A DNA stretch of 64,000 nt from Emcibacter sp. SYSU 3D8 (GTDB taxonomy: Bacteria; Pseudomonadota; Alphaproteobacteria; SMXS01), in assembly GCF_039655875.1 (NCBI RefSeq), contig NZ_JBBYXK010000008.1:1-64000 (forward strand). Reading direction: 5' to 3'. This document shows positions 1 through 64,000 of this stretch, piece by piece. Below the pieces are notes generated by a model. It did not search any database. It had not been told where the DNA came from and worked only from the letters and a program-made list of their open reading frames with translations. Every line of letters begins with the position of its first letter. Positions within the stretch are counted from its first letter, which is position 1. Position numbers and translations under genes: made by a program.

Positions 1-1
1 C

Positions 2-928
2 CGCCTGATCGAGGTGCGGGTCGACACCTGGGGCGGCTTCGTCTGGTACACCATGGACAACGACGCGCCGCCGCTGCTGAAGTACCTGGAGCCGATCCCG
101 GACATCCACAGGAACTTTCCCCTGGAGAAGCTGGTGCGCATTCTCTGGGTGCGCGTCGAGTTGAACTGCAACTGGAAGTTCTCGTCGGACAATTTCAACG
201 AATCGTATCACACCCGCACCGCTCATCCGCAGGTGGCGCCGATCATCGACCAGGACCATTTCACCTCGCGCTACGAGATATTTCCCAACGGCCACGCGCG
301 CATCATCCAGATGGGCCGCCCGTCGCTGCGTGACCGGCTGCCCGAGGGCGTGCCGCACCCGTTCGACGACCAGCTCCGCGCCTGGGACATCGATCCGGAC
401 CGCTATGCGACCTTCGAGGAAAAGGTCACCCAGGGATGGATCGATCTCAAGGAAGCCAAGCGCAAGCTGGGACCGGACCGCGGCTATGACCATTTCGCCC
501 GGCTGACCGACGAGGAGATGACGGAAAGCCCGTTCGGCGTGGTGTTCCCGAACATCGCCTTCGGCGCCAATGCCGAGGGCATGGGATTCTTCCGCTGGGA
601 ACCGCACCCTGACGACCCGGAGAAGTGCTATTTCGATCTGTGGGAATTCGCCTATCCGGCCAAGGACTCCTACCGGGGCCGCCTCACCCAGACCACGCTG
701 GCGATGAAGGAAGCCGATTACGACTTCCGCGTCTATTCGGGCCCCGAGGCCGTCGCCGACCTGAGCGACCGGGTGGTGTTCCAGGACTGGGGCCTCAGCC
801 CAGGCCAGCAGGCCGGCTGGCGCTCGCGCGGCTATCAGGAGCCGTATCTGGCGGCGCAGGAAACCCGCGTCCGGCGTTTCCATGAAGTGCTGCACGACTA
901 TCTCGACGGCAAGCCGCCGGGACGCTGA
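2..928 (+). CDS. Rieske non-heme iron oxygenase alpha subunit, 3' part (5' end outside window)
   Basis: This is the C-terminal catalytic part of an aromatic ring-hydroxylating dioxygenase-type oxygenase. The frame is open from the left edge, so the Rieske domain that should precede it lies outside the window. The visible 308 residues begin just before a DTWGGFVW segment, typical of the end of the Rieske domain. They contain the mononuclear iron motif NFNESYHTRTAH (the E-x-Y-H...H signature), followed by the SRPBCC-like catalytic fold. It resembles the complete gene at 8013-9377. Oxygenases of this family insert oxygen into ring substrates using electrons from a ferredoxin or reductase; no reductase gene is visible here. 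The substrate is unknown. Its place beside P450s suggests a role in the same catabolic cluster. Confidence 0.9.
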   Translation, partial: RLIEVRVDTWGGFVWYTMDNDAPPLLKYLEPIPDIHRNFPLEKLVRILWVRVELNCNWKFSSDNFNESYHTRTAHPQVAPIIDQDHFTSRYEIFPNGHARIIQMGRPSLRDRLPEGVPHPFDDQLRAWDIDPDRYATFEEKVTQGWIDLKEAKRKLGPDRGYDHFARLTDEEMTESPFGVVFPNIAFGANAEGMGFFRWEPHPDDPEKCYFDLWEFAYPAKDSYRGRLTQTTLAMKEADYDFRVYSGPEAVADLSDRVVFQDWGLSPGQQAGWRSRGYQEPYLAAQETRVRRFHEVLHDYLDGKPPGR

Positions 929-970
929 GGGCGGTCGGCACGGTTTCGCCGACTGATCTTTCCAAGGTGA

Positions 971-997
971 GGGACCGGGCCTTCGATGCCCGGTCCC
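971..997. terminator. Hairpin between convergent genes, likely bidirectional terminator
   Basis: A perfect 10-bp stem GGGACCGGGC/GCCCGGTCCC with a 7-nt loop lies between the stop codons of the Rieske gene and the convergent antiporter gene. The downstream T-tract is weak (TGACGTTTATT), so this is an inferred terminator rather than a textbook one. Confidence 0.6.
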
Positions 998-1003
998 TGA
1001 CGT

Positions 1004-2257
1004 TTATTGCCGTGGATCCCGCTCGCTGGACGACCGCCCGTCAAGCCGGTCCATCAGCGGCGTGACGGTCATGCCGTGCACCACGATCGACATCAGCACC
1101 ACGAAACCGATAAGCGCCCAAAGCAGTTCGGCGTTATCGAACGTTCCATGATTGAGCGCATAGGCGAGATAATAGAACGAGCCGATACCGCGGATACCGA
1201 AGAACGCGATCATCATCTTCTCCTTCCTCGGCTGCTTCAGCCCGGCTAGCCCGATCCAACCGCAAAGCGGGCGAATGACGAAGATGAACGCCATGCCGGC
1301 GATTGCCGCCGGCCAGGTCAATGGCTCCAGCATGCCCGCGGCGATGGTGCCGCCAAACACGACCAGCACCAGCAGCATCAACAGGCGCTCGATCTGTTCG
1401 GCGAAATCATGCAGCTGGGCGTGATATTGGTGCCCTGCATCGGTGCGCCGGAGCGTGATCGCGGCAATGAATACGGCCAGAAAGCCGTAACCGTGAACCA
1501 GTTCGGTCACGCCGTAAGCCGCCAATGTCGCACCCAGGGCGGCGAATCCGTCGCCGCCGGCAGCCAGCCGGGCAGCCATCGGCAACCTGAACATCAGCCG
1601 CGCGAACAACTGGCCGGACAGATAGCCTGCCACGATGCCCGCTGCGATTTTCCAGAGCACCTCGTAGGCTACCCAGTTGGTGAGCTCGTCGGAAAGGCCG
1701 GCGCCCGCCGCTACGGCCGCCGCCGCCAACGCCAGATGGGTGAACGGAAAGGCGAGTCCGTCATTGAGCCCAGCTTCCGATGTCAGGGCAAATCGCGTCT
1801 CGTCTTCCTGCTCTGACCCCGGCGGCCCAAGCTGCACATCCGAAGCGAGCACCGGATCGGTCGGCGCCAGCACCGCGCCGAGCAGGATCGCCGCCGCAGG
1901 CGCAAGCCCCAGCAGCCACCAGCCGGTGATCGCCATGCCCAGGATGGAGAGCGGCATAGTGACGGCCAGCAGACGCCATGTCGGCAGCCATTCGCGCCAG
2001 CCGATCCGGCGCTTTATCTTCAGCCCCGCCCCCATCAGCGACACGATGACCACCAGTTCGGTTAGCCGCTCGGCAAGGTCCGGATAGGAAATGGGATGCA
2101 GCTGCCGGCTCGGAGAAAACAGGCTGAACACGCCGTAGCCCAGCAGTACGCAGATGATCGGCAGCGACAGCGGCAGGCGCCGCAGCAGCAGGGGCAGCCA
2201 GGCCGCGGCAAGGACCACTATGCCGACGAACGCCAGGAACAGAGCGTAAAGGTTCAT
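1004..2257 (-). CDS. Monovalent cation:proton antiporter, CPA1 (NhaP-like) family
   Basis: The 417-residue protein is almost entirely hydrophobic, with about 12 predicted membrane segments, as expected for the Na+/H+ exchanger fold. Recognisable family motifs are APTDPVLASD in the middle of the protein and SEAGLNDGLAFPF about 25 residues later. The latter contains the paired acidic region used for cation/proton exchange. A GIRGIGSFYYL segment near residue 360 is also typical of this group. It should exchange Na+ or K+ for protons at the inner membrane and so help pH or salt homeostasis. It sits convergent with the Rieske gene and shows no obvious link to the catabolic cluster. The cytoplasmic C-terminal tail is short (about 15 residues). 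The exact ion is not predictable. Confidence 0.88.
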   Translation of the reverse strand: MNLYALFLAFVGIVVLAAAWLPLLLRRLPLSLPIICVLLGYGVFSLFSPSRQLHPISYPDLAERLTELVVIVSLMGAGLKIKRRIGWREWLPTWRLLAVTMPLSILGMAITGWWLLGLAPAAAILLGAVLAPTDPVLASDVQLGPPGSEQEDETRFALTSEAGLNDGLAFPFTHLALAAAAVAAGAGLSDELTNWVAYEVLWKIAAGIVAGYLSGQLFARLMFRLPMAARLAAGGDGFAALGATLAAYGVTELVHGYGFLAVFIAAITLRRTDAGHQYHAQLHDFAEQIERLLMLLVLVVFGGTIAAGMLEPLTWPAAIAGMAFIFVIRPLCGWIGLAGLKQPRKEKMMIAFFGIRGIGSFYYLAYALNHGTFDNAELLWALIGFVVLMSIVVHGMTVTPLMDRLDGRSSSERDPRQ

Positions 2258-2326
2258 CCACGGGAATGGATTCCGGGGACGTCTGGTTCCGTTTGGACAC
2301 GCAGAAAGTTGCGCGCGAGCCGCCGG

Positions 2327-3574
2327 CTAATGCCGTTTGCGGAACGTGATCGGCAGCTTGATGATGGTTCGTTGCAGCAGGCTGGGCAGGTAGGTGACAC
2401 CCTCGAAACCTGCCGGATACCGGAAATCCTCCATCCGTTCCATGATCGCCGAGAACGACGATGCCATCTCGACCCGCGCCAGGGTCGCGCCCAGGCAGTG
2501 ATGGATTCCCGAACCGAATGTCACATGAGCGCCAGCATTCTTGCGCTTGAGGTCGATGTCCTCGGCGGCCGGGAACATGGCCTCGTCACGGTTGCCTGCC
2601 GCCCAGCGCATGTTGATCGGCGTGCCCTTCGCCAGCGAAACGCCGCCCAGCACCACATCCTTGGTCGTGACCCGGTAAAGGCCCTGGATCGGTGTCTCCA
2701 GGCGCAATACTTCTTCGACGAAATTCTTCATCAGCGACGGTTCGGCCCGAAGCTGGTCCACCACGTCCGGCCGGTCCAGCATGATCTTCATGCCGGCGCC
2801 GATCGCGCTCGTGGTCGTCTCGTTGCCGCCCACCAGGATCTCGCCCAGCATGGACAGAATCTCGGCATCGTCCAGATAGCGGCCCTCCGGCAACGGCGTA
2901 TGGATCAGTCCCGAGATGATGTCGTCCTCGGGCGCCGCGCGGCGCTTGTCGACGATAGCCTTCATGTAATGCTGGGAATTGACCAGCAGCTTGGCGGCTT
3001 CGTAGTCCTGCTCGTCGGTCAGCATGTTGGAGATGCGCGACATGGACGCATCCGACCATTCCTTGAACAGGTGGATGTCCTCGCGCGGCACGCCGATCTG
3101 TCCGGCGATGACGATGCACGGTAGCGGAAACGCGAACTCGCGCATGAACTCGCACGCACCCCGATCGACGAATGCGTCGATAAGCTCGTGGGCGATGGCG
3201 TCGATGTCCGGAGTCATCTTCTTGATCCGGGAACCGGCGAACACCGCGTCCACCAGCGACCGCTTTGACTTGTGGATCGGGTCGTCCATGCGCGACAGCG
3301 AAGGATACTGCTTGAAACCCTGCTCGCGCAGCAGCGCCTCGCTCCGCGCCGGCACGCCGCCCGGCCGCAGCGAGATCCAGTCCAGGTCGCTGGAATAGGT
3401 GACGGGATCCCGCACGATCTCGCGCAGCAGGTCGTAGCCGGTCACCATCACCATCCCGGTGTTCGGATCCCGGTAGACCGGCGCATTGTTCAACAACCAG
3501 TTGTAGGCCTGATAGGGGCACTGCTGCACATCCCGGTCCATCAGGTTGAACGGCATGGCCGGCTGCGTGTTCAT
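2327..3574 (-). CDS. Cytochrome P450 (first of three paralogues)
   Basis: This is a soluble bacterial P450 of 415 residues. The heme-ligand loop FGSGIHHCLGATLAR places the axial cysteine at about residue 360. The I-helix oxygen-activation segment reads GGNETTTSAI. The ExxR motif lies in FVEEVLRLETP, followed by QGLYR. It is preceded by a strong Shine-Dalgarno (GGAGG about 7 nt before the ATG). P450s of this kind hydroxylate hydrophobic substrates using ferredoxin electrons; no dedicated ferredoxin gene is in the window. It shares the unusual AAGNRDEA stretch (AGNRD instead of the common ANRD) with the other two P450s at 6607-7878 and 15441-16673, which suggests they come from one family. The substrate is unknown. 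Confidence 0.95.
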   Translation of the reverse strand: MNTQPAMPFNLMDRDVQQCPYQAYNWLLNNAPVYRDPNTGMVMVTGYDLLREIVRDPVTYSSDLDWISLRPGGVPARSEALLREQGFKQYPSLSRMDDPIHKSKRSLVDAVFAGSRIKKMTPDIDAIAHELIDAFVDRGACEFMREFAFPLPCIVIAGQIGVPREDIHLFKEWSDASMSRISNMLTDEQDYEAAKLLVNSQHYMKAIVDKRRAAPEDDIISGLIHTPLPEGRYLDDAEILSMLGEILVGGNETTTSAIGAGMKIMLDRPDVVDQLRAEPSLMKNFVEEVLRLETPIQGLYRVTTKDVVLGGVSLAKGTPINMRWAAGNRDEAMFPAAEDIDLKRKNAGAHVTFGSGIHHCLGATLARVEMASSFSAIMERMEDFRYPAGFEGVTYLPSLLQRTIIKLPITFRKRH

Positions 3575-3634
3575 GAGACTACCTCCCCCGAGATTGACTG
3601 CATGATAGCGCGCGCGCCGCGCGGCTCCAGTCTC

Positions 3635-4990
3635 TTATGCAGCCGTCGCCGCCTCGGTATCTGCCAGGCTCTTCCGGTACATCCTGAGGCCGAGATACAT
3701 CAATACGCATACCACGGGCGGCAATCCGCAGTTCACCACCGCCAGCGACCAGGGCAGCAGCTGGTCGTCCTTGAACACATAAGTCGTCAGGAATCCCACC
3801 GAAGTCGCGCCCAGGCTGATCCCGACGATGTTGCTCACGAACAGGTAGAATGACGAGATTTTGGCCCGCATCTGGTTCGGCGTGATCGACATCATCGCCG
3901 CGCCGCTCAGTCCTGCGGGAACGGCAGCCAGAAACTGCCACAGCGCCAGGCAGGCAACCGCCCACCAGGCATCGGGCGCGAACAGGAACACGCCTGCCGC
4001 GACCGGCGCGGTCGGGATGGCGCAGATCAGTGTCGCCCGGAACGGTGCGTCACGATATCCGCGCCTGTCCAGCCAGCTGGCGTACCAGCCGCCGAAGAAC
4101 GCCCCCGAGGTGCCGAAGACAAGCACCACCATGCCGTAGACGTACCCGGCTTCCGAGGCTGTCCAGCCGAAGCTGCGCGAGAAGAACACCACCATCCACG
4201 AGAAGTTGCCGTAGGCGACCAGCACGAGCATCGAGTAACTGATGAACAGGGTCGTCAGTGTTCCCTTGTGAGACCGCACAAAGGCCACGAACTCGGCCAT
4301 CTGCTGCTTGCTATCCACAACCTCCGAGGTCCGGCCCCGCCGCAACGGTTCGCGGACCGTCAGCATCAGCATTGCCAGTATCAGCCCCGGCAAGGCCGCG
4401 GCAACGAAGGCCGCCTGCCAGGGTTTCAGGTCGCCCAGCAGCGGTAGATGCAGCGTTCCCGCATCCTTCAATGCCGCGATCAGCGCCCCGCCCAGCACCA
4501 TGGCAAGCCCCACCCCCGTCAGGTTGCCCATGGTGAATACGCTCATCGCCATGGCCAGCTTCCGCTTGGGAAAGTAGTCGCTGATGATGGAATAGGCCGA
4601 CGGCCCCAGCGTGGCCTCGCCGACGCCCACGCCGATGCGGGCGAGGAACAGATGCACGAACTGCGAGGCCATGCCGCAGGCCGCTGTCGCCATGCTCCAG
4701 AAGGTCACCCCGGCGATGATGATGTTGCGCCGGCTGCGCTGATCCGCCATCAGCGCGATGGGCACCGACATCAGCGCGTAGAAGATGCCGAAGGGCGGCC
4801 CTTGCAGCAGTCCGATCTCGAAATCCGTCAGGCCCAGGTCGGCCTTGATGTCGGCCACGACGAGCGCAATGATCTGCCGGTCCAGGAACGAGATCACCGC
4901 CCCGAAATACAGCACGATGACCACGTACCAGGCGTAGGTCTGGTTCGGCCACGGCTGTTCCGCCGTCGGTGACTTCGCCTGGTCGCTCAT
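3635..4990 (-). CDS. MFS transporter, spinster-like
   Basis: The protein has 451 residues and 12 predicted transmembrane helices. The N-terminal half carries the sequence FLDRQIIALVV in helix 1 and the MFS loop motif DQRSRRN between helices 2 and 3, with GEATLGPSAYSIISDYFP in helix 4. These features match the spinster-type MFS proteins often found in degradation clusters of sphingomonads. It likely carries an organic acid or a pathway intermediate across the inner membrane. It lies between a P450 and an MDR reductase, all on the minus strand, so co-expression is plausible, with a 60-bp gap to the downstream P450. The substrate and direction of transport cannot be read from sequence. Confidence 0.85.
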   Translation of the reverse strand: MSDQAKSPTAEQPWPNQTYAWYVVIVLYFGAVISFLDRQIIALVVADIKADLGLTDFEIGLLQGPPFGIFYALMSVPIALMADQRSRRNIIIAGVTFWSMATAACGMASQFVHLFLARIGVGVGEATLGPSAYSIISDYFPKRKLAMAMSVFTMGNLTGVGLAMVLGGALIAALKDAGTLHLPLLGDLKPWQAAFVAAALPGLILAMLMLTVREPLRRGRTSEVVDSKQQMAEFVAFVRSHKGTLTTLFISYSMLVLVAYGNFSWMVVFFSRSFGWTASEAGYVYGMVVLVFGTSGAFFGGWYASWLDRRGYRDAPFRATLICAIPTAPVAAGVFLFAPDAWWAVACLALWQFLAAVPAGLSGAAMMSITPNQMRAKISSFYLFVSNIVGISLGATSVGFLTTYVFKDDQLLPWSLAVVNCGLPPVVCVLMYLGLRMYRKSLADTEAATAA

Positions 4991-5094
4991 TCGGAAACCT
5001 TCCCCGTCGCGGCATCGCCGCGGGCGGCGAATGTAACCCTGTGGAAACCTCGCGCGAAACTAGATCACCGGCGATCTACCGGCAAGCATGACTT

Positions 5095-6090
5095 TTAACG
5101 CTGGAGCGCAATGACAGCGCGGCCCCGCACCTTGCCCTGCAGAATCTCCTTCGCCAGTTCGGGCACATCCTCGAGCCGGGCATTGAAGGTGGTGCTCTCG
5201 AGTTTGCCGAGCGGCAGGTCCGTGCCCAGCCGACGCCAGGCTTCCTGGCGCGGCGCCATGGGCAGCATGACGGAATCGATACCGTAGACGGCAATGCCGC
5301 GCAGCAGGAACGGCAGGATACTGGCCGGCAGGGTGACGCCGCCCGCCAGGCCGCACACCGCCGCCGCGCCGGCATATTTCAGCATGGACAGCGCATGCCC
5401 GATGGTCGGCCCGGCCACCGTGTCGACGACGCCGGCGAAGCGTTCGGGCAACAGCGGATGATCCGGCGCCTCCGAGATCTCCTTGCGCTCGATGACGTGG
5501 TCCGCGCCCAGGCTCTTGAGGTAATCCGCCTCCGACAGACGGCCTGTCGAAGCTGTCACCTCGTAGCCCAGTTGTTTCAGGATGGCGATGGCCACACTGC
5601 CCACACCGCCTGCGGCGCCGGTCACCAGCACCTCGCCCATGCCCGGCTTGACGCCGTGTTTCTCGAGCGCCAGCACGCACAGCATGGCGGTATAACCCGC
5701 CGTGCCGATTGCGGCCGCCTGCCGGGTGGAAATGGTGTCGGGAAGCTTCACCAGATGGTCTGCCTTCACCCGGGCGCGGCTGGCATAGCCGCCCCAGACA
5801 AGCTCGCCCAGGCGATAGCCGTTCTGCGTCACCCGGTCTCCGGCCTTGAACCGCGGATCGTCCGATGACGTCACGGTGCCGGCGAGATCGATGCCGCCCA
5901 CATGCGGCCAGGACTTCACCAGTCCAGCGCCCGTGGTGAGGATCATGCCGTCCTTGTAATTGAGCGTGGTGTATTCGACGTCGACCGTGACATCGCCCTC
6001 GGGCAGCGCCGAATCGTCCATCTCGACCACGTCGCTCACAACCTGCTTGTCGTCGCCCAGCCGCGACAGCAGCGCGTGCATCTTCGCCAT
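5095..6090 (-). CDS. MDR-family oxidoreductase, YhdH/AcuI-like (acryloyl-CoA reductase type)
   Basis: This is a zinc-free medium-chain dehydrogenase/reductase of 331 residues. The substrate-binding N-terminus has the YTTLNYKDGMILT segment, and the nucleotide site is VTGAAGGVGSVAIAIL. A conserved YGIDSVMLPM stretch near residue 270 is diagnostic of the YhdH/YhfP subfamily. AcuI members reduce acryloyl-CoA to propionyl-CoA with NADPH, which would suit breakdown of short-chain CoA products. I chose the ATG at 6090 because an AGGA lies 9 nt before it. An upstream in-frame ATG at 6111 would add seven residues. The family assignment is firm, but the true substrate is uncertain. Confidence 0.85.
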   Translation of the reverse strand: MAKMHALLSRLGDDKQVVSDVVEMDDSALPEGDVTVDVEYTTLNYKDGMILTTGAGLVKSWPHVGGIDLAGTVTSSDDPRFKAGDRVTQNGYRLGELVWGGYASRARVKADHLVKLPDTISTRQAAAIGTAGYTAMLCVLALEKHGVKPGMGEVLVTGAAGGVGSVAIAILKQLGYEVTASTGRLSEADYLKSLGADHVIERKEISEAPDHPLLPERFAGVVDTVAGPTIGHALSMLKYAGAAAVCGLAGGVTLPASILPFLLRGIAVYGIDSVMLPMAPRQEAWRRLGTDLPLGKLESTTFNARLEDVPELAKEILQGKVRGRAVIALQR

Positions 6091-6223
6091 GTCTCTGTTC
6101 CTGTCAGCCATGAATGGTTAGGCGCGTACGCTGGCCCAAGCCGCGCCCGATGTCCATGCCTGCACCGTTTATTCGGATAATTCAGAAGGTATGATTTTCC
6201 CCCGGAGCAATTGCCGGCGGTCG

Positions 6224-6487
6224 CTATCGCAACTGGCTGTCCTTGCTGCCGCGCCTGTTGAAACCCTGGTTAGACGGGCGCTTGTCGCGCTCGGACTGGC
6301 AGTGGACGCAGGTCTTCACCCCCGGCACCGCGGCGCGCCGCCGCTCCGGGATTTCATCGCCGCAGATCACGCAATGAGTCTCGCTTTCGCCCGCCGGCAG
6401 CCGCGCCCGCGCATGCTGGACGGCGTCCTTCACCGTATCGTCGATCTGATCCTGAACTGCACCGTCACGCGCCCAGCCGTTCGCCAT
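6224..6487 (-). CDS. Small DksA/TraR-type C4 zinc-finger protein
   Basis: An 87-residue protein with a C-terminal zinc finger: HCVIC at residues 38-42 and CVHC at 60-63, separated by an arginine-rich loop with IPERRRAAVPG. This spacing and loop are typical of the TraR/YbiI branch of the DksA family, short proteins that can act on RNA polymerase through its secondary channel. The N-terminal helix (DQIDDTVKDAVQHARARL) is short, so the long DksA coiled coil is missing, as in other TraR-like forms. The start is the ATG at 6487 with GGAGG 5 nt upstream. It is divergent from the P450 at 6607. A regulatory role is inferred from the family only. Confidence 0.85.
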   Translation of the reverse strand: MANGWARDGAVQDQIDDTVKDAVQHARARLPAGESETHCVICGDEIPERRRAAVPGVKTCVHCQSERDKRPSNQGFNRRGSKDSQLR

Positions 6488-6606
6488 TGTGTCCTCCGGC
6501 GCTTGGAAATGTACTCTCGATAGATGGGGTTCGGCGCGCGGCATTCCAACTCTGGTCAATGTCCGTTGGCGCTCTATACTGGCCGCTCGACCAAGGAGCA
6601 GATCAC

Positions 6607-7878
6607 ATGTCGCAATGCCCGTTCTCCAAACCCCAGGACATCAACTTCATGGATCCGGTCGTCCAGGAGAACTGGTTCGAGGCCTACAAGGTCCTGCACC
6701 GCGATGCGCCGGTCTACCATATGGCCGACCTGGACATGTACATCGTCACCAAATACGACGACCTCGACAAGGTGCTGAAGGACCCCGTCGGCTTTCCCAA
6801 CGACTATTCCGCCGAGGCGCAGGAGACGCTGATCCAGCACCCCGAGGCGCAGGCGCTGTATCACACCGAAGGCTGGCCGCGCCTGATGCCGCTGTCGACC
6901 AACCTGCCCGAGCACCGCTCGTTCCGCGCCCTCATCGACAGCTACTTCACCGCCAGTGCCGTCCGCAAGCGCGAGGCGCTGGTGCAGGCTCGCATCGACG
7001 AACTGGTCGATGACTGGATCCACAAGGGCGAGATCGAATTCATCAAGGAGTTCGCCGAGCCGCTGCCCATGGCGATTATCGCTGAAGCGCTGGGCTTCCC
7101 GCGTGTCGACCTGCCGCGCCTCAAGCGCTGGTCCGCCGCCTGGGTGAAACCCTGGTCGCGCGGCCTGACCCTGGACGAGGAGAAGGAGTGCGTCCGCACC
7201 CATATCGAGTTCCAGCACTACATCCACGAAACCGCGCTGGAGAAGCGCGCCAACCCGACCGATGACGTCATCAGCCACCTCGCGACCTGCGACTATGACG
7301 ATCCGCTCACCGGCGAGACGCGCAAGCTGACCGATGCCGAAGTGATCGGCATCAGTGATCACCTGCTCACCGGCGGCAACGAGACCACCACCTTCGCGCT
7401 GGCCAGCGGCCTGTGGCTGCTGTTCCGCTATCCGGACATCTATGCCGAACTCAAGGCCGACCGCTCGAAAGTGCGCATCTTCGTCGAGGAGGCGCTGCGC
7501 ATCGAGTCACCAACCCAGGGCCTGATGCGGATCGCCGCCGAGGACACCAGTCTGCGCGGCGTCGAGATCCCCAAGGGCGCCGTGGTTCATGTTCGCTACG
7601 GCGCCGGCAACCGCGATCCAGAACGCTACCCGGATCCGGACCGGCCCGATCTGAACCGCCGCGCTTCGTCCGCCCACCTGGCTTTCGGCATTGGCGAGCA
7701 TATCTGTCCCGGCGCGGCGCTCAGCCGCTTCGAGCAGAATCTGGCGTGGAACACCCTGCTCGACCGCCTCGACAATCTCCGCCCGGTTCCGGACAAGGAC
7801 GATTACACGCACATCCCCGGCTTCTGGCTCCGCGCCCTGAAGCAGATACATGTGCGCTTCGATCCGGCGAAGGCGTAA
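6607..7878 (+). CDS. Cytochrome P450 (second paralogue)
   Basis: A 423-residue P450. The heme loop is FGIGEHICPGAALSRFE with the axial cysteine at about residue 367. The I-helix reads GGNETTTFALASG, and the ExxR helix is FVEEALRIESPTQGLMR. The ATG at 6607 has AAGGAG 8 nt upstream and starts at the usual MSQCPFSKPQD-type N-terminus. A reading frame extending further upstream lacks family similarity. A possible TATACT -10 box lies near 6575. It is followed after 134 bp by a Rieske oxygenase on the same strand, so the two may act in sequence on the same compound. The electron-transfer partner is not encoded nearby. Confidence 0.95.
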   Translation: MSQCPFSKPQDINFMDPVVQENWFEAYKVLHRDAPVYHMADLDMYIVTKYDDLDKVLKDPVGFPNDYSAEAQETLIQHPEAQALYHTEGWPRLMPLSTNLPEHRSFRALIDSYFTASAVRKREALVQARIDELVDDWIHKGEIEFIKEFAEPLPMAIIAEALGFPRVDLPRLKRWSAAWVKPWSRGLTLDEEKECVRTHIEFQHYIHETALEKRANPTDDVISHLATCDYDDPLTGETRKLTDAEVIGISDHLLTGGNETTTFALASGLWLLFRYPDIYAELKADRSKVRIFVEEALRIESPTQGLMRIAAEDTSLRGVEIPKGAVVHVRYGAGNRDPERYPDPDRPDLNRRASSAHLAFGIGEHICPGAALSRFEQNLAWNTLLDRLDNLRPVPDKDDYTHIPGFWLRALKQIHVRFDPAKA

Positions 7879-8012
7879 AGCGGCGAGCCGGTCTGGCGGC
7901 CGGCTGCCTGTCGCTGGATAAGCCAAATTTGTCGCGGCATATCAAGATCGGTGCCCCTGTTCGTCTCTAGTTTGTCCGTCATGTGATGGACCGGCCTGAC
8001 TGGAGAACGCCC

Positions 8013-9377
8013 ATGAGCGACGGCACCGAGCGCTATGCCGCCGACGAAGTTCGCGACGATTTCGTTCCCAAGGAGGTCTATTACGCGCGGGATTTCGCCG
8101 AGCTGGAGGCCGACCGCCTGTGGCCCCATGTCTGGCAGATCGCCTGCCGTGCCGAGGAAGTGCCTCAGGTCGGCGACTATGTCACTTACGACATCGTCGA
8201 CGATTCGATCATCGTCATCCGCTCGGCCGACGACCGGATCAGGGCGTATCACAACGTCTGCCCGCACCGCGGCCGGCGGCTGCTGTCCGGCCACGGCAAT
8301 ACGCGCCAGATCGCCTGCCCGTTCCATGGCTGGCGCTACGGTCTCGACGGCCGCAATATCAAGGTCATCGACAAGGCCGACTGGGGAAACTGCCTCGATC
8401 CCGACGACATCCGCCTGTCCGAAGTCCGGTGCGACGCATGGGGCGGTTTCATCTTCATCAACATGGATTCGGACGCCGACCCGCTGAGCGATTTCCTCGC
8501 GCCGGTCACCCGCTATTGTGAGAAGTTCGAATTCGAGAAGCTGCGTTACCGCTGGTACAAGACCGTGGTGATGCCGGCCAACTGGAAGACCGTGCTGGGC
8601 TTCTTCAACGAGTTCTACCACGTCCAGCAGGCGCATCCGCAGCTGCTCGAATTCACCAACGACTACTCCAAGAGCGGCGAGTTCGGCCGCCACGCGCAGA
8701 TGTGGTTCGAGGCCGACGGCGCCATGCCGTTCAGCCGCTCACCCCGTCTGCCGGCGCGCCCCGAACCGCCCATGAAGGAACACATCGTCGCCTTCGCCGA
8801 GCACTACAATGTGGCGCTGAAGGCGATGCTGTCCGAGCGCAACTATGCCGCTGCCATGCGGGTGCGCGACGAGGTGCCGCCCGAGACGCCGCCGCTCGAC
8901 ACCCTCGCCAAGTGGGCGGAATTCCAGGTCGAGGCCGCCATCCAGGACGGCGCCGGCTGGCCGGCGGAGCTGACGCCCGAATACATCGAAAGCTCGGGTC
9001 TGGACTGGCACGTATTCCCCAACACGATCTTCCTGCACGGCATGATCGATGGCGTGCTGTGGTACCGGATGCGGCCCAACGGGCGCGACCCGGAAAGCTG
9101 CATCTTCGATGTCTGGTCGCTGGTCCGTTACGCACCGGGCAAGGAGCCGCCGCTGGAGCGCCAGTTCTTCACCGACTGGCGCGACGGCGACTGGGGCCTG
9201 ATCTACGAGCAGGATTTCGCCAACATCCCCGAGGTCCAGAAAGGCTATCACTCGCGCGGCTTCAAGGGAGAGCGCACCAACCCGGTGCAGGAACGCGCCA
9301 TCTCCAATTTCCACCGGGTGTTGCGACGCTTCCTCAAGGACCCCCACGACACGCCGCCGATTACCCGGCAACGCTGA
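8013..9377 (+). CDS. Rieske non-heme iron oxygenase, alpha subunit (complete)
   Basis: The 454-residue protein has a complete Rieske [2Fe-2S] site: Cys83 and His85 in CPHRGRR and Cys102 and His105 in CPFHGWRYG. The mononuclear iron motif FFNEFYHVQQAH follows near residue 205. The C-terminal half is the SRPBCC-type catalytic domain. The start at 8013 has GGAG about 8 nt upstream; an in-frame GTG at 7983 is less likely. It belongs to the same type as the truncated gene at the left edge. It likely hydroxylates or demethylates a hydrophobic carboxylate in the same pathway as the neighbouring P450 and the enoyl-CoA hydratase that begins 4 bp after its stop. The substrate is unknown. Confidence 0.93.
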   Translation: MSDGTERYAADEVRDDFVPKEVYYARDFAELEADRLWPHVWQIACRAEEVPQVGDYVTYDIVDDSIIVIRSADDRIRAYHNVCPHRGRRLLSGHGNTRQIACPFHGWRYGLDGRNIKVIDKADWGNCLDPDDIRLSEVRCDAWGGFIFINMDSDADPLSDFLAPVTRYCEKFEFEKLRYRWYKTVVMPANWKTVLGFFNEFYHVQQAHPQLLEFTNDYSKSGEFGRHAQMWFEADGAMPFSRSPRLPARPEPPMKEHIVAFAEHYNVALKAMLSERNYAAAMRVRDEVPPETPPLDTLAKWAEFQVEAAIQDGAGWPAELTPEYIESSGLDWHVFPNTIFLHGMIDGVLWYRMRPNGRDPESCIFDVWSLVRYAPGKEPPLERQFFTDWRDGDWGLIYEQDFANIPEVQKGYHSRGFKGERTNPVQERAISNFHRVLRRFLKDPHDTPPITRQR

Positions 9378-9380
9378 GCC

Positions 9381-10169
9381 ATGTACCGGGCGTACCGGCA
9401 TATCGCCGCGAGCCGGCGCGGGCGTATTCTCACCCTGACATTGGACAACCCGCCGCTCAACGCGGTCAATCGGGCGCTCCATGACGAGTTGTCCCATATC
9501 TTCCACGACGTAGCGCGCGACGACGGCAGCGATGTCATCGTGCTGACCGGCGCCGGCAAGGCGTTTTCGGCCGGCGCCGACCTGGAGGAAATGAAACGCG
9601 CCACGGAAGACCCGGCGCTGCGTTCGACGCTGATGTCCCGCGCACCGCACATCGTTCACGCCCTCCTGGCGCTCGACAAGCCGGTGATCGCCCGCCTCAA
9701 TGGTCATGCGATGGGTCTCGGCGCCACGCTTGCCCTGCTCTGTGACGTGGTGATCGCGGCCGACATCGCGCGCATCGCCGACCCCCATGTGGGCATCGGG
9801 TTGTCTGCCGGGGATGGCGGCGCGCTCATCTGGCCGCATCTCATCGGTTACGCCCGCGCCCGTCATCACCTGCTGAGCGGCGAGGCGCTGTCCGCGACCG
9901 AGGCTGCCGCCATCGGGCTGATCCACAAGGCGGTACCGCCTACGGCGCTGGATGCCGCAGTCGACAGCTACGCGGACCGGCTGGCGAGCGGCGCCATCCT
10001 GGCGATCCGCGCCACCAAGCGGTCCATCAACATGGCGCTGTGCCGCGAGGCCATCGCCAGCACCGAGGCCCATATCGGCCTCGAGGCGCTGACCATGGCG
10101 TCAAACGATCACCGCGAGGCCGTATTGGCTTTCCTGGAAAAGCGTCCACCGGTGTTCACCGGGACCTAA
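9381..10169 (+). CDS. Enoyl-CoA hydratase/isomerase family protein
   Basis: This crotonase-fold protein has 262 residues. The two oxyanion-hole segments are visible as FSAGADLEEM near residue 60 and GHAMGLGATLALLCDVVIAAD near residue 110. Members hydrate or isomerise enoyl-CoA esters in beta-oxidation-like pathways. It starts 4 bp after the Rieske gene and is probably translated from the same message. Its TAA stop overlaps the TAG stop of the convergent acyl-CoA dehydrogenase gene, leaving no intergenic space. The usual second glutamate of true hydratases is not obvious, so isomerase or hydrolase activity cannot be ruled out. Confidence 0.88.
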   Translation: MYRAYRHIAASRRGRILTLTLDNPPLNAVNRALHDELSHIFHDVARDDGSDVIVLTGAGKAFSAGADLEEMKRATEDPALRSTLMSRAPHIVHALLALDKPVIARLNGHAMGLGATLALLCDVVIAADIARIADPHVGIGLSAGDGGALIWPHLIGYARARHHLLSGEALSATEAAAIGLIHKAVPPTALDAAVDSYADRLASGAILAIRATKRSINMALCREAIASTEAHIGLEALTMASNDHREAVLAFLEKRPPVFTGT

Positions 10170-11215
10170 TCCTCCATGTAGCGGGCAAGATGGGTTTCCA
10201 CGTCGCCGAAACGCCGCTCGGACACGATGGCCCGGCGCAGATAATGGCCGACCCGATATTCGGTGGTGAAGCCGATGGCGCCGTGCAGGTGCACGGCCAT
10301 GCCGGTCACCCGTTTCGCCGTTTCGAAGGTGTTGACCCAACAGCCCGAGATCGCCTTCCGCCGCTCCGCACGGCCACGCCCGAACGCCGAGATTGCGCGC
10401 AGCACGCTGGAGCGGACACTGTCCGCGTCGATGAACAGGTCGGCCACGCTGTGCTGCAACGCCTGGAAATTCGCCAGCTTCTGGCCGAACTGGCTGCGCG
10501 TTTTCAGATATTCGGCGGTCATCTCGATGGCGTTGTCCATACCGCCCAGCATGTCGGCGCACAGGCACAGCCGCGCCTCGTCGAGCGCGTCCTCGATGAC
10601 ATCGAATGCGTCAGGGGACAGCAGGTTGTCGGCGGCGACAGCCACATCGAACCGGAAATCGGCGCAGTCTCGGCCGTCGACCGTCCTGTAATCCCGGCAA
10701 TCGACGCCCGCCTGTTCCCGGCCCACCAGAAACAGCCCCACGCCGCCGCCGAGCGCCGCCGTGACCAGCAGGTCGTCGGCCCCCGAGCCCCCCATCACCA
10801 GCAGCTTGGTTCCCGACAGGCGGTAAGTGCCTCCATCGCGTTCGGCAGTCAGCCGCGGCACCAGTTGATATCTGCTCCCAGGCTCGTACAGGGCGGGCGC
10901 CAGCCGCCGCGAGCCGGCAATCATCTCGCACAGCAGCGCGGTCCGTGCATCGCCTGCCATCAACCGGTCGACCAGGCGGGTCGCCAGCACCGCGCCATCG
11001 ATGAAAGGATCGGGCGACAGCGCCCGTCCCATCTCCTCGGCAAGGACAGCCAGGTCGGCCACCGAGCCGCCCAGGCCACCCGCATCCTCGGGCGCAGCGA
11101 TAGCCAGCCAGCCCAGTTCGGCATAGCCGTGCCAGCCCGCCCCGGCCTCCTGGGCCAGATAGCGCCGCGCGCTATCGCGCAGCATGGCCTGCTCGCTGTT
11201 CAGGGTGAAATCCAA
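10166..11215 (-). CDS. Acyl-CoA dehydrogenase-like subunit (divergent partner), TTG start
   Basis: This 349-residue protein has the acyl-CoA dehydrogenase fold: an N-terminal helical region with LGWLAIAAPEDAGGLGGS, a weak middle beta domain, and a C-terminal helical domain ending GAIGFTTEYRVGHYLRRA. The middle domain lacks the usual FAD/substrate loop seen in its neighbour. I place the start at a TTG at 11215, with GGAGG 6 nt upstream, giving the N-terminus DFTLNSEQ that family members show. A longer upstream frame is an artefact. It follows the canonical dehydrogenase gene after 19 bp. Paired genes of this type form mixed alpha2beta2 enzymes in steroid side-chain degradation, so a heteromeric enzyme is inferred. 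Confidence 0.85.
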   Translation of the reverse strand: MDFTLNSEQAMLRDSARRYLAQEAGAGWHGYAELGWLAIAAPEDAGGLGGSVADLAVLAEEMGRALSPDPFIDGAVLATRLVDRLMAGDARTALLCEMIAGSRRLAPALYEPGSRYQLVPRLTAERDGGTYRLSGTKLLVMGGSGADDLLVTAALGGGVGLFLVGREQAGVDCRDYRTVDGRDCADFRFDVAVAADNLLSPDAFDVIEDALDEARLCLCADMLGGMDNAIEMTAEYLKTRSQFGQKLANFQALQHSVADLFIDADSVRSSVLRAISAFGRGRAERRKAISGCWVNTFETAKRVTGMAVHLHGAIGFTTEYRVGHYLRRAIVSERRFGDVETHLARYMED

Positions 11216-11234
11216 TCTCGCCTCCAGCGTTGTC

Positions 11235-12419
11235 TCAACGGAACAACGTGTTCCAGATGATGGTGCGTTGGACCTCGTCGGACCCGCCGAAGATGGTTGC
11301 CGCCCACCAGTACAGATATTGCGTGGTGCGGCCCGCGGCGGCCGGCGGCGCGAAGGCAGGCAGCGGCGCGGACTCCTCCGGACGGAAGGCGGGCGCCGCC
11401 TGCGGTCCCAGGATCGCCATTTCCAGGTCGGCGGCGCGCAGCAGGCATCGAGCGCCCCGCACCGCCAGCGCCGACGCCGCAGCGCCCAGCGCCGGGCTGG
11501 ACTCGCCGGCCAGCACCCGCAGCACCGACCATTCCAGCGCGTCCACGTCGATGGCGAGCCGCGCATGCCGGCGGCGGAATTCCATCGCCTGCGCCTGTGG
11601 CAAGCCATTGTCACGCTCGGCCTCGATCAGCGCCGGGATGCGCCCCACATAGCGGCACAGCATGCCCGCATAGGCATTGTGCGTGCGCTCGTGCTCCAGC
11701 AGGAATTTCGCCTGGGTCCAGCCGCTGTTGGGTTCGCCGATCAGGTTTTCCACTGGCACGCATACGTCATCGAGAAACACCTCGTTGACGTGATGGTCGC
11801 CGTCGAGGGTCTCGATCGGCCGGATGGTGACGCCCGGCGCAGTCATGGGCACGATGATCATCGACAGTCCCGCCTGCGGCTTCACCTCCGGATCGGTGCG
11901 CGCCAGGCACACCATGAAATCCGCCATGTGGGCGTCGGTGGTCCAGATCTTGTGGCCGTTGAGGACATAGTCGCCGCCGTCCCGCACCGCGCGGGTCCGC
12001 AGGCTTGCCAGGTCGGACCCGGCCTCCGGCTCCGAGAAGCCCTGGCAGAACCAGTATTCACCGCTCAGGATCGGCCCGAGAAACCTGTCGCGCAGCTCCG
12101 GCGAACCGAACCGGCACAGTACCGGCCCCACCATGGACAACGCGATCAGGCAGATCTCCGGCACATTGGCCAGCCCGCACTCCCGCTCGAAGATGTAGCG
12201 CTGCACCGGCGACCAGCCCGTGCCGCCAAACTCAACCGGCCAGCCCGGCGCCGTCCAGCCGCGCCGGTGCAACGCCGTCTGCCATGCCGCCACCGTCGCC
12301 CGGTCGTTGTGGAAACCCATCGCCTCGCGCCGCGCCAGCGCGGGCGGCAGGTTGGCGGCGATGAAATCGCGCACCTCCTGCCGGAAGGCCTCGTCTTCGG
12401 GCGAGAAGTCCAGCTTCAT
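11235..12419 (-). CDS. Acyl-CoA dehydrogenase (canonical subunit)
   Basis: A 394-residue flavoprotein that introduces the alpha-beta double bond into acyl-CoA esters. Visible signatures are CQGFSEPEAGSDLASLRT and YVLNGHKIWTTDAHMAD in the middle domain, which build the FAD and substrate site, and GGSDEVQRTIIWNTLF at the C-terminus. The ATG at 12419 overlaps the TGA of the upstream ligase gene in ATGA, so the two are translationally coupled. The second dehydrogenase gene follows 19 bp downstream. The gene order (ligase, dehydrogenase, dehydrogenase) is what is expected for side-chain activation followed by first oxidation. Longer upstream frames overlap the ligase and are rejected. Confidence 0.92.
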   Translation of the reverse strand: MKLDFSPEDEAFRQEVRDFIAANLPPALARREAMGFHNDRATVAAWQTALHRRGWTAPGWPVEFGGTGWSPVQRYIFERECGLANVPEICLIALSMVGPVLCRFGSPELRDRFLGPILSGEYWFCQGFSEPEAGSDLASLRTRAVRDGGDYVLNGHKIWTTDAHMADFMVCLARTDPEVKPQAGLSMIIVPMTAPGVTIRPIETLDGDHHVNEVFLDDVCVPVENLIGEPNSGWTQAKFLLEHERTHNAYAGMLCRYVGRIPALIEAERDNGLPQAQAMEFRRRHARLAIDVDALEWSVLRVLAGESSPALGAAASALAVRGARCLLRAADLEMAILGPQAAPAFRPEESAPLPAFAPPAAAGRTTQYLYWWAATIFGGSDEVQRTIIWNTLFR

Positions 12420-14077
12420 GCCGTCGCTTCCCGTTCCCGCGCGTAGGCGGCCGCCATCTCGCGCAGTCTGTCCTTGCGCACCTTGCCGGAAGCGGTCTTG
12501 GGAAGTTCGTCCACGACGATGACGCATTCCGGTGTTTTCTGCCGCGCAAGGCCCGCGTCGCGGACCAGCGCCGCCACCGATGCCAGGTCGACGGCCGCAC
12601 CCGCCACAGGCACCACAAATGCGCAGATGGCCTCGCCGGTCCGTGCGCTCGGCATGGACACCACCGCAACCTCGTCGATCGCCGGGTCGCCGAACAGCAC
12701 ATCCTCGATCTCCCGCGCGCTGATATTCTCGCCGGCCCGGATGATCAGGTCCTTCTTGCGGCCGGTGCAGACCAGATGATCGCCCTCGACCAACCGGCCC
12801 AGGTCGCCCATGCGGAAAAAGCCGTCATCGTCGTAGGCATCCAGATTGTCTTCCGGACGGGCATAGCCCAGCGCCATGCTCGGCTCGCGCGACAGGATTT
12901 CGCCCTCCGCACCGTCGTCCGCCGGTGCACCCGTTACCGGATCAACAATCTTCACGTCGCAGCGGTAGAGCCGCCCATCGGTCTCGGCGGCCGGCGCCAG
13001 ATCGTCGCGCGAGGACGGGCCACGCGTCATGGTCGGCGATTCCGTCGCGCCGAACACGCGGAACGGGACGCAATTGGGAAAGCACGCAGCCGCCTCCCGT
13101 ATCAGGCTGGGCGGCACCGACGCCCCACCGCACAGGAAATAGCGCAGGCTGTCCAGCGTCTCGCCGCGCTCGCGCGCCACCGCGACCAGGTCCTGCATGA
13201 ACGGCGTCGCGCCCAGCATGAACGAGCAGCCATGGCGCCGGATCGCGTCGAACGCCTGGGCGCCGTTCCAGACGTCGGTCATCACCACCGGCACATCGCA
13301 GGTCCACGGCACGTTCAACGCCCACAGATAGCCGCTGATATGGGTCAGCGGCGACGGTGAGAAGGTCCGGTCGCCAGATCCCAGCCCCATGGCCGCCGTC
13401 ATCTTCAGCGAATCCGCGTTCAGCGTGTTGTGCGAATGCAGCACTCCCTTCGGCCGGCCGGTCGTGCCCGAGGTGTACATCAGCAGCTTCACCGCATTGG
13501 GATCGACCTTGCGCGCCTCGGCGAGCGGCGGGCCGTCCAGCAGATCCTCGAAGTACAAAAAGTCCTCGGCGCGGTCACGCACTGTCACCAGCAGCGGCGG
13601 CGCATCGAATGAGGGTGCAAGCCGCGCCATCATCGCCGCATGGTCGAAGTTGCGGAACATCCGGGGCACGAAGACAACGCGGGTGCGCGCCTCGTTGAGC
13701 ATGTAGCCAACTTCTGCATCGCGATAGATCGGCACGATGGGATTGGCCACCACGCCGGTCATCGCCGCCGCCAGGTTGATCACCGCCGCCTCCCACCAAT
13801 TGGGCAGCTGGAACGAGATCACCGCGCCCGGTTCGAGGCCGATGCTGACAAACCATCCGGCCAGGCGCCGGGCGCGCTCGTATAACTGCCCGCGGGTCAG
13901 CGCCACGTCGTTGTCGATCATCTGGACGCGGTCGGGCGCGGCGCCCGCCAGTGCCGCCGCGTCGTCGGCGATGGTGCGGTTCAGCCAGTCGCCGGAATTC
14001 ACCCATTGTTCGGCCCGTGCCGGATTCCACCGCACCGTCCATCCGCCCGCATCGCGCCTTGATGTCTGCTCGTCCAC
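12416..14077 (-). CDS. Acyl-CoA synthetase (AMP-forming ligase)
   Basis: A 553-residue member of the adenylate-forming family, which activates a carboxylic acid to its CoA thioester through an acyl-adenylate. The P-loop is MYTSGTTGRPKGV, the A5 motif FGATESPTMT, the A7 motif DGFFRMGDLG, the hinge motif RKKDLIIRAGENIS, and the C-terminal catalytic lysine lies in PKTASGKVRKDRL. The start is placed at a GTG at 14077 preceded by a GAGGG; an ATG at 14152 in the same frame would add 25 residues without family similarity. It heads an apparent operon with two acyl-CoA dehydrogenases and is divergent from an AraC-type regulator that probably controls it. The substrate is probably a cyclic or branched carboxylate. 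Confidence 0.92.
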   Translation of the reverse strand: MDEQTSRRDAGGWTVRWNPARAEQWVNSGDWLNRTIADDAAALAGAAPDRVQMIDNDVALTRGQLYERARRLAGWFVSIGLEPGAVISFQLPNWWEAAVINLAAAMTGVVANPIVPIYRDAEVGYMLNEARTRVVFVPRMFRNFDHAAMMARLAPSFDAPPLLVTVRDRAEDFLYFEDLLDGPPLAEARKVDPNAVKLLMYTSGTTGRPKGVLHSHNTLNADSLKMTAAMGLGSGDRTFSPSPLTHISGYLWALNVPWTCDVPVVMTDVWNGAQAFDAIRRHGCSFMLGATPFMQDLVAVARERGETLDSLRYFLCGGASVPPSLIREAAACFPNCVPFRVFGATESPTMTRGPSSRDDLAPAAETDGRLYRCDVKIVDPVTGAPADDGAEGEILSREPSMALGYARPEDNLDAYDDDGFFRMGDLGRLVEGDHLVCTGRKKDLIIRAGENISAREIEDVLFGDPAIDEVAVVSMPSARTGEAICAFVVPVAGAAVDLASVAALVRDAGLARQKTPECVIVVDELPKTASGKVRKDRLREMAAAYAREREATA

Positions 14078-14239
14078 CAGCCCTCGCTCCCCGTCGCTGT
14101 TCGGCCCCAACCTATCGTGGACCGGTATCCGTTTCTTGGCTACGCGCGACAATCAGACCGCAGCAGGCGACCGCTCACCCCCACCCGCGCGAAACATGAG
14201 ATCCCGGTAGCCTGATCCTAGGGAGCCGATCCGGCAATA

Positions 14240-14259
14240 TCTTGATGTTTGACGACAAT
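14240..14259 (+). promoter_or_regulatory. Shared 20-bp motif, copy 1, in the ligase/araC divergent region
   Basis: The sequence TCTTGATGTTTGACGACAAT lies in the divergent region between the ligase and the AraC-type gene. It matches 18 of 20 positions with a motif upstream of the TonB receptor at 19070-19089, including an exact 12-mer TTTGACGACAAT. This suggests a common regulator, possibly the AraC protein next door. That is inference. Confidence 0.5.
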
Positions 14260-14365
14260 CGCCGGATATTCAGCGGCAGGGCCGCGCTCGGGCGAGGTGT
14301 ACAGGTGCCCACGGCGAGGATCCTGAACGGTTACCGGAAACCCGGAACCAGCGGGGAGCGAACCA

Positions 14366-15433
14366 ATGTCTATTGTCGCACTGGACGACCGCACTGCGAA
14401 TGCCGGCGCCGGGTCCCGGGCCGCGTTGGTCAGGATCGAATCGCTGAGGCTTTATCCCGAGGTCGTGCGCCGCCTGGGCGGCAAGCCGGAAGAGATCCTG
14501 GCGCGCGAGCCGCTCGACATCGCCCTGCTCGATCAGCCGGGCACCATGATTCCCTACCGCAAGATGATCCGGCTGCTGCACCGCACCGCCATTGAGCTCG
14601 AGCGGCCCGATTTCGGCCTGTTGCTGGCGTCGCGCCAGGGCGGCGCGGCGGTGCTCGGCCCGCTTGAGGTGGCGATGACCAACGCCGCCACACTGGGTGA
14701 CGCCTACCGTTACTGCGCCCAGCATCTGAACGCCTATAGCTCGGTCGGCGATCTGGACATCGACATGGATTCCGACATGGGCCGCGTCGCGATCAGCTGG
14801 GGTATTCATCTCGACCGGCTGTTGCACCACGAACAGGCCATCGAGCACGGCATCGCGCTGATGCATCACGCCATCCTGACCATCTCCGGCGGCGCGGTCC
14901 GGGCGAAGGAGATCTGGTTCGCCCACGACCATGTTTCGGCGCCCGAGCATTACGCCGGCTATTTCGGCGCCCGGGTGCAGATGAACGCGCCATTCAACGC
15001 CGTTTTTCTCAACCGCAGCGACCTGGCGGTGCCGATCTCCAATCGCAGCCAGCAGCTCTTCGAAATGGCGACCTCGTTCATCGACACCCAGTTCCCCGAC
15101 GCCGCCAAGCCGCTGTCGACCAAGGTCCGCTCGATCGCAACGCGGCTGTTGCCCCATGGTGGCAGCTTGCATCTGGAGGTCGCCTCGGCGCTGGGCATGC
15201 ATCCGCGCACCATGCAGCGCCGGCTGCGCGACGAGGGCGTGAACTTCGAGGAGATCAAGGACGAGGTCCGCCGCGACGCCGCCATCCGCTATCTGGGCCA
15301 GCCGAGCATCCCGCTGACCCGCGTCGCCGCCATGCTGGGCTACAGCGAGCCGTCGGTGCTGACCCGCAGCTGCTATCGCTGGTTCGGCAGTTCGCCGCGC
15401 AAATACCGCAAGGCCATCGCGGGCACGGCCTGA
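14366..15433 (+). CDS. AraC-family transcriptional regulator (Arabinose_bd-type N-terminus)
   Basis: This 355-residue regulator has an N-terminal ligand-binding region of about 200 residues of the Arabinose_bd/OruR type (PLDIALLDQPGTMIPY onward). At the C-terminus, residues about 265-350 hold the two helix-turn-helix units of AraC proteins: VASALGMHPRTMQRRLRDEGV and then VAAMLGYSEPSVLTRSCYRWFG. Regulators of this type sense a hydrophobic or organic ligand and activate a nearby catabolic operon. It is divergent from the ligase-dehydrogenase operon across a 288-bp region that contains the 20-bp shared motif. Its 3' end is convergent with a P450 gene, 7 bp apart. It is the best candidate regulator of this cluster. 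Confidence 0.9.
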   Translation: MSIVALDDRTANAGAGSRAALVRIESLRLYPEVVRRLGGKPEEILAREPLDIALLDQPGTMIPYRKMIRLLHRTAIELERPDFGLLLASRQGGAAVLGPLEVAMTNAATLGDAYRYCAQHLNAYSSVGDLDIDMDSDMGRVAISWGIHLDRLLHHEQAIEHGIALMHHAILTISGGAVRAKEIWFAHDHVSAPEHYAGYFGARVQMNAPFNAVFLNRSDLAVPISNRSQQLFEMATSFIDTQFPDAAKPLSTKVRSIATRLLPHGGSLHLEVASALGMHPRTMQRRLRDEGVNFEEIKDEVRRDAAIRYLGQPSIPLTRVAAMLGYSEPSVLTRSCYRWFGSSPRKYRKAIAGTA

Positions 15434-15440
15434 AGCCGCT

Positions 15441-16673
15441 TTACAGCTTGTCGAAGGCAATTTCCAGGCGGCTCGGCCCATAGGCGAAGAAGTGGGTCTG
15501 CCAGTCCACGCCGTCCTCGCCGCGCGCCAGCCGAAGATTGCCCATCCGCCGCAGGATGCCGGCGATCGCCACGCGCAGTTCGCCGCGGGCCAGCTGGTTG
15601 CCGACACAGAAATGCGCCCCGACGCCGAAGGCGAAATGCTTGCGGGCATTGCCGCGGTTGACGTCGAGCGTATCGGGATCGGGAAACACCTCTGGATCGC
15701 GGTTCCCCGCGCCATAGCGCAGCACGATGATCGCGTCCTTGGGGATGGGCGTGCCGCCGATTTCGGTGTCGCGGGTCGCCCGGCGCCACAGCCCCTGCAC
15801 CGGCGCGTCGAGCCGCAGCACCTCCTCGACGAATTTGGGGATCAGCGCCGGGTCGGCGCGCAGGCTCTGCTCCAGCCCCGGCGTGGTGACGATGCGGTAC
15901 ATGGCGCTGGCCAGCGCGCCCACCGTGGTGTCGCTCCCGGCCGGCAGCATCTGCTCGACGATCTGGATGATCTCCTCGGTGGACAGCCTGCGGCCGTCAA
16001 CCTCGGCATGGACCAGATCGCTCAGGATGCATTCGCGCGGTTTTTGCCGATATTCCTCGGCGCGGGCGACGATGAAGTGCTGCAGCTCGCAAATCGTGTG
16101 GGTCAGCTCGATCTGCCGCGCCTCGCCATTGTCCGGGTCGTTCTCCTGCACGATGGCGTCGGCCCAGCGCTTGAAGTCGGCGAAGCGCTCGCGCGGCAGG
16201 CCGATCTGGTCCGACAGCACATGGTTCGGGATCTTCACCGCCAGGTTGAAATAGAACTCCACCTCGCCGTCATCGATGATCTCATCGATCATCTCGTCGA
16301 CGACGCCTTCCAGGTACTCCTCCATCTTGCGCACGCGGGTGATGGTGAACACCTTGTCGACCAGCGCGCGGTGGATGGTGTGGACCGGCGGATCGGACGC
16401 CACCAGCGCCGTCACCGGCATATAGCCTTTCTCGCGGTAGATCGCGTCGATCTTCGCCTGGTAGGGCGCGTTCTTCACCATCAGCTGGCCGGTCACGTTG
16501 GAAAACGTCGCCGGATCGCCCGCCGCCTTCCTGATCTCGTCATAGCCGGTCACGATGTAGAAGCCGCTGCGCGGGTCCAGATAGACCGGCCCGTCCTTGC
16601 GCACCTGCGCATAGGCATCGAACGGACAGCGCTGGACCTCCGGATCGCTGAAGCTGATGGGCGTCGATGCCAT
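15441..16673 (-). CDS. Cytochrome P450 (third paralogue)
   Basis: A P450 of 410 residues. The heme loop FGVGAHFCVGNQLARGE carries the axial cysteine at about residue 356. The I-helix has an altered oxygen-activation site, PAGSDTTVGALAS, and the ExxR helix is FVEEVLRLDAPVQGLWR. The same GAGNRDPE stretch as in the other two P450s marks it as a paralogue. The ATG at 16673 has AAGGA about 7 nt upstream; an earlier in-frame codon at 16712 would run into the TonB receptor gene. It lies 28 bp downstream of the TonB receptor gene on the same strand, so uptake and first oxidation may be co-transcribed. Confidence 0.94.
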   Translation of the reverse strand: MASTPISFSDPEVQRCPFDAYAQVRKDGPVYLDPRSGFYIVTGYDEIRKAAGDPATFSNVTGQLMVKNAPYQAKIDAIYREKGYMPVTALVASDPPVHTIHRALVDKVFTITRVRKMEEYLEGVVDEMIDEIIDDGEVEFYFNLAVKIPNHVLSDQIGLPRERFADFKRWADAIVQENDPDNGEARQIELTHTICELQHFIVARAEEYRQKPRECILSDLVHAEVDGRRLSTEEIIQIVEQMLPAGSDTTVGALASAMYRIVTTPGLEQSLRADPALIPKFVEEVLRLDAPVQGLWRRATRDTEIGGTPIPKDAIIVLRYGAGNRDPEVFPDPDTLDVNRGNARKHFAFGVGAHFCVGNQLARGELRVAIAGILRRMGNLRLARGEDGVDWQTHFFAYGPSRLEIAFDKL

Positions 16674-16701
16674 GCCTGTTCCTTCCCGCCGCGCGGACCG
16701 A

Positions 16702-18975
16702 TCAGAAATCATAGTCTATCGTGACACCGATCTCGCGCGGCTCGTCATAGGAAACGCGCGCGGCGCCGGCCGAGATGGTCGTGGAATTGTACGACTTGGT
16801 GTTGGTGAGGTTGCGGCCCCACAGCGAGAAGCGCCAGTTGCTGCCGTCCGGACGATAGCTGATCTCGGTGCCGAAGCGCGCATAGCCCTTTTGCACCAGC
16901 ACGCCGAACGGATCGTAGGGCAGGTACTTGCTGGTGTAATGCAGGCTGGGCGACACGCTGAGGTCGCCGTCGCCGGCCCGGGTTTCGTAGGTCAGGCTGA
17001 ACACCGCGCTGAGCTTGGGCGCGCGCATCAGCCGGTCGCCGCTGACATCGCCGACGATGGCGCCGAGGCCGCCCGCGGTGATCGGCGGGCCGAACCCGGC
17101 GGCGTTGGGAAAGTCGGTGAAGTCCGCCTTCGGCATCCAGGTGGCGCCCAGCCGCAGCGACAGCCCGTCGGTGACCTGCGCCGTGCCGTCGAATTCCAGG
17201 CCGTAGATGCGCGCCGAGGCCGCGTTGGTCGGAATGATCGCCGTGCCGGTGAACGACTGGATCTGCAGGTTCTTGTAATCGTAGTAGAAGCCCGCGGCGT
17301 TAAAGGTGAAGTTCGCCTGCGCCGTCTTGAAACCGATCTCGTAGGCGGTGACCTTTTCCGGATCCACCGCCGGGCCCACGGTCAGGATCGGCAGGATGCC
17401 GCTCTTGAAGCCCTTCGAGAACGTGGCGTAGATGTTGGTCCGGTCGTCGATCTCGTAGCGCAGGCCGACGCGCGGCGTCACGCTGTCCCAGTCCGGATCG
17501 GCGAACTCGAAATAGGGCGCGCCGAAGAACGTCACGAACCCGGTCTTCTTCTCATAGCTGTAGCGTACGCCGGCGGTCAGGGTCAGGCGGTCGACGATCT
17601 CGTAATCCGCCTGGGCGAAGATGCCATAGGCCTTGGTCTTGACCTTGGTGGTGGCGGTCAGCAGCGGCGGATAGACCACCTGCGGCGCGCCGGGCAGCGC
17701 CCCGTCGGTGAAGTCGTTGATCCAGGCCGGGATCTTGCCGTTGCTGATGAAGATGTTGCCGCCCACCAGGAACGTCAGCCGTCCCAGCTGCTCGGAGGTG
17801 AACAGGAAATCCTGGAAGAAATTGTCGTTGGGCTGCTGGTCCTTGAACGCCAGGCACGCGAATGTCGACGGCGCCGCGGCCAGGCATTGCGGAGAATAGG
17901 CCGCGTCCACGTCGACCCGCTCCAGATAGCGGCTGAGCGTATAGGCGCTGGTCGAGGTGAAATTGCCCACGCCGGTATCGATGTCGATCTTCAGGCTGCC
18001 GCCGTAATTGCGCAGCCGGGTCAGCGGATCCGGCGCGTCATAGGCATATTGCCACGGCGCGGTGCCATAGACCGCGTCGGGATACAGCGAAGCCGCCGTC
18101 AGCCCGTCGACCGGCAGGCCCACGCTGCCGTGATCGGTAGCGCGCTGCATGTAATAGGCCGTGGCCAGGATCGTCACCCGGTCGCTGGGCGTGATCAGCA
18201 GCTTGCCGCGCAAGGTGTACGAGCGCAGCCAGTCCATCCGGTCGGACGGGTAATTGCCCGCCGCCGCCGGCACCATGCCCGGCACGATGTTGCGCGAATA
18301 GCCGTCCACGTTGCGGTAGGCGAACGAGAAGCTGGCCGCCACCTTGTCGGCCACCAGCGGCCCGCTGACGAAGCCCTTGATGCCCAGATCGTAGGACGAC
18401 CGGCTGGCGCCCGCGCCACCGTAGAATCCTGCGCTGGCGCTGACGCTGCCCGTGGTCTCGAAGCTGGGCGAGCGGGTGATGATCTGGATCGCGCCGCCGG
18501 TGGCGTTGCGCCCGAACAGGGTGCCCTGCGGCCCCTTCGACACTTCGATCCGCTCGATGTCCGGCAGGTCGATGGAGGCGCCCGCCTGGGTGCCCTCGTA
18601 GACCCCGTCGATATAGAGCGCGATCGGGTTGTCCGAGCCCGGGCCGGTGACCAGCGTGGTGATGCCGCGCAGCGCCGGCTGGACGAAGTTGCCCTGGGCC
18701 TGGAACGTCAGGCCGGGCGTCACCTGTTCCAGGTCGCGCAGATTGTCGACGCCCGCCGTCGCCAGCTGCTCGCCGGTCTGCACGGTGATCGAGATCGGCA
18801 CCTCTTCCTGCCGCTCGGCGCGGCGCTGGGCGGTCACCGTGACCTGGTCCACCCCGGCCGCCGGCGCCGGCGCCGGCGCGTCCTGGGCCCATGCCGGCGC
18901 GGCGGCGCAGGCCGCCAGCAGCGCGGCCCCGGCCAGATAGCGGCCGCTGATCCCGAAAATTCCGTTGATGCTCAT
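16702..18975 (-). CDS. TonB-dependent outer-membrane receptor
   Basis: A 757-residue outer-membrane receptor. The N-terminus has a Sec signal peptide with predicted cleavage after residue 30 (AAPAWA|QD), then a TonB-box-like DQVTVTA, and a plug domain with LRDLEQVTPGLTF, RIEVSKGPQGTLFGRNATGGAIQIIT. The remaining two-thirds is a 22-stranded barrel with alternating aromatic strands, ending in a terminal phenylalanine (TIDYDF). It takes up a large or scarce ligand with energy from TonB-ExbBD. Receptors of this FecA/iroN-like sphingomonad type are often found in degradation clusters and import hydrophobic substrates, not iron. I chose the ATG at 18975 because it gives a proper signal peptide. The upstream region holds the shared 20-bp motif. 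Confidence 0.93.
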   Translation of the reverse strand: MSINGIFGISGRYLAGAALLAACAAAPAWAQDAPAPAPAAGVDQVTVTAQRRAERQEEVPISITVQTGEQLATAGVDNLRDLEQVTPGLTFQAQGNFVQPALRGITTLVTGPGSDNPIALYIDGVYEGTQAGASIDLPDIERIEVSKGPQGTLFGRNATGGAIQIITRSPSFETTGSVSASAGFYGGAGASRSSYDLGIKGFVSGPLVADKVAASFSFAYRNVDGYSRNIVPGMVPAAAGNYPSDRMDWLRSYTLRGKLLITPSDRVTILATAYYMQRATDHGSVGLPVDGLTAASLYPDAVYGTAPWQYAYDAPDPLTRLRNYGGSLKIDIDTGVGNFTSTSAYTLSRYLERVDVDAAYSPQCLAAAPSTFACLAFKDQQPNDNFFQDFLFTSEQLGRLTFLVGGNIFISNGKIPAWINDFTDGALPGAPQVVYPPLLTATTKVKTKAYGIFAQADYEIVDRLTLTAGVRYSYEKKTGFVTFFGAPYFEFADPDWDSVTPRVGLRYEIDDRTNIYATFSKGFKSGILPILTVGPAVDPEKVTAYEIGFKTAQANFTFNAAGFYYDYKNLQIQSFTGTAIIPTNAASARIYGLEFDGTAQVTDGLSLRLGATWMPKADFTDFPNAAGFGPPITAGGLGAIVGDVSGDRLMRAPKLSAVFSLTYETRAGDGDLSVSPSLHYTSKYLPYDPFGVLVQKGYARFGTEISYRPDGSNWRFSLWGRNLTNTKSYNSTTISAGAARVSYDEPREIGVTIDYDF

Positions 18976-19069
18976 CCCCGTGCTCCCCGTGACGCGGTTC
19001 CTGTGGTTTCCCCACGACTTGCGGTTTCCCATGCGTCCCACGGATAATGAGTGGCGGCCTCGCCGCGCG

Positions 19070-19089
19070 TCTTTATCTTTGACGACAAT
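19070..19089 (+). promoter_or_regulatory. Shared 20-bp motif, copy 2, upstream of TonB receptor
   Basis: The sequence TCTTTATCTTTGACGACAAT lies about 95 bp upstream of the TonB receptor start codon. It differs at only two positions from the motif at 14240-14259. The region also lies between the receptor and the divergent SnoaL-like gene, so it could serve both. Confidence 0.5.
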
Positions 19090-19227
19090 TATCCCGGCGG
19101 CAGGCGGCAACTTGCCGGGGCCAGGCAGCGCGCGCCGTGTCGCGCCCGGCCCACGATTTGTCGCCGCCGGTCAAGATGCGCGCCGGGGCGCGTGCTAGGC
19201 AGGATTCACCGTCCGGGGAGGAACAGC

Positions 19228-19752
19228 ATGCAGGACACGTTGAACGAGATCGTCGCCCATCACCGCATCCGCCAGGTGCTCGAGCGCTATTGCCGCGGCA
19301 TCGACCGGCTCGACGCCGGCCTGATCGACAGCGTCTACTGGGACGACGCCACCGACAACCACGGCATCTATGTCGGCCCCGGCCGGGACTTCTCGGCCTT
19401 CATCGTGCCCATGCTGCGCGACGCGTTCACCTGCACCATGCATGTCATCGGCCAGTCCAACATCGCCGTCACCGGCGACCGCGCCGCCGCCGACACCTAT
19501 TTCGTCGCCTATCACACCCGGCACGAAGGCGACGATGCCGTGGTCGACGTCGCCGCCGGCCGCTATGCCGACATGCTCGAGCGCCGCGGCGACGAATGGC
19601 GCATCCGCGACCGCACCGTGGTGATGGACTGGGTCGAAACCCGCCGCGGCCTGGCCGATGCCGCCCTCGCCCTGGACAGCTTCACGAACGGGACGCGATC
19701 GCCCGACGACCTCAGCTACGACGCGTATAAATGGGCAGCCTCATCACGCTGA
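19228..19752 (+). CDS. SnoaL/NTF2-like domain protein
   Basis: This 174-residue protein has a cone-shaped alpha+beta fold typical of SnoaL-like proteins: an N-terminal helical stretch (HHRIRQVLERYCRGIDRLDAGLID), then VYWDDATDNHG and a run of beta strands with MHVIGQSNIAVTGDRAAADTYFVAYH. Members act as small isomerases, dehydratases or accessory ligand-binding proteins, and many occur in sphingomonad degradation clusters as single-domain proteins of about 150-180 residues. The ATG at 19228 has GGGGAGGA 6 nt upstream. It is divergent from the TonB receptor and may be co-regulated with it. The reaction is unknown. Confidence 0.8.
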   Translation: MQDTLNEIVAHHRIRQVLERYCRGIDRLDAGLIDSVYWDDATDNHGIYVGPGRDFSAFIVPMLRDAFTCTMHVIGQSNIAVTGDRAAADTYFVAYHTRHEGDDAVVDVAAGRYADMLERRGDEWRIRDRTVVMDWVETRRGLADAALALDSFTNGTRSPDDLSYDAYKWAASSR

Positions 19753-19788
19753 AGCGCGCGTAAAACATCACCGCCCGCTCATAAATTC

Positions 19789-19817
19789 TCGTCATCCCCG
19801 CGCACGCGGGGACCCAG
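19789..19817 (+). repeat. REP-like GC palindrome, left member of an inverted pair
   Basis: A 29-bp sequence with an internal CCCCGCG/CGCGGGG hairpin. It is inverted relative to 19911-19939, matching 27 of 29 positions, with the two differences lying opposite each other in the stem. Similar CGTCATyCCCGCG palindromes are widespread intergenic repeats in alphaproteobacteria. Confidence 0.75.
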
Positions 19818-19910
19818 ATGGGGCGTCCACGTAACCCCTCAACCACTCGGTCACGAACAAACATCTGTCCGTTGACCAAGTGCATGGAAATGATCGCACT
19901 CCACGCCCGA

Positions 19911-19939
19911 CTGGGTTCCCGCGTGCGCGGGAATGACGA
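19911..19939 (-). repeat. REP-like GC palindrome, right member of an inverted pair
   Basis: This is the reverse complement partner of 19789-19817. The two enclose 93 bp, giving a 151-bp unit that could be a REP doublet or a tiny non-autonomous element in the 306-bp gap between the SnoaL-like gene and cobB. I see no gene inside. Confidence 0.75.
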
Positions 19940-20058
19940 CCGTTGATTGTATGAATACTGAGCGTCTAAAGCGGACAACCAGCCCAGCGCACACAACCCA
20001 AACCATTGCCCGAAACCCACCAAACGCTATCTTGGGGAAAACCCCCAGGGAGCCGCCC

Positions 20059-20826
20059 GTGACCGATGCCCATGCCACCCTCCGCCAGCTGATCGACGCG
20101 GCCCGCCGCGTCGTCGTCTTCACCGGCGCCGGGATCAGCACGGAATCCGGCATCCCCGACTTCCGCAGCCCCGGCGGCTACTGGACGAAGAACAAGCCGA
20201 TCCAGTTCCAGGACTACCTCGCCTCCCCCGAGATCCGGCGCGAGGCCTGGCGGCGCAAGTTCGACACCGACGGCACCTTCGAGAACGCCCGCCCCAACAA
20301 GGGCCACATGGCCATCGCCAAGCTGGTGCGCCAGGGCAAGGTGACCCACGTCGTCACCCAGAACGTCGACAATCTGCACCAGGCCTCGGGCATCCCGCCA
20401 GAGAAGATCATCGAGCTGCACGGCAACGCCACCTATGCCCTGTGCCTGAGCTGCCGCACCCGCTACGAGATCGACGACCTGCGCCGGGCGTATCTGGACG
20501 ACGGCGCGTATCCCGGCTGCGGCTGCGGCGGCGTGGTGAAGACCGCCACCATCTCGTTCGGCCAGTCCATGCCCGAGCACGAAATGCTGCGCGCCCGCGA
20601 CGCCACCCTGGAGTGCGACCTGTTCCTGTCCATCGGCTCGTCGCTGGTGGTCTACCCGGCCGCCGGCTTCCCGATCATGGCCAGCCGCAACGGCGCCGCC
20701 CTGGTCATCCTCAACCGCGACCCCACCGACCTGGACGACCACGCCGACCTGGTCATCAACGACGAGATCGGCCCGGTGATGGCGGATGTGGTGGGGCTGA
20801 CGAATGCGGATATGGTTGGGAACTGA
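20059..20826 (+). CDS. cobB: NAD-dependent protein deacylase, Sir2 family
   Basis: A sirtuin of 255 residues. NAD-binding motifs are FTGAGISTESGIPDFR near residue 20 and TQNVDNLH near residue 100. The catalytic histidine is in ELHGN, and a four-cysteine zinc site is formed by CLSC and a GCGCGG stretch. It removes acyl groups from lysines and consumes NAD+. The start is a GTG at 20059; the upstream reading frame lacks sirtuin similarity. Its last 102 bp (20713-20814) recur in diverged form at 22846-22947, on the far side of a toxin-antitoxin and HNH nuclease patch. This makes its 3' end a likely insertion site for accessory DNA. Confidence 0.95.
   Translation: MTDAHATLRQLIDAARRVVVFTGAGISTESGIPDFRSPGGYWTKNKPIQFQDYLASPEIRREAWRRKFDTDGTFENARPNKGHMAIAKLVRQGKVTHVVTQNVDNLHQASGIPPEKIIELHGNATYALCLSCRTRYEIDDLRRAYLDDGAYPGCGCGGVVKTATISFGQSMPEHEMLRARDATLECDLFLSIGSSLVVYPAAGFPIMASRNGAALVILNRDPTDLDDHADLVINDEIGPVMADVVGLTNADMVGN
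20713..20814 (+). repeat. Direct repeat, 3' end of cobB (copy 1)
   Basis: This is the in-gene copy of a 102-bp sequence that recurs at 22846-22947 in the same orientation. By my alignment about 89 of 102 positions match. Differences include both synonymous and non-synonymous changes, so the copies are not a recent duplication. Confidence 0.8.
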
Positions 20827-20857
20827 ACCGACCGTTACCGCGATCTCTGGACTATTG

Positions 20858-20873
20858 GTAACGTATATGTTAC
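20858..20873. promoter_or_regulatory. Candidate autoregulatory operator of the toxin-antitoxin pair
   Basis: The inverted repeat GTAAC-GTATAT-GTTAC lies 15 bp before the toxin start codon in an AT-rich stretch. Toxin-antitoxin operons of this class are usually repressed by the antitoxin at such palindromes. Confidence 0.5.
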
Positions 20874-20888
20874 TTATATGGCTGTGGC

Positions 20889-21227
20889 ATGATCGTCAGG
20901 GAATATATTAGGGAAGACGGCTCCAACCCGTTCCGCTCGTGGTTCGACGATCTCGATTCCCAGGCGGCGGCAAAAGTGGCGACCGCGATCCTGCGGCTTG
21001 AACTGGGCAACCTTTCGAGCTTGAAATGGATTGGCGGCGGACTGGGCGAATACCGCATCGACTGGGGGCCGGGCTACCGGCTCTACCTGGCCGCAGACGG
21101 TGACGACCTCATTATCCTGCTGCTGGGCGGCACCAAGAAGCGGCAGCAGTCGGATATCGACCGAGCGGGCGCCCTGCTCGCGGAATACAAGGCCCGCAAG
21201 GCGGCGGCGAACAAGAAGAAGAGGTAG
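20889..21227 (+). CDS. HigB/RelE-like toxin of a type II addiction module
   Basis: The 112-residue protein matches the phage-derived Gp49/HigB killer protein family: a short N-terminal helix (NPFRSWFDDLDSQAAAKV), the LELGNLSSLKWIGGGLGEYRIDWGPGYRLYL core, and a final LLLGGTKKRQQSDIDRA segment. In this family the toxin is a ribosome-associated mRNA endonuclease with an all-beta core and conserved basic residues near the C-terminus, here present as K-K-R. It is followed after 4 bp by a small antitoxin gene. An operator-like palindrome lies upstream. It lies inside the accessory patch between the two cobB 3' copies. Toxicity is inferred from the family. Confidence 0.88.
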   Translation: MIVREYIREDGSNPFRSWFDDLDSQAAAKVATAILRLELGNLSSLKWIGGGLGEYRIDWGPGYRLYLAADGDDLIILLLGGTKKRQQSDIDRAGALLAEYKARKAAANKKKR

Positions 21228-21231
21228 CGGC

Positions 21232-21558
21232 ATGGCGCTGACACGCGATTTCAAGGACACCGTGAAGGAGCGCATGCTGCGCGATCCCGCCTTCGCCCGG
21301 GCGATGCTCGACGAGGCCGCCACCCTGTTCCTCAACGGCGAACCCAACATGGCGCGCCTCATCCTGCGTGACCTCGTCAACGCCTCGATCGGTTTCGAGA
21401 CGCTAGCCGCCGAAACCGGCACGCCGAGCAAGAGCCTCCATCGCATGCTTTCCGAAAGCGGCAATCCCGGCATGGACAATCTCGCCGCCATCTTCGGCGC
21501 GGTCCGCAAGTATCTGGGCGTCGATATGCAGGCTCACGCGGTCGAGGCCGCCGAGTAG
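21232..21558 (+). CDS. Antitoxin of the HigBA-like module (HTH protein)
   Basis: A 108-residue protein containing a lambda-repressor-like helix-turn-helix (FETLAAETGTPSKSLHRMLSESGN, residues about 60-83) preceded by a helical region with ARAMLDEAATLFLNGEPNMARLILRDLV. This matches the antidote proteins paired with Gp49/HigB toxins, in which toxin comes first and antitoxin second. It should bind and neutralise the upstream toxin and repress the operon. The ATG lies 4 bp after the toxin stop. The gene ends convergent with the HNH gene, 14 bp apart. Confidence 0.85.
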   Translation: MALTRDFKDTVKERMLRDPAFARAMLDEAATLFLNGEPNMARLILRDLVNASIGFETLAAETGTPSKSLHRMLSESGNPGMDNLAAIFGAVRKYLGVDMQAHAVEAAE

Positions 21559-21572
21559 GACAAGCCGTACGA

Positions 21573-22487
21573 TTATCCCCAACCGCCCGCAAAGCGTTCG
21601 CGATGCCAAGCAATGTAGTCTGGCCGAGGCCAGCTACGCCGGTCCGAAGGCAATCGAATCGACTGCCCAACTATCGGAAACAGGGATCGCAGTTCAGCTG
21701 GAACCTTATTGTGTGAAACCAGCAGTTCGAAGTCGTCATTCAGGCTGATCAGGTGACGGTCAAAAAGCCAATGTGCGGTGGCTGAGAGTGCTATACCGTT
21801 TTGAACGATGTCAGGCCCGCCATCGGCAACGGGCCAGATGTGCGCCGCTTGCGCTTCCGCTTTTCCACCGCCGTTGATGATGCGAAGTCCCGTAACCGCA
21901 CAGGTACTGTCATAAGCATCCAGAACGGCTTTACGAAATGCTGCGTCGCGAACCTTCCGGTTCACGAGTATCTGCTCAATCTCGCGTTCAGTCGGCGGTT
22001 CGCGGAGCAATACCGCCGTGCTCGTATCGAGGTGATACGTATCTAGTTCAAGACGGATTGCGTTGGCAGGATCGAGCACTTCTTCGAGTCCCGCTTCGAC
22101 GATGGCCGCAAAATCGTCTCCATCCAGCAACCGTACTGAACGCCCCCTCAGCGCACGTCCAACGGTAGATGGATCAGCGTATTCACGAAGGAAGCGTTCA
22201 GCGAACCTGCCCATTGCATCTCGATACGGTACATGCCGATCGAAGGGCAAAAAGTCTCTTACTCGCGCATAGAATAAATTGCTGTCAGCTGGATCTGGGT
22301 CAATCCTGACCATACGCGCGACAGCAACATAGGCCTTGCGTCCCCGGGCCGATCCCGTCTCGCGATAGAGAATCCAGTCGCCAACACATTGCTGCGCCAA
22401 GCGAAGATAGACTTTGGGGAAATGATAGCGCTCGTCTATCAAGTCGTCGTACCGTGACGAGCCGCTAATTTCGAAGACCCCCTTCAT
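21573..22487 (-). CDS. HNH endonuclease (HNH_2) with PUA/EVE-like N-terminal domain
   Basis: The 304-residue protein ends in a clear HNH_2 nuclease domain (residues about 190-250): Cys196 in STCAVTG, AAHIWPVADGG with His216, then QNGIALSATAHWLFD with Asn230 and His239, and His245. The N-terminal 90 residues (GDWILYRETGSARGRKAYVAVARMVRI) look like a compact beta barrel of the PUA/EVE type. In such nucleases this would be a reader of modified bases, but that assignment is weak and is my inference. The middle third is unassigned. Its base composition is visibly more AT-rich than the neighbours. It lies in the defence-like patch, so a restriction-type role against modified phage DNA is plausible. 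Confidence 0.75.
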   Translation of the reverse strand: MKGVFEISGSSRYDDLIDERYHFPKVYLRLAQQCVGDWILYRETGSARGRKAYVAVARMVRIDPDPADSNLFYARVRDFLPFDRHVPYRDAMGRFAERFLREYADPSTVGRALRGRSVRLLDGDDFAAIVEAGLEEVLDPANAIRLELDTYHLDTSTAVLLREPPTEREIEQILVNRKVRDAAFRKAVLDAYDSTCAVTGLRIINGGGKAEAQAAHIWPVADGGPDIVQNGIALSATAHWLFDRHLISLNDDFELLVSHNKVPAELRSLFPIVGQSIRLPSDRRSWPRPDYIAWHRERFAGGWG

Positions 22488-22535
22488 GGAACGGAAAATA
22501 GAGTAAAATCTCTTGTCGAGCCACCAGAAGCTCGC

Positions 22536-22843
22536 ATGGTTCCCAGTGCAATTTTGGTGAACAAATTGTCCGAGTTCTCAGATCTCAACGTGTTCCAGAT
22601 GTATATCGCAAACGGCGGAAAGGCCGGGTTCTGGCTCCGTCGCACCACGTGGGGAATACCTGTGCTCAAGTGACATCGGTAGGCGAGTTTAAGGGCCCAG
22701 CCCCGTATTATGGCAACCCGGTAGTGCTCGCCGATATCTACGATCTGTCGACTGGAGAATTGAAGCAGGAGGGGGCCCGCATTCCTGTTCCTGGAACCTT
22801 TAAGACGTGGCGCCAAATCGATCCTCCCACCTGGAAGCGATGA
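22536..22843 (+). pseudogene. Frameshifted small gene of unknown function
   Basis: Two overlapping frames join into one protein-like sequence. From the ATG at 22536, frame 3 reads a coherent protein to TTW. At a run of four G at 22651-22654, one missing G sends it to an early stop. Adding one G there continues the protein in frame 2 with GNTCAQVTSVGEFKGPAPYY onward, to a TGA at 22841-22843, for about 102 residues. Both parts have protein-like composition with Trp- and Tyr-rich beta-strand patterns. I do not recognise the family. It could be a real frameshift or an error in the assembled homopolymer. The stop overlaps the ATG that opens the second cobB fragment. Confidence 0.5.
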
Positions 22844-22845
22844 AT

Positions 22846-22947
22846 AACCTCGACCCCACCGTCCTGGACGATCACGCCGCCCTGGTAATCAACGACGAGA
22901 TCGGCCCGGTGATGGCGAAAGTCGTGGAGCTGACTAACGCCGATATA
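22846..22947 (+). repeat. Direct repeat, displaced cobB 3' end (copy 2)
   Basis: This 102-bp copy encodes a sirtuin C-terminal tail (LDPTVLDDHAALVINDEIG) in frame but has no complete gene before it. The reading frame opens with ATG at 22840 and runs on to 23004 because the usual stop position is shifted, so the remnant is not a working gene. It marks the right side of the accessory patch. Confidence 0.75.
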
Positions 22948-23004
22948 GGGGGTTTAGTCCGGCTTGCAGTCACGATGGTGCACAGGATGCTGTTAATAGG
23001 TTAA

Positions 23005-23766
23005 ATGATGGATCTGAGTGACATTCCAAGCGCAACCATTGAGCAAGTAGGCATGATGGAAGGCATCCTCATCGCAGCTGCTACAGGAGGCTCATCAGAT
23101 AACCATATCTACGAACACCTGCGCCGCGAATTCATGGCTGATCCCGCAATCCGCGACCTACTTCCACGTTTTGTCCGGACTTATCGCAATCTCAGTGCCT
23201 TCTGGCCCTACATTAAGAATCAGGCGGGAACTTACGCGGAGCGGCGACAAATCATTAGCGAAGCGTTTACGCCGCTTATAGATCACCTTGAGGGTTACAA
23301 TAGCGCACCAGGCGACATCGCAATATCCAGTGTTTTGGAGGGGTTCGATGCGGATGGCGTCTACGCGATATGGTCAAAAGCGCTCGCTCGACGCAACACC
23401 GATCCGGAAGGCGCAATTACGGCCGCAAGGACACTGCTTGAAACCGTGGTAAAGCGGATCCTCGATGAAATGGGCGAGACGTACTCTGAAAAGGACGACT
23501 TGCCAAAACTCTATGCCAGAGTAGCAACATCGTTGAAGCTCGCCCCTAGTGTACATACTGAAGAGCCGATCAAGGCGATCCTCGGCGGGGCAATGAACTT
23601 GGTTAACGGCATTGGGACATTGCGCAACCGCTTATCTGACTCTCACGGTAGAGGCGGAAAACTCCCTGTAAGGCCGTCACCGCGTCATGCCAACCTTGCC
23701 GTCAATGCGGCCGGAGCAGTTGCAGCTTTTCTCGTCGAGACATACTTAGAACGAACTTCTTCGTGA
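23005..23766 (+). CDS. Abortive infection family protein (Abi_C domain)
   Basis: A 253-residue protein whose C-terminal half (about 135-250) matches the Abi_C family: PEGAITAARTLLETVVKRIL, DDLPKLYARVATSL, and the signature LRNRLSDSHGRGGK, with PSPRHANLAVNAAG following. The Arg207-Asn208...His214 spacing resembles the R-X4-6-H active site of HEPN RNases, which would fit an RNA-cutting effector; that link is inference. The N-terminal 120 residues are helical and unassigned. Abi proteins stop phage by killing or stalling the infected cell. The gene is AT-richer than its surroundings, has a weak ribosome-binding site, and lies just outside the repeat-bounded patch with the toxin-antitoxin pair and HNH gene. 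Confidence 0.82.
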   Translation: MMDLSDIPSATIEQVGMMEGILIAAATGGSSDNHIYEHLRREFMADPAIRDLLPRFVRTYRNLSAFWPYIKNQAGTYAERRQIISEAFTPLIDHLEGYNSAPGDIAISSVLEGFDADGVYAIWSKALARRNTDPEGAITAARTLLETVVKRILDEMGETYSEKDDLPKLYARVATSLKLAPSVHTEEPIKAILGGAMNLVNGIGTLRNRLSDSHGRGGKLPVRPSPRHANLAVNAAGAVAAFLVETYLERTSS

Positions 23767-23805
23767 AATTACAAAAAAGCGGCGTCGTTACTGAATAAGA
23801 TATGC

Positions 23806-26004
23806 TCAAACCATCTCCGGCATCCCCTTGAGCAGCTTGTCCAGCGTCACCGGATAATCCCGCACCCGCACCCCCGTCGCGTTGTACACCGCGTTGGCCA
23901 CCGCCGCGCCCACCCCGCAGATGCCCAGCTCGCCCACGCCCTTGGCCTTCATCGGTGACGAGATCGGGTCGGTTTCGCCCAGGAACACCACCTCCTGGTG
24001 CGGGATGTCGGCGTGCACCGGCACCTCATAGCCGGCCAGGTCGTGGTTGACGAAGAAGCCGCGGCGCTTGTCCACCACCAGGTCCTCCATCAGCGCCGCG
24101 CCCACCGCCATGGTCATGCCGCCGATCACCTGGCTGCGCGCCGCCTTGGGGTTGAGGATGCGGCCGGCGGCGCACACCGCCAGCATGCGGCGCACCCGCA
24201 CCTCGGCGGTCGCCGCGTCCACGCCCACCTCGACGAAATGGCCGGCAAAGGTCTGCTGGGCATATTCCTTGGCCAGCCCCCCGAACTCGATCAGGTCCTC
24301 GGCCACCAGCTCGCCGTTCCTGGCCGCGTCGGCCAGCGCCACGCTCTGCCCGCCGGCGCGGACCATGCCGTCTTCGAAGATGGCGGTCGCCGGATCGAGG
24401 CCCAGCGCGCCGGCCGCCGCTTCGCGCAGCTTGATGCAGGCCGCATAGACGCCCGAGGTGGAACAATTGGCGCCGAACTGCCCGCCCGAGCCGCAGGACA
24501 CCGGGAAATCCGAATCCCCCAGCCTCACCACCACCTTGTCCAGCGGCAGGCCCATCATCTCGGCCGCGGTCTGGGCGATGATGGTATAGGAGCCGGTGCC
24601 GATGTCGGTCATGTCGGTTTCCACCGTCACCACGCCGTCCCGGCCCAGGCGCACCCGCGCCGCCGAATTGCGCACCGGGTTGCCGCGGATCGCCGCCGCC
24701 ATGCCCATGCCGACCAGCCAGCGGCCGTCGCGCACCGAACCGGTCCGGGGATTCCGCCGGCTCCAGCCAAAGCGCTCGGCGCCCTGGCGCAGGCACTGGG
24801 TGAGCTGGCGCTGGGAAAATTTGCGCTCGGGCTTTTCCGGGTCCACCTGGGTGTCGTTGAGGATGCGGAATTCCACCGGGTCCATGCCCAGCTTTTCCGC
24901 CATCTCGTCCATGGCGATCTCCAGCGCCATCAGGCCGGGCGCCTCGCCGGGCGCGCGCATGGCGTTGCCTTCGGGCAGGTCGAGCGTCGCCAGCCGCGTG
25001 CGGGTCATCCGGTCGGCGCCGGCATAGAGCAGCCTGGTCTGCTGGGTGGCATATTCCGCGCCGCCGCCGGGCAGGTTGCCCGACCAGCTTTCGTGGCCGA
25101 TGGCGCCGATCCGGCCGTCGCGCCCCGCGCCGATGCGAATGCGCTGGATGGTCGCCGGCCGGTGGGTGGAATTGTTGAACATCATGGGCCGGGACAGCGC
25201 CACCTTCACCGGGCGTCCCACCTGGCGCGCGCCCAGCGCGGCCAGCAGGGCGTCGGCGCGCACGAACAGCTTGCCGCCGAAGCCGCCGCCGATGAAGGGC
25301 GAGTCGATGCGCACCTTTTCGGGCGGCATGCCCAGTGTCGTCGCCACCTCGTTGCGGGTCAGGTCGATCAGCTGGTTCGACGTCCAGATGGTCAGCGCGT
25401 CGCCATTCCAGGCGGCGATGGAGGCGAAGGGCTCCATCATGGCGTGGGCGTGGTCGGGCGTGGAATAGGTTTGGTCCAGCGTCACCGGGGCGGCGGCGAA
25501 CCCGGCCTCGAAATCGCCGGCGGCGCTGTCGGGCTCGCGGCGCTCGGGCTTCACCGCGCCGTCCAGGGCCGCTGCCAGGTCATAGCGGCCATCGGCCCCG
25601 GCATAATCCACCTTTATCAGCTCGGCGGCCGAGCGCGCCTGCTCGAACGTCTCGGCCACCACCAGCGCGACGGCCTGGTGATAATGCGCGATGTCCGGTC
25701 CGCCCAGCAGCGCGGCGGTGTTGGCCCGGCCCTTGCCGAGCGGGCCGGCTGTCCGTGCGGTGACGATGCCGAGCACGCCGGGCGCCCGCTTCGCCTTGCT
25801 CAGGTCCATCGACACGATGCGCCCCCGGGCGATGGCGGCGCCCAGCACATGGCCATAGGCCTGGTTCGCCGCCACATCGTGCCGTTCATAGGCATAGGGC
25901 GCCGTGCCTGTCGTCTTCAGCGGCCCGTCGATCCGGTCGGTGGGTTTGCCGACGACCTTCAGCCGGTCGATGGGATTCGTGGTCGCGGGTGTGTCGAACT
26001 TCAT
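23806..26004 (-). CDS. paoC: Periplasmic aldehyde oxidoreductase, molybdenum-cofactor subunit (PaoC-like)
   Basis: A 732-residue catalytic subunit of the xanthine oxidase family. Family motifs include PFIGGGFGGKLF near residue 240, RAPGEAPGLMALE near 345, SCGSGGQFGANCSTSG near 500, and the catalytic glutamate in KGVGELGICGVGAA near residue 690. It binds molybdopterin cytosine dinucleotide and oxidises aldehydes to acids. It has no signal peptide and would be carried across the membrane with the Tat-signal-bearing subunit, as known for E. coli PaoABC. It follows the FAD subunit after 15 bp. The MCD-insertion chaperone gene (paoD/xdhC type) is not in the window. Confidence 0.92.
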   Translation of the reverse strand: MKFDTPATTNPIDRLKVVGKPTDRIDGPLKTTGTAPYAYERHDVAANQAYGHVLGAAIARGRIVSMDLSKAKRAPGVLGIVTARTAGPLGKGRANTAALLGGPDIAHYHQAVALVVAETFEQARSAAELIKVDYAGADGRYDLAAALDGAVKPERREPDSAAGDFEAGFAAAPVTLDQTYSTPDHAHAMMEPFASIAAWNGDALTIWTSNQLIDLTRNEVATTLGMPPEKVRIDSPFIGGGFGGKLFVRADALLAALGARQVGRPVKVALSRPMMFNNSTHRPATIQRIRIGAGRDGRIGAIGHESWSGNLPGGGAEYATQQTRLLYAGADRMTRTRLATLDLPEGNAMRAPGEAPGLMALEIAMDEMAEKLGMDPVEFRILNDTQVDPEKPERKFSQRQLTQCLRQGAERFGWSRRNPRTGSVRDGRWLVGMGMAAAIRGNPVRNSAARVRLGRDGVVTVETDMTDIGTGSYTIIAQTAAEMMGLPLDKVVVRLGDSDFPVSCGSGGQFGANCSTSGVYAACIKLREAAAGALGLDPATAIFEDGMVRAGGQSVALADAARNGELVAEDLIEFGGLAKEYAQQTFAGHFVEVGVDAATAEVRVRRMLAVCAAGRILNPKAARSQVIGGMTMAVGAALMEDLVVDKRRGFFVNHDLAGYEVPVHADIPHQEVVFLGETDPISSPMKAKGVGELGICGVGAAVANAVYNATGVRVRDYPVTLDKLLKGMPEMV

Positions 26005-26019
26005 GGCTCAACCCTTTCG

Positions 26020-26973
26020 CTAACTGGCTTTCGCTTCGGCCATCACCGAGGCGAGCGTGCGCTCGACCAGCGTCAGCTTGAACGCGTTGTCATCCGTGGT
26101 CCTGGCGCCGGCGAGCAGGCCGGCGGCGACCGCCTTCGCGCCGCGCGGCATCTCGCGTTCCGCGACCTCGACCCGCCACGGCTTGGGCGCCACGCCGCCC
26201 AGCGCGACCCGCCCGCTGCCGTCGGGCTGCACCACGGCGGCCACCGAGACCAGGGCGAAGGCATAGGACGCCCGGTCGCGCACCTTGCGGTAGACGTGCC
26301 GGCCGCCGATCGGCTTTGGCAGGCTCACCGCCAGGATCAGCTCGCCCGGCTCCAGCGCCGTCTCGACGTTGGGCGTGGCGCCCGGCAGCTTGTGGACGTC
26401 GGCGATGGGAATCCGCCGCGCCGTGCCGTCCGGCTTCATGGTCTCGACGGTCGCATCGAGCGCGCGCATGGCCACCGCCATGTCGCTGGGATGGGTGGCG
26501 ATGCACGCGTCGCTGGTGCCCATGATCGCATGCGGCCGGCTGAAACCCGACATGGCCGCGCACCCGCTTCCCGGCGCCCGTTTGTTGCAGGGCTGGTTGG
26601 TGTCGTAGAAATACGGGCAGCGCGTCCGCTGCAGCAGATTGCCCGCCGTCGTCGCCTTGTTCCGCAGCTGGCCGGACGCGCCCGCCAGCAGCGCGCGCGA
26701 CAGCAGGGCATAGTCGCGCCGCACCCGCTTGTCGGCGGCCAGGTCGGTATTGCGTACCAGCGCGCCGATCCGCAGGCCGCCATCCGCCGCCGGCTCGACC
26801 TTGTCCAGTCCCAGGCCGTTGATGTCGATCAGGTGCATGGGCGTCTCGATCTGCAATTTCATCAGGTCGAGCAGATTGGTGCCCCCGGCGATGAACCGGG
26901 CGCCCTGGACGCGGGCGGCCGACGCCACCGCTTCCTCGGGCGATTGCGCCTTCTGGTAGCTGAACGGCTTCAT
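26020..26973 (-). CDS. paoB: Aldehyde oxidoreductase FAD-binding subunit (PaoB-like)
   Basis: A 317-residue FAD-binding PCMH-type subunit. The FAD loop reads [16 protein letters not shown] near residue 30, and the second part [17 protein letters not shown] near residue 105 shows extra cysteines ([11 protein letters not shown]) that in E. coli PaoB bind an additional [4Fe-4S] cluster. It passes electrons from the molybdenum site via Fe-S clusters to FAD. The ATG at 26973 overlaps the TGA of the upstream paoA gene in ATGA. Longer upstream frames overlap paoA and are rejected. Confidence 0.9.
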
Positions 26974-27617
26974 GTCCGCCTCCCCGCCACGTCGACGATC
27001 GCCTCGACGATGTTGGAATAGGCGCCGCAGCGGCAGATATTGCCGCTCATGCGCTCGCGCAGTTCGTCCGGCGTCAGCGTGGCGGCAGCGGACAAATCGG
27101 CGGTCACATGGCTCGGGATGTCGTCCCTGATCTCGTCCAGCACCGCCACTGCCGAGCAGATCTGGCCCGGCGTGCAATAGCCGCACTGGAACCCGTCATG
27201 GGTCACGAAGGCCGCCTGCATAGGATGCAGGTTGCCGGGCCCGCCCAGGCCTTCGATGGTGGTGACCGAATCGCCGCCGTGCATCACGGCAAGGCTCAGG
27301 CAGGAATTGATCCGGCGCCCGTCGACGATCACCGTACAGGCGCCGCACTGGCCGTGGTCGCAGCCCTTCTTCGACCCGGTCAGCTTCAGGTGCTCGCGCA
27401 GCGCATCGAGCAGCGTTGTCCGGGTGTCCAGTTTGAGGGATACCGCCTTGCCGTTGACCGTGAACGACACCGTCGCCAACGACGGCTGGCCGTTTCCCTC
27501 GGCCTGCGCGTTGGCGGCCGCGCCCGCGACCGTCGGCGCCGCCGTCAGCGCCACCGACAGGGCCGCCCCCTTCAGGACGGTCCGTCTGGAAAAGTCGAAA
27601 TCACCGGGTTTGTCCAT
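26970..27617 (-). CDS. paoA: Aldehyde oxidoreductase [2Fe-2S] subunit with Tat signal (PaoA-like)
   Basis: The 215-residue small subunit starts with a twin-arginine signal ([12 protein letters not shown], Arg11-Arg12) and an Ala-rich hydrophobic stretch ending near residue 38. The plant-type ferredoxin cluster is CDHGQCGAC near residue 90 with a distal cysteine in INSC, and the second cluster is CGYCTPGQ and NICRCGAY. This order, Fe-S subunit, FAD subunit, Mo subunit, is that of paoABC, exporting the whole folded complex to the periplasm to detoxify aldehydes. The promoter lies in the 231-bp region to the GST gene, which includes the 10-bp palindrome AGTACGTACT at 27778-27787. No specific regulator is adjacent. 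Confidence 0.92.
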
Positions 27618-27848
27618 GGGCGGCTCCCTTGCTTGGCGACTGCGGTAACCGGACAGACTTGCCGGGCGCGAAAGCGACGCGTCCCCGAACGCTCCAGGCC
27701 GCAGGGCCGGTATCTGTACGGCGCTCGCTCCCCGGCGGATCGCCTGTGGTTACCTCCGGGAAACCTGACAGTAATGTAGTACGTACTGGCGCCCAAGTTC
27801 AGCCGTGAATCGATCCGCGATCCGTAAACTTGGCCGCAACAGCGAACA

Positions 27849-28472
27849 TTACCGCCGGACCAGCGGGCTCCGGTGCGTCTCCAGCGCCTTCAGCACCGCC
27901 GGGCGCTGCGTCATCCGGTCGGCGAACCGGGTATAGGCTTGCAGGCTGTCCATCGGGTGCTCGTCGCGCAGGCCCCAGTCGTAGAACACCAGGGCATAGC
28001 CGTCGCACACCGAAAATTCAGCGCCGCCGATCCATTCGCCGCCTGCCAGCCGCTCGTCGATCTGGCGCAGCGCGGCCCAGAACGCCTCGCGCCCCACCGC
28101 CTGCAGCGCCGGATGGGCCGCCTCGTCGGGCGTGAAGCGGTGCGGCGCGCGGAACTGGCGCCGGGCGATGTGCACGCTGCTGGTGCCCCAGGCCATGAAG
28201 GAATAGGCCCGGATTCGGGCCATGGGATCGGCGGGCAGCAGGTTTTTCTCCGGCGCCTGCAGCGCGGCCCAGGTCAGGATGGCGATGTTCTCGGTCAGCA
28301 GTTCGCCGTCCAGCAGCAAGGCCGGCACCTTGCCCGCCGGGTTGATGCGGTAATAGTCGGTGCGGTCGCCGTTCAGGTTGACGAAACCCAGCGCGTGGGC
28401 AACCCCGGCCTCCTCCAGCGCGATCTGCGAGGCCAGCGAACAGGATCCGGGGCAATAGAATAGTGTGGGCAT
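27849..28472 (-). CDS. Glutathione S-transferase family protein
   Basis: A 207-residue two-domain GST. The N-terminal thioredoxin-like domain starts with a CPGSCSLA motif, in which Cys/Ser occupies the glutathione-contact position as in beta-class bacterial GSTs, and contains the cis-proline region NPAGKVPAL followed by the glutathione-contact LTENIAIL. The C-terminal domain is helical with WIGGAEFSVCDGYALVFYDW. It could conjugate glutathione to electrophiles or act as a peroxidase. The ATG at 28472 is preferred over upstream options because the family N-terminus (MPTLFYCPG) begins there. It is on the same strand as paoABC but separated by the promoter region. Confidence 0.88.
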   Translation of the reverse strand: MPTLFYCPGSCSLASQIALEEAGVAHALGFVNLNGDRTDYYRINPAGKVPALLLDGELLTENIAILTWAALQAPEKNLLPADPMARIRAYSFMAWGTSSVHIARRQFRAPHRFTPDEAAHPALQAVGREAFWAALRQIDERLAGGEWIGGAEFSVCDGYALVFYDWGLRDEHPMDSLQAYTRFADRMTQRPAVLKALETHRSPLVRR

Positions 28473-28600
28473 CGGGTTCCTCGCGCATTCACGTTTCAGT
28501 TCAGGTCTCGGCCCGCCGCCGTGCTTCGGGGGCGGGAACAAGTCGGCTGCCCTCGTGTTACAGCCGTCAGGGCACAGGGCAACATCAAGGGTGCAGCATC

Positions 28601-28771
28601 ATGAACCAAAAATCCGAACCTGCAACCAACCGGCCAGAACCCATGGCGAGCAATCGCCCGGGACGGCGCACCGTCACCACCGTCGCGGTCATCGTCCTCG
28701 CGCTGGTACTGGCGATTGCCGCGGCCATGCTGCTCGGCGTATTCGGCAGCCCGGCGTGGACGCAGTCGTGA
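28601..28771 (+). CDS. Small single-pass membrane protein, unknown
   Basis: A 56-residue protein with a polar, proline- and arginine-rich N-terminus (about 23 residues) and one hydrophobic helix (TTVAVIVLALVLAIAAAMLLGVFG). The ATG at 28601 has a weak AAGGG about 10 nt upstream. I do not recognise a family. Its size and lone helix are common for small inner-membrane regulators. It lies between the GST gene and a larger membrane-protein gene. Confidence 0.5.
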   Translation: MNQKSEPATNRPEPMASNRPGRRTVTTVAVIVLALVLAIAAAMLLGVFGSPAWTQS

Positions 28772-28967
28772 CGCCGTCCATCCCATCCTGACCGCCCGCG
28801 CCGCCGTGTCTGCCGACACCTCGTGCGGATAGCTCGAGACCGCCGGCTTCACATGACGCGCGCCTGACTTTTACGGGTTTCCGGACCATGGCCATCCTTG
28901 TTCCGGTCTGGCCACCCCGACGCGCCGCGACTATTGTTCCCGAAAGTCGATCTGAACGGGAATCGCC

Positions 28968-30272
28968 ATGTCCGGCCAACGGAATCTGCGCCTTGCGGCG
29001 CTCATAATCGGCGCGCTCGGCGCCACCCGCCTGCTGTGGCTGGTGGTGGATGTGATCCGCCTCGGGCCGGTCACCGGCTGGTGGCTCGAGGCGGCGTTCT
29101 ATGGCGTGCTGGTCCTGAACGCCGTCCTGCTGCTGAAGGGATCCGATCTTGCCTGGTTCGGCGCGGTGGTCATCTTTGCCTGCGGTGTCGTCACCGGCAT
29201 CGACACGCTGCTCGATCTGCTGCTGGCAGCGGATTCACTGGAGCCCATCCATCTGGCGCAGACCGCACTGCTGCTGGGCGCCGGGCTGTTCGGCCTGTGG
29301 GCGCTGCTGGTCTCGCCAGAGGTCAAGACGCTGCGGGCAGCGCGCGGGCGCCGCGACCCTTACGCGCTCATCATCTCGATCACGTTTGCCCTGATCATAA
29401 CAGCGGGTGTCGGCTGGTATCTGGACCGGCTGTCCCCCGAAATCCAGCGGACCCTGGGCGAGCAGGCCGGCATTGCCACCGCCTTCGCCGCACTGGTCGC
29501 ATTCCTGGCAGCGCGCAACCGCAAGACGCCGGTGCGTTGGGAATACCTGCCGCTGGTCGTCGCCGGCGTGGTGCTCGTGGCCAATCTGGAGATCATCGCC
29601 GAGCTGCGCACCTTGCGTCCCGCAGCGGCGGCCCTTGCCGCAGCCCCGCCCGAATCCGACGCGGATCTGGCGGCCATCCTGCCGGGCACCGCATTCCGGA
29701 TCACCACCGAGTTGCAGGCCGCAAGGCGCGAGACCCTTGCGCGCCTGGAAGCGCACACCGGCGCCATCGGTCCATGGCCGCAGATGGCGGCGCTGACGCC
29801 AGACAAGGTGGCCGATCCCGCCGCTATCGATGCCGCCGCGGCCGCCCTGGCCGTCAAGTCGGTCAGCATCCGCGAGGCGGCCAAGACCTATGACGCCATC
29901 CTCGGCCGCTTCGTAGAGCGCCGGCGCAAGATCATCGCTCCGCTTTCCGAGGCATTACACCGCCGTGTGGACCGGCGCTTCGAACAGGAGGAGAACGCCT
30001 ATCGCAGCCATTACGGCGCCCGCGTCCACCTGCTGTCGCGGGCCGCCGGCGACCTGGCTGCCATGCTCGCTGTCCTGCAAGCCCAGCGCGGCCGCTATGC
30101 CGCCGACTGGGGCGGCGCGCTGACCTTCCAGGATGCCGCCGCCCAGGCCGCATTCCAGGCCCGTCAGGCATCGCTCGAGGAACTGGTGGTCTGGAACGGC
30201 CGGCTTCGGGCTGAGGGCGCGGCGCTGGCCGAGAGCCGGCCCGCATGGGCATGGCTAAAGGCTGCCGACTGA
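28968..30272 (+). CDS. Membrane protein of unknown function with a helical C-terminal half
   Basis: The 434-residue protein has five or six hydrophobic segments in the first 210 residues (for example LRLAALIIGALGATRLLWLV and WWLEAAFYGVLVLNAVLLL). A charged, alanine-rich soluble half follows, with long predicted helices (RRETLARLEAHTGAIGPW, AKTYDAILGRFVERRRK, LLSRAAGDLAAMLAVLQAQRG). Coiled-coil content looks high but I cannot measure it here. I recognise no family. It is a lone gene between the small membrane protein and the Sel1-repeat gene, both on the same strand. A scaffolding or signalling role is a guess only. Confidence 0.7.
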   Translation: MSGQRNLRLAALIIGALGATRLLWLVVDVIRLGPVTGWWLEAAFYGVLVLNAVLLLKGSDLAWFGAVVIFACGVVTGIDTLLDLLLAADSLEPIHLAQTALLLGAGLFGLWALLVSPEVKTLRAARGRRDPYALIISITFALIITAGVGWYLDRLSPEIQRTLGEQAGIATAFAALVAFLAARNRKTPVRWEYLPLVVAGVVLVANLEIIAELRTLRPAAAALAAAPPESDADLAAILPGTAFRITTELQAARRETLARLEAHTGAIGPWPQMAALTPDKVADPAAIDAAAAALAVKSVSIREAAKTYDAILGRFVERRRKIIAPLSEALHRRVDRRFEQEENAYRSHYGARVHLLSRAAGDLAAMLAVLQAQRGRYAADWGGALTFQDAAAQAAFQARQASLEELVVWNGRLRAEGAALAESRPAWAWLKAAD

Positions 30273-30343
30273 GTCACCCGGCGGGCAGGAAGCACCGCTC
30301 CCGCCACGGCCCCTTGCTGCACCACGGAATCTTTTCGACCCCG

Positions 30344-30368
30344 GGAACTTAATCCGGGGTGTCGAGTT
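30344..30368 (+). promoter_or_regulatory. Weak EcfG-like promoter candidate
   Basis: A GGAAC box at 30344-30348 is followed 17 nt later by GTT at 30366-30368. The alphaproteobacterial general stress consensus is GGAAC-N16-CGTT; here the C is replaced by A. It lies about 80 bp upstream of the Sel1-repeat gene. An ECF sigma factor is encoded nearby, but no link is shown. Confidence 0.3.
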
Positions 30369-30449
30369 GTCTTTTCGAACGCAGCGCAAATCCACATGAA
30401 AAACTCAAATCAACAAATCCTCATGCGCCGCATCAAGGGAAATATCTCG

Positions 30450-31376
30450 ATGAACGAGCACAGTGTGATCTTTTCGGAACTTGACCCAGACCTTCGCCGC
30501 GCGCGCACGACTTTGCGTGTCCTTGGCACGCTGGCTGCTGGCGCCGCCATCGCGGCGGTATGTATTGCATCGTCCTCACCTTTATTTGCGGCCACCCCCG
30601 CCGGGGCGTCCCTCTGCCGTGAATATTTCCAGGCCGAAAACTATGACAAGGCGCGGATGCATTGCGCCGCGGCCGCCGAGGATGAAGACAGCGGTTCACG
30701 CGCCGCGCTGGGTTGGATGTACCTGCACGGCAAGGGCGTCCCCGCCAACAAATCCGAGGCCGCGCGCCTGATCAAGGCGTCGGCCGAGCAGGGCAACATC
30801 GCCGCATCCGCCGTGCTGGGCGGCATGTACCTGAACGGCGTCGCCGTGCAGCAGGACACCGAGCAGGCCCGCAAATGGATCGTCAAGGCGGCCGAGGGCG
30901 GCCACGAAGGCGCCCAGGTCACGCTGGGCAATCTCTATATCGGCGAGCGCCCGGATTCCGGATCCGACAACAGCGTGCGCCTTGCCAAGGCTACCGCCGG
31001 CAGCGCCGCCGGCTCGAGCGGCGCAACAGACGTGATCCTTGCCGAGCCCCGGTCGGAGTCGATGGCCGCCGCCGCGCCCGATCCGAAGGCTGCGGTCAAA
31101 TGGTACAAGAAGGCGGCCAAGAACGGCAGCGCCGCCGGTCAGGCCGCGCTGGGTGAAGCGTACCGCCTCGGCCTGGGCGTCGAGCAGAACGAGGTCGCCG
31201 CTTATATGTGGTACACGCTCGCCGCCGAGCAGGGTTTCCACGCGGCCGCGGATGCCCGCGAGATCGTGGCCGCCCAGATGATGCCCAAACAGATCGCCAA
31301 GGCCCAGGAAAAGGCCCGCGACTGGAGTGACAGTCACACCAGGCGTGAAGACCGGGCCCCGATGGCACGCCGTTAG
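30450..31376 (+). CDS. Sel1-like (SLR/TPR) repeat protein, exported
   Basis: A 308-residue protein starting with a charged tail and a hydrophobic export segment (residues about 22-46, ending LFAAT). It then has Sel1-like repeats with the typical pattern ALGWMYLHGKGVPANKSEAARL, VLGGMYLNGVAVQQD and ALGEAYRLGLGVEQNEVAAYMWYTLAAEQG. These are scaffold repeats used in periplasmic and envelope proteins for protein binding. The ATG at 30450 with AAGGGA 9 nt upstream is the best start; an in-frame ATG at 30396 would extend it by 18 residues. A terminator-like double hairpin follows at 31399-31460. It is probably part of an envelope-stress gene group with the ECF sigma factor next door. Confidence 0.85.
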   Translation: MNEHSVIFSELDPDLRRARTTLRVLGTLAAGAAIAAVCIASSSPLFAATPAGASLCREYFQAENYDKARMHCAAAAEDEDSGSRAALGWMYLHGKGVPANKSEAARLIKASAEQGNIAASAVLGGMYLNGVAVQQDTEQARKWIVKAAEGGHEGAQVTLGNLYIGERPDSGSDNSVRLAKATAGSAAGSSGATDVILAEPRSESMAAAAPDPKAAVKWYKKAAKNGSAAGQAALGEAYRLGLGVEQNEVAAYMWYTLAAEQGFHAAADAREIVAAQMMPKQIAKAQEKARDWSDSHTRREDRAPMARR

Positions 31377-31398
31377 CCAGGCTTCTCGAGAAACGGAG

Positions 31399-31460
31399 GG
31401 CCGTCCCGCAGACGGCCACTGACCCCGCCTCGGCCAGAATTCCCCCATCGAGGCGGGGTC
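31399..31460 (+). terminator. Two tandem hairpins after the Sel1-repeat gene
   Basis: The first hairpin has arms GGCCGTC/GACGGCC at 31399-31417. The second has 12-bp arms GACCCCGCCTCG and CGAGGCGGGGTC at 31421-31432 and 31449-31460. There is no T-run after them, so they may act as terminator or mRNA stabiliser. Confidence 0.5.
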
Positions 31461-31625
31461 GGCACCCGGAGCCGCGCGTCCGCGAGCCCAAAAAAATCAC
31501 CCCGAACACCTGATTACCGAACGAAAGCCAGATTACGGCCACAATTCGTGCGTTGGGACAAGTATCAGCATCACCGGTAGGTGAACACCTTACCGCCAAC
31601 GGCAACAGAGAGAGGATACCCCACC

Positions 31626-32141
31626 ATGTCGAGGATATCTCACCTCAATAATGACTTCGCGAGCGTCGAGGAACACATCCCCGCTTTGCGCCGCTATGCT
31701 CAGAAGCTGGCTCGTAACCCTGACGATGCGGCAGATGTCGTCCAGATGTGCCTGGAACGCGCGCTTCGCAACTTTCATATGTTTCAGCCGGGCACCAACC
31801 TGCGCAGCTGGCTGTTCACGATCCTGCACAACGAGTTCATCAGCGAGGTGCGCCGCCGTGCCCGCCGCGGCCATTCGGTGCCGCTCGAGGATTGGCTGGA
31901 CCCCGGTTGCCGCGGCGGCCAGGAAGAAGCCATCGAGATGCACGAGTTCGAGAAGGCCTTTACCGCGCTGGCGCCCAAGGACCGGGAAATCCTGCAGATG
32001 GTCGGTATCGACGGTACCTCCTATGCCACGGCAGGCGCCCGCCTGAAGCTCGAGATCGGCACCGTCAAGTCGCGGGTCTTCCGCGCCCGTGAACGGCTGC
32101 GCGGCCTCATGGAAGGTACCGACAACCGCATCGCGGCCTGA
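31626..32141 (+). CDS. ECF-type RNA polymerase sigma factor
   Basis: The 171-residue protein contains sigma region 2 (ARNPDDAADVVQMCLERAL then GTNLRSWLFTILHNEFIS) and region 4 (APKDREILQMVGIDGTSYAT through LEIGTVKSRVFRARERLR). These recognise the -10 and -35 promoter elements. It lacks a region 1.1 and region 3, as all ECF sigmas do. The ATG at 31626 is preceded by AGAGAGGA about 10 nt upstream. No anti-sigma gene lies next to it, although the Sel1-repeat and DUF2383 genes flanking it are plausible targets. It is not obviously an EcfG general stress sigma, since no NepR/PhyR pair is present. Confidence 0.92.
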   Translation: MSRISHLNNDFASVEEHIPALRRYAQKLARNPDDAADVVQMCLERALRNFHMFQPGTNLRSWLFTILHNEFISEVRRRARRGHSVPLEDWLDPGCRGGQEEAIEMHEFEKAFTALAPKDREILQMVGIDGTSYATAGARLKLEIGTVKSRVFRARERLRGLMEGTDNRIAA

Positions 32142-32153
32142 CACCAATGCGCC

Positions 32154-32187
32154 GATCACCGGGCAGGTACAGGCCTGCCCGGTGATC
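32154..32187 (+). terminator. Perfect 14-bp stem after the sigma factor gene
   Basis: A perfect inverted repeat with 14-bp arms GATCACCGGGCAGG/CCTGCCCGGTGATC and a 6-nt loop begins 13 bp after the sigma-factor stop. It has no T-tract. The stability argues for a transcript 3' end. Confidence 0.6.
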
Positions 32188-32288
32188 GGACTCATTCCAT
32201 TCGAACGCCGCAATCTATCGGGAGCCACGGAACTTCCTGTCGGTTCTGGCCTTTATCCTTCATACTCACCCCCCTGCAGGAGATAGCG

Positions 32289-33113
32289 ATGAACCGCTCT
32301 GACACAGTCACGGTGCTCTCGCGCACCGGTTCCAAGCTCGCCGACGATGCCAGCGCCCTCTCGGGCGATGCCGTCAAGTTGCTGGAGACCATCTACGCCG
32401 ATGCGCGCGACAGCGCCCGCGGCTACCGCGAAGCGGCCGAGGCCGCGACCAGCGGCGCCATGAAGGCCCGGCTCTACGGCATGGCACGGCGCCGCAACGC
32501 CATGGCTGGCCAGCTCGAGATCACCATGCGGTCGCTCGGTCTCGAGACCGGCCACGACGCCAGCGTCACGGAGAAGCTGCGGCACTATTTCGATGAGCTG
32601 AAGTCCAAGCTGGAAACCGGGGACACGCGCGCGGCAATCGCCGGTATCATCCGCGGTGAAGGCGCCTTCGTTGAGAGCATCGACAAGGCGCTGCGCGAGT
32701 CCCTGCCCGACGCCATCCACGGTTTCCTCGAGCGGCAGCAGCGCCAGGTCAAGGGCGCCATCGACCGGTTCTCCGGCGACATCGCCAGCAGCGACCGCCT
32801 TGCGGCTCTGAAGCAGACGGCCATCAAGTACCGGAAGCCGGCCCTGTTCGTCCTGCTCGCTCTGGGCGTTGCGGGTCTGGCGACGGCGGCGATTGTTCAG
32901 CAGCGCCGCCACGGCGCCGTCACCCGCTCGCTTGCCAGCGCGCGCGGTGCGCTCGATAGGGCGCTGGCCCAGCTCCCCTCGCAGACCCAGGTGCGGCAGT
33001 CGCTCAGGAATATCGACCTGCCGACCATGCGGATGCCCGACATCAACATGCCCCACCTGCGCATGCCGGTACGGTCGGACCTCAAGATGCCCTCGTTTCT
33101 AAAGCGCCGCTAG
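32289..33113 (+). CDS. DUF2383 (PA2169-like) helical-bundle protein with membrane anchor
   Basis: The 274-residue protein has a ferritin-like four-helix DUF2383 domain at residues about 25-145 (LLETIYADARDSARGYREAAE; GEGAFVESIDKALRES). One transmembrane segment follows at about 184-203. The C-terminal tail (about 242-270) holds four MP or LP steps spaced 5-8 residues apart: DLPTMRMP, DINMP, HLRMP, LKMP. DUF2383 proteins are linked to stress tolerance in related bacteria, but the function is unknown. The start has CAGGAGAT upstream. The gene overlaps the convergent glucokinase gene by 15 bp at its 3' end. Confidence 0.8.
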   Translation: MNRSDTVTVLSRTGSKLADDASALSGDAVKLLETIYADARDSARGYREAAEAATSGAMKARLYGMARRRNAMAGQLEITMRSLGLETGHDASVTEKLRHYFDELKSKLETGDTRAAIAGIIRGEGAFVESIDKALRESLPDAIHGFLERQQRQVKGAIDRFSGDIASSDRLAALKQTAIKYRKPALFVLLALGVAGLATAAIVQQRRHGAVTRSLASARGALDRALAQLPSQTQVRQSLRNIDLPTMRMPDINMPHLRMPVRSDLKMPSFLKRR

Positions 33114-34115
33114 GCTCTCCACCGCGAGCCGGGCCGACCCATAGAGCCCGGCATCCGGATCCTTCGCGACCCTGACAGGCACCGACCGCAGCAGACTTGC
33201 CATGCGGCCCTTGCCTGTCAGGGTCGCGATGAATCCGGGCGACTGCATCGCCGGAAGAATGGCCGGCGGAATGCCGCCCGCAAAGCATAGCCCGCCCACC
33301 GCCAGATATCTGAGCACGGCATTGCCGCCTTCGCGCGCCAGCGTTTCAGTAAACAGGCCCAGCGCCGCTGCGCTCAGCCCGCAGCCGCCCGCCAGCGCCC
33401 GCTCGGCAATCGCCGCGGGGCGCCGCTCCACCGGCAACGCCGAAATCGTCTCCGGCCATTCGTAGCGGCCCGACGCCACGAGAAACGCCGCGATATCCGC
33501 CAGTCCCGGACCGCTGATCACCCGCTCCCAACTCACATGACTGTCGGACGGTCCCGCCAGATAGGCGCGCAATTCATCGTCCAGCGGTGATGCCGGGGCA
33601 AAGTCGGCATGTCCGCCCTCGGACGGCATCACGCGGTGCCGGCTGCCGTCCCATAGCAGGCCCGCCTCGCCCAGACCTGTTCCCGGCGCCACGACTGCCA
33701 TGCTGCCTTGGCCCCATGGATGTGTGCCCGCCTGAAGCACGGCGAACGCCGCCTCGGGCAAATGGGCGACGGCCTTGGCGATCGCGGTCAGATCGTTGAC
33801 GACCGTTACCACGCCGATACCCGCGGTGGCTGTGAGCGCAGATGCATCCAGCACCCAGTCCAGATTGGTCATCCGGCACACGCCGGCGTCGACCGGCCCG
33901 GCGGCGCCGATGCAGGCGGCATCGACCTTGACGCCGCGCAGACCCTCGCAGCCGGCAAGCACATCGGCGATCCCGGCATGGTCCGCATTCAGCACAACGT
34001 GCTTCCAGACCAGCCTCAGCGCACCGCCGGCAGTCTCGAACAGGCCCAGCCGTGTCCGCGTACCGCCCACGTCGCCGGCCAGGATCACGGGGATCCGCCT
34101 GTCGGGTGTTCGCAA
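33099..34115 (-). CDS. glk: Glucokinase (ROK-independent Glk family)
   Basis: A 338-residue hexokinase-fold enzyme. The ATP loop is LAGDVGGTRTRLGLFE near residue 12, the mid region has APGTGLGEAGLLWD near residue 145, and EGGHADFAP gives the glucose site. It phosphorylates glucose to glucose 6-phosphate. The start is a TTG at 34115. Close alternatives such as an internal GTG at LAGDVGG exist, so the first dozen residues are uncertain. It lies divergent from the degenerate ABC gene, and one operon away from a GH1 beta-glucosidase, so it fits a glucoside-use gene group. An inverted repeat at 34108-34127 overlaps the start region. Confidence 0.9.
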   Translation of the reverse strand: MRTPDRRIPVILAGDVGGTRTRLGLFETAGGALRLVWKHVVLNADHAGIADVLAGCEGLRGVKVDAACIGAAGPVDAGVCRMTNLDWVLDASALTATAGIGVVTVVNDLTAIAKAVAHLPEAAFAVLQAGTHPWGQGSMAVVAPGTGLGEAGLLWDGSRHRVMPSEGGHADFAPASPLDDELRAYLAGPSDSHVSWERVISGPGLADIAAFLVASGRYEWPETISALPVERRPAAIAERALAGGCGLSAAALGLFTETLAREGGNAVLRYLAVGGLCFAGGIPPAILPAMQSPGFIATLTGKGRMASLLRSVPVRVAKDPDAGLYGSARLAVESLAAL

Positions 34116-34127
34116 GTTCCTGCGAAC
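34108..34127. promoter_or_regulatory. Candidate operator between glucokinase and ABC genes
   Basis: Inverted repeat GTTCGC-N8-GCGAAC in the region between the divergent glucokinase and ABC-protein genes, overlapping the glucokinase start. No regulator is known for it, so it is only a candidate. Confidence 0.3.
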
Positions 34128-34184
34128 GTCGTATCATTGTTATCCATCGCCAGATGCCACCACGCATTGATCGGAGCCGTCATC

Positions 34185-35921
34185 ATGCCGTCCGGATCCA
34201 ACCCCAAATCCGCGGCGGTGGACGGGGTCATCGGATGGGTGCTGTTCCTGCGGGCTTTCTGGCGTATGGCAGGCGGGCCCTGGCGGTCGCGGCAACGCTG
34301 GAGCGCCATCGTCCTGGCCAGCGGTCTGGTGCTGCTGACGGCCATGCAGGTTGGCGTGGCAATCGCGCTGAATATCTGGAACCTGCGGTTCTTCGATGCG
34401 GTTGAACAGAAAGCGCTGGACAGATTCTTCACCCTGATCGGCGTCTTTGCCCTGATCATACTGGCCAATGTCGCCATTACCATAAGCCATCTGCAGGTAA
34501 AGCGCCGCATCCAGGTCAACTGGCGGCGCTGGTTGACGCGGCGGCTGATGCGGAACTGGATGACGGGCGGGCGCCACTACACCCTCGGCTTTGCCCCCGG
34601 CCGGCATGACAATCCCGATGGGCGCATCGCCGAGGACATCCGTATCGCCACCGAATATGCCATCGATATCGGACATTCAGGACTCTACTCCACGATGCTG
34701 CTGATCACCTTCGTCAACATCCTGTGGTCGCTTTCCGGCACGCTTGATATTGCGGTTTTCGACACCCGCGTCGTGATCCCCGGCTACCTGGTCCTGGTCG
34801 CTCTCGTCTATACGGCGGCGGGCGCCTGGATCGCCCTGCTGCTTGGCCGCCCCATGACACAGGCCGCCACCCGGCGGCAGGCGTCGGAGGCCGACTTCAG
34901 ATTCGGCCTTGCCCGCGCGCGGACCCACAGCCTGGGCATCGCGCTGATGCGGGGCGAACCCGACGAACGCCGCCGTTTCCTCAGGTTGTTTCACCGGGCG
35001 TACCGCGCCTGGGATGTCCAGACATCGGCCTTGCGGCGGTTCTTCTATTACATGGCGACCTGGCCGCTGCTGAACCAGATCTTCCCCATTCTCGTGGCCG
35101 CCCCTCGTTTCATCACCGGCAGCATCACACTTGGCGTAATGATGCAGACTGCCCAGGCGTTCGGACAGGTGGTCGCGGCCCTGTCATGGCCGATCGACAA
35201 TCTGGCGAAAGCGTCCGAATGGCGCGCCTCCGCGGAACGGGTAATGCAGATGCAGGATGCCCTTGCTGGCCTGCACCGCGATGGCGAAAGCGCAGGCCAC
35301 ATCGGCATCTCGACCGGCACTGTCAAGAAATTGGAATTCCGGGGACTGGTGCTGACGGATGCGGACTCCAAACCCCTGACCGCCCCCATCGACCTGACCA
35401 TTCTCCCGGGCGAACGGGTGATGATCGACGGCGATCCCGCGCTGACCGGCCATCTGTTCCACGCCGCCGCCGGACTTTGGCCCTGGGGCTACGGCCGGAT
35501 CACGCGGCCGGTCGGGGCCGCCGTGCATTTCATGCCGGAGCGGCCCTACATTCCGGTGGGCTCGCTGCACGATGCGCTCTGCTATCCGGCGGCAAAGAAC
35601 ACATACGGCATCCTCGGCATCGTCGGCGCCCTGACCCGCGCAGGGTTGGCCTCGCAGGCCGATCACCTGGAAGACTCGGCCATCTGGGACCAGACCCTGT
35701 CCCTGGCCGATCAGCAGCGCCTGGGATTTGCCCGCCTGTTGCTGGTCAAGCCGGAATGGGTGGTCCTGCACGATGCCACGACGGCGCTTGCCGCCGAAAC
35801 CGAGCTGGACATGATGAACCTGATCCGGGAAGCCTGTCCGGAAGCGGCCATCGTGATCATCGGCACCCGCCCGGCGCTGAACGCCGGTTGCGACCGGGTC
35901 ATCAGCCTGAAAGGCGCCTGA
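34185..35921 (+). CDS. SbmA/YddA-like ABC protein with degenerate ATPase domain
   Basis: A 578-residue fused permease and ATP-binding protein of the ABC_membrane_2 type (relatives: YddA, SbmA, peroxisomal ABCD proteins). The first about 350 residues hold membrane helices. The nucleotide-binding half starts near residue 375. Its Walker A region (GERVMIDGDPALTGHLF, residues about 409-425) lacks the GxGKS/T core. The signature reads LSLADQQR instead of LSGGEQQR. Walker B reads VVLHDATTAL, so Asp and catalytic Glu are changed to His and Asp. The switch histidine is Thr in IIGTRPAL. All four ATPase elements are altered, so ATP hydrolysis is probably lost. The stop overlaps the convergent GH1 gene. 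Confidence 0.85.
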   Translation: MPSGSNPKSAAVDGVIGWVLFLRAFWRMAGGPWRSRQRWSAIVLASGLVLLTAMQVGVAIALNIWNLRFFDAVEQKALDRFFTLIGVFALIILANVAITISHLQVKRRIQVNWRRWLTRRLMRNWMTGGRHYTLGFAPGRHDNPDGRIAEDIRIATEYAIDIGHSGLYSTMLLITFVNILWSLSGTLDIAVFDTRVVIPGYLVLVALVYTAAGAWIALLLGRPMTQAATRRQASEADFRFGLARARTHSLGIALMRGEPDERRRFLRLFHRAYRAWDVQTSALRRFFYYMATWPLLNQIFPILVAAPRFITGSITLGVMMQTAQAFGQVVAALSWPIDNLAKASEWRASAERVMQMQDALAGLHRDGESAGHIGISTGTVKKLEFRGLVLTDADSKPLTAPIDLTILPGERVMIDGDPALTGHLFHAAAGLWPWGYGRITRPVGAAVHFMPERPYIPVGSLHDALCYPAAKNTYGILGIVGALTRAGLASQADHLEDSAIWDQTLSLADQQRLGFARLLLVKPEWVVLHDATTALAAETELDMMNLIREACPEAAIVIIGTRPALNAGCDRVISLKGA

Positions 35922-37263
35922 CCTCGCCGGACACCCGGCCGGTCCGCGCCACCGCCTCAAACCAGCGGGCCGAGGTTTTGGGTATGCGGCGCTGGGTGGC
36001 GAAGTCCACATAGACGATGCCGAAGCGGTTGCCGTAGCCCGAGCCCCATTCGAAATTATCGAGCAGCGACCAGACGAAGTAGCCCCGCACATCGGCGCCC
36101 AGGTCCATCGCCTCGCGCATGGAGCGGATATAGGTATCCAGAAACGCAATCCGGCCGGTGTCATCGACGGTCCCGTCGGGACCGGGCGCGTCATTGCCGC
36201 CGCAGCCATTTTCCGTCACGAAGACCGGTAGCCCGTAGCGATGGCTCACGGTTACCAGCGTGTCGCGGAACGCATCCGGGTGAATGCTCCAGCCGATGTC
36301 GGTGGACGGCATCTCCGGCGGCGCGCTGCCCCAGGCATAGCCCCAGGTCATCTTCGGGTCGGCCCTGGCGAAGATGGGCCCGTAGTGGTTGAGACCGAAC
36401 CAGTCTATGGGCTGGCAGATGCGGGCCATGTCCCCCGCCCGGACATGCGGCGCGATCGCCTCGGCGGTCAGCGGCGGATAATGCCCGCGCAATTGCGGGT
36501 CGGGGAACGCCAGGTTCCAGTGCTCGTCCAGCAGCGCGGCCGCCCGCCGGTTCTCGGCGGTATCGCTTTCCGGCACCACCGGCTGGACATTGTGTACCGC
36601 GCCGATGGAAGCGTCCTTGACCGTCGCCCGCAGCACCGCGACCGCGTCGCCATGGGCAAGGTTGACGTGATGGATCGCCTGCAGGTGCGCCGTGCGGTCG
36701 GTGATGCCCGGCGCGGCCCAGTCGATGGCATAGCCGAACATGGTGAATACGCCGAATTCGTTGAAGGTCGCCCAGCGCTTGACCCGGTCGCCCAGACGGC
36801 GCGCCACCAGCGCCGTATAATCGGCGAACCAGCCGGCGCTGTCCCTGGCCGTCCAGCCGCCCAGATCATCCAGCGCCTGTGGCAAATCCCAGTGATAAAG
36901 GCACAGCCACGGCTCGATGCCCGCCTCCAGCACCCCGTCTACCAGCCGGTCATAGAACGCCAGCCCGGCCTCGTTGACCGCCCCCTTCCCGGCCGGCAGC
37001 ACACGCGGCCACGCCACCGAAAACCGGTATGCCCCGACCCCCAGTTCCTTCATCAGGCCTATGTCTCCGGCATAGCGGTGGTAATGGTCGCAGGCCACGT
37101 CGCCGGTGTCGCCATTGGCCACCCGGTCCTTCATCAGACAGCGCGTATCCCAGATGCTGGGGCCCCGTCCGTCCTCGCGGGCCGCGCCCTCGATCTGGTA
37201 GCTGGAGGTGGAAACGCCCCACAGAAAGTCCGATGGAAATTCGATGGCGGGTCGTTCGCTCAC
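35902..37263 (-). CDS. Beta-glucosidase, glycoside hydrolase family 1
   Basis: A 453-residue (beta/alpha)8 enzyme. The N-terminal FLWGVSTSSYQIEGAAREDGRGPSIWDT is the family hallmark. The acid/base glutamate is Glu169 in TFNEF and the nucleophile is Glu351 in VTENG. The former normally reads TFNEP; the Phe is unusual. The C-terminus has SLLDNFEWGSGYGNRFGIVYVD. It cleaves terminal beta-glucosyl residues from cellobiose or aryl glucosides. With the glucokinase gene 2 kb away it makes a plausible glucoside-use set. The start is a GTG; it has no signal peptide and so acts in the cytoplasm. Confidence 0.93.
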   Translation of the reverse strand: MSERPAIEFPSDFLWGVSTSSYQIEGAAREDGRGPSIWDTRCLMKDRVANGDTGDVACDHYHRYAGDIGLMKELGVGAYRFSVAWPRVLPAGKGAVNEAGLAFYDRLVDGVLEAGIEPWLCLYHWDLPQALDDLGGWTARDSAGWFADYTALVARRLGDRVKRWATFNEFGVFTMFGYAIDWAAPGITDRTAHLQAIHHVNLAHGDAVAVLRATVKDASIGAVHNVQPVVPESDTAENRRAAALLDEHWNLAFPDPQLRGHYPPLTAEAIAPHVRAGDMARICQPIDWFGLNHYGPIFARADPKMTWGYAWGSAPPEMPSTDIGWSIHPDAFRDTLVTVSHRYGLPVFVTENGCGGNDAPGPDGTVDDTGRIAFLDTYIRSMREAMDLGADVRGYFVWSLLDNFEWGSGYGNRFGIVYVDFATQRRIPKTSARWFEAVARTGRVSGEVRRLSG

Positions 37264-37337
37264 GCCGCGTCCCCTTGCATCAGGATCCTGTCATCTCGCG
37301 GCTCGATCCTAGCATCGCCCGCTGGCGGGCGGAAATG

Positions 37338-37811
37338 CTACACCGAGATTGGCGCCGTTCTTGCCTTCAGCACGGCGACCGCGTCCGCCGGCTTCAGCCG
37401 CACCTGCAGGCCGCGCTGGCCGCCATTGAGGAACACCAGCGCCTCGCCCAGCGCCGCCTCGTCCACGGCCGCCGGGAACACGCGCTTTTGCCCAAACGGA
37501 CTGATGCCACCGACCACATAGCCCGTCACCCGCTCGGCCTCCGGCGGCTTCATCATCTGGGCGCTTTTGCCGCCGAACAGCGCCGCCAGCTTCTTCATGC
37601 TGACTTCCCGGTCCGATGCCAGCACCACCACGACCGGCTTGCCGTCCACCTCGGCCATCAGCGTCTTCAGTACCCTGCAGGGCGCCTCGCCCAGCGCCTC
37701 GGCCGCCTGCAACCCGATGCGGTCGGCGTCAGGCTGATAATCATAGGTGTGGACCGTGAACGTCACGCCCGCCTTCTGCAGCGCCAGCGTCGCCCGCGTC
37801 GTCCTCGACAC
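37338..37811 (-). CDS. ybaK: Cys-tRNA(Pro)/Cys-tRNA(Cys) deacylase, YbaK/EbsC family
   Basis: The 157-residue YbaK/ProX-domain protein has the conserved strand VFKT-like region LKTLMAEVDGKPVVVVLASDREVSMKKLA and the TGYVVGGISPFGQKR segment near the C-terminus, which form the editing pocket. It clears mischarged Cys-tRNA(Pro). The start is a GTG with AGGAG 7 nt upstream that overlaps the end of the TPR-sulfotransferase gene, only 1 bp from its stop, so both are likely in one transcript. Confidence 0.9.
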   Translation of the reverse strand: MSRTTRATLALQKAGVTFTVHTYDYQPDADRIGLQAAEALGEAPCRVLKTLMAEVDGKPVVVVLASDREVSMKKLAALFGGKSAQMMKPPEAERVTGYVVGGISPFGQKRVFPAAVDEAALGEALVFLNGGQRGLQVRLKPADAVAVLKARTAPISV

Positions 37812-37812
37812 G

Positions 37813-39945
37813 TCACGTCTCCTGCGCAGCCAGCCGGTCGATGAGCGGCTGGATCACCGTGCCGTATTTCTTCCAGCGGTCCACGGAACGCGTATAGATC
37901 GGCTCGCGCACCTGGGTGACGCTGGCGGTCTTCACCGGACGCTTTGCCTCATAGAACGACAGGCATTGTTCTTCCCACGGCAGGCCGATGAACTCGATCA
38001 GCTCCCGCGCCTTGCCCTCCGTGTCGGCCACCAGGTCTTCATAATTGACCTCGTGGAAGGCGCCTGCGGGCAACACCTGACGCCAGTGATCCATCAACTG
38101 GGCATATTTGCCGTAATAGTCCGCCAGATCGTCGAAATCGTAGGAATAGGGCAGGTCCTCACGGAACAGCCGCGTGAAGCACGAGATGCAATTGTCGATC
38201 GGATTGCGGCGGATATGAACGATCTTCGCGTTCGGCATGATCAGGTTGATCAGCCCGATATAGAAGAAGTTCGTCAGCATCTTGTCGGTGAAATGCGGCG
38301 TGTGGCCGGACCAGTTGGGCACGTCGCGCAGATAGCTCGCGACGATGCCATCGGCATGTTTCTGCGACAGGAACTGGAACACCTCGGGAAAGCGCACGGA
38401 CTCGCTGAAGTCCTTGACGACAGTTTCGTTCAGGCTCTGGTTCAGGGTCCGCACCTCGCCCGCGCCGAATACCTGTGAATGGCTCGAGATGATCTGTTCG
38501 GTCAGCGTGCTGCCGGACCGCGGCATGCCAAGCACCAGGATCGGCGCCGCCGTATCCGACCCCCGGATCTGCGCGCGTTTGGCGTCCAGCGCCTCCCTGG
38601 TAAACACCTCGCGGATGCGGTCGAACAGGTACAGGCTCGCCTGCTTGTTGTAGTTCAACTCGGCGCGCTTGAGCCTGGCGCCGGCCATGAAGGCTTCCAT
38701 CGCCTTCCGGCTTTCGCCCACGTCGTCATAGACCTTCCCCAGCGCATAATAGACGCCGATTTTTTCGTGATCCGAAAGGCCGTCGACCGACGCGGACGCG
38801 GCAATGAAGTTCTTGTAATGAATATCTTTTTTCGTGAACTTCTTGGCGCCGGCCAGATTGGTATAGACCCGCAGCGCGTCGGGCGCGATCCCGATGGCGT
38901 TCTCGAAATAGCGCCGCGCCTCATCCATGTTACCCAGTTCCATGTGCGAGGCGCCGATCTGGTTGTTGAGGTCGACCGAATCCGGCTCCGCCGCCAGCGC
39001 CCTGTTGAACCAGTCGAGCGATTCCTCGGTCAGCCCCATCTCCCGCTTCACCCGCCCCATGAGCGCGAGGGCCCGGTGATCGCCGTCGTCGAGCGCCAGC
39101 GCCTGCTCGGCGGCCGCCAGCGCGCCATTCAGCTTGTGCTCCTCCTGCAGCAGCTGGGCCATCATCAGCAGAGGCTCTAGCTTGCCCGGATACATGGTCG
39201 TCATGCGCGACAGCAGCGTCAGCGCGTAGTTCGAATTGCCCAGTCCGTGTGACGCCGAGGCAATCCCGGTCAGCGCCTCCATGTGGTCCGGCTTGATCTC
39301 GGTGGCGCGCCTGAACAGCTTCTCGGCAGCCGCGAAGCCTCGCTGCGCCAGATAGGCCTTGCCGGCATTGGTCAGCGCCTCGACATAGGTCGGCCGCAGC
39401 TCGACCGCCCGCTCGTAGCAGCGGATGCTGGCATCCGCCTGTTCCCTGACCCGGTAGAGATTGCCCAGGTTGTTGTGCGCCTCGGCAAATGCCGGCTTGA
39501 TCTCGATCGCCCGCTTGTAAGCGGCCTCGGCGTCATCAAGCTCCTTGCGCTCGAAGTGAACGATGCCAAGGTTGTTCCACGCATCCGCATAGCCGGGCGC
39601 CAGCGAAACAGCCTTTCGGCCGTGACTGGCCGCGCTGTCCAGGTCCCTGGATTGCCGGTACATCTCGCACAGATTGCTGTGGAACACCGGCAGGTTCGCG
39701 TCGCGTGCCACCGCCCGCTCAAGAACCTCGATGGCCCCGGCCAGTTGTCCTGCCCGGTGCAGCACGAAGGCGCGCATGGCGATGGTGTTCGCGTCATGGG
39801 GAAACTGCGTGATCAGTTGCTCGGACAGGGAAAGCGCGGCGGGCAGCTTCCCCTGGCTGGCCAGGTTGATCGCCATCGTCACAGCGTCTTCCCGCTTGAT
39901 GCGTTTCTGTTCCGGCTGCTTCTGTTCCAAATCAATTCCCTGCAT
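37813..39945 (-). CDS. Tetratricopeptide-repeat sulfotransferase
   Basis: A 710-residue protein. The N-terminal about 380 residues are a chain of tetratricopeptide units (for example YADAWNNLGIVHFERKELDDAEAAYKRAIEIKP). The C-terminal third is a PAPS-dependent sulfotransferase: the 5'-phosphosulfate loop PILVLGMPRSGSTLTEQI and the 3'-phosphate site IRRNPIDNCISCF. Such proteins transfer sulfate to a protein, glycan or lipid, with the TPRs giving substrate contact. It has no signal peptide. It lies directly after an autotransporter gene on the same strand, which invites the idea of envelope sulfation, but I have no evidence for it. Confidence 0.88.
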   Translation of the reverse strand: MQGIDLEQKQPEQKRIKREDAVTMAINLASQGKLPAALSLSEQLITQFPHDANTIAMRAFVLHRAGQLAGAIEVLERAVARDANLPVFHSNLCEMYRQSRDLDSAASHGRKAVSLAPGYADAWNNLGIVHFERKELDDAEAAYKRAIEIKPAFAEAHNNLGNLYRVREQADASIRCYERAVELRPTYVEALTNAGKAYLAQRGFAAAEKLFRRATEIKPDHMEALTGIASASHGLGNSNYALTLLSRMTTMYPGKLEPLLMMAQLLQEEHKLNGALAAAEQALALDDGDHRALALMGRVKREMGLTEESLDWFNRALAAEPDSVDLNNQIGASHMELGNMDEARRYFENAIGIAPDALRVYTNLAGAKKFTKKDIHYKNFIAASASVDGLSDHEKIGVYYALGKVYDDVGESRKAMEAFMAGARLKRAELNYNKQASLYLFDRIREVFTREALDAKRAQIRGSDTAAPILVLGMPRSGSTLTEQIISSHSQVFGAGEVRTLNQSLNETVVKDFSESVRFPEVFQFLSQKHADGIVASYLRDVPNWSGHTPHFTDKMLTNFFYIGLINLIMPNAKIVHIRRNPIDNCISCFTRLFREDLPYSYDFDDLADYYGKYAQLMDHWRQVLPAGAFHEVNYEDLVADTEGKARELIEFIGLPWEEQCLSFYEAKRPVKTASVTQVREPIYTRSVDRWKKYGTVIQPLIDRLAAQET

Positions 39946-40015
39946 TCAGTGGGCCGGCACGTCGCGCCGGTTTCCAGCCCGGTGTGCGGCGCATCCGATC
40001 CACGGCTCAAACAAA

Positions 40016-40047
40016 GACACGGCGCATCATACAGGATGCGCCGTGTC
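40016..40047 (-). terminator. Hairpin H1 downstream of autotransporter 1
   Basis: A perfect 13-bp stem GACACGGCGCATC/GATGCGCCGTGTC with a 6-nt loop lies 82 bp past the autotransporter stop. Related stems lie at 45121-45150 and 45289-45319. There is no strong T-tract. Confidence 0.65.
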
Positions 40048-40128
40048 CTCGCTTCTTGCTGCTTCAGCGCCGCCGGGACAAGGACGCATCCTTCTCCCGA
40101 GGCACTGTTTCTGAGGAGTTTCCGAGCC

Positions 40129-43100
40129 TCAGAACTTTACGCGCACGCCGCCCTGGATGGCATGGCTGTGATAACCAGAGCCAAACGCGCCCTGGTAGTC
40201 GAAGAACACGCCCACGCCGTTGCTCATCAGCGCGGTCACACCGGCGCCGACAACCGCGAGGTCCTTGGTCACCTTGGAACCGATGGCGGTGAACGGCTCG
40301 TTCGGCAGACCGTTCAGGTTCGCCACGATCCACGACGGATCATCCTTGAACTCATGACGCCATTCGGCCCGCAACTCGGGGATCCACTTGGTCGAACCTT
40401 CGCCCCAGACACCCGACAGACGCGCACCGAGGCGCGACTGGAACGACTTGCCGGTACCATCGAGGATATCGAGGCCCAGATCGCCGCCGCCCGCTTCCGA
40501 GAACGGATCCGCGTCGACGCCCGAATAGTTCAGGCCGGCGAACGGACGCAGCGCGGCGCCGTTGCCCAGTTCGAACAGATAGCCCGCTTCCACATGACTC
40601 ATCAGGCCGTCGCCGTCATACTTCGATGAGGCACCGGTGGTGCAGTTGAAGCCCAGGCACGTCGTGTCGCCGTACTGGATCGTCCGGTTCACGCGATAGC
40701 TGTCGCTGGCATAGGTCAGCGAGCCGTCGACATAGAACTGGTCGACCGTGGCGGACAGGTAACCGCCGATGGTCCAGCGCTTGATCTTGCCCAGATCGCC
40801 ATCGTCGAAGTCCAGCTTGTCGTCCATGTAGCCGGTAACCAGGCCGACCGTCACGTTCTGCGAGACCTGGAAATCGGCGCCCAGGACGGCGCCAAAGGTC
40901 TCTTCGTCATAACCGGTCGCTTCCACGTCGCCGCGGGTGCTCGACCAGCGGCCGAAGGCACGGCCCCAGAATGCGAAGCGGGATTCGTCGGCGCCCGACG
41001 CACCGGCCGCCGACAGCGGCGCGATGGAGTTGGACGATCCCTTGGGACGCAGCATCACGACCTGGCCGTCCGCGCCGCCCGTGTGACGAATGTCGTTCAG
41101 GTGCTCGGACAGGGCCATGTGATAGGGCTCGGACAGGTTCGCCGCGGCCCGCATTACCTGGGCATGCTCGGAACCCGACCACGAGTTCAGCACCCGGTCA
41201 TACTTCGCCGGATCGGTCAGGGTGAACATGGCCGACAGGATGCTGTTCAGTTCGGGACCATTGGCCGAGGGCACGCGCGTCGGATCGTAGCCATCCTCCA
41301 GCGCCGTCGCGACCGAGGTCGAGTTGATGGTCAGGCCCGGCACCGTGTTGAAGGCGTTCCGCTTCCACGAGATGGTCACGTCCTGCTCGTTCACCACTGC
41401 CGAGAAATCCAGCAGCAGCGTGTCGCCCAGGATGTTCACATTGTCGAACGTGCCGACAACATCGCCCACGGTTTCGATCACGATGTGGCTGCCGTTATCG
41501 CCGTAAAGGCCAGGCAGCGCCACGGCGCCCAGCGTGCCGTCGATATTCGCATCACCGGTCGTGGTGATGATCCCGGCGTCGGTGGGGTTGAAGATGAAGG
41601 TCAGGGTGCTGTCCGGGTCCATCGTGAACGTATCGACGGCAATCGAACCGGTCGTGCCCATCACCAGCGACGCGTTCTTGTTCAGGTTCGCTGCGCCGGT
41701 ATTCTGCACGGTGCCGTTCATCACGAAAGTGACAGCCGTGTCGTCCCTGCCGATGTTCAGGGCGCCGGCGCCGTCGAGGGTGAAGTCGGCGTCGGCGGTG
41801 ACCGTCCCGTCAGCCGGCGTGCCGGTGCCGGTGAACACGTTCACCACGTCCAGCGCATCCGCATCCACCAGGCCGTGGATCGCGCCGCCCGTCCAGTTCA
41901 GCGTGTCGTCGTTGCCCTGGTCCATGGCGATCGCGGTCTTGCCCGAAATCTCGCCGCCCTGCTGGTTGACGATCAGCGGTACCGACGCGAACGTGGCGTC
42001 AACGGCGATGGCGGAACCGCCGGCCTCGTTGGTGGCCGAAATCGTCCCGCTATTGGTCACGGTGATGTCATTCTCGGGCACCTGGTTGGCGATCTGGTTG
42101 CCGCCAGGCTCACTGGTGGTCACTTCGATCACCGGCGCCAGCAACAGGGCGACGGCGGCCGACTGATCGGCACTGCCAGTCACCGAGGCGCTGATCGTGC
42201 CGCTGTTGTTGATCAGCATGCCTGCCGAAGCGTCCGGCAATGCCAGGCCGATGGCGAAGGCTCTCGCAACATTCTGCGCGTCCGCCGTGGCCGAGATGGT
42301 GCCGCTGTTCACGACCGTGTCGATCCCGCCCGACAGGACGCCACCGATCGCGGTCACTGTTGCCGACGTCCCCAGGGTCGACGCCGCGGCCTGAGATGCG
42401 TCGACGGCATCAACATTGTCGGTGAGGCTCAGCGAGGCGCTGGCCATCAGGGTGCCGGAATTGGTGAAGGTATGCAGTGAGCCTTCTTCCGGCGTGGTGA
42501 AGTCCGCGCTCACGCCGATTGCCAGGACACGTGCCTGGTTCGAGACCGACACATTGCCCGCCTCGTCGCCGGCGCTGGCGCTGGCGGTCACATCGACCGA
42601 GGCCGATGCTGTGGCCGAGATCGTGCCGGAATTGGTGATGTCGCCTTCGACTTGGTTTTCGAAGGCCACGCCCATTGCCAGAACCGCGACATCGTTATCG
42701 ATGGTCACCGATGCGGTCGTCTCGCCACTGGCGGAGACGTTTTCCACCAGGGTCGCCGACGCCGTTGCCGAGATCGTGCCGGAATTGTCCAGCCCGGTTA
42801 CAGTGCCGTCCAGCAGCATGCCATAGGCCGTCGCCGTCTGGTCGATATCGTTGAGATATGCCGAAGCCGAGCCCGTGGTGCCGAACGCGGCGGCGTCGAC
42901 CATCAGGGACACCGAGGCATTGGCCGCGATGCCGCCCGCATTGACGATATCGAACTCGCCGCTGCTGTCCACTTCCACGCCCCAGGCCTGTGCCTGCTGC
43001 TCGATTCTGTTGACGTCGACAGTGCTCACCGGGCCTGTCGCGGTCAGATCGTAGCTGGCCGTATGACTGGCGTCGGCCAGAATGGTGCCGTCGGCCTCGT

Positions 43101-44961
43101 TGGAGATCCTGCCGTTCGCATGGCGGACGCTGGCGCCCCACACACCGGTCCACAGATCGTCATCGACATCGATATTGGCGCTGGACGAGACATCCGTCGC
43201 CGCCGCGGTCACGGCGAGGCTGGCCGAGGCAACGGCCGAAATGGTGCCGCTGTTGGTGTAATCACCCTCGAAATTGTCGATCCAGGGTCCCCAGGCCGAC
43301 GCATACACACCATTGTCGATGTCGATGCTGGCGCCCGTCACGCCATTGGCGGTCAGGTTTTCCGTCGACGTCACCGTAGCGGTTGCCGTGAAGGTGCCCG
43401 AATTGTCGAAGCTGGTCACGTTGTCCAGCCAACTGTCATAGGCCCAGGCGCCAACCTGATCACCATCCATCTGGATATTCGCCTCGCCAACGGTGGCGGT
43501 CGCAGCCAACGTGGCGTCGAAGGAAGCGGCAGCTTCCGCCGAGACGGTGCCGGAATTGACAAAATCATGGATGCCATTGTTGGTATACAGCGCGGTCGCG
43601 TCAGCAGTGACCCGTTGCAGCCCCACATTGGCAATTGCCGCCGTCCCGACGGCATTCAGGTCATAGCTGGCGGAGGCAACGGCCGATGCCGAAATCACCC
43701 CGTCCACGCCATTGCTCAAGGTGCCGTCAAGGGTCTGAATCTCGAGACCGTTGGCATAGGCTTGGATCCGGTCAGAAGAACCGCCGTTCTGGCCAACAAA
43801 GGCGTCGGAATCGGCGCTGAAGGCGTCGGCGATCAAATCAAGGCCGGCCATGGCCGTGGCCGAGATCGTGCCCGAATTGGTGAAGTCGCCCTGCAGGTTC
43901 TGGATGTTGGCCGCCGAGGCGTCTGCGTCGACCTGGTTATACGCATAGATGGTCGCCGAGGTCTGCGCATCCGCCGTCAGGGTCTCGACCGCCAGGGCAG
44001 AGGCGGTCGCCGTGATGGCGCCCGAATTGGTAAAATCGGTGAGCGTGTTTCTCGCTTCTACGCCATTGGCATAGGCATCGACATTCGTGTCCAGTGCCAC
44101 ATAGGCCTGATCGTCCGATGCCGTCGCGTCGACGCCGACGGCGAGCCCAGCGGACGCATCCGCGGAGATCGAGCCCGAATTGTCGAGATCGTAGTTGCTG
44201 CCGCTGACATAAAGTCCCGTCGCGCTCGCGGCAACCACCATCGGGTCATCGGTGCCCAGATACACATAGGCGCCGGCATCATCGGCAACGATGTCATAGG
44301 CCGCCGCGGCGGTGGCCGTCGCGCTGAGCGACAGCGAGGACGTGTTGCTGACCGAACCCGAGAAGTCCGAGATATAGAGCCCGGTTGCATAGGCCCGGAC
44401 AGTGTCGGAAACGACGGCGGTCTGCACCGGGTTGGCGGCGGTGCCGAACCCGAACAGCAGGTCGGCGGTGGCAACCGCCGATATGGTGCCGTTATTGGTC
44501 ACGTCGCCGGCGACATCGTCAATATCCACGCCCGTGGCGGAAGCAACGACATAGTTGGAATAGCTGCCGTCGTCCGTGACAACGATGTCCACGGCGGCCA
44601 CGGCCTCGGCACTGATGATGCCATTGTTGACGAAATCGCCCTCGATCGTGCCGCTGAGATTGAGCCCGGTGGCCGCGGCATTGAAGCTGGTGGATTCGGT
44701 CGCGGTGATGCTCACCAGCGTCTCGATCAACCCGTTGTTGAGCACGTCGCCGCTGACATCGGCATAGACCTCCATGCCGTCGGGGCTGACCACCGCGCCG
44801 GTGGCGACGATCAGGTCACCGTCGACGTCCGCGTTGATGATGACGGAATCCTGCGAGCCCGTGATCGTGAGCGCGAGCGCCGGCGTGGACCAAGCCGCGC
44901 CTCCGCACATCAGCGCCGCGAGCGATACAGAAATTTGCAACTTCTTATTGAACTTGGACAA
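40129..44961 (-). CDS. Large autotransporter (type Va-like) with repetitive passenger, TTG start
   Basis: A 1610-residue protein. The TTG at 44961 with GGAGG 8 nt upstream gives an N-terminus that aligns with the neighbouring paralogue and a signal peptide ending after residue 30 (TPALA|LT). The passenger is dozens of imperfect units with the pattern FTNSGTISATAxA, each roughly 45-60 residues, as in beta-helix autotransporters. The last about 270 residues are a beta-barrel translocator ending GGVRVKF. Downstream of the barrel start there is LNSWSGSEHAQVMRAAANLSEP, typical of the linker of this group. It likely displays an adhesin-like filament on the outer membrane. Low cysteine content fits an exported fibre. 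Confidence 0.92.
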   Translation of the reverse strand: MSKFNKKLQISVSLAALMCGGAAWSTPALALTITGSQDSVIINADVDGDLIVATGAVVSPDGMEVYADVSGDVLNNGLIETLVSITATESTSFNAAATGLNLSGTIEGDFVNNGIISAEAVAAVDIVVTDDGSYSNYVVASATGVDIDDVAGDVTNNGTISAVATADLLFGFGTAANPVQTAVVSDTVRAYATGLYISDFSGSVSNTSSLSLSATATAAAAYDIVADDAGAYVYLGTDDPMVVAASATGLYVSGSNYDLDNSGSISADASAGLAVGVDATASDDQAYVALDTNVDAYANGVEARNTLTDFTNSGAITATASALAVETLTADAQTSATIYAYNQVDADASAANIQNLQGDFTNSGTISATAMAGLDLIADAFSADSDAFVGQNGGSSDRIQAYANGLEIQTLDGTLSNGVDGVISASAVASASYDLNAVGTAAIANVGLQRVTADATALYTNNGIHDFVNSGTVSAEAAASFDATLAATATVGEANIQMDGDQVGAWAYDSWLDNVTSFDNSGTFTATATVTSTENLTANGVTGASIDIDNGVYASAWGPWIDNFEGDYTNSGTISAVASASLAVTAAATDVSSSANIDVDDDLWTGVWGASVRHANGRISNEADGTILADASHTASYDLTATGPVSTVDVNRIEQQAQAWGVEVDSSGEFDIVNAGGIAANASVSLMVDAAAFGTTGSASAYLNDIDQTATAYGMLLDGTVTGLDNSGTISATASATLVENVSASGETTASVTIDNDVAVLAMGVAFENQVEGDITNSGTISATASASVDVTASASAGDEAGNVSVSNQARVLAIGVSADFTTPEEGSLHTFTNSGTLMASASLSLTDNVDAVDASQAAASTLGTSATVTAIGGVLSGGIDTVVNSGTISATADAQNVARAFAIGLALPDASAGMLINNSGTISASVTGSADQSAAVALLLAPVIEVTTSEPGGNQIANQVPENDITVTNSGTISATNEAGGSAIAVDATFASVPLIVNQQGGEISGKTAIAMDQGNDDTLNWTGGAIHGLVDADALDVVNVFTGTGTPADGTVTADADFTLDGAGALNIGRDDTAVTFVMNGTVQNTGAANLNKNASLVMGTTGSIAVDTFTMDPDSTLTFIFNPTDAGIITTTGDANIDGTLGAVALPGLYGDNGSHIVIETVGDVVGTFDNVNILGDTLLLDFSAVVNEQDVTISWKRNAFNTVPGLTINSTSVATALEDGYDPTRVPSANGPELNSILSAMFTLTDPAKYDRVLNSWSGSEHAQVMRAAANLSEPYHMALSEHLNDIRHTGGADGQVVMLRPKGSSNSIAPLSAAGASGADESRFAFWGRAFGRWSSTRGDVEATGYDEETFGAVLGADFQVSQNVTVGLVTGYMDDKLDFDDGDLGKIKRWTIGGYLSATVDQFYVDGSLTYASDSYRVNRTIQYGDTTCLGFNCTTGASSKYDGDGLMSHVEAGYLFELGNGAALRPFAGLNYSGVDADPFSEAGGGDLGLDILDGTGKSFQSRLGARLSGVWGEGSTKWIPELRAEWRHEFKDDPSWIVANLNGLPNEPFTAIGSKVTKDLAVVGAGVTALMSNGVGVFFDYQGAFGSGYHSHAIQGGVRVKF

Positions 44962-45120
44962 TGCTTTTCCTCCAGCAATCCGGCAGCAACTGATTTGTGC
45001 GTTGGCAGCATAATGCATCCCCTCCGCTGCACCGCAATCGGAATTGTTTCGACTTCGGTTTATCGGGATTGTTTTTGCCAGGTGTGGCACGAAAGACGCA
45101 CTTTCAGCGGTCACGACGAA

Positions 45121-45150
45121 ACACGGCGCCCCCTTGCGAGGGCGCCGTGT
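45121..45150 (-). terminator. Hairpin H2, downstream of a lost autotransporter gene
   Basis: A perfect 11-bp stem ACACGGCGCCC/GGGCGCCGTGT with 8-nt loop. It lies 70 bp past the stop of the fossil C-terminus at 45220-45264, the same relation seen for the complete genes. Confidence 0.6.
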
Positions 45151-45219
45151 CTGCGACGTATCCGGTTCCGTTTGGTTCCAGTGGAGCTGGTTATGGCCGC
45201 ACGGTTCCGGTTATCGAAG

Positions 45220-45264
45220 TCAGCACCTTACCCGAACTCCGCCGGGGATGATATGGCTGTTCTC
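45220..45264 (-). pseudogene. Remnant of a third autotransporter C-terminus
   Basis: On the minus strand the frame ENSHIIPGGVRVRC followed by TGA matches the last residues of the two complete paralogues (YNSHIAQGGVRVKF and YHSHAIQGGVRVKF). The preceding codons do not match a barrel strand, so nearly the whole gene has been deleted. It sits between hairpins H2 and H3, with H2 at the expected distance downstream. The remnant shows no sign of translation. Confidence 0.6.
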
Positions 45265-45288
45265 ACGCACTCCCCCGCCACACGCGAA

Positions 45289-45319
45289 CACGGCGCACCG
45301 TAAATGACGGTGCGCCGTG
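45289..45319 (-). terminator. Hairpin H3 downstream of autotransporter 2
   Basis: A perfect 13-bp stem CACGGCGCACCGT/ACGGTGCGCCGTG with a 5-nt loop, 78 bp past the stop of the second complete autotransporter. It shares the ACGGCGC core with H1 and H2. Confidence 0.65.
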
Positions 45320-45396
45320 CCCTTGCTGCTGCTGCTATTTTGGAGGTGCCGGCGGGCGGGAGCCGAGGTGCCCGCCGGTTCTCCGTGTTGACCGCG

Positions 45397-48300
45397 TCAG
45401 AACTTGACGCGGACTCCGCCCTGCGCGATGTGGCTGTTGTAGCCAGAGCTGAACGCGCCTTGATAGTCGAAGAACAGGCCCCAACCGCCCTGGAACTGGG
45501 CCGAGATGCCCGCGCCCACCACGGCCATGTCACGGCCGACCTGGGAGCCGCCAGTCGTGAACGACTGGCTCGGCAGGCCCACGAGCGAGGCCTCGATCCA
45601 CGCCGGGTTGTCCTTGAACTCGTGCCGCCACTCGGCACGGACCTCAGGCACCCATTTCACGTTGCCCGAACCCCATTCACCCGACAGACGGGCGCCGAGA
45701 CGCGACTGCAGCGACTTGCCGGTGCCGTCGACCCCGACCAGACCCAGATCGCCGCCACCGGTTTCCGAGAAACCGTTGTGGTCGATGCTGGTGTAGTTCA
45801 GGCCCGCGAACGGCTGCAGCCTTGCGGTTTCGCCCAGCAACCAGTTGAAGCCGGATTCCGCATGGACGATCCAGCCGTCGCCGCCGTATTTGGACGAGGC
45901 GTCGGCGGTGCAGTTGTAGGCCAGGCAGGCAGCGCCGCCGGTGAGGATGGTGCGGTCCACCTTGTAGTTGTCGCTGGCATAGGTGAACGAGCCGTCCACG
46001 TAGAAGGCGTCCCATGTGGCCGATGCGTAGCCGCCGATGCTCCAGCGCTTGATGCTGGCGCGATCGTTGTCATCGAAGTCGATGCTGTCGTCGATATAGC
46101 TGCCGACCACGCCGACCAGGAATGTCGGCGACAGGTTGAAGTCCATACCGAGCACGGCGCCGTAGGTATCTTCGTCATACCCGTCGGCATTGGCATCGCC
46201 CCGCGTGCTGGCCCAGCGACCGAAACCACGGCCCCAGAACGACAGGCGGCTGTCCTCGGCGCCCGACTGGCCGACCGACGAAGCCGGTGCGATCGAGGTC
46301 GAACCCTTGGGCAGAAGCTGCACCACCTTCTGCTGCTTGAAGCCCGTGTTGCGGTTGTCGTTCAGGTGCTCGCCAAGCGCCATCAGGTAGGGCTCGGACA
46401 GGTTGGTCGCCGCGCGCATGACCTGGGCGTGCTCCGAACCCGACCACGAGTTCAGCACCCGGTCATACAGGCCGGCGTCGGTGAGCGTGAACAGGCCACC
46501 GAGCTGATCGTTCAGCTCCGGCGTGTTCTTTGACGGCGGACGGCTGGGATCGTAGGTATCCTCGATCACGCCGGCCACCGACTTGGAATTGTCGCTCAGA
46601 CCGTCGACCTCGTCGAAGCCGTTGCGCTCCCATGATACGGTGACATCCGACGGATTGACCACGGTCGTGAAGTCGATCAGCAAGGTGTCGCCCACGGCGC
46701 CGACACTGTCGAACTTGCCCGCGACCACGCCGCCCGCATCGATCACGATGTGGCTGCCCTTGTCGCCGTAAAGTCCGGCCAGCGCCTGCGTCTGCAGGGT
46801 GCCGTCAGCATTGAAGTCGCCGGTGGTGGTGATCAGGCCGGCCTTTGTCGGGTTGAACTGGATCACCAGGGTGCTGCCGTCGTTCTGGTTGAACGTGCCG
46901 GTATCGATCTTGCCGGTCGGGCCGACGACGAGCTTGCCGTCGGTGTTCAGGTTCGTCTCGGCCACATTGGTGGCAAGGCCGTTCATCACGAAGGTGACGG
47001 GTGCGCCCTTGTTGCCGATGTTGAACTCGCCCGCGCCTTCAAGGGTGAAGTCGGTGCCGGCTGTCACCGTGGTGGCGACGCCCTTGCCGTCCTTGTCCTG
47101 TGCCTGGATGACATTGACCACGTCGGCGCTGTCCGCGTCGACCAGCCCCTTGATGGTGCCGCCCGACCAGTTCAGCGTGTCCGCGTTGCCCTGGTCCATG
47201 GCGATCGCCGCCGTGGTGCCTTCGATCGTGCCGCCCATCTGGTTGATCACCACCGGAACCGGCGCGGTTTCGGCGAAGATGCCGTAACCCAGGCCGCCCT
47301 CGGACTTGTTGATCCCCGAGATGGTGCCGGTGTTGTTGACGGTGATCACGCCGGCTGCGAGGGCTTCGGCGTCGCCGTCTCCTTCCGCCAGCGGCAGCAA
47401 CACTTCGGCGGGAAGAACCGAGTCCTCGCCGATCAGGCCGTCGAGCAAGCCGTCGAGCAAGCCGTCGGGCAGCGGGCCGAGCAACAGGCCGACCGCCGCC
47501 GAATCATCGGCATTGCCGCTGAGTTCGGCCGTGATCTTGCCGCTGTTGTTCACCACCAGTCCGTCGTCGGCATCGGGCAGCCAGAGGCCGACCACGCCTG
47601 CCGCCGTGCCGCTGTCCTCGCCGGCGATGCCGGTCGTGGTCAGCGAACCCGTCGCCGAGATGGTGCCGCTGTTGGTCACGGTCGACGGATCGCCCGCCAC
47701 CACCGCACCGGCCACGACGAGACCGCCCAGCGTTTCCTGGTCCGGCGTCACGTCCTTGGTTGCCGCCGGCTGGGTAACGTCGATCGTCAGGTTGCCGGTG
47801 GCGCTGATCGTGCCGCTGTTGGTGAAGGTGCTGGCGGGATCCTTGGAGTCCGCCGGCGCCTCGATGTCGGCGTAGAGGCCAACCGCCGCCACGCCCGCCA
47901 GGTTCGACGAGCTGATGTCGCCCAGATCATCGGCATTGTCCGAGGCCAGGTCGATATCGTAGGTGCCCGTTGCCGACGCCGAAATGGTGCCGGAATTGGA
48001 GACGTTGCCGTCGATCGGTTCCACGAACGCCGCGCCAACCGCCGCCGCATAGAGAGTGCCGCCGTTCGAGGCCACGCTGTCGATATCACCGTCGCCCGTC
48101 AGGGTAGCGGTGTGCGAGGCCGTGGCCGTTGCGGTGATCGAGCCCGAATTGTCGAAGCCCGTCGCATCGCCCATGTCGAGCAGGCCGATAGCCAGTGCGC
48201 CGGTAAGGCTGTTGCTGACGCCGACGCCGCTGGCATCGGTACCGGTCGAGGTGCCCGACGCGGTCGCCGTCGAGGTCGCCTTGGCGGTCGCCGAGATGCT

Positions 48301-49911
48301 GCCGGCGTTGGTCACGCTGTTGGTGTCGGGATCTTCTTCCGTGTCCTCGCCACCGTTCAGGGAAACGCCGATGGCGTTGGCCATGGTGATGGTATCGGCA
48401 ACGGCGACGCCGTCCGATGCCGCCGCCGTCGCGCCGGTCGCGGCCAGGTCGATGGAAGAGGTGGCCGAGGCATCGGCTGTGATCTTGCCATCCTTGGCGT
48501 TGGTGAAGCTGCCGTCGAAATCGTCGATCAGCACGCCCCAGGCGTCCGCCTTCACGAAGCTGCCCGACACGATCATGCCCGGCGCCACATCCGCGGCCCC
48601 GGCATCGGCGATGATCTTGAGGTCGGCCGAGTTGGTCGAGGAGATTGCCCCCGAGTTGCTGAACGGACCGTCCAGACTATCGATGATCACGCCGAAGCTC
48701 TCGCCGCCGACCTGGTTGTCGAGGACCACGGTGGCGCCGTCGTCACCCGTCGCGATCGCGTCGATCGCCAGGGTCGAGGTGCCGTTGGCGGTCACGGTGC
48801 CGGAATTGGCGAACGAGGCAAGGCCGCCATCGACTTCGATGCCATAGGCGTCGGCATAGACCCCGTTATCACCGAAGATCTCACCGGTTCCGGCGCCGTC
48901 CACATCGGCATTCAGGGTCCCCGAGGCTTTTGCATCGGCGGTCACGCTGCCGGTGTTGCTGACGCTGGTTGCGTCGTCACCGATATAGAGCCCGACGCTG
49001 ACGGCATCGGCGACAACACCGAAATCTTCGCCGCCGATGAGGGCGTCGTCCGTTCCCGCGGTCGCGGTGCCGTTGAACACCGAGGTTGCGCTGGCTGCCG
49101 CGGCGATCGAGCCGTCATTGGCGATGGCATCGCCGCCGCCGTCGAGCGCGACACCCAGGGCGAACGCTTCTGCATCGACATCGTCGACATTGAACAGCGT
49201 GGCGCTGGTGCCGGACACGTCGGCGGTCACGTCGCTGGAGGCGGTGGCGGTCGCCTTGATGGCGCCGTCCTTGGTGTTGGTGAAATCGCCTTCGTCAAGC
49301 GTACCCTCGACACCATAGGCTGCGGCATAGGTTTGCGAGCCGCCATCGATGTCCGAGCTGCCCTTGGCGGAATCAGCCGTGATGTCCGACGAGGCATCCG
49401 CGGTTGCATTCGCCGTGATGGTGCCGGCATTGCTGATGCTGCCATCGACATTACCCAGCGACACACCGCCGGCATAGGCTTCGGCGCCCGAGGGCGCGTC
49501 TTCGGAGATCGACGGGTCGCCGGAAAAATCGCCGATGACGCTGACCGAGGCGTCGGCGGTGGCGATGATCGTCTTGGTGTTGCTGAAGTTGCCGCCGATG
49601 TCGCCCCACACTTCGAGGCCTACCGCGTCGGCAATCACGTAGTCGGCGTCGCCGGCCGAGGGCGTGTCGATGAACTCGATGACGCCGTTGTTCATCACCG
49701 ATCCGGCGACCGCGCCCTGCACGAGGATACCGCCGGGCGACACGTCGCCGGTGCTATCAACGGTCAGGTCGGAAATATCGGTGGTGATCACCACCGCGTT
49801 CTGCTCGCCCGAGATTGTCACGGCGTGGGCAGAGGAGGCGATCAGCGCTCCGCCACTCATCAACGCAAGCAACGAGACAGAGATTTTAAGCTTGTTATCC
49901 AAGCGCTTCAT
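45397..49911 (-). CDS. Large autotransporter 2, paralogue of the upstream gene
   Basis: A 1504-residue autotransporter with a signal peptide cut after residue 30 (SSAHA|VT). The passenger carries about 20 repeats with FxNSGTISATA-type steps and a short acidic insert near 47,430 made of three 12-bp units (LLDGLLDGLLDG). The barrel domain of about 270 residues ends GGVRVKF. The ATG at 49911 has GGGAG upstream. It is paralogous to the gene at 40129-44961 over its whole length, with the two separated by 435 bp that hold a fossil of a third. Its promoter should lie in the AT-rich region 49912-50160. A surface adhesin role is inferred from the family. Confidence 0.93.
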   Translation of the reverse strand: MKRLDNKLKISVSLLALMSGGALIASSAHAVTISGEQNAVVITTDISDLTVDSTGDVSPGGILVQGAVAGSVMNNGVIEFIDTPSAGDADYVIADAVGLEVWGDIGGNFSNTKTIIATADASVSVIGDFSGDPSISEDAPSGAEAYAGGVSLGNVDGSISNAGTITANATADASSDITADSAKGSSDIDGGSQTYAAAYGVEGTLDEGDFTNTKDGAIKATATASSDVTADVSGTSATLFNVDDVDAEAFALGVALDGGGDAIANDGSIAAAASATSVFNGTATAGTDDALIGGEDFGVVADAVSVGLYIGDDATSVSNTGSVTADAKASGTLNADVDGAGTGEIFGDNGVYADAYGIEVDGGLASFANSGTVTANGTSTLAIDAIATGDDGATVVLDNQVGGESFGVIIDSLDGPFSNSGAISSTNSADLKIIADAGAADVAPGMIVSGSFVKADAWGVLIDDFDGSFTNAKDGKITADASATSSIDLAATGATAAASDGVAVADTITMANAIGVSLNGGEDTEEDPDTNSVTNAGSISATAKATSTATASGTSTGTDASGVGVSNSLTGALAIGLLDMGDATGFDNSGSITATATASHTATLTGDGDIDSVASNGGTLYAAAVGAAFVEPIDGNVSNSGTISASATGTYDIDLASDNADDLGDISSSNLAGVAAVGLYADIEAPADSKDPASTFTNSGTISATGNLTIDVTQPAATKDVTPDQETLGGLVVAGAVVAGDPSTVTNSGTISATGSLTTTGIAGEDSGTAAGVVGLWLPDADDGLVVNNSGKITAELSGNADDSAAVGLLLGPLPDGLLDGLLDGLIGEDSVLPAEVLLPLAEGDGDAEALAAGVITVNNTGTISGINKSEGGLGYGIFAETAPVPVVINQMGGTIEGTTAAIAMDQGNADTLNWSGGTIKGLVDADSADVVNVIQAQDKDGKGVATTVTAGTDFTLEGAGEFNIGNKGAPVTFVMNGLATNVAETNLNTDGKLVVGPTGKIDTGTFNQNDGSTLVIQFNPTKAGLITTTGDFNADGTLQTQALAGLYGDKGSHIVIDAGGVVAGKFDSVGAVGDTLLIDFTTVVNPSDVTVSWERNGFDEVDGLSDNSKSVAGVIEDTYDPSRPPSKNTPELNDQLGGLFTLTDAGLYDRVLNSWSGSEHAQVMRAATNLSEPYLMALGEHLNDNRNTGFKQQKVVQLLPKGSTSIAPASSVGQSGAEDSRLSFWGRGFGRWASTRGDANADGYDEDTYGAVLGMDFNLSPTFLVGVVGSYIDDSIDFDDNDRASIKRWSIGGYASATWDAFYVDGSFTYASDNYKVDRTILTGGAACLAYNCTADASSKYGGDGWIVHAESGFNWLLGETARLQPFAGLNYTSIDHNGFSETGGGDLGLVGVDGTGKSLQSRLGARLSGEWGSGNVKWVPEVRAEWRHEFKDNPAWIEASLVGLPSQSFTTGGSQVGRDMAVVGAGISAQFQGGWGLFFDYQGAFSSGYNSHIAQGGVRVKF
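47437..47472. repeat. Three tandem 12-bp units inside autotransporter 2
   Basis: The unit GCCGTCGAGCAA occurs twice exactly and a third time with two changes. It encodes an acidic LLDG repeat in the passenger. Such tracts can change length by slippage, in multiples that keep the frame. Confidence 0.8.
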
Positions 49912-50372
49912 GGGAGCTCCCTTTTGCTAATAACCCCAATGGATTGATTGAAACCGGGCTGTACGGTCATTTTCACAAAACATAGATGCAGGTTGGTCCT
50001 TCGCCACAAAAAAAATGCACTCTCGTAAAACAAATTGTGACTTATTATCAATACGTTATCGTAATATTATCGTGTAATAGATTACCACTGCCGGCTAGAT
50101 CCCTGCACCCGATATCCCTGCTGTTCGAGAGAAGCGCGCGAACGCGCCAGAAGTTCCACTAACGGAACAACATTTTATTCATGTACAATTCTCTCCACCT
50201 TTGCGACGCTCTTGCGGCGAAAATGCGCCGCCCGTCACGATCGCCGGCAGCCAGAATTTTTCCGGTGCCGCTCGGTGACGATCCAGGAGGTATGGTGGGA
50301 GTGTGTCGTCCGCAAGCCCCGCGCCAGACCTTGCCGAGTCGGCGCTGCGGCGGCGGATAATTTTTCAGGAAA
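49912..50372. other. Intergenic region upstream of autotransporter 2
   Basis: About 460 bp without a supported gene. The part at 49970-50090 is markedly AT-rich (runs of A and T, repeated TATCG and AATATTATCG stretches) and probably holds the autotransporter promoter and regulatory sites. The rest is GC-rich and contains only open frames without family similarity. Confidence 0.6.
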
Positions 50373-51038
50373 TCAGGCCGGGCGGGTGCCTCTGAGCATC
50401 CATTGCATGACCAGCATGGCGGTGATCGCACCGGTAATTTGCGCGCCCAGGAAAAATGGCACCGAAGATGGCGCAATCCCCGCAAACGTGTCGGACAGGC
50501 TGCGCGCGACAGTGACCGCCGGGTTCGCGAACGAGGTCGATGCGGTAAACCAGTAGGCCGAGGTGATATAGAGTCCGACGGCCGTTGCCGTGTAATCGGG
50601 CCGGAACCGCACCGTGCCGAGAATCGTGATCAGCAGGCCGAATGTCGCGACGAATTCCGAGAAGGCCTGCGCCGGACCCGCCCGCAGCTTGATCGATTCC
50701 TGCAGCACCGGCAGATCGAACATCAGGTGGGCCGCCCACACACCAGCGACCGCGCCAGCCGCCTGCGCAGCCACGTAAAGCAGCGCCGTCACCGGCGGCA
50801 GCTCGCGCTTGAGCGCGAATACCAGGCTGACCGCCGGATTGAGGTGCGCGCCGGATACCGGCCCGAAAATGGTGATCAGGACGGCCAGCCCCGCACCCGT
50901 CGACAATGTATTGCCCAGCAGGGCGATGGCATCGTTGCCCCCGGCAAGCCTATCCCCCATCACGCCGGAGCCGATGACGATGGCAAGCAGAAGCGCCGTC
51001 CCCAGCGCCTCGGCGACGAGGCGCCGCGGTAATGTCAT
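50373..51038 (-). CDS. aqpS: Aquaporin-type channel of the arsenic operon (AqpS-like)
   Basis: The 221-residue protein has six membrane helices and the two NPA boxes of the MIP family: SGAHLNPAVS near residue 60 and SFANPAVTVA near residue 170. Some alphaproteobacterial ars operons carry an aquaglyceroporin in place of ArsB or Acr3, allowing arsenite made by ArsC to leave by diffusion. The gene follows arsC by 29 bp. The ATG at 51038 starts the first helix; longer upstream frames overlap arsC. No ArsB/Acr3 pump gene lies in the operon. Confidence 0.88.
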   Translation of the reverse strand: MTLPRRLVAEALGTALLLAIVIGSGVMGDRLAGGNDAIALLGNTLSTGAGLAVLITIFGPVSGAHLNPAVSLVFALKRELPPVTALLYVAAQAAGAVAGVWAAHLMFDLPVLQESIKLRAGPAQAFSEFVATFGLLITILGTVRFRPDYTATAVGLYITSAYWFTASTSFANPAVTVARSLSDTFAGIAPSSVPFFLGAQITGAITAMLVMQWMLRGTRPA

Positions 51039-51067
51039 GTCAGGCCCCCGGCCGCTGCGGCAGTCAC

Positions 51068-51580
51068 TCAGGATACTTCCGGCAGCGTCCGCCCGATCTC
51101 GTCGAGACGCCTCTGCAGTGTCAGCCGGTCCAGCGACCGCATCGGCAGATTGACGAAGATCGATATCCTGCTCACCAGCATCCGGTAGGTTTCTGCAAAA
51201 GCGACGCGGATCTCCGCCTCGGAGCCTTCGGCAGCCGCAGGATCGGGAATACCCCAATGGGCCGTCATGGGCTGGCCGGGCCAGACCGGACACACCTCGT
51301 TGGCGGCGTTGTCGCAGACGGTGAAGACGAAATCCAGAACCGGCGCCCCCGGCTCGGCGAACTCGCTCCACGACTTGGAGCGCAGATCGCCGGTCGGATG
51401 GTTGAGCGAGGACAGCAGCGCGAGCGCATGGGGATGCACTTCACCCTTGGGATCGCTGCCCGCGCTGAACGCCCGGAAACGTCCCATGCCTTCCCGGTTC
51501 ATGATCGCTTCGGCCATGATCGACCGGCATGAATTGCCGGTGCACAGAAACAGCACATTATAAGTGGACTGGTCCCCCAT
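51068..51580 (-). CDS. arsC: Arsenate reductase, thioredoxin-coupled (LMW-PTP fold)
   Basis: A 170-residue enzyme that reduces arsenate to arsenite. The phosphatase-like loop CTGNSCRS contains Cys13. The second redox pair is in TVCDNAANEVCPVW (a CX7C pair), matching the Staphylococcus-type ArsC reduced by thioredoxin and not the glutaredoxin type. The ATG at 51580 is preferred to an upstream Met because it aligns with family N-termini. It lies between arsI and aqpS. Confidence 0.93.
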   Translation of the reverse strand: MGDQSTYNVLFLCTGNSCRSIMAEAIMNREGMGRFRAFSAGSDPKGEVHPHALALLSSLNHPTGDLRSKSWSEFAEPGAPVLDFVFTVCDNAANEVCPVWPGQPMTAHWGIPDPAAAEGSEAEIRVAFAETYRMLVSRISIFVNLPMRSLDRLTLQRRLDEIGRTLPEVS

Positions 51581-51591
51581 CGAGGTTCTCC

Positions 51592-52044
51592 TCAGCAGCA
51601 GCTGGCTGCGGCCGCGTTTGCCGCCGGAGCACAACAGGACGACTTTGGTGCGTCGTCGCCGGAGATGTCCTCACCATAGACCGGGCTTTCGCCGGTGGTC
51701 AGGAACGTCTCCCAGGCAATGCCCTCGGGATCGCGGATCCAGGTCTTCTCCGACTTCGCATAGCAGCAGGTGGTCTCGCCCTGATCGAGCAGCGGGCGGC
51801 CCGCCTGGCTGAGCCGTCCGTAGACCTCGCCCAGTTCGCCGGCGTTCTCCACCTGGATGCCCAGATGGTCGATGCCCTTGTGTTCGCCGCGCGTGGTAAT
51901 GGCGAAATTCACCCGCGGATCCTCCAGCATCCATTTGGCATAGTCGGCCTTCACCACATCGGGATCGGCGGCGAACAGGTTGGAGTAGAAGCGGATCGAC
52001 TGGTCAAGGTCGGTGACGGCGAGATTGACGTGAAAGCGTTTCAT
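51592..52044 (-). CDS. arsI: ArsI-like organoarsenical C-As lyase (glyoxalase fold)
   Basis: A 150-residue vicinal-oxygen-chelate protein. Metal-site candidates are His5, His60 and Glu112 (WETF). The vicinal cysteine pair Cys93-Cys94 in TTCCYAKSEKTW is the hallmark of ArsI, which cleaves the carbon-arsenic bond of trivalent methyl- or aryl-arsenicals. The tail carries two more Cys pairs (SSCC and SCC), not needed in the enzyme and possibly an arsenic trap. The ATG overlaps the arsR stop in ATGA, so the two are translationally coupled. A related CadI function in cadmium response is an alternative. Confidence 0.85.
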   Translation of the reverse strand: MKRFHVNLAVTDLDQSIRFYSNLFAADPDVVKADYAKWMLEDPRVNFAITTRGEHKGIDHLGIQVENAGELGEVYGRLSQAGRPLLDQGETTCCYAKSEKTWIRDPEGIAWETFLTTGESPVYGEDISGDDAPKSSCCAPAANAAAASCC

Positions 52045-52421
52045 TGAACTGTTCCATTGTCAGAGGGGGTGCAGCAATCCGAGGGCTCGGCACAGCCGGC
52101 GACGACGCTGTCGAGCAGCGGCGAGCAGAATTCCGGCCGTCCCTGGCAGCAATCTTCCACCAGGAAACCGAGCAGATCCCGCATGGCGGTCATGTCCGCC
52201 GTATAGACGATCGACCGGCTATGCCGGGCCGACCTCACGAGAGCGGCGTTTGCCAGGACCGAAAGATGCGTCGACAGGGTGCTGGCCGGAAGGTCCAGTT
52301 CGCGGGCGATATCGCCCGCCGCCATGCCGTCCGGCCCCTGGCGGACCAGTAGCCGGAATATCCGCAGCCGGCTGTCCTGCGCCAGCGCCGAAAGTGCCTG
52401 AATTGCCAGTTCCATTTCCAT
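52041..52421 (-). CDS. arsR: ArsR-family metalloregulator
   Basis: The 126-residue winged-helix repressor has the DNA-recognition helix in DLPASTLSTHLSVLANAALV. The arsenite-binding site is C-terminal: Cys91-Cys92 in EDCCQGRPEFC with Cys99, similar in layout to AfArsR (C-C then C a few residues on) and unlike the Cys-x-Cys of the E. coli type. Additional cysteines near the end (GCAEPSDCC) may help. It should release its operator when As(III) binds. The ATG at 52421 is preferred; a second ATG at 52415 is possible. It leads the arsR-arsI-arsC-aqpS operon. Confidence 0.93.
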   Translation of the reverse strand: MEMELAIQALSALAQDSRLRIFRLLVRQGPDGMAAGDIARELDLPASTLSTHLSVLANAALVRSARHSRSIVYTADMTAMRDLLGFLVEDCCQGRPEFCSPLLDSVVAGCAEPSDCCTPSDNGTVQ

Positions 52422-52442
52422 ATTTCTACAATTGCCGAAATA
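52421..52442. promoter_or_regulatory. ArsR operator at the arsR start
   Basis: A 22-bp near-perfect palindrome with arms TATTTC and GAAATA around a central CAATTG covers the ATG and the -10 region. Eighteen of 22 positions are symmetric. It lies just downstream of a -35-like TTGACA at 52452-52457 (minus strand), as expected for a repressor site that blocks RNA polymerase. Confidence 0.7.
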
Positions 52443-52451
52443 ACGGATTGA

Positions 52452-52457
52452 TGTCAA
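52452..52457 (-). promoter_or_regulatory. -35 element of the ars promoter
   Basis: TTGACA on the minus strand, the consensus sigma-70 -35 hexamer, 31-36 nt before the arsR start codon. The -10 element is not well conserved and is probably in the operator palindrome. Confidence 0.45.
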
Positions 52458-52482
52458 GCAGCCAATTGCGCCCGGAACGCAT

Positions 52483-53172
52483 TCAGCCCGGGCGCTGCTC
52501 GGTGACCGTGACCGCGCCCGCACCATCCCAGGCAAAGCTCCAGCGCTCCGCCTTGCGCACATTGGCGACCATGGCCGGCCGGAAACAGGCGATGCATGTG
52601 CCGCGTCGCCGGCGCACACTGGGATAGATTATGCCCGGCGCCCCGCTCTCCAGCAGGACCTCGGCCAGCGCCTGCGACGCCAGGTAGGACTCCGGCGCCA
52701 GGCAATCGGCGTGGTCATCGGCGCCGCGAAGGTCATGATACGTACCGCCGAAATCCGCCAGATAGTCGTCATAGGTCACGGTTTCGCGCCAGCCGCCGAT
52801 CTCGGCGAGCTCCAGCCCCTTGTGGAAGACGATCTCGTCCTGCGCCGTTGCCAGATCGAATGCCGCATACCACGCCCCGCGCTCCGGCCCGTTGAACCGG
52901 CTGCCCAACGGATGCGGATGGCAGAATGCCGCGTTGACGATGCGGTAGTTCGGCACGCTGAACACCAGTTCGCGGATGCCGATGCCGGGGAGCCGGTCGT
53001 TCTCGGCCTGCAGGCGGTCATTGGTGGCGTGATCGAGGTCGAAGATGTCCTGGAGGTGAACGTCGCTGTCGGCGATCCGCGCCAATACGCTGTCGCCACC
53101 ATCGCTGTAGCGGGACGGGATCAGGCGGTGGGTATCGTTTTGCCGGATTGCCGTGGTCGGCGGCAGCCTCAC
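52483..53172 (-). CDS. RES-domain toxin
   Basis: A 229-residue protein with a RES fold, spread over the middle (RIVNAAFCHPHPLGSRFNGPERGAWYAAFDLATAQDEIVFHK). The conserved Arg, Tyr and Glu/Ser positions of the family are present: R in SRFN, Y in WYAAF, E in DEIVFHK. RES toxins destroy NAD+ or ADP-ribosylate a target when freed of their antitoxin. The GTG at 53172 overlaps the antitoxin TGA in GTGA, so the pair is translationally coupled. It is in the same direction as arsR, and its stop lies about 62 bp before the arsR start, with the ars promoter and operator in that gap. Confidence 0.85.
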   Translation of the reverse strand: MRLPPTTAIRQNDTHRLIPSRYSDGGDSVLARIADSDVHLQDIFDLDHATNDRLQAENDRLPGIGIRELVFSVPNYRIVNAAFCHPHPLGSRFNGPERGAWYAAFDLATAQDEIVFHKGLELAEIGGWRETVTYDDYLADFGGTYHDLRGADDHADCLAPESYLASQALAEVLLESGAPGIIYPSVRRRRGTCIACFRPAMVANVRKAERWSFAWDGAGAVTVTEQRPG

Positions 53173-53606
53173 GCGCCGCCTCGCCTGGCGTCCAGCAGGC
53201 GCCGCACGGTCTGCAACGCTGGAACGCCGCCCCGGCACATGAAATCCAGCGGCGTTCTGCCGCCGAATATCCGGTTGTTGTTGGGCAGCGCGACCCAGGC
53301 ATCGGCAAGGTTCTCGGAATAGAGGATGTTCAGCGCCTTGAAGATGCCGACGAGATAGGAAATGCGGGTCAGCCGGTCCGCGTCCAGCACCCGCCTCCCG
53401 GTTTTCTTCAGCTCGTAATAGGGACCGTTGGACATGCCGCCCAGCAAAGCCCGCGCGTCTTCGTCGCGCACCGACCAGCGTTCCATGATGTTGAAAAATG
53501 CCTTCACGGCCGAAGGGCTCAGCCGCTCCCGTTCGGCACGCGCGGTCAGGTCGACAAGCGGCGACGGATCGTGACGGCTGTCGGGATAGTGCAGTGGCTG
53601 CATCAT
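53169..53606 (-). CDS. MbcA/ParS/Xre-type antitoxin (DUF2384)
   Basis: A 145-residue antitoxin. The N-terminal part has a helix-turn-helix-like pattern (VKAFFNIMERWSVRDEDARALLGG), and the C-terminal about 60 residues (RLTRISYLVGIFKALNILYSENLADAWVALPNNNRIFGGRTPLDF) match the MbcA/ParS antitoxin toxin-binding domain. It should cap the RES toxin and repress the pair. The region upstream (53607-53640) is AT-rich with an ATAATATATACT stretch that could hold the promoter. An AGGAG precedes the first ATG. Confidence 0.85.
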   Translation of the reverse strand: MMQPLHYPDSRHDPSPLVDLTARAERERLSPSAVKAFFNIMERWSVRDEDARALLGGMSNGPYYELKKTGRRVLDADRLTRISYLVGIFKALNILYSENLADAWVALPNNNRIFGGRTPLDFMCRGGVPALQTVRRLLDARRGGA

Positions 53607-53772
53607 ATTCTCCTGATACGGAGTATATATTATCCTGTTTTGAATTCGTCAAGCGTGGGGCGCGCCAAACTGCACAGGCTGCGTGCCGGCCTGCGCCGGC
53701 CGGAAACAGCGCCTCGATATTGCCTCTAGCGGCCTTTGGGCTATCTCCGGTAACATCAATGCCAACCAGTGA

Positions 53773-53804
53773 GCCCGGTTCATTGACGCGACCGGGCGTT
53801 TTTT
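53773..53804 (+). terminator. Intrinsic-terminator-like hairpin in the leader of the serine acetyltransferase gene
   Basis: A 7-bp stem GCCCGGT/ACCGGGC with an 11-nt loop is followed by GTTTTTT, the structure of an intrinsic terminator. It ends 18 nt before the acetyltransferase start, so it could attenuate that gene. It might instead end unseen transcription from upstream, but no plus-strand gene precedes it. Confidence 0.6.
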
Positions 53805-53822
53805 CATGTGCCGGAAACCGCC

Positions 53823-54821
53823 ATGTCAGCGAAGATCAAGACCACGGATCGTGCGCCCCGGGCGAGCTCGCAAGGGACGTCCCCGCAGGACTGGAACCTG
53901 GACGGCATCGTCGCCGGCCTGCGCGAGTCTCGTGAGATCAGGAACAATATCCGCTTCCGCGGCAGAATCAGCGAGTTGCCCGACCGCGCCAGCGTCTCCC
54001 AGGTCATGGAGCAGATTTCCGCCGCCCTGTTCCCGACCCATTACGGCCGCGCCGACCTGACCAGCGACAGCATGGACTACTACGTCGGCAGCACGCTCAA
54101 CGGTGCGTTCACGGTTCTCGCCGAGCAGGTGCGCCGCGGCTTGATGTTCTCGACCGACCACGACAATGACAGCGACGAGAATATCCGTCAGCGCGCATCC
54201 CGCATCGTCCGCGAATTCGGCGACCTGCTGCCCGCCATCCGCGACATGCTGGTCTCGGACCTGCATGCGGCATTCCGGGGCGACCCGTCGGCCACCAGCC
54301 TGTCGGAGATTCTCGTCTGCTTTCCAGGCATGGCGGCGGTGATCCATTACCGCGTCGCCCATGCGCTCTACCGCCTCGGCGCCACGCTGCCCGCGCGCCT
54401 GATTACCGAGATTGCCCATTCGAACACCGGCATCGATATCCATCCGGCGGCTGAAATCGGCGAGAGCTTCTTCATCGACCATGGCACCGGCGTCGTGGTC
54501 GGCCAGACCGCCATCATCGGCGACCGGGTGCGGCTCTATCAGATGGTGACCCTGGGGGCCAAGAGCTTCCCCGCCGACGAGAACGGTGCGCTGATCAAGG
54601 GTATTCCGCGCCACCCGATCGTCGAGGACGACGTCGTGATCTATTCAGGCGCGACCATACTGGGCCGCATCACCATCGGCGCCGGATCGGTCATCGGCGG
54701 CAATGTCTGGCTGACCCAGAGCGTGCCGCCCGGCAGCAACGTCACCCAGGCGCAGATGCGCAACGACTGCGCGCTGCTCTATGACGTTTGCGCCCGCAAG
54801 GACGACGCACAGCAGGACTGA
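53823..54821 (+). CDS. cysE: Serine O-acetyltransferase (EpsC/CysE family)
   Basis: A 332-residue enzyme with an N-terminal helical region (about 150 residues, AAFRGDPSATSLSEILVCFPGMAAVIHYRVAHAL) and a left-handed beta-helix of hexapeptide repeats (IDIHPAAEIGESFFIDHGTGVVVG through VIGGNVWLTQSVPPGS). It makes O-acetylserine from acetyl-CoA and serine, the step before cysteine synthesis. It is longer than E. coli CysE and closer to the EpsC branch. The ATG at 53823 is used; a GTG at 53808 would add five residues. A terminator-like hairpin in its leader suggests attenuation. It has no cysK neighbour here. Confidence 0.9.
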   Translation: MSAKIKTTDRAPRASSQGTSPQDWNLDGIVAGLRESREIRNNIRFRGRISELPDRASVSQVMEQISAALFPTHYGRADLTSDSMDYYVGSTLNGAFTVLAEQVRRGLMFSTDHDNDSDENIRQRASRIVREFGDLLPAIRDMLVSDLHAAFRGDPSATSLSEILVCFPGMAAVIHYRVAHALYRLGATLPARLITEIAHSNTGIDIHPAAEIGESFFIDHGTGVVVGQTAIIGDRVRLYQMVTLGAKSFPADENGALIKGIPRHPIVEDDVVIYSGATILGRITIGAGSVIGGNVWLTQSVPPGSNVTQAQMRNDCALLYDVCARKDDAQQD

Positions 54822-54916
54822 CGCTCCAGGCCTTCCGGGGACTGCGGGACAAGCATGCCTCGCGCTGCGTGGCCGGAAACCGTGTCACGGCCGAGCGGCC
54901 AGATCATGTCCCGGCG

Positions 54917-55255
54917 TTATGGAATGCGCTGGGCAGTGGCGCGCGGGTCGTCCGGATGCCATTGCAGGGACGTCGTGCGCCGGTTGTAGTCGACCAGCCT
55001 GCAAAGCCCCCACGCGATCACCGAAATACTCAATACGCCCAGCGACCAGATCACGATGATCACCGTCTCGCCCACGCCCGCAAGCGTCCGGCCGAGCCAT
55101 GACACCGTTTCGACCACTTGCGGTTCGGCAGCCAGCAGGTCTGCGTTGCCGGAAACCCAGTCACCGGAGATATCCACCAGCGCATAGGACAGCCAGACCG
55201 CGCCGCTCCACGGCACCAGCACGATCATCGCCACGATCCAGATGAAGATCTTCAC
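54917..55255 (-). CDS. Small two-helix membrane protein, coupled to DUF4112 gene
   Basis: A 112-residue protein with two hydrophobic helices (IWIVAMIVLVPWSGAVWLSYALV near the start and VIIVIWSLGVLSISVIAWGLC in the middle) and a polar tail. I do not recognise a family. The GTG at 55255 overlaps the stop of the DUF4112 gene in GTGA, which suggests the two proteins act together in a membrane. Confidence 0.7.
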   Translation of the reverse strand: MKIFIWIVAMIVLVPWSGAVWLSYALVDISGDWVSGNADLLAAEPQVVETVSWLGRTLAGVGETVIIVIWSLGVLSISVIAWGLCRLVDYNRRTTSLQWHPDDPRATAQRIP

Positions 55256-55692
55256 TTCACCACCTGCCACGACGTGGTGATCGAGCCGTCCTCGGCCTTC
55301 AGCCGGGCCAGCTTGTCCAGATGATCCTGCAGCAGCTTGACGTTGCGCACATTGGCGCGGAAGAACACGTCACCCACCCAGCCAACCAGGGGCACCATGC
55401 TGATCACGGCATCGAGACCGACATTGCCGGCCATTTTCGCCAGCAGCATACGCGGTGCGCCAAGCTGACGCGCCTCCCACACCAGATACGCCGATACGCC
55501 GGTCGCCAGCAACGTGCCCGCACCCGGAACTATGTTGAGCAGCGCATCGGCGCCGACGCCAATGCCGGTGCCCGGAATGACGAACGCATTGTCCATCAGG
55601 CGGGCGAGGACGTCGAGCCGCGCGCGCGCCGCAACATGGGGATGCGCGTCGTCTTCATAAGCCTGGTAATGAGCAGATCCGGCGAAAGCCAT
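55252..55692 (-). CDS. DUF4112 membrane protein
   Basis: The 146-residue protein matches DUF4112: ARLDVLARLMDNAFVIPGTGIGVGADALLNIVPGAGTLLAT, then two hydrophobic segments, and a final ANVRNVKLLQDHLDKL. These are small integral membrane proteins of unknown function, common in proteobacteria. I choose the ATG at 55692 because GGGAG lies 8 nt before it and the family starts there; a longer frame from 55824 adds an unmatched N-terminus. It is coupled to the downstream small membrane protein. Confidence 0.82.
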   Translation of the reverse strand: MAFAGSAHYQAYEDDAHPHVAARARLDVLARLMDNAFVIPGTGIGVGADALLNIVPGAGTLLATGVSAYLVWEARQLGAPRMLLAKMAGNVGLDAVISMVPLVGWVGDVFFRANVRNVKLLQDHLDKLARLKAEDGSITTSWQVVK

Positions 55693-55889
55693 TTGGGGCG
55701 ACTCCCAGAATTCGGACACGGCTGCGTCCGTCAGGTGGAAGAGTCCGACATCGCGATTCACTGAACCGCCAGAGGGGCCCGGACCCAGTAAGTTCACAAA
55801 TGGCAATTCGCGGGACGGATTCAAGGTCTCGCCTCTGTCATCTATGGGGACATCCGGCTATACAGGCGCTCGTTTCCAGGGAGATCCGG

Positions 55890-57071
55890 GTGCAACAGGT
55901 CGACGTCATCGTCATCGGCGCCGGGGCCGCCGGCATGATGTGCGCGGCCGAGGCCGGCAAACGCGGCCGGTCGGTCGTGGTCATCGAACACGCACGCGCG
56001 CCCGGCGAGAAAATCCGCATCTCCGGCGGCGGACGCTGCAACTTCACCAACCTGAACGCCGGACCGGCGAACTACATTTCGGAAAATCCGCGCTTCTGCA
56101 TCTCGGCGCTGCGCCGTTTCACCCAGCACGATTTCATTACCCTGGTCGACCGGCACGGCATCGCCTGGCACGAAAAGACGCTGGGCCAGTTGTTCTGTGA
56201 CGGCTCGTCGCAGCAGATCATAGACCTGCTGGTGAAGGAGATGACGCGCCGCGGCGCCGAGCTTCGCCTCGCCACCCCCGTCTCGGGCATCGACAGGGAC
56301 GCCGATGGCTTCACCGTTGCCTTGCCGGGCGGCGCCGTGCGCTGCAGTTCCGTGGTCGTGGCCAGCGGCGGGCTGTCGATCCCGAAAATGGGCGCCACCG
56401 GCCTCGCCTACGACATCGCCCGGCAATTCGGCATCGGCATCGTCCCGACGCGCCCGGCGCTGGTGCCGCTGACCTTCGATCACGCCATGCTGGAACGGCT
56501 GAAGCCGCTGGCCGGCGTTGCCGTCGATGCGGCCTCGGTCCGCTGCGGCAAGACCCGGTTCGACGAAGCGTTGCTGTTCACCCACCGCGGCCTCAGCGGC
56601 CCTGCCATTCTGCAGATATCGTCATACTGGAAGCCTGGCGAGGAGGTCGCCGTCAGCCTGTTGCCCGGCACCGATGTGTTTGGCGAGCTACGCGCCGCCC
56701 GCGCCGCCAATGGCCGCCAGGCGCCCCATACGGCCCTTGCGGCGCTGCTGCCCAAACGCCTTGCCCAGGCCATCACCGACCGCGAGGGTATCGCCGGCAA
56801 CATCGCCGACTTGTCCGACAAGCGTCTGCGTCAGATCGAGGGCGCCATCAACGACTGGCGGATCGTTCCTGCCGGAACCGAAGGCTATCGCACCGCCGAG
56901 GTCACGGCCGGCGGCATCGACACGAACGGCCTGGATTCCAGAACCATGCAGGCCAGGACGGTCCCGGGCCTGTTCTTCATCGGCGAGGCCGTCGACGTCA
57001 CCGGCTGGCTAGGCGGGTTCAATTTCCAGTGGGCCTGGTCGTCAGGCTGGAGCGCCGGACAGGCCGCATGA
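55890..57071 (+). CDS. NAD(P)/FAD-dependent oxidoreductase, BaiN/HI0933 family
   Basis: A 393-residue flavoprotein. The FAD Rossmann motif is VIVIGAGAAGMMCAAEAG at the very start, followed by GEKIRISGGGRCNFTN, a strong signature of the HI0933/BaiN family. The C-terminal FAD segment is GLFFIGEAVDVTGWLGGFNFQWAWSSG. Members include BaiN of gut bile-acid metabolism and proteins of unknown role. The GTG at 55890 with AGGGAG 6 nt upstream is the best start, since it opens just before the FAD motif. The substrate is unknown. Confidence 0.88.
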   Translation: MQQVDVIVIGAGAAGMMCAAEAGKRGRSVVVIEHARAPGEKIRISGGGRCNFTNLNAGPANYISENPRFCISALRRFTQHDFITLVDRHGIAWHEKTLGQLFCDGSSQQIIDLLVKEMTRRGAELRLATPVSGIDRDADGFTVALPGGAVRCSSVVVASGGLSIPKMGATGLAYDIARQFGIGIVPTRPALVPLTFDHAMLERLKPLAGVAVDAASVRCGKTRFDEALLFTHRGLSGPAILQISSYWKPGEEVAVSLLPGTDVFGELRAARAANGRQAPHTALAALLPKRLAQAITDREGIAGNIADLSDKRLRQIEGAINDWRIVPAGTEGYRTAEVTAGGIDTNGLDSRTMQARTVPGLFFIGEAVDVTGWLGGFNFQWAWSSGWSAGQAA

Positions 57072-57139
57072 CGCTATGGCTGTTCTCGGGACACGCGCAG
57101 GAGTAGCCTTGCAGCCGTGAAGCGTGGGGAGACATAACG

Positions 57140-57688
57140 ATGGATCTTTACCGTCAGGTCATCGATCTGATCGTCACCGCACCCGATCGCAAACCGGCCG
57201 GTGGCTTGCCGCGCCTGCTCGATTCGCTTTTCGCCGACCTGGCGGCCGACCCGTCGCCGCGTGCGGTCGACGACACCGAGAGCATGATCTGGAGCGCCTG
57301 GACGTCCCATCCGCACCCCGATGCGGTCGATGCCATGGGCCGGGCACTGCGCATGATGCACGCCGCCTCCTTTGAAGTGGCCGAACGCGAACTCGACCGC
57401 CTGACCGCGTCGTTCCCGCTGTGGGCCGAGGCCTGGAACAAGCGCGCCACCTTGCTGTTCCTGATGGACCGCGACGATGATAGCGTTGCCGACATCATCC
57501 AGACCCTGAAGCTCGAGCCCCGTCACTTCGGCGCGCTGTCCGGCTACGGCCAGATTTGCCTGCGCCGCGGCGACGAGGCCGGTGCGCTCGTCGCATTCGA
57601 GGAGGCGCTGCGCATCCATCCCCACCTCCAAAGTCTGCGCGAGGCAGTAACATCTCTCAACAAGCGGCTCGGCGGAACGCTGAACTGA
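57140..57688 (+). CDS. TPR-like protein of unknown function
   Basis: A 182-residue soluble protein with tetratricopeptide-like helices (AERELDRLTASFPLWAEAWNKRATLLFLMDRDDDSVADIIQTLKLEPRHF then GALSGYGQICLRRGDEAGALVAFEEALRIHP). Proteins of this length with this layout are conserved in alphaproteobacteria and lack known function. The ATG has GGGGAG about 10 nt upstream. It follows the BaiN-like gene by 68 bp and could be co-transcribed. Binding partner unknown. Confidence 0.75.
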   Translation: MDLYRQVIDLIVTAPDRKPAGGLPRLLDSLFADLAADPSPRAVDDTESMIWSAWTSHPHPDAVDAMGRALRMMHAASFEVAERELDRLTASFPLWAEAWNKRATLLFLMDRDDDSVADIIQTLKLEPRHFGALSGYGQICLRRGDEAGALVAFEEALRIHPHLQSLREAVTSLNKRLGGTLN

Positions 57689-57702
57689 GAGAACGGCGCC
57701 GG

Positions 57703-58416
57703 TCAGGCCGCGTCGTGAAAGATCACACCCAGCGTAAAGCGACCGCCCGAGCGCAATCGGCTGACACCGTGGCGCATGACCGCACGATAGACGCCGCGCG
57801 CGCCCTGCACCGGATGCTGGTTGACCGCAAAGATCACCGCGTCGCCTTGCTCCAGTGGCACGACGTCGACCCGCGACTGCATACGCGGCCGCTGCTCGGT
57901 CAGCACAAACTCACCGCCGGTGAAATCCACGCCTGGCCGTGACAACAGAAACGCCGCCTGCAACGGGAACACATGCTCGCCGTACAGATCCTGGTGCAGA
58001 TGGTTGAAGTCCCCTTCCCCGTAACGGAGCAGCAAGGGGGTTGGCCGTTGCTGGCCGGCCAGATGGCATCGATCCAGGAACGCCGCATGCGCCGGCGGAA
58101 AGCGGGTGTCGGTCCGCAGCGCCGCCGACCAGTCGTTGGCGATCGCCGCCAGCGGCGCATAAAGCGCCGTTCGCAATGCCGCGATCTTGTCCGGCAGCGG
58201 ATAGGCGAAATATTTGTACTCGCCCCTTCCGTAGCCGTGCCGTTGCATGTTCACCTGTTTGCGGAACCGTCCATCGTCATCGTAAAGCCCGGCCAGCGAC
58301 GCGCATTCCGGCGCGGCGAGAATGCCGGTCACCAACGCCCAGCCCTGTTCATCCAGATCGCACCGGATGCGCGGCCAGTCCAGCGCCGCGACGCGGTGGG
58401 AAAGCGATCGGGTCAT
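57703..58416 (-). CDS. 2-oxoglutarate/Fe(II) oxygenase (Oxygenase-NA-like)
   Basis: A 237-residue double-stranded beta-helix protein. The iron site is HLHQDLYGEH (H-x-D within) with a distal His and an Arg in RSGGRFTLGVIFHD that would bind 2-oxoglutarate. This matches the PF09859 group of proteins of about 240 residues, whose substrates are unknown but include nucleic-acid-type bases in relatives. The ATG at 58416 has GGAG 7 nt upstream; a frame extending to 58470 is less supported. Confidence 0.82.
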   Translation of the reverse strand: MTRSLSHRVAALDWPRIRCDLDEQGWALVTGILAAPECASLAGLYDDDGRFRKQVNMQRHGYGRGEYKYFAYPLPDKIAALRTALYAPLAAIANDWSAALRTDTRFPPAHAAFLDRCHLAGQQRPTPLLLRYGEGDFNHLHQDLYGEHVFPLQAAFLLSRPGVDFTGGEFVLTEQRPRMQSRVDVVPLEQGDAVIFAVNQHPVQGARGVYRAVMRHGVSRLRSGGRFTLGVIFHDAA

Positions 58417-58544
58417 GATGGCTCCATCTCCTGAAGCGCAAAGCCTACAGCGCGGCCCGGCGGATGCCACCTCGCTGCTTGCGGTACAATCTCGTGACGG
58501 TGCACGCGTCGTGGAGCGGAATGGCCCGGCTCAACAGAAACACT

Positions 58545-59720
58545 CTATAAGGTCGGCTGGTCCGCAGGATCCTGGCTCGCGCGCGAATAATAGGCGATCC
58601 ACTGGTGCAGCCGCTGGTTACCCACTTCATTCCGGCCGAAGATCACGTCCGGGATCGCGCCGGACGCCAGGCCTTCCTGCACGCCATCGACCGTTGCGTA
58701 ATCCTCGTATTTCACCACGTCGTGAAGCAGCTTGGTCCGCGCGTCGAACATGGCTTTTTCCTCCTCGGTCTCCGGCGCCTTTGCCGCGAGGAAAACCTGG
58801 GTCGTTACCGACCGGTCGTGCCGATCGCCGGGAAACAGCTGCGACACCACGCCGCCCTCGCCATGGCGCACCGCCAATGACACATGGGGAAACAAGGTGC
58901 GGATTACCGTCAGCCCGTCGTTCAGCTTGCGCTCGGCTGCCGGCTTGCCGGTCACCGGCAGGATGTCGTGATGGGCGAAGCCGATCCGCTGATGCGGGCC
59001 GAACGCGTCGTAGGTCAGCACGTTGGACTGGGAAAACACAGCGATGGTCTTCGGGTGCAGCGATGCGATATGATAGCCGTCCACATAGCCGTCATGGGCC
59101 AGCTTCCAGTTGGCGGTCTCGAGTTGCTGGGAGGCGACCACCTCCCATTTGTCCATCTCCAGCTTCTCCAGCTCCTCGCGGAAGCCGCCCAGCCAGGCAT
59201 CGACGTCGATCACCGCGCCCGGCGTCAGGCTGACCAGGATCATCCCGGCCACCTCGGCGCAGGGCAGCTCGGTCAGCCCCTCGCCGTCCACGTCGAAATC
59301 GCCGAATTTGTCGGGGTCCGCCACCTTCACCAAGGAACCACGGTCGTCATAGGCCCAGGCGTGATAGGGGCAGACCATGCGCACGCTTTTGCCGCTGCCT
59401 TCCTCCATCACCCGCGCGCCCCGGTGGCGGCAGACATTCATGAACGCCCGCACCACGCCGTCGCGGCCCCGGATCATCACCACCGGCACGCCGACCACCT
59501 TCGTGGCCTTGTAGCGGCCCGGCTGGCGCAACTCGCCGGTAAAGGCAAGCAGCAGCGGCAGCCGCTTGAAGATGCGCTCCACCTCCAGCGTCCACAATGC
59601 CGGATCCAGGTAATAGGAGGCGGGCATGCGCATCACGCCGGGGGCGGAATCCGTGGTGCCGCTCCGCGCATGGTCGGCGAGGCGGTCGGCAATGTGATTA
59701 TAATCTTCGAAACGGTCCAT
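58545..59720 (-). CDS. Rieske non-heme iron oxygenase, alpha subunit (third)
   Basis: A 391-residue protein with Rieske site Cys97 and His99 in CRHRGARV, and Cys117 and His120 in CPYHAWAY. The mononuclear iron motif is DGYVDGYHIASLH near residue 210. It is a different branch from the two oxygenases at the left end of the window, being shorter. It stands alone among genes for a membrane protein and an MDR reductase and has no reductase or ferredoxin neighbour. The ring substrate is unknown. Confidence 0.92.
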   Translation of the reverse strand: MDRFEDYNHIADRLADHARSGTTDSAPGVMRMPASYYLDPALWTLEVERIFKRLPLLLAFTGELRQPGRYKATKVVGVPVVMIRGRDGVVRAFMNVCRHRGARVMEEGSGKSVRMVCPYHAWAYDDRGSLVKVADPDKFGDFDVDGEGLTELPCAEVAGMILVSLTPGAVIDVDAWLGGFREELEKLEMDKWEVVASQQLETANWKLAHDGYVDGYHIASLHPKTIAVFSQSNVLTYDAFGPHQRIGFAHHDILPVTGKPAAERKLNDGLTVIRTLFPHVSLAVRHGEGGVVSQLFPGDRHDRSVTTQVFLAAKAPETEEEKAMFDARTKLLHDVVKYEDYATVDGVQEGLASGAIPDVIFGRNEVGNQRLHQWIAYYSRASQDPADQPTL

Positions 59721-59755
59721 GGCTCTCTGTTACCGGCAGGTATATCCAGCGCCCG

Positions 59756-60277
59756 TTATACCGCGTGATAGCCTATGGGGATACGCTGCCAGATCCGCTC
59801 ATGAACGAAAAACAGCGCGAGCTTGGTCCACACCTCGAGACCACCGATGGTCAGCGCCGCGCCGACGGTCCCGGTGAACAGGAATGCCAACAGTGCCGTA
59901 TCCGCACTGGCCAGAACACGCCAGGAAAAGGTCTTCGCCGCCGACCGGCCCATGCCCTCGCGTTTCCCGCCCCTGGCATTTGTGGTGACGTTCCAGGGCA
60001 CATGAACCCAGGCTCGCTCATGCAGGTAGAACAGGCCGATCTTGGTGACGATCTCGGCCAGCGCGATATAGCCGGCTGTGTTCAGCATGTCGCGCTTGGC
60101 GACCCCCGCGTCGAGACCCAGCCACGGAAAGATGTACGCCATGACCACATAGGACAGCACCAGCGTGTCCAGCGAGCCGATGATCCGCCAGGAGATGGCC
60201 TTGACGATGCTGCGCCAGCGCTTTTCCGGCAGCGCTTCGTGCAGATGCAAGCGTGGTGTGCCCAATTTAGGCGCCAT
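59756..60277 (-). CDS. Tandem DUF2061 membrane protein
   Basis: A 173-residue protein with two DUF2061 units, each built of two or three hydrophobic helices: SIVKAISWRIIGSLDTLVLSYVVM then ALAEIVTKIGLFYLHERAWVHV, and AAKTFSWRVLASADTALLAFLFTG then VWTKLALFFVHERIWQRIP. The ending FYLHERxWxxxP repeats in both units, showing an internal duplication; usual members have one unit of about 70-80 residues. DUF2061 function is unknown. It lies 9 bp downstream of the MDR reductase gene. Confidence 0.82.
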   Translation of the reverse strand: MAPKLGTPRLHLHEALPEKRWRSIVKAISWRIIGSLDTLVLSYVVMAYIFPWLGLDAGVAKRDMLNTAGYIALAEIVTKIGLFYLHERAWVHVPWNVTTNARGGKREGMGRSAAKTFSWRVLASADTALLAFLFTGTVGAALTIGGLEVWTKLALFFVHERIWQRIPIGYHAV

Positions 60278-60286
60278 GGCGCGTGG

Positions 60287-61264
60287 TTATGCTGTCACCA
60301 CGACCTTGCCCAGCATCTCGCCCTTGGCCAGCCGGTCGATGGCCTGGGGCACCTCGTCAAACGGATACACCCGGTCGATCGGCACGCCGATCTTGCCCGC
60401 TTCGGCAAGCTGCACCAGTTCGGCGTGATGGGCGCGGACTTCCTCGGTGGTACGTGCGCCGGCGAACCCGCCAACGACGGAATAGGACTTCAGCACCACA
60501 TGCAGCGGGTCGATCTTGGCCCATTCGCCGCTGCCATAGCCGATCAGCACGATGCGCCCGTGCTGGGCGATGCACTTGGTCGCGGCCGCGTAGGCGCTGC
60601 CGCCCACCGGGTCATAGACCAGATTGGCGCCCTTGTTGCCGGTAATCTCGCGCACCGCCTTGTGGATCGGCTGCTCCGCGTAATTCACGACGTGGTCGGC
60701 GCCGAGTTTCCTGCAGAATTCGGCCTTTTCGGCATTACTGGCGGTGGCGATCACGGTCGCGCCGTAAGCCTTGCCCAGCATGATCGCCGCCGAGCCCGAC
60801 GAGCCCGCGCCGCCCAGCACCAGCAGCGTCTCGCCTGCCTGGAGCTGGCCCCGCTGGATCAGGCCGACATAGCCGGTGTGATAGGGCACGTAAAAGCCTG
60901 CGGCTTCCTCGTCGCTGAAATTCTTCGGGATCGTCATGGCCGAGGTCGACGAGGCCAGCGTGTAATCGGCGAACCCGCCCGCGCCCGCCGCGAACTGGGT
61001 CGAGGTCATGACCCGCTCGCCCACCTTCACGTCGGCGTCGGGCCCAACGGCCGTCACCACGCCGACCACTTCCTGGCCAGGCGTCACCGGCGGCGCCGCT
61101 ACGGCGGGATAGTTGCCACGGATCATCAGCACGTCTGGCAGGCCAACGCCCGCCGCCGACACCTTTACCTGGATCTGTGCACCCTTCGGCTCGGGGATCG
61201 GTGCATCGACCAGCCGCAACACATCAACTGCTTCCCCGAAACTCTCCGCCCGCCAGGCCCGCAT
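60287..61264 (-). CDS. NADPH:quinone reductase-like MDR enzyme
   Basis: A 325-residue zinc-free MDR enzyme. The cofactor site reads LVLGGAGSSGSAAIMLGKAYGATVIATAS near residue 145, and the N-terminal catalytic half has VGLPDVLMIRGNYPAVAAPPVTPGQEVVG. It reduces quinones or alkenal-type bonds with NADPH. I place the start at ATG 61264 with GGAG 6 nt before it; upstream in-frame ATGs at 61270 and 61279 are close alternatives. It is the first gene of a minus-strand group with the DUF2061 protein and the Rieske oxygenase. Confidence 0.85.
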   Translation of the reverse strand: MRAWRAESFGEAVDVLRLVDAPIPEPKGAQIQVKVSAAGVGLPDVLMIRGNYPAVAAPPVTPGQEVVGVVTAVGPDADVKVGERVMTSTQFAAGAGGFADYTLASSTSAMTIPKNFSDEEAAGFYVPYHTGYVGLIQRGQLQAGETLLVLGGAGSSGSAAIMLGKAYGATVIATASNAEKAEFCRKLGADHVVNYAEQPIHKAVREITGNKGANLVYDPVGGSAYAAATKCIAQHGRIVLIGYGSGEWAKIDPLHVVLKSYSVVGGFAGARTTEEVRAHHAELVQLAEAGKIGVPIDRVYPFDEVPQAIDRLAKGEMLGKVVVTA

Positions 61265-61408
61265 TCGCATCTCCTGCATATCGTCATCCGGGCGACCGCC
61301 CGGTCATTCGGCGCGCAGCCTATGCGGCGGCGGCGGCGGGAGCAAGCGCGCAGACGAGCGCGCCGCGCCGGTCCTATTGTGGGTGCGCTACAGAGGCCGC
61401 ATGCCGCG

Positions 61409-61987
61409 TCAGGCGCCAGTTCGGCGGCGTGGCCCGCCCATCCCCCACAGGGCCGCCAGCGCGTCAAGCCCGGCGGCCAGCAGCGGCACCGCCGCAGCCG
61501 GCGGCGGCATGTCGAACTGGCACGTCTGCTTCACCGCTTGCAGCCGTCCGGCCCCCAGCGCCGCGAGCTGCGAATCAACCCGCGCCAGCGCTTTCCTGGC
61601 GCCGCTGCGCCGCCGGTCGTCGCTGTCCGATGCGACGACACCCTCGCCCGCCGGCATATCGCCGCGCGGCCTTGCGATGTCGACGGCCCGGGCAAAGGGG
61701 CGTCCATAGGCCGCCCATGCCAATTGCTGGTACCGTTCACCCGCATCGAAATGCTGCCGGCCGATCGCTCCGCGCGCCAACAGGATGGCGAGTTGCGAAC
61801 CCGACAACGCCGGGTCCACATCCGCCACCACCTTGCCGTCCTCCACCAGCAGCACCCTGGCGCCGACGGCTTCGGCCCGGCGCATCTGCGTCAGAAGGGT
61901 GCCGTGATCGGCGCCGGGCATACGCCCGGCCATTGTTGTCTGGCGCCGTTTTGCGTTCGGGTCCCGGGGTCGGCCGCGTCTCGCCAT
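61409..61987 (-). CDS. Unknown phage-type protein, basic N-terminus
   Basis: The 192-residue protein starts with an arginine-rich ARRGRPRDPNAKRRQTT segment and contains a long alanine-rich soluble region (AEAVGARVLLVEDGKVVADVDPALSGSQLAILL). I recognise no family. Such basic starters are common for small phage DNA-packaging or DNA-binding proteins. It is on the same strand as the HTH and VRR-NUC genes that follow upstream, so it is likely part of that phage-like set. Confidence 0.55.
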   Translation of the reverse strand: MARRGRPRDPNAKRRQTTMAGRMPGADHGTLLTQMRRAEAVGARVLLVEDGKVVADVDPALSGSQLAILLARGAIGRQHFDAGERYQQLAWAAYGRPFARAVDIARPRGDMPAGEGVVASDSDDRRRSGARKALARVDSQLAALGAGRLQAVKQTCQFDMPPPAAAVPLLAAGLDALAALWGMGGPRRRTGA

Positions 61988-62021
61988 GCAGGTCTCCATC
62001 GAAGCAATCATGAACAGGGGA

Positions 62022-62429
62022 TCAGGCGGTTTCGCGATCTAGTGCAGCCGCCATGCGAATGACCTCGCCCGCGGTCACGGCCCATTGATCGCCGACCCGG
62101 AAGAGGGTCCGCGCGGTATAGGGCCGTGGCACCATGTGGGGCCGGCGGATGGTCGCCTCGGCGCAGACCGGTGCATGGTGCCGCCGCAAGACGTCCACTG
62201 CCGCCTGCAGTTCGGGCGCGGCCATGCGCGGCGCCGGCTCGGTCCGCCGCCTGAGGCCGATCGCCAGGAATTCGATGCCGTATTGCCGGCAGATCAGGCC
62301 GGTCACCCGCGGCGTCAGGCCCATGGCCCGGCCCGCCTGGCCTTGTGTGCGGCCGGAACCCGCCATCTGCATCAGCCGTCCGGCCAGGTAGCGGCGATGC
62401 TCCTGGCTCATATTGCGTTTCGCCGTCAT
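62022..62429 (-). CDS. HTH-containing phage-type protein
   Basis: A 135-residue protein. The N-terminal segment EHRRYLAGRLMQMAGSGRTQGQAGRAMGLTPRVTGLICRQYGIEF has a helix-turn-helix pattern in which QGQAGRAMGLTP and RVTGLICRQYG are the two helices. The rest is mixed alpha/beta. I recognise no named family. The ATG at 62429 leads just after the VRR-NUC stop (8 bp). Confidence 0.55.
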   Translation of the reverse strand: MTAKRNMSQEHRRYLAGRLMQMAGSGRTQGQAGRAMGLTPRVTGLICRQYGIEFLAIGLRRRTEPAPRMAAPELQAAVDVLRRHHAPVCAEATIRRPHMVPRPYTARTLFRVGDQWAVTAGEVIRMAAALDRETA

Positions 62430-62437
62430 CGCCCGCC

Positions 62438-62815
62438 TCAGACCATGACGCCCAGACCGCGCAGCATGGCGACCAGCCCATCCATATCCCGAACCACCTT
62501 GTGATTGTGGCCCAGTCGGCGCAATCCGTCGGACCATCCCGCCTGCGCCCGCGACAGCCGGCCGCCGCCGGTCTTGAGTTCGACCCAGCCGGTCAATCCG
62601 CCCCGTGCCGCCACGATCAGGTCCGGCACGCCGCCGCGCATGCCCAGGCGGCGGAACCGCGCAATGGCGGCCAGCCGCTCGCGCTCGCTTCCGGACAGGG
62701 CCAGCCCGTCCGCCGGATGCAGCCAGGTCAGCCGCTCCTGACGCTCCAGAAAGGTCAGCAGGTCCACCGCCTCCCGGTGCAGCCGGGTTTCGCGCGTCTC
62801 GTGTGTATCGGGCAT
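62438..62815 (-). CDS. VRR-NUC domain nuclease
   Basis: A 125-residue protein that matches the small VRR-NUC (PD-(D/E)xK-type) nucleases of phages. The catalytic core is GGVPDLIVAARGG (Asp65) and GWVELKTGGGRLSRAQ (Glu79-x-Lys81, then Gln91). These enzymes cut branched or flap DNA in phage replication and recombination. The ATG at 62815 has AAGGA 6 nt before it. With the HTH and basic proteins downstream it forms the early-region-like phage block at the right end. Confidence 0.85.
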   Translation of the reverse strand: MPDTHETRETRLHREAVDLLTFLERQERLTWLHPADGLALSGSERERLAAIARFRRLGMRGGVPDLIVAARGGLTGWVELKTGGGRLSRAQAGWSDGLRRLGHNHKVVRDMDGLVAMLRGLGVMV

Positions 62816-63044
62816 TCATGATCCTTCGGCAAAAGAGGTGGCCGGAGCCGGACGTGGGGAGTGGGCACGACCGGCCCCGGCGGCTCGGCGGCGGCGCCTG
62901 ACCACCGCGCGGCGCGGAGGGTCGCGCTGCGCTTCGTGCCAGGCGTCGTCCACGCCGTGCCAGCGCAGAATATAACTTTTAATTATACCGCCTATCGTGT
63001 AAGGGGATTGTCCAGCCATTACCGGTATTTATGCAGATCCGAAA
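62816..63044. other. Divergent regulatory region in the phage-like block
   Basis: A 229-bp region between the VRR-NUC gene and the cI-like gene. It has an AT-rich core near 62970-63000 with ATATAACTTTTAATTATACC, which resembles promoter and operator DNA. No gene is supported within it. Confidence 0.5.
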
Positions 63045-63323
63045 ATGACCAGGACCGTCCTCGACCAGCTCTCCGGATTCGCCGAACGACTTCGGCTGGT
63101 CCGGGAAGCCTGCGGCTATGCCTCGCGCCGCGCCTTCGCCCAGGCGCTCGGCATCGAGGAAGCCGCCTACCGGAAATATGAACGCGCCGAGAGCTATCCC
63201 CAGCCGGAAACCCTGGGCCGCATTCGCCAACTCACCGGCGCTACGGTCGATTATCTGTATTTCGGCGAGCAGGCGGGATTGCCCTTGGGACTGCACCAAA
63301 GGATTCTTGAAATCAGTGGTTAG
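63045..63323 (+). CDS. Small XRE-family repressor-like regulator
   Basis: A 92-residue helix-turn-helix protein of the lambda-Cro/cI type. The HTH segment is VREACGYASRRAFAQALGIEEAAYRKYERAESYPQPETLGRIRQLTG, with the two recognition helices at RAFAQALGIEEAAYRKYERA. It lacks a C-terminal peptidase domain, so it is short for a cI repressor. It probably controls the phage-like genes on either side. Its 3' end overlaps a small minus-strand gene by 11 bp. Confidence 0.85.
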   Translation: MTRTVLDQLSGFAERLRLVREACGYASRRAFAQALGIEEAAYRKYERAESYPQPETLGRIRQLTGATVDYLYFGEQAGLPLGLHQRILEISG

Positions 63324-63576
63324 CCTGACGATGGCAGGGCACGGGCACCAGCAGCCGCCCGCACAGATAGTCCATGACCGGCTTGAGCATCTCCGCCGGC
63401 ACGTCGGTCAGCGACTGCCCGCCGGCAAAGCGCGCCGCGTCATCCAGCACAGCGCGGGGCTCCAGGTCATGCCAGGCTGCGACCGCCCTGCCCAGATGTG
63501 TGACCGCCAGCAACCGGGCACCTCGCTGCGCCAGCAGCGACTGATCGATCAATCCGGCGCTCCCCGAACAAACCAT
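63313..63576 (-). CDS. Small unknown protein, probably leaderless
   Basis: An 87-residue protein with mixed composition and two hydrophobic stretches (ARLLAVTHLGRAVAAW and MDYLCGRLLVPVP). I recognise no family. The minus strand upstream has TTGTCG, 17 nt, then TATAAA ending 6 nt before the ATG, so the message is probably leaderless. It lies between the XRE gene and an open frame to the window edge. Confidence 0.5.
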   Translation of the reverse strand: MVCSGSAGLIDQSLLAQRGARLLAVTHLGRAVAAWHDLEPRAVLDDAARFAGGQSLTDVPAEMLKPVMDYLCGRLLVPVPCHRQANH

Positions 63577-63694
63577 GAACTTTTTATAATGCGATCGCTA
63601 AGATGCGACAACAAATATAACTATTTATTATTTTATTTATGGGCCGGCATAACCGGGCGTTGGCTTCTCGCAATGACCCTAAAGGAGCATCCCG
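63577..63694. promoter_or_regulatory. AT-rich divergent promoter region of the phage-like block
   Basis: Strongly AT-rich DNA (runs of TATTTATT and TATAAT). The plus strand contains TATAAT at 63585-63590. The minus strand has TTGTCG and TATAAA at a 17-nt spacing. It separates the minus-strand 87-residue gene from the plus-strand gene at 63695. Confidence 0.5.
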
Positions 63695-64000
63695 ATGGAC
63701 GACGCCCACGCAACCCGATCCGCCGTCGCCCGGCTGCGCCACGATACCGGCGGCAGCGACCCGTGGTCCGAGTCCGGGGGCTCCTCGCGTTGCCGGGGCG
63801 GTTTCGCATGGCGTGATGAACACGGTAACCAGTTCGACATCATGATCAGCCTGATCCGCCTCGCCCCGCGCACCCCGACAGAACACGAGGCTGCATCGCT
63901 GCGCGGTGCCTGGCAGACGGTCATGCTGGGAGACGATGCCGCGTGCACGGTTGATCCCCAAGCCTGGCGCTTTGCCACGGAATGCCGGCAGGTGATGTGG
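63695..64000 (+). CDS. Partial gene running off the right edge, unknown
   Basis: A complete start (ATG at 63695 with AAGGAG 7 nt upstream) and 102 codons are visible before the window ends. The sequence (MDDAHATRSAVARLRHDTGG to TECRQVMW) shows no family I recognise. It has a hydrophilic start and tryptophan-rich middle. It lies in the phage-like block, so a phage role is likely but not shown. Confidence 0.5.
   Translation, partial: MDDAHATRSAVARLRHDTGGSDPWSESGGSSRCRGGFAWRDEHGNQFDIMISLIRLAPRTPTEHEAASLRGAWQTVMLGDDAACTVDPQAWRFATECRQVMW

Follow-up and report, generated by a model that had tools for sequence, protein, structure and literature searches.

Pseudomonas ArgR recognizes the ARG box, described in PMC10963909 as TGTCGC-N8-AA half-sites in direct repeat at a 21-bp pitch, that is, the 16-bp box plus 5 bp, with a second copy that is less conserved. 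For CdhR, GbdR and SouR of Pseudomonas aeruginosa, PMC5806209 describes GGTCGC half-sites with a 15-bp spacer, which gives the same pitch, and presents CdhR as a class I activator bound upstream of its promoter. The locus analysed here probably holds a regulon that is new but of a familiar type. It lies in a 64,000-nucleotide stretch of the Emcibacter sp. SYSU 3D8 genome (the window), in a cluster of catabolic genes (Table 1) for which literature searches found no published work. Among solved structures, the best relatives of the cluster's P450 include reconstructed ancestors of CYP125 along with several hydroxylases, and homologues of the PimD-like ORF in near genomes align only from residue 129-134. 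In our preferred reading, to which we give a probability of about 0.85, tandem AraC half-sites abut the -35 position and the AraC protein encoded in the cluster acts through them to activate four operons.

Table 1. Genes of the cluster and predicted operators, in window coordinates.
Feature	Position	Strand	Remarks
Operator D	7909..7947	+	distal TGTCG at 7909; proximal half-site TGTCGCGGCATATCAAGA 7930-7947
Operator D -10-like box	7968-7973	+	TAGTTT
Rieske-type oxygenase	8013..9377	+	PF00355, PF00848; start by eye within ORF 7983-9377
Enoyl-CoA hydratase/isomerase (ECH) family	9381..10169	+	PF00378
Acyl-CoA dehydrogenase, PimD-like	10166..11614	-	listed ORF; start probably near 11224
Acyl-CoA dehydrogenase, PimC-like	11235..12527	-	listed ORF; start probably near 12419
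Acyl-CoA ligase	12416..14077	-	PF00501, PF13193; GTG start at 14077 by eye
Operator A2 -10-like box	14114-14109	-	TAGGTT
Operator A2	14134..14172	-	distal GGTCG; proximal half-site TGTCGCGCGTAGCCAAGA 14134-14151
Operator A1 -10-like box	14220-14215	-	TAGGAT
Operator A1	14240..14278	-	contains first 20-mer, 14240-14259; distal TGCCG; proximal half-site TGTCGTCAAACATCAAGA 14240-14257
AraC-family regulator P0001	14366..15433	+	PF12625, PF12833; proposed activator
Cytochrome P450	15441..16712	-	PF00067
TonB-dependent receptor	16702..18975	-	PF00593, PF07715; 11-base overlap with P450 gene
Operator B -10-like box	19049-19044	-	CATTAT
Operator B	19070..19108	-	contains second 20-mer, 19070-19089; proximal half-site TGTCGTCAAAGATAAAGA 19070-19087; distal half weak
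Operator C	19138..19176	+	distal TGTCG at 19138; proximal half-site TGTCGCCGCCGGTCAAGA 19159-19176
Operator C -10-like box	19196-19201	+	TAGGCA
SnoaL-like protein	19228..19752	+	PF13577

The first-pass annotation had noticed two 20-mers that match at 18 of 20 bases. Both are present and differ at 2 of 20 positions, and a search for the pair with up to 3 mismatches returned 2 matches in the window and none in any of 100 shuffles. Each 20-mer is half of a predicted operator, and the conserved unit, read on the minus strand, is TGTCGTCAAA[C/G]AT[C/A]AAGA. The general 18-mer TGTCGYNNNNNNNMAAGA has 14 matches in the genome (12 for the reversed pattern as control), five of which fall in one 11.3-kb part of the window (7930-19176), adding the proximal half-sites of D, A2 and C to the two already noted. 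All nine remaining matches fall inside open frames (272-832 codons) and lack a TGTCG 21 bp upstream. A consensus with one N fewer, WTGTCGNNNNNNNMAAGA, matches six times in the genome and nowhere in the window. The 12-mer TTTGACGACAAT was discarded as a genome probe because it is also found in coding DNA: with 2 mismatches allowed it occurs in the window at near-chance frequency (5 found, 2.12 expected), and its one further exact copy in the 4.07-Mb genome encodes F-D-D-N in a reading frame (L001) that looks rhomboid-like, judged by eye only. The objection that the motif might be frequent by chance in the genome thus applies to the bare 12-mer but not to the full element. A palindromic repressor site, TTGTCGTCAA, was likewise dropped, since A2, C and D do not preserve it.

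Each of the five exact sites lies upstream of a catabolic gene and is oriented toward it: D precedes the Rieske oxygenase/ECH operon, A1 and A2 together precede the CoA-ligase/acyl-CoA dehydrogenase operon, B precedes the TonB-receptor/P450 operon, and C precedes the SnoaL-like gene. In each element a GTCG-like block is followed at +21 bp by TGTCGY-N7-MAAGA, and a -10-like box comes 19-20 nt after that. All five proximal half-sites read TGTCGY-N8-AA, the half-site form of the ARG box at its 21-bp tandem pitch. The tandem arrangement is clear in four sites: D, C and A2 have a distal GTCG at the 21-bp pitch, and A1 has TGCCG. The distal half of B (GCCGC) is weak, and B escapes a search for the tandem with 1 mismatch allowed. 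In three of six genomes this search gives no more matches than the reversed pattern used as control; the Emcibacter genome is one of the three (30 vs 35). A matrix trained on the window gives the window's own sites scores of 38.8-54.8 (next best 9.4), which are therefore no independent measure. Of 17 non-orthologous sites, 14 have the dinucleotide TA at 19 or 20 nt beyond AAGA, against a background of 0.012 per position; four of the five window sites are among them, and B and two sites of genome G316 are the exceptions. At the sequence level, the tandem half-sites thus sit beside the -35 position, a feature of AraC/XylS operators.

G316 contributes eight further tandems, in front of catabolic-type genes. 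These are 8 of 23 pattern matches, chosen by eye on motif letters or because they lay on a contig considered for its ligase; one match (C228:3386) was excluded as coding-looking and 14 others were left out, including two that are mismatch-free (C124, C226). Because of this choice on motif letters, their distal half-sites are a selected set; the search pattern did not include the -10 box.

G006, Rhizorhabdus and two Sphingopyxis genomes each have all five sites, and three closer genomes have four; the eight other loci have 5, 5, 5, 5, 4, 4, 4 and 3 sites at orthologous positions. A1 and C are present in 9/9 loci (the L046 copy of A1 with one altered free base), the proximal 18-mer of B is identical in 9/9, and D is present in all eight loci long enough to include it (window, L121-L124, L045-L047). 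A2 occurs in five (window, L124, L045-L047) and was not found in L121, L122, L123 and L125, from four closer genomes. The bases that the pattern leaves free are conserved while the flanks have diverged: against three distant loci, identity is 80/105 in N7, 74/90 in the distal half and 81/135 in the -10 region, compared with 110/270 in the spacer and 167/540 and 135/450 in the flanks.

P0001 scores above the cut-offs for both of its Pfam domains (PF12625, 98.1 bits against 27.6; PF12833, 60.5 against 33.6), and its plan, a C-terminal AraC-type helix-turn-helix with a separate N-terminal domain, is that of the AraC/XylS family. It is not assigned to QhpR (NF049968), GliR or CypR, whose NCBIfam models give 173.1, 111.1 and 81.5 bits against curated cut-offs of 250, 570 and 500. 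The core site is present in 4/4 regions that hold orthologues of P0001 at 41-51% identity; the gene behind the site codes for a ligase in L159 and L160, a receptor in L158 and a flavin oxidoreductase in L157. The site is found beside 0/5 AraC relatives at 35-36% identity, and at a Caulobacter AraC locus (41%) the tandem is only partial. In a survey of 101 AraC-type loci, with Caulobacter and the five 35-36% loci among the candidates, the 98 upstream regions with a usable alignment held 1 core and 0 tandems, which is chance level (0.40 and 0.05 expected). Genomes G002 and G007-G009, which are without the AraC orthologue, are without the ligase too, and in G156, where the ligase homologue lies apart from the AraC gene, the predicted site was not found in the 10 kb around that homologue.

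Co-regulation, as the first-pass annotation had proposed, is therefore well supported by five sites that face cluster genes, are conserved and accompany AraC orthologues. Of its two candidate regulators, we favour the AraC protein, given the half-site form, the 21-bp pitch, the placement at -35 and the company of orthologues, and an unlisted repressor is not needed. We propose that an AraC/XylS-type activator, most likely P0001, reads a tandem operator of two directly repeated half-sites at a 21-bp pitch, and that the motif is the half-site nearer the promoter. With ligand bound, P0001, presumably as a dimer, would cover each promoter from about -70 to -32, contact -35, and recruit RNA polymerase to four putative transcription units via the five sites. 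Since these sites front pathway genes and recur in relatives, one regulator probably switches the pathway on as a unit, and the inducer is probably a pathway substrate or intermediate. A two-copy oddity thereby becomes a defined regulon with five promoters, a likely regulator and a single operator grammar. It places the Rieske oxygenase and the P450, the outer-membrane receptor and the CoA-ligase/acyl-CoA dehydrogenase set in one pathway; this grouping narrows the search for the substrate and supplies candidate inducible promoters.

Chance likeness of two intergenic stretches, or a functionless small repeat, is very improbable: the 12-mer core does turn up in coding DNA, but no shuffle reproduced the pair, and the conserved orthologous placement amid diverged flanks is the decisive argument against it. 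It is unlikely, too, that another regulator (a second AraC-type protein encoded elsewhere, or a repressor) reads the sites while the adjacent AraC gene has other targets. Eight other loci and 4/4 more diverged genomes have the site together with the AraC orthologue, and P0001, the sole protein with a regulator domain among 20 Pfam-scanned window reading frames, has no other match in its own genome at E<=0.001; this outweighs, in our judgement, the presence of three further HTH_18 proteins in the genome and the fact that none of the five sites faces the araC gene itself.

AraC-family proteins can also repress, and AraC itself acts both ways. P0001 might then bind the sites and mainly repress, or act in both directions, with ligand releasing repression; the pairing of A1 with A2 (106 bp apart) and of B with C (89 bp apart) would permit looping, and CdhR is proposed, in PMC5806209, to inhibit its own gene. 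The half-sites, however, stop at -35 and leave the -10-like boxes uncovered, the usual position for an activator, and a search of 13900-19400 found no sigma-70 -35/-10 pair and no consensus -35, which is a weak argument as only 0.6 were expected. We regard predominant repression as still less probable than control by another regulator, and prefer activation by P0001.

The nearest solved relative of P0001 is VirS of Mycobacterium tuberculosis (structure 8rcx), homologous over residues 19-349 (E 1.1e-46); the full-length homology takes in both recognition helices, whose stretches MHPRTLQRRL and YSEQSALNRSC are nearly those of P0001; VirS belongs to another phylum and another gene neighbourhood. 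Tentatively, and with considerable doubt, AraC regulators with such helices (HPRT-L/M-QRRL and SxxSxLxRSC) might read their operators by a common grammar that extends from Alphaproteobacteria to Actinomycetota, with GTC blocks 21 bp apart and (T)CAA(GA) after each. With a loosened pattern, 2/6 plasmid loci, both of them mycobacterial AraC genes (L179, L181), gave TGTCC...GTCAA-type tandems that keep this pitch and extend to the start codon; the helices encoded by these two genes (HAKTLQRRL, HTKALQRRL) are not exactly of the VirS-like kind, and L178 (Cupriavidus, MHPRTMQRRL) shows no such tandem in 7 kb. If the grammar were true, operators and whole regulons, that of VirS included, could be predicted from recognition helices.

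The likeness to the ARG box, as PMC10963909 describes it, extends to the half-site form, the direct repeat, the pitch and the less conserved second copy. The cluster operator would work like an ARG box but is not classed as one, because position 13, G in the ARG box (TGTCGCN6GNAA), is T in D, A1, C and B and C in A2; the cluster sites are also extended by AAGA, and the organism and genes differ. With CdhR, GbdR and SouR, as presented in PMC5806209, the cluster shares half-sites at a 21-bp pitch near a catabolic operon, and it differs from the class I placement given there for CdhR in that its sites would abut -35, in a class II-like position.

The first-pass annotation had pointed to two 20-mers agreeing at 18 of 20 bases and had proposed that the AraC protein or an unlisted repressor acts on them. 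The agreement is as claimed (100 shuffles gave no match to the 20-mer with up to 3 mismatches), and the shared motif widens from two sites to five exact sites in the window. Alignment of orthologous loci on the sites shows a conserved unit running on the minus strand, toward the ligase and the receptor, with a weaker third copy, A2, nearer the ligase. The common form, TGTCGYNNNNNNNMAAGA, matched 20 of 131 loci, every one a copy of this cluster. It also recovered sites C and D, although neither was used in building it, and each of these precedes a catabolic gene.

Features of the cluster, its operator-like sites and related loci
Feature	Position	Strand	Remark
20-mer in A1	14240-14259	plus (as read)	
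20-mer in B	19070-19089	plus (as read)	
Site A1		minus	distal TGCCG; box TAGGAT
Site A2		minus	distal GGTCG; box TAGGTT
Site B		minus	distal only GCCGC; box CATTAT
Site C	19159	plus	distal TGTCG; box TAGGCA
Site D	7930	plus	distal TGTCG; box TAGTTT
Rieske oxygenase, enoyl-CoA hydratase	about 8013-10169	plus	same gene set
CoA ligase	start near 14077	minus	adjoins site A on one side
Two PimC/PimD-like acyl-CoA dehydrogenases		minus	behind CoA ligase
AraC-family gene (P0001)	14366-15433	plus	other side of site A
P450	15441-16712	minus	overlapped by receptor gene
TonB-dependent receptor	16702-18975	minus	site B upstream; compare receptor-less spots
SnoaL-like	19228-19752	plus	back to back with site B
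Receptor-less spot, L122	9611-9752		
Receptor-less spot, L123	17883-18024		
Receptor-less spot, L125	2957-3099		
Plasmid tandem, L179	2959-2995	minus	
Plasmid tandem, L181	2962-2998	minus	

In each element, the distal half-site lies 21 bp upstream of the proximal TGTCG, and a -10-like box follows 19 or 20 nt downstream. Among 17 non-orthologous sites (five in the window, one each in genomes G156, G344 and G274, and nine in G316), 14 carry TA 19 or 20 nt downstream, where the remainder of these stretches gives a background of 0.012 per position (P 2e-20); the exceptions are B and two sites in G316. No sigma-70 -35/-10 pair was found at 13900-19400 (0.6 expected). A class II positioning scheme is recognised for AraC-type activators; if the boxes are real -10 elements, the tandem of half-sites would span about -70 to -32, which would be that class II position.

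The 18-mer core has 14 matches in the whole genome and 12 when the pattern is read backwards, so alone it is not rarer than chance; its distinguishing feature is crowding within the cluster. All nine matches outside the cluster lie inside open frames of 272-832 codons, and none has TGTCG 21 bp upstream. The tandem pattern without mismatch occurs three times in this genome, as D, A2 and C. The 12-mer inside the 20-mers is by itself unremarkable (5 matches in the window with up to 2 mismatches, 2.12 expected), and its sole other exact genomic copy encodes F-D-D-N within a reading frame.

All five sites, in order, are kept in G006 (L124), Sphingopyxis sp. H073 (L045), Rhizorhabdus histidinilytica UM2 (L046) and a Sphingopyxis MAG (L047). 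G003, G004 and G001 (L121-L123) have four each and G005 (L125, a 4-kb contig that stops before D) has three, A2 being missing. All nine loci carry the same proximal 18-mer at B. In ungapped comparison with three distant loci (protein identity 54-78%), the bases kept were 80/105 at the free N7 positions, 74/90 in the distal half and 81/135 in the -10 region, versus 110/270 spacer bases and 167/540 and 135/450 flanking bases; the -10 exception is C (1/9, 3/9 and 1/9 letters).

P0001 is the only protein with a regulator domain among 20 Pfam-scanned reading frames of the window, and in its own genome, which has three other HTH_18 proteins, it matches only itself at E<=0.001. A search of 397 genomes sampled from the family to which Sphingopyxis sp. 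H073 belongs gave matches at E<=1e-50 in 11 of them. Two are loci already known, four share 51, 45, 42 and 41% identity, and five share 35-36%. In the fetched stretches, all four of the 41-51% group have the exact core and none of the five at 35-36% does. The core precedes a ligase in both L159 and L160; in L158 it precedes a receptor-like gene, 2.7 kb from the AraC gene there, and in L157 a flavin oxidoreductase gene. The aligned site-bearing proteins share the recognition helices HPRT(M/L)QRRL and SVL(T/S)RSC, and the five proteins without sites have different residues there. Upstream (560 bp) of 98 other AraC-type genes we found one core (0.40 expected) and no tandem (0.05 expected). In four genomes without an orthologue of P0001 (G002, G007-G009), the ligase likewise gave no match at E<=1e-60. 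In G316, the tandem pattern has 23 matches versus 12 for the reversed control; eight, chosen by eye, precede an SDR-ligase pair, an AMP-dependent ligase, an enoyl-CoA hydratase, a FAS1-type dehydratase, an acyl-CoA dehydrogenase, an E1-type dehydrogenase, an MFS transporter and a last frame that has no assignment.

Several observations count against the AraC reading: the weak distal half of B, the loss of A2 from four closer genomes, the G156 ligase without a site, and a Caulobacter protein (L049) with HPRTVQRHL and SVLSRSC whose locus has only a partial tandem. With one mismatch, the tandem pattern exceeds its reversed control in G344, G316 and G063 and falls below it in this genome (30 vs 35), G156 (16 vs 23) and G274 (37 vs 44). 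Taken together, the sequence comparisons support the proposed AraC reading of the motif; binding, activation and a ligand are what we infer from them.

The cluster varies around its sites. G004, G001 and G005 lack the receptor gene that in the window separates promoter B from the P450 gene (tblastn at E<=1e-10 gave no match in those three loci), yet operator B with its -10-like box is retained immediately ahead of the P450 gene. The AraC and P450 genes of G006 stand apart, with roughly 4.7 kb of other sequence between them (L124 9949-14689), and the enoyl-CoA hydratase has no match within locus L124. Two more P450 genes, an MFS transporter and a zinc alcohol dehydrogenase border the cluster (2327-7878), with no exact operator site; G001 keeps all four nearby. 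At 20001-24000, G+C drops to 0.588 (0.634-0.697 in other 4-kb steps) around an HNH_2 protein (21573-22487) and an Abi_C protein (23005-23766); this may be an acquired island carrying defence genes. At 19790-19945, inverted GTCATYCCCGCG(C)...-type copies, seen by eye, bracket a short stretch ahead of a Sir2-like gene and look like a dispersed repeat.

P0001 has a PF12625 N-terminal domain, and its nearest solved structure is VirS of Mycobacterium tuberculosis; NCBIfam scores for QhpR, GliR and CypR fell under the cut-offs. On two mycobacterial plasmids, TGTCC...GTCAA-type tandems with a 21-bp pitch run up to the start of a VirS-like AraC gene; this may be the same operator grammar at work in Actinomycetota. 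For Pseudomonas ArgR, the ARG box is described as tandem copies of TGTCGCN6GNAA set 5 bp apart (PMC10963909); CdhR has GGTCGC half-sites separated by a 15-bp spacer, which resemble those of GbdR, SouR and ArgR (PMC5806209). By those descriptions, the window sites have the same half-site and pitch as ArgR and CdhR sites but, unlike the ARG box, do not keep G at position 13. By analogy P0001 would act like those systems, and our classification goes no further than an AraC-family regulator that has a new regulon. As a whole the system is of an ordinary kind, with an unusually clear anatomy.
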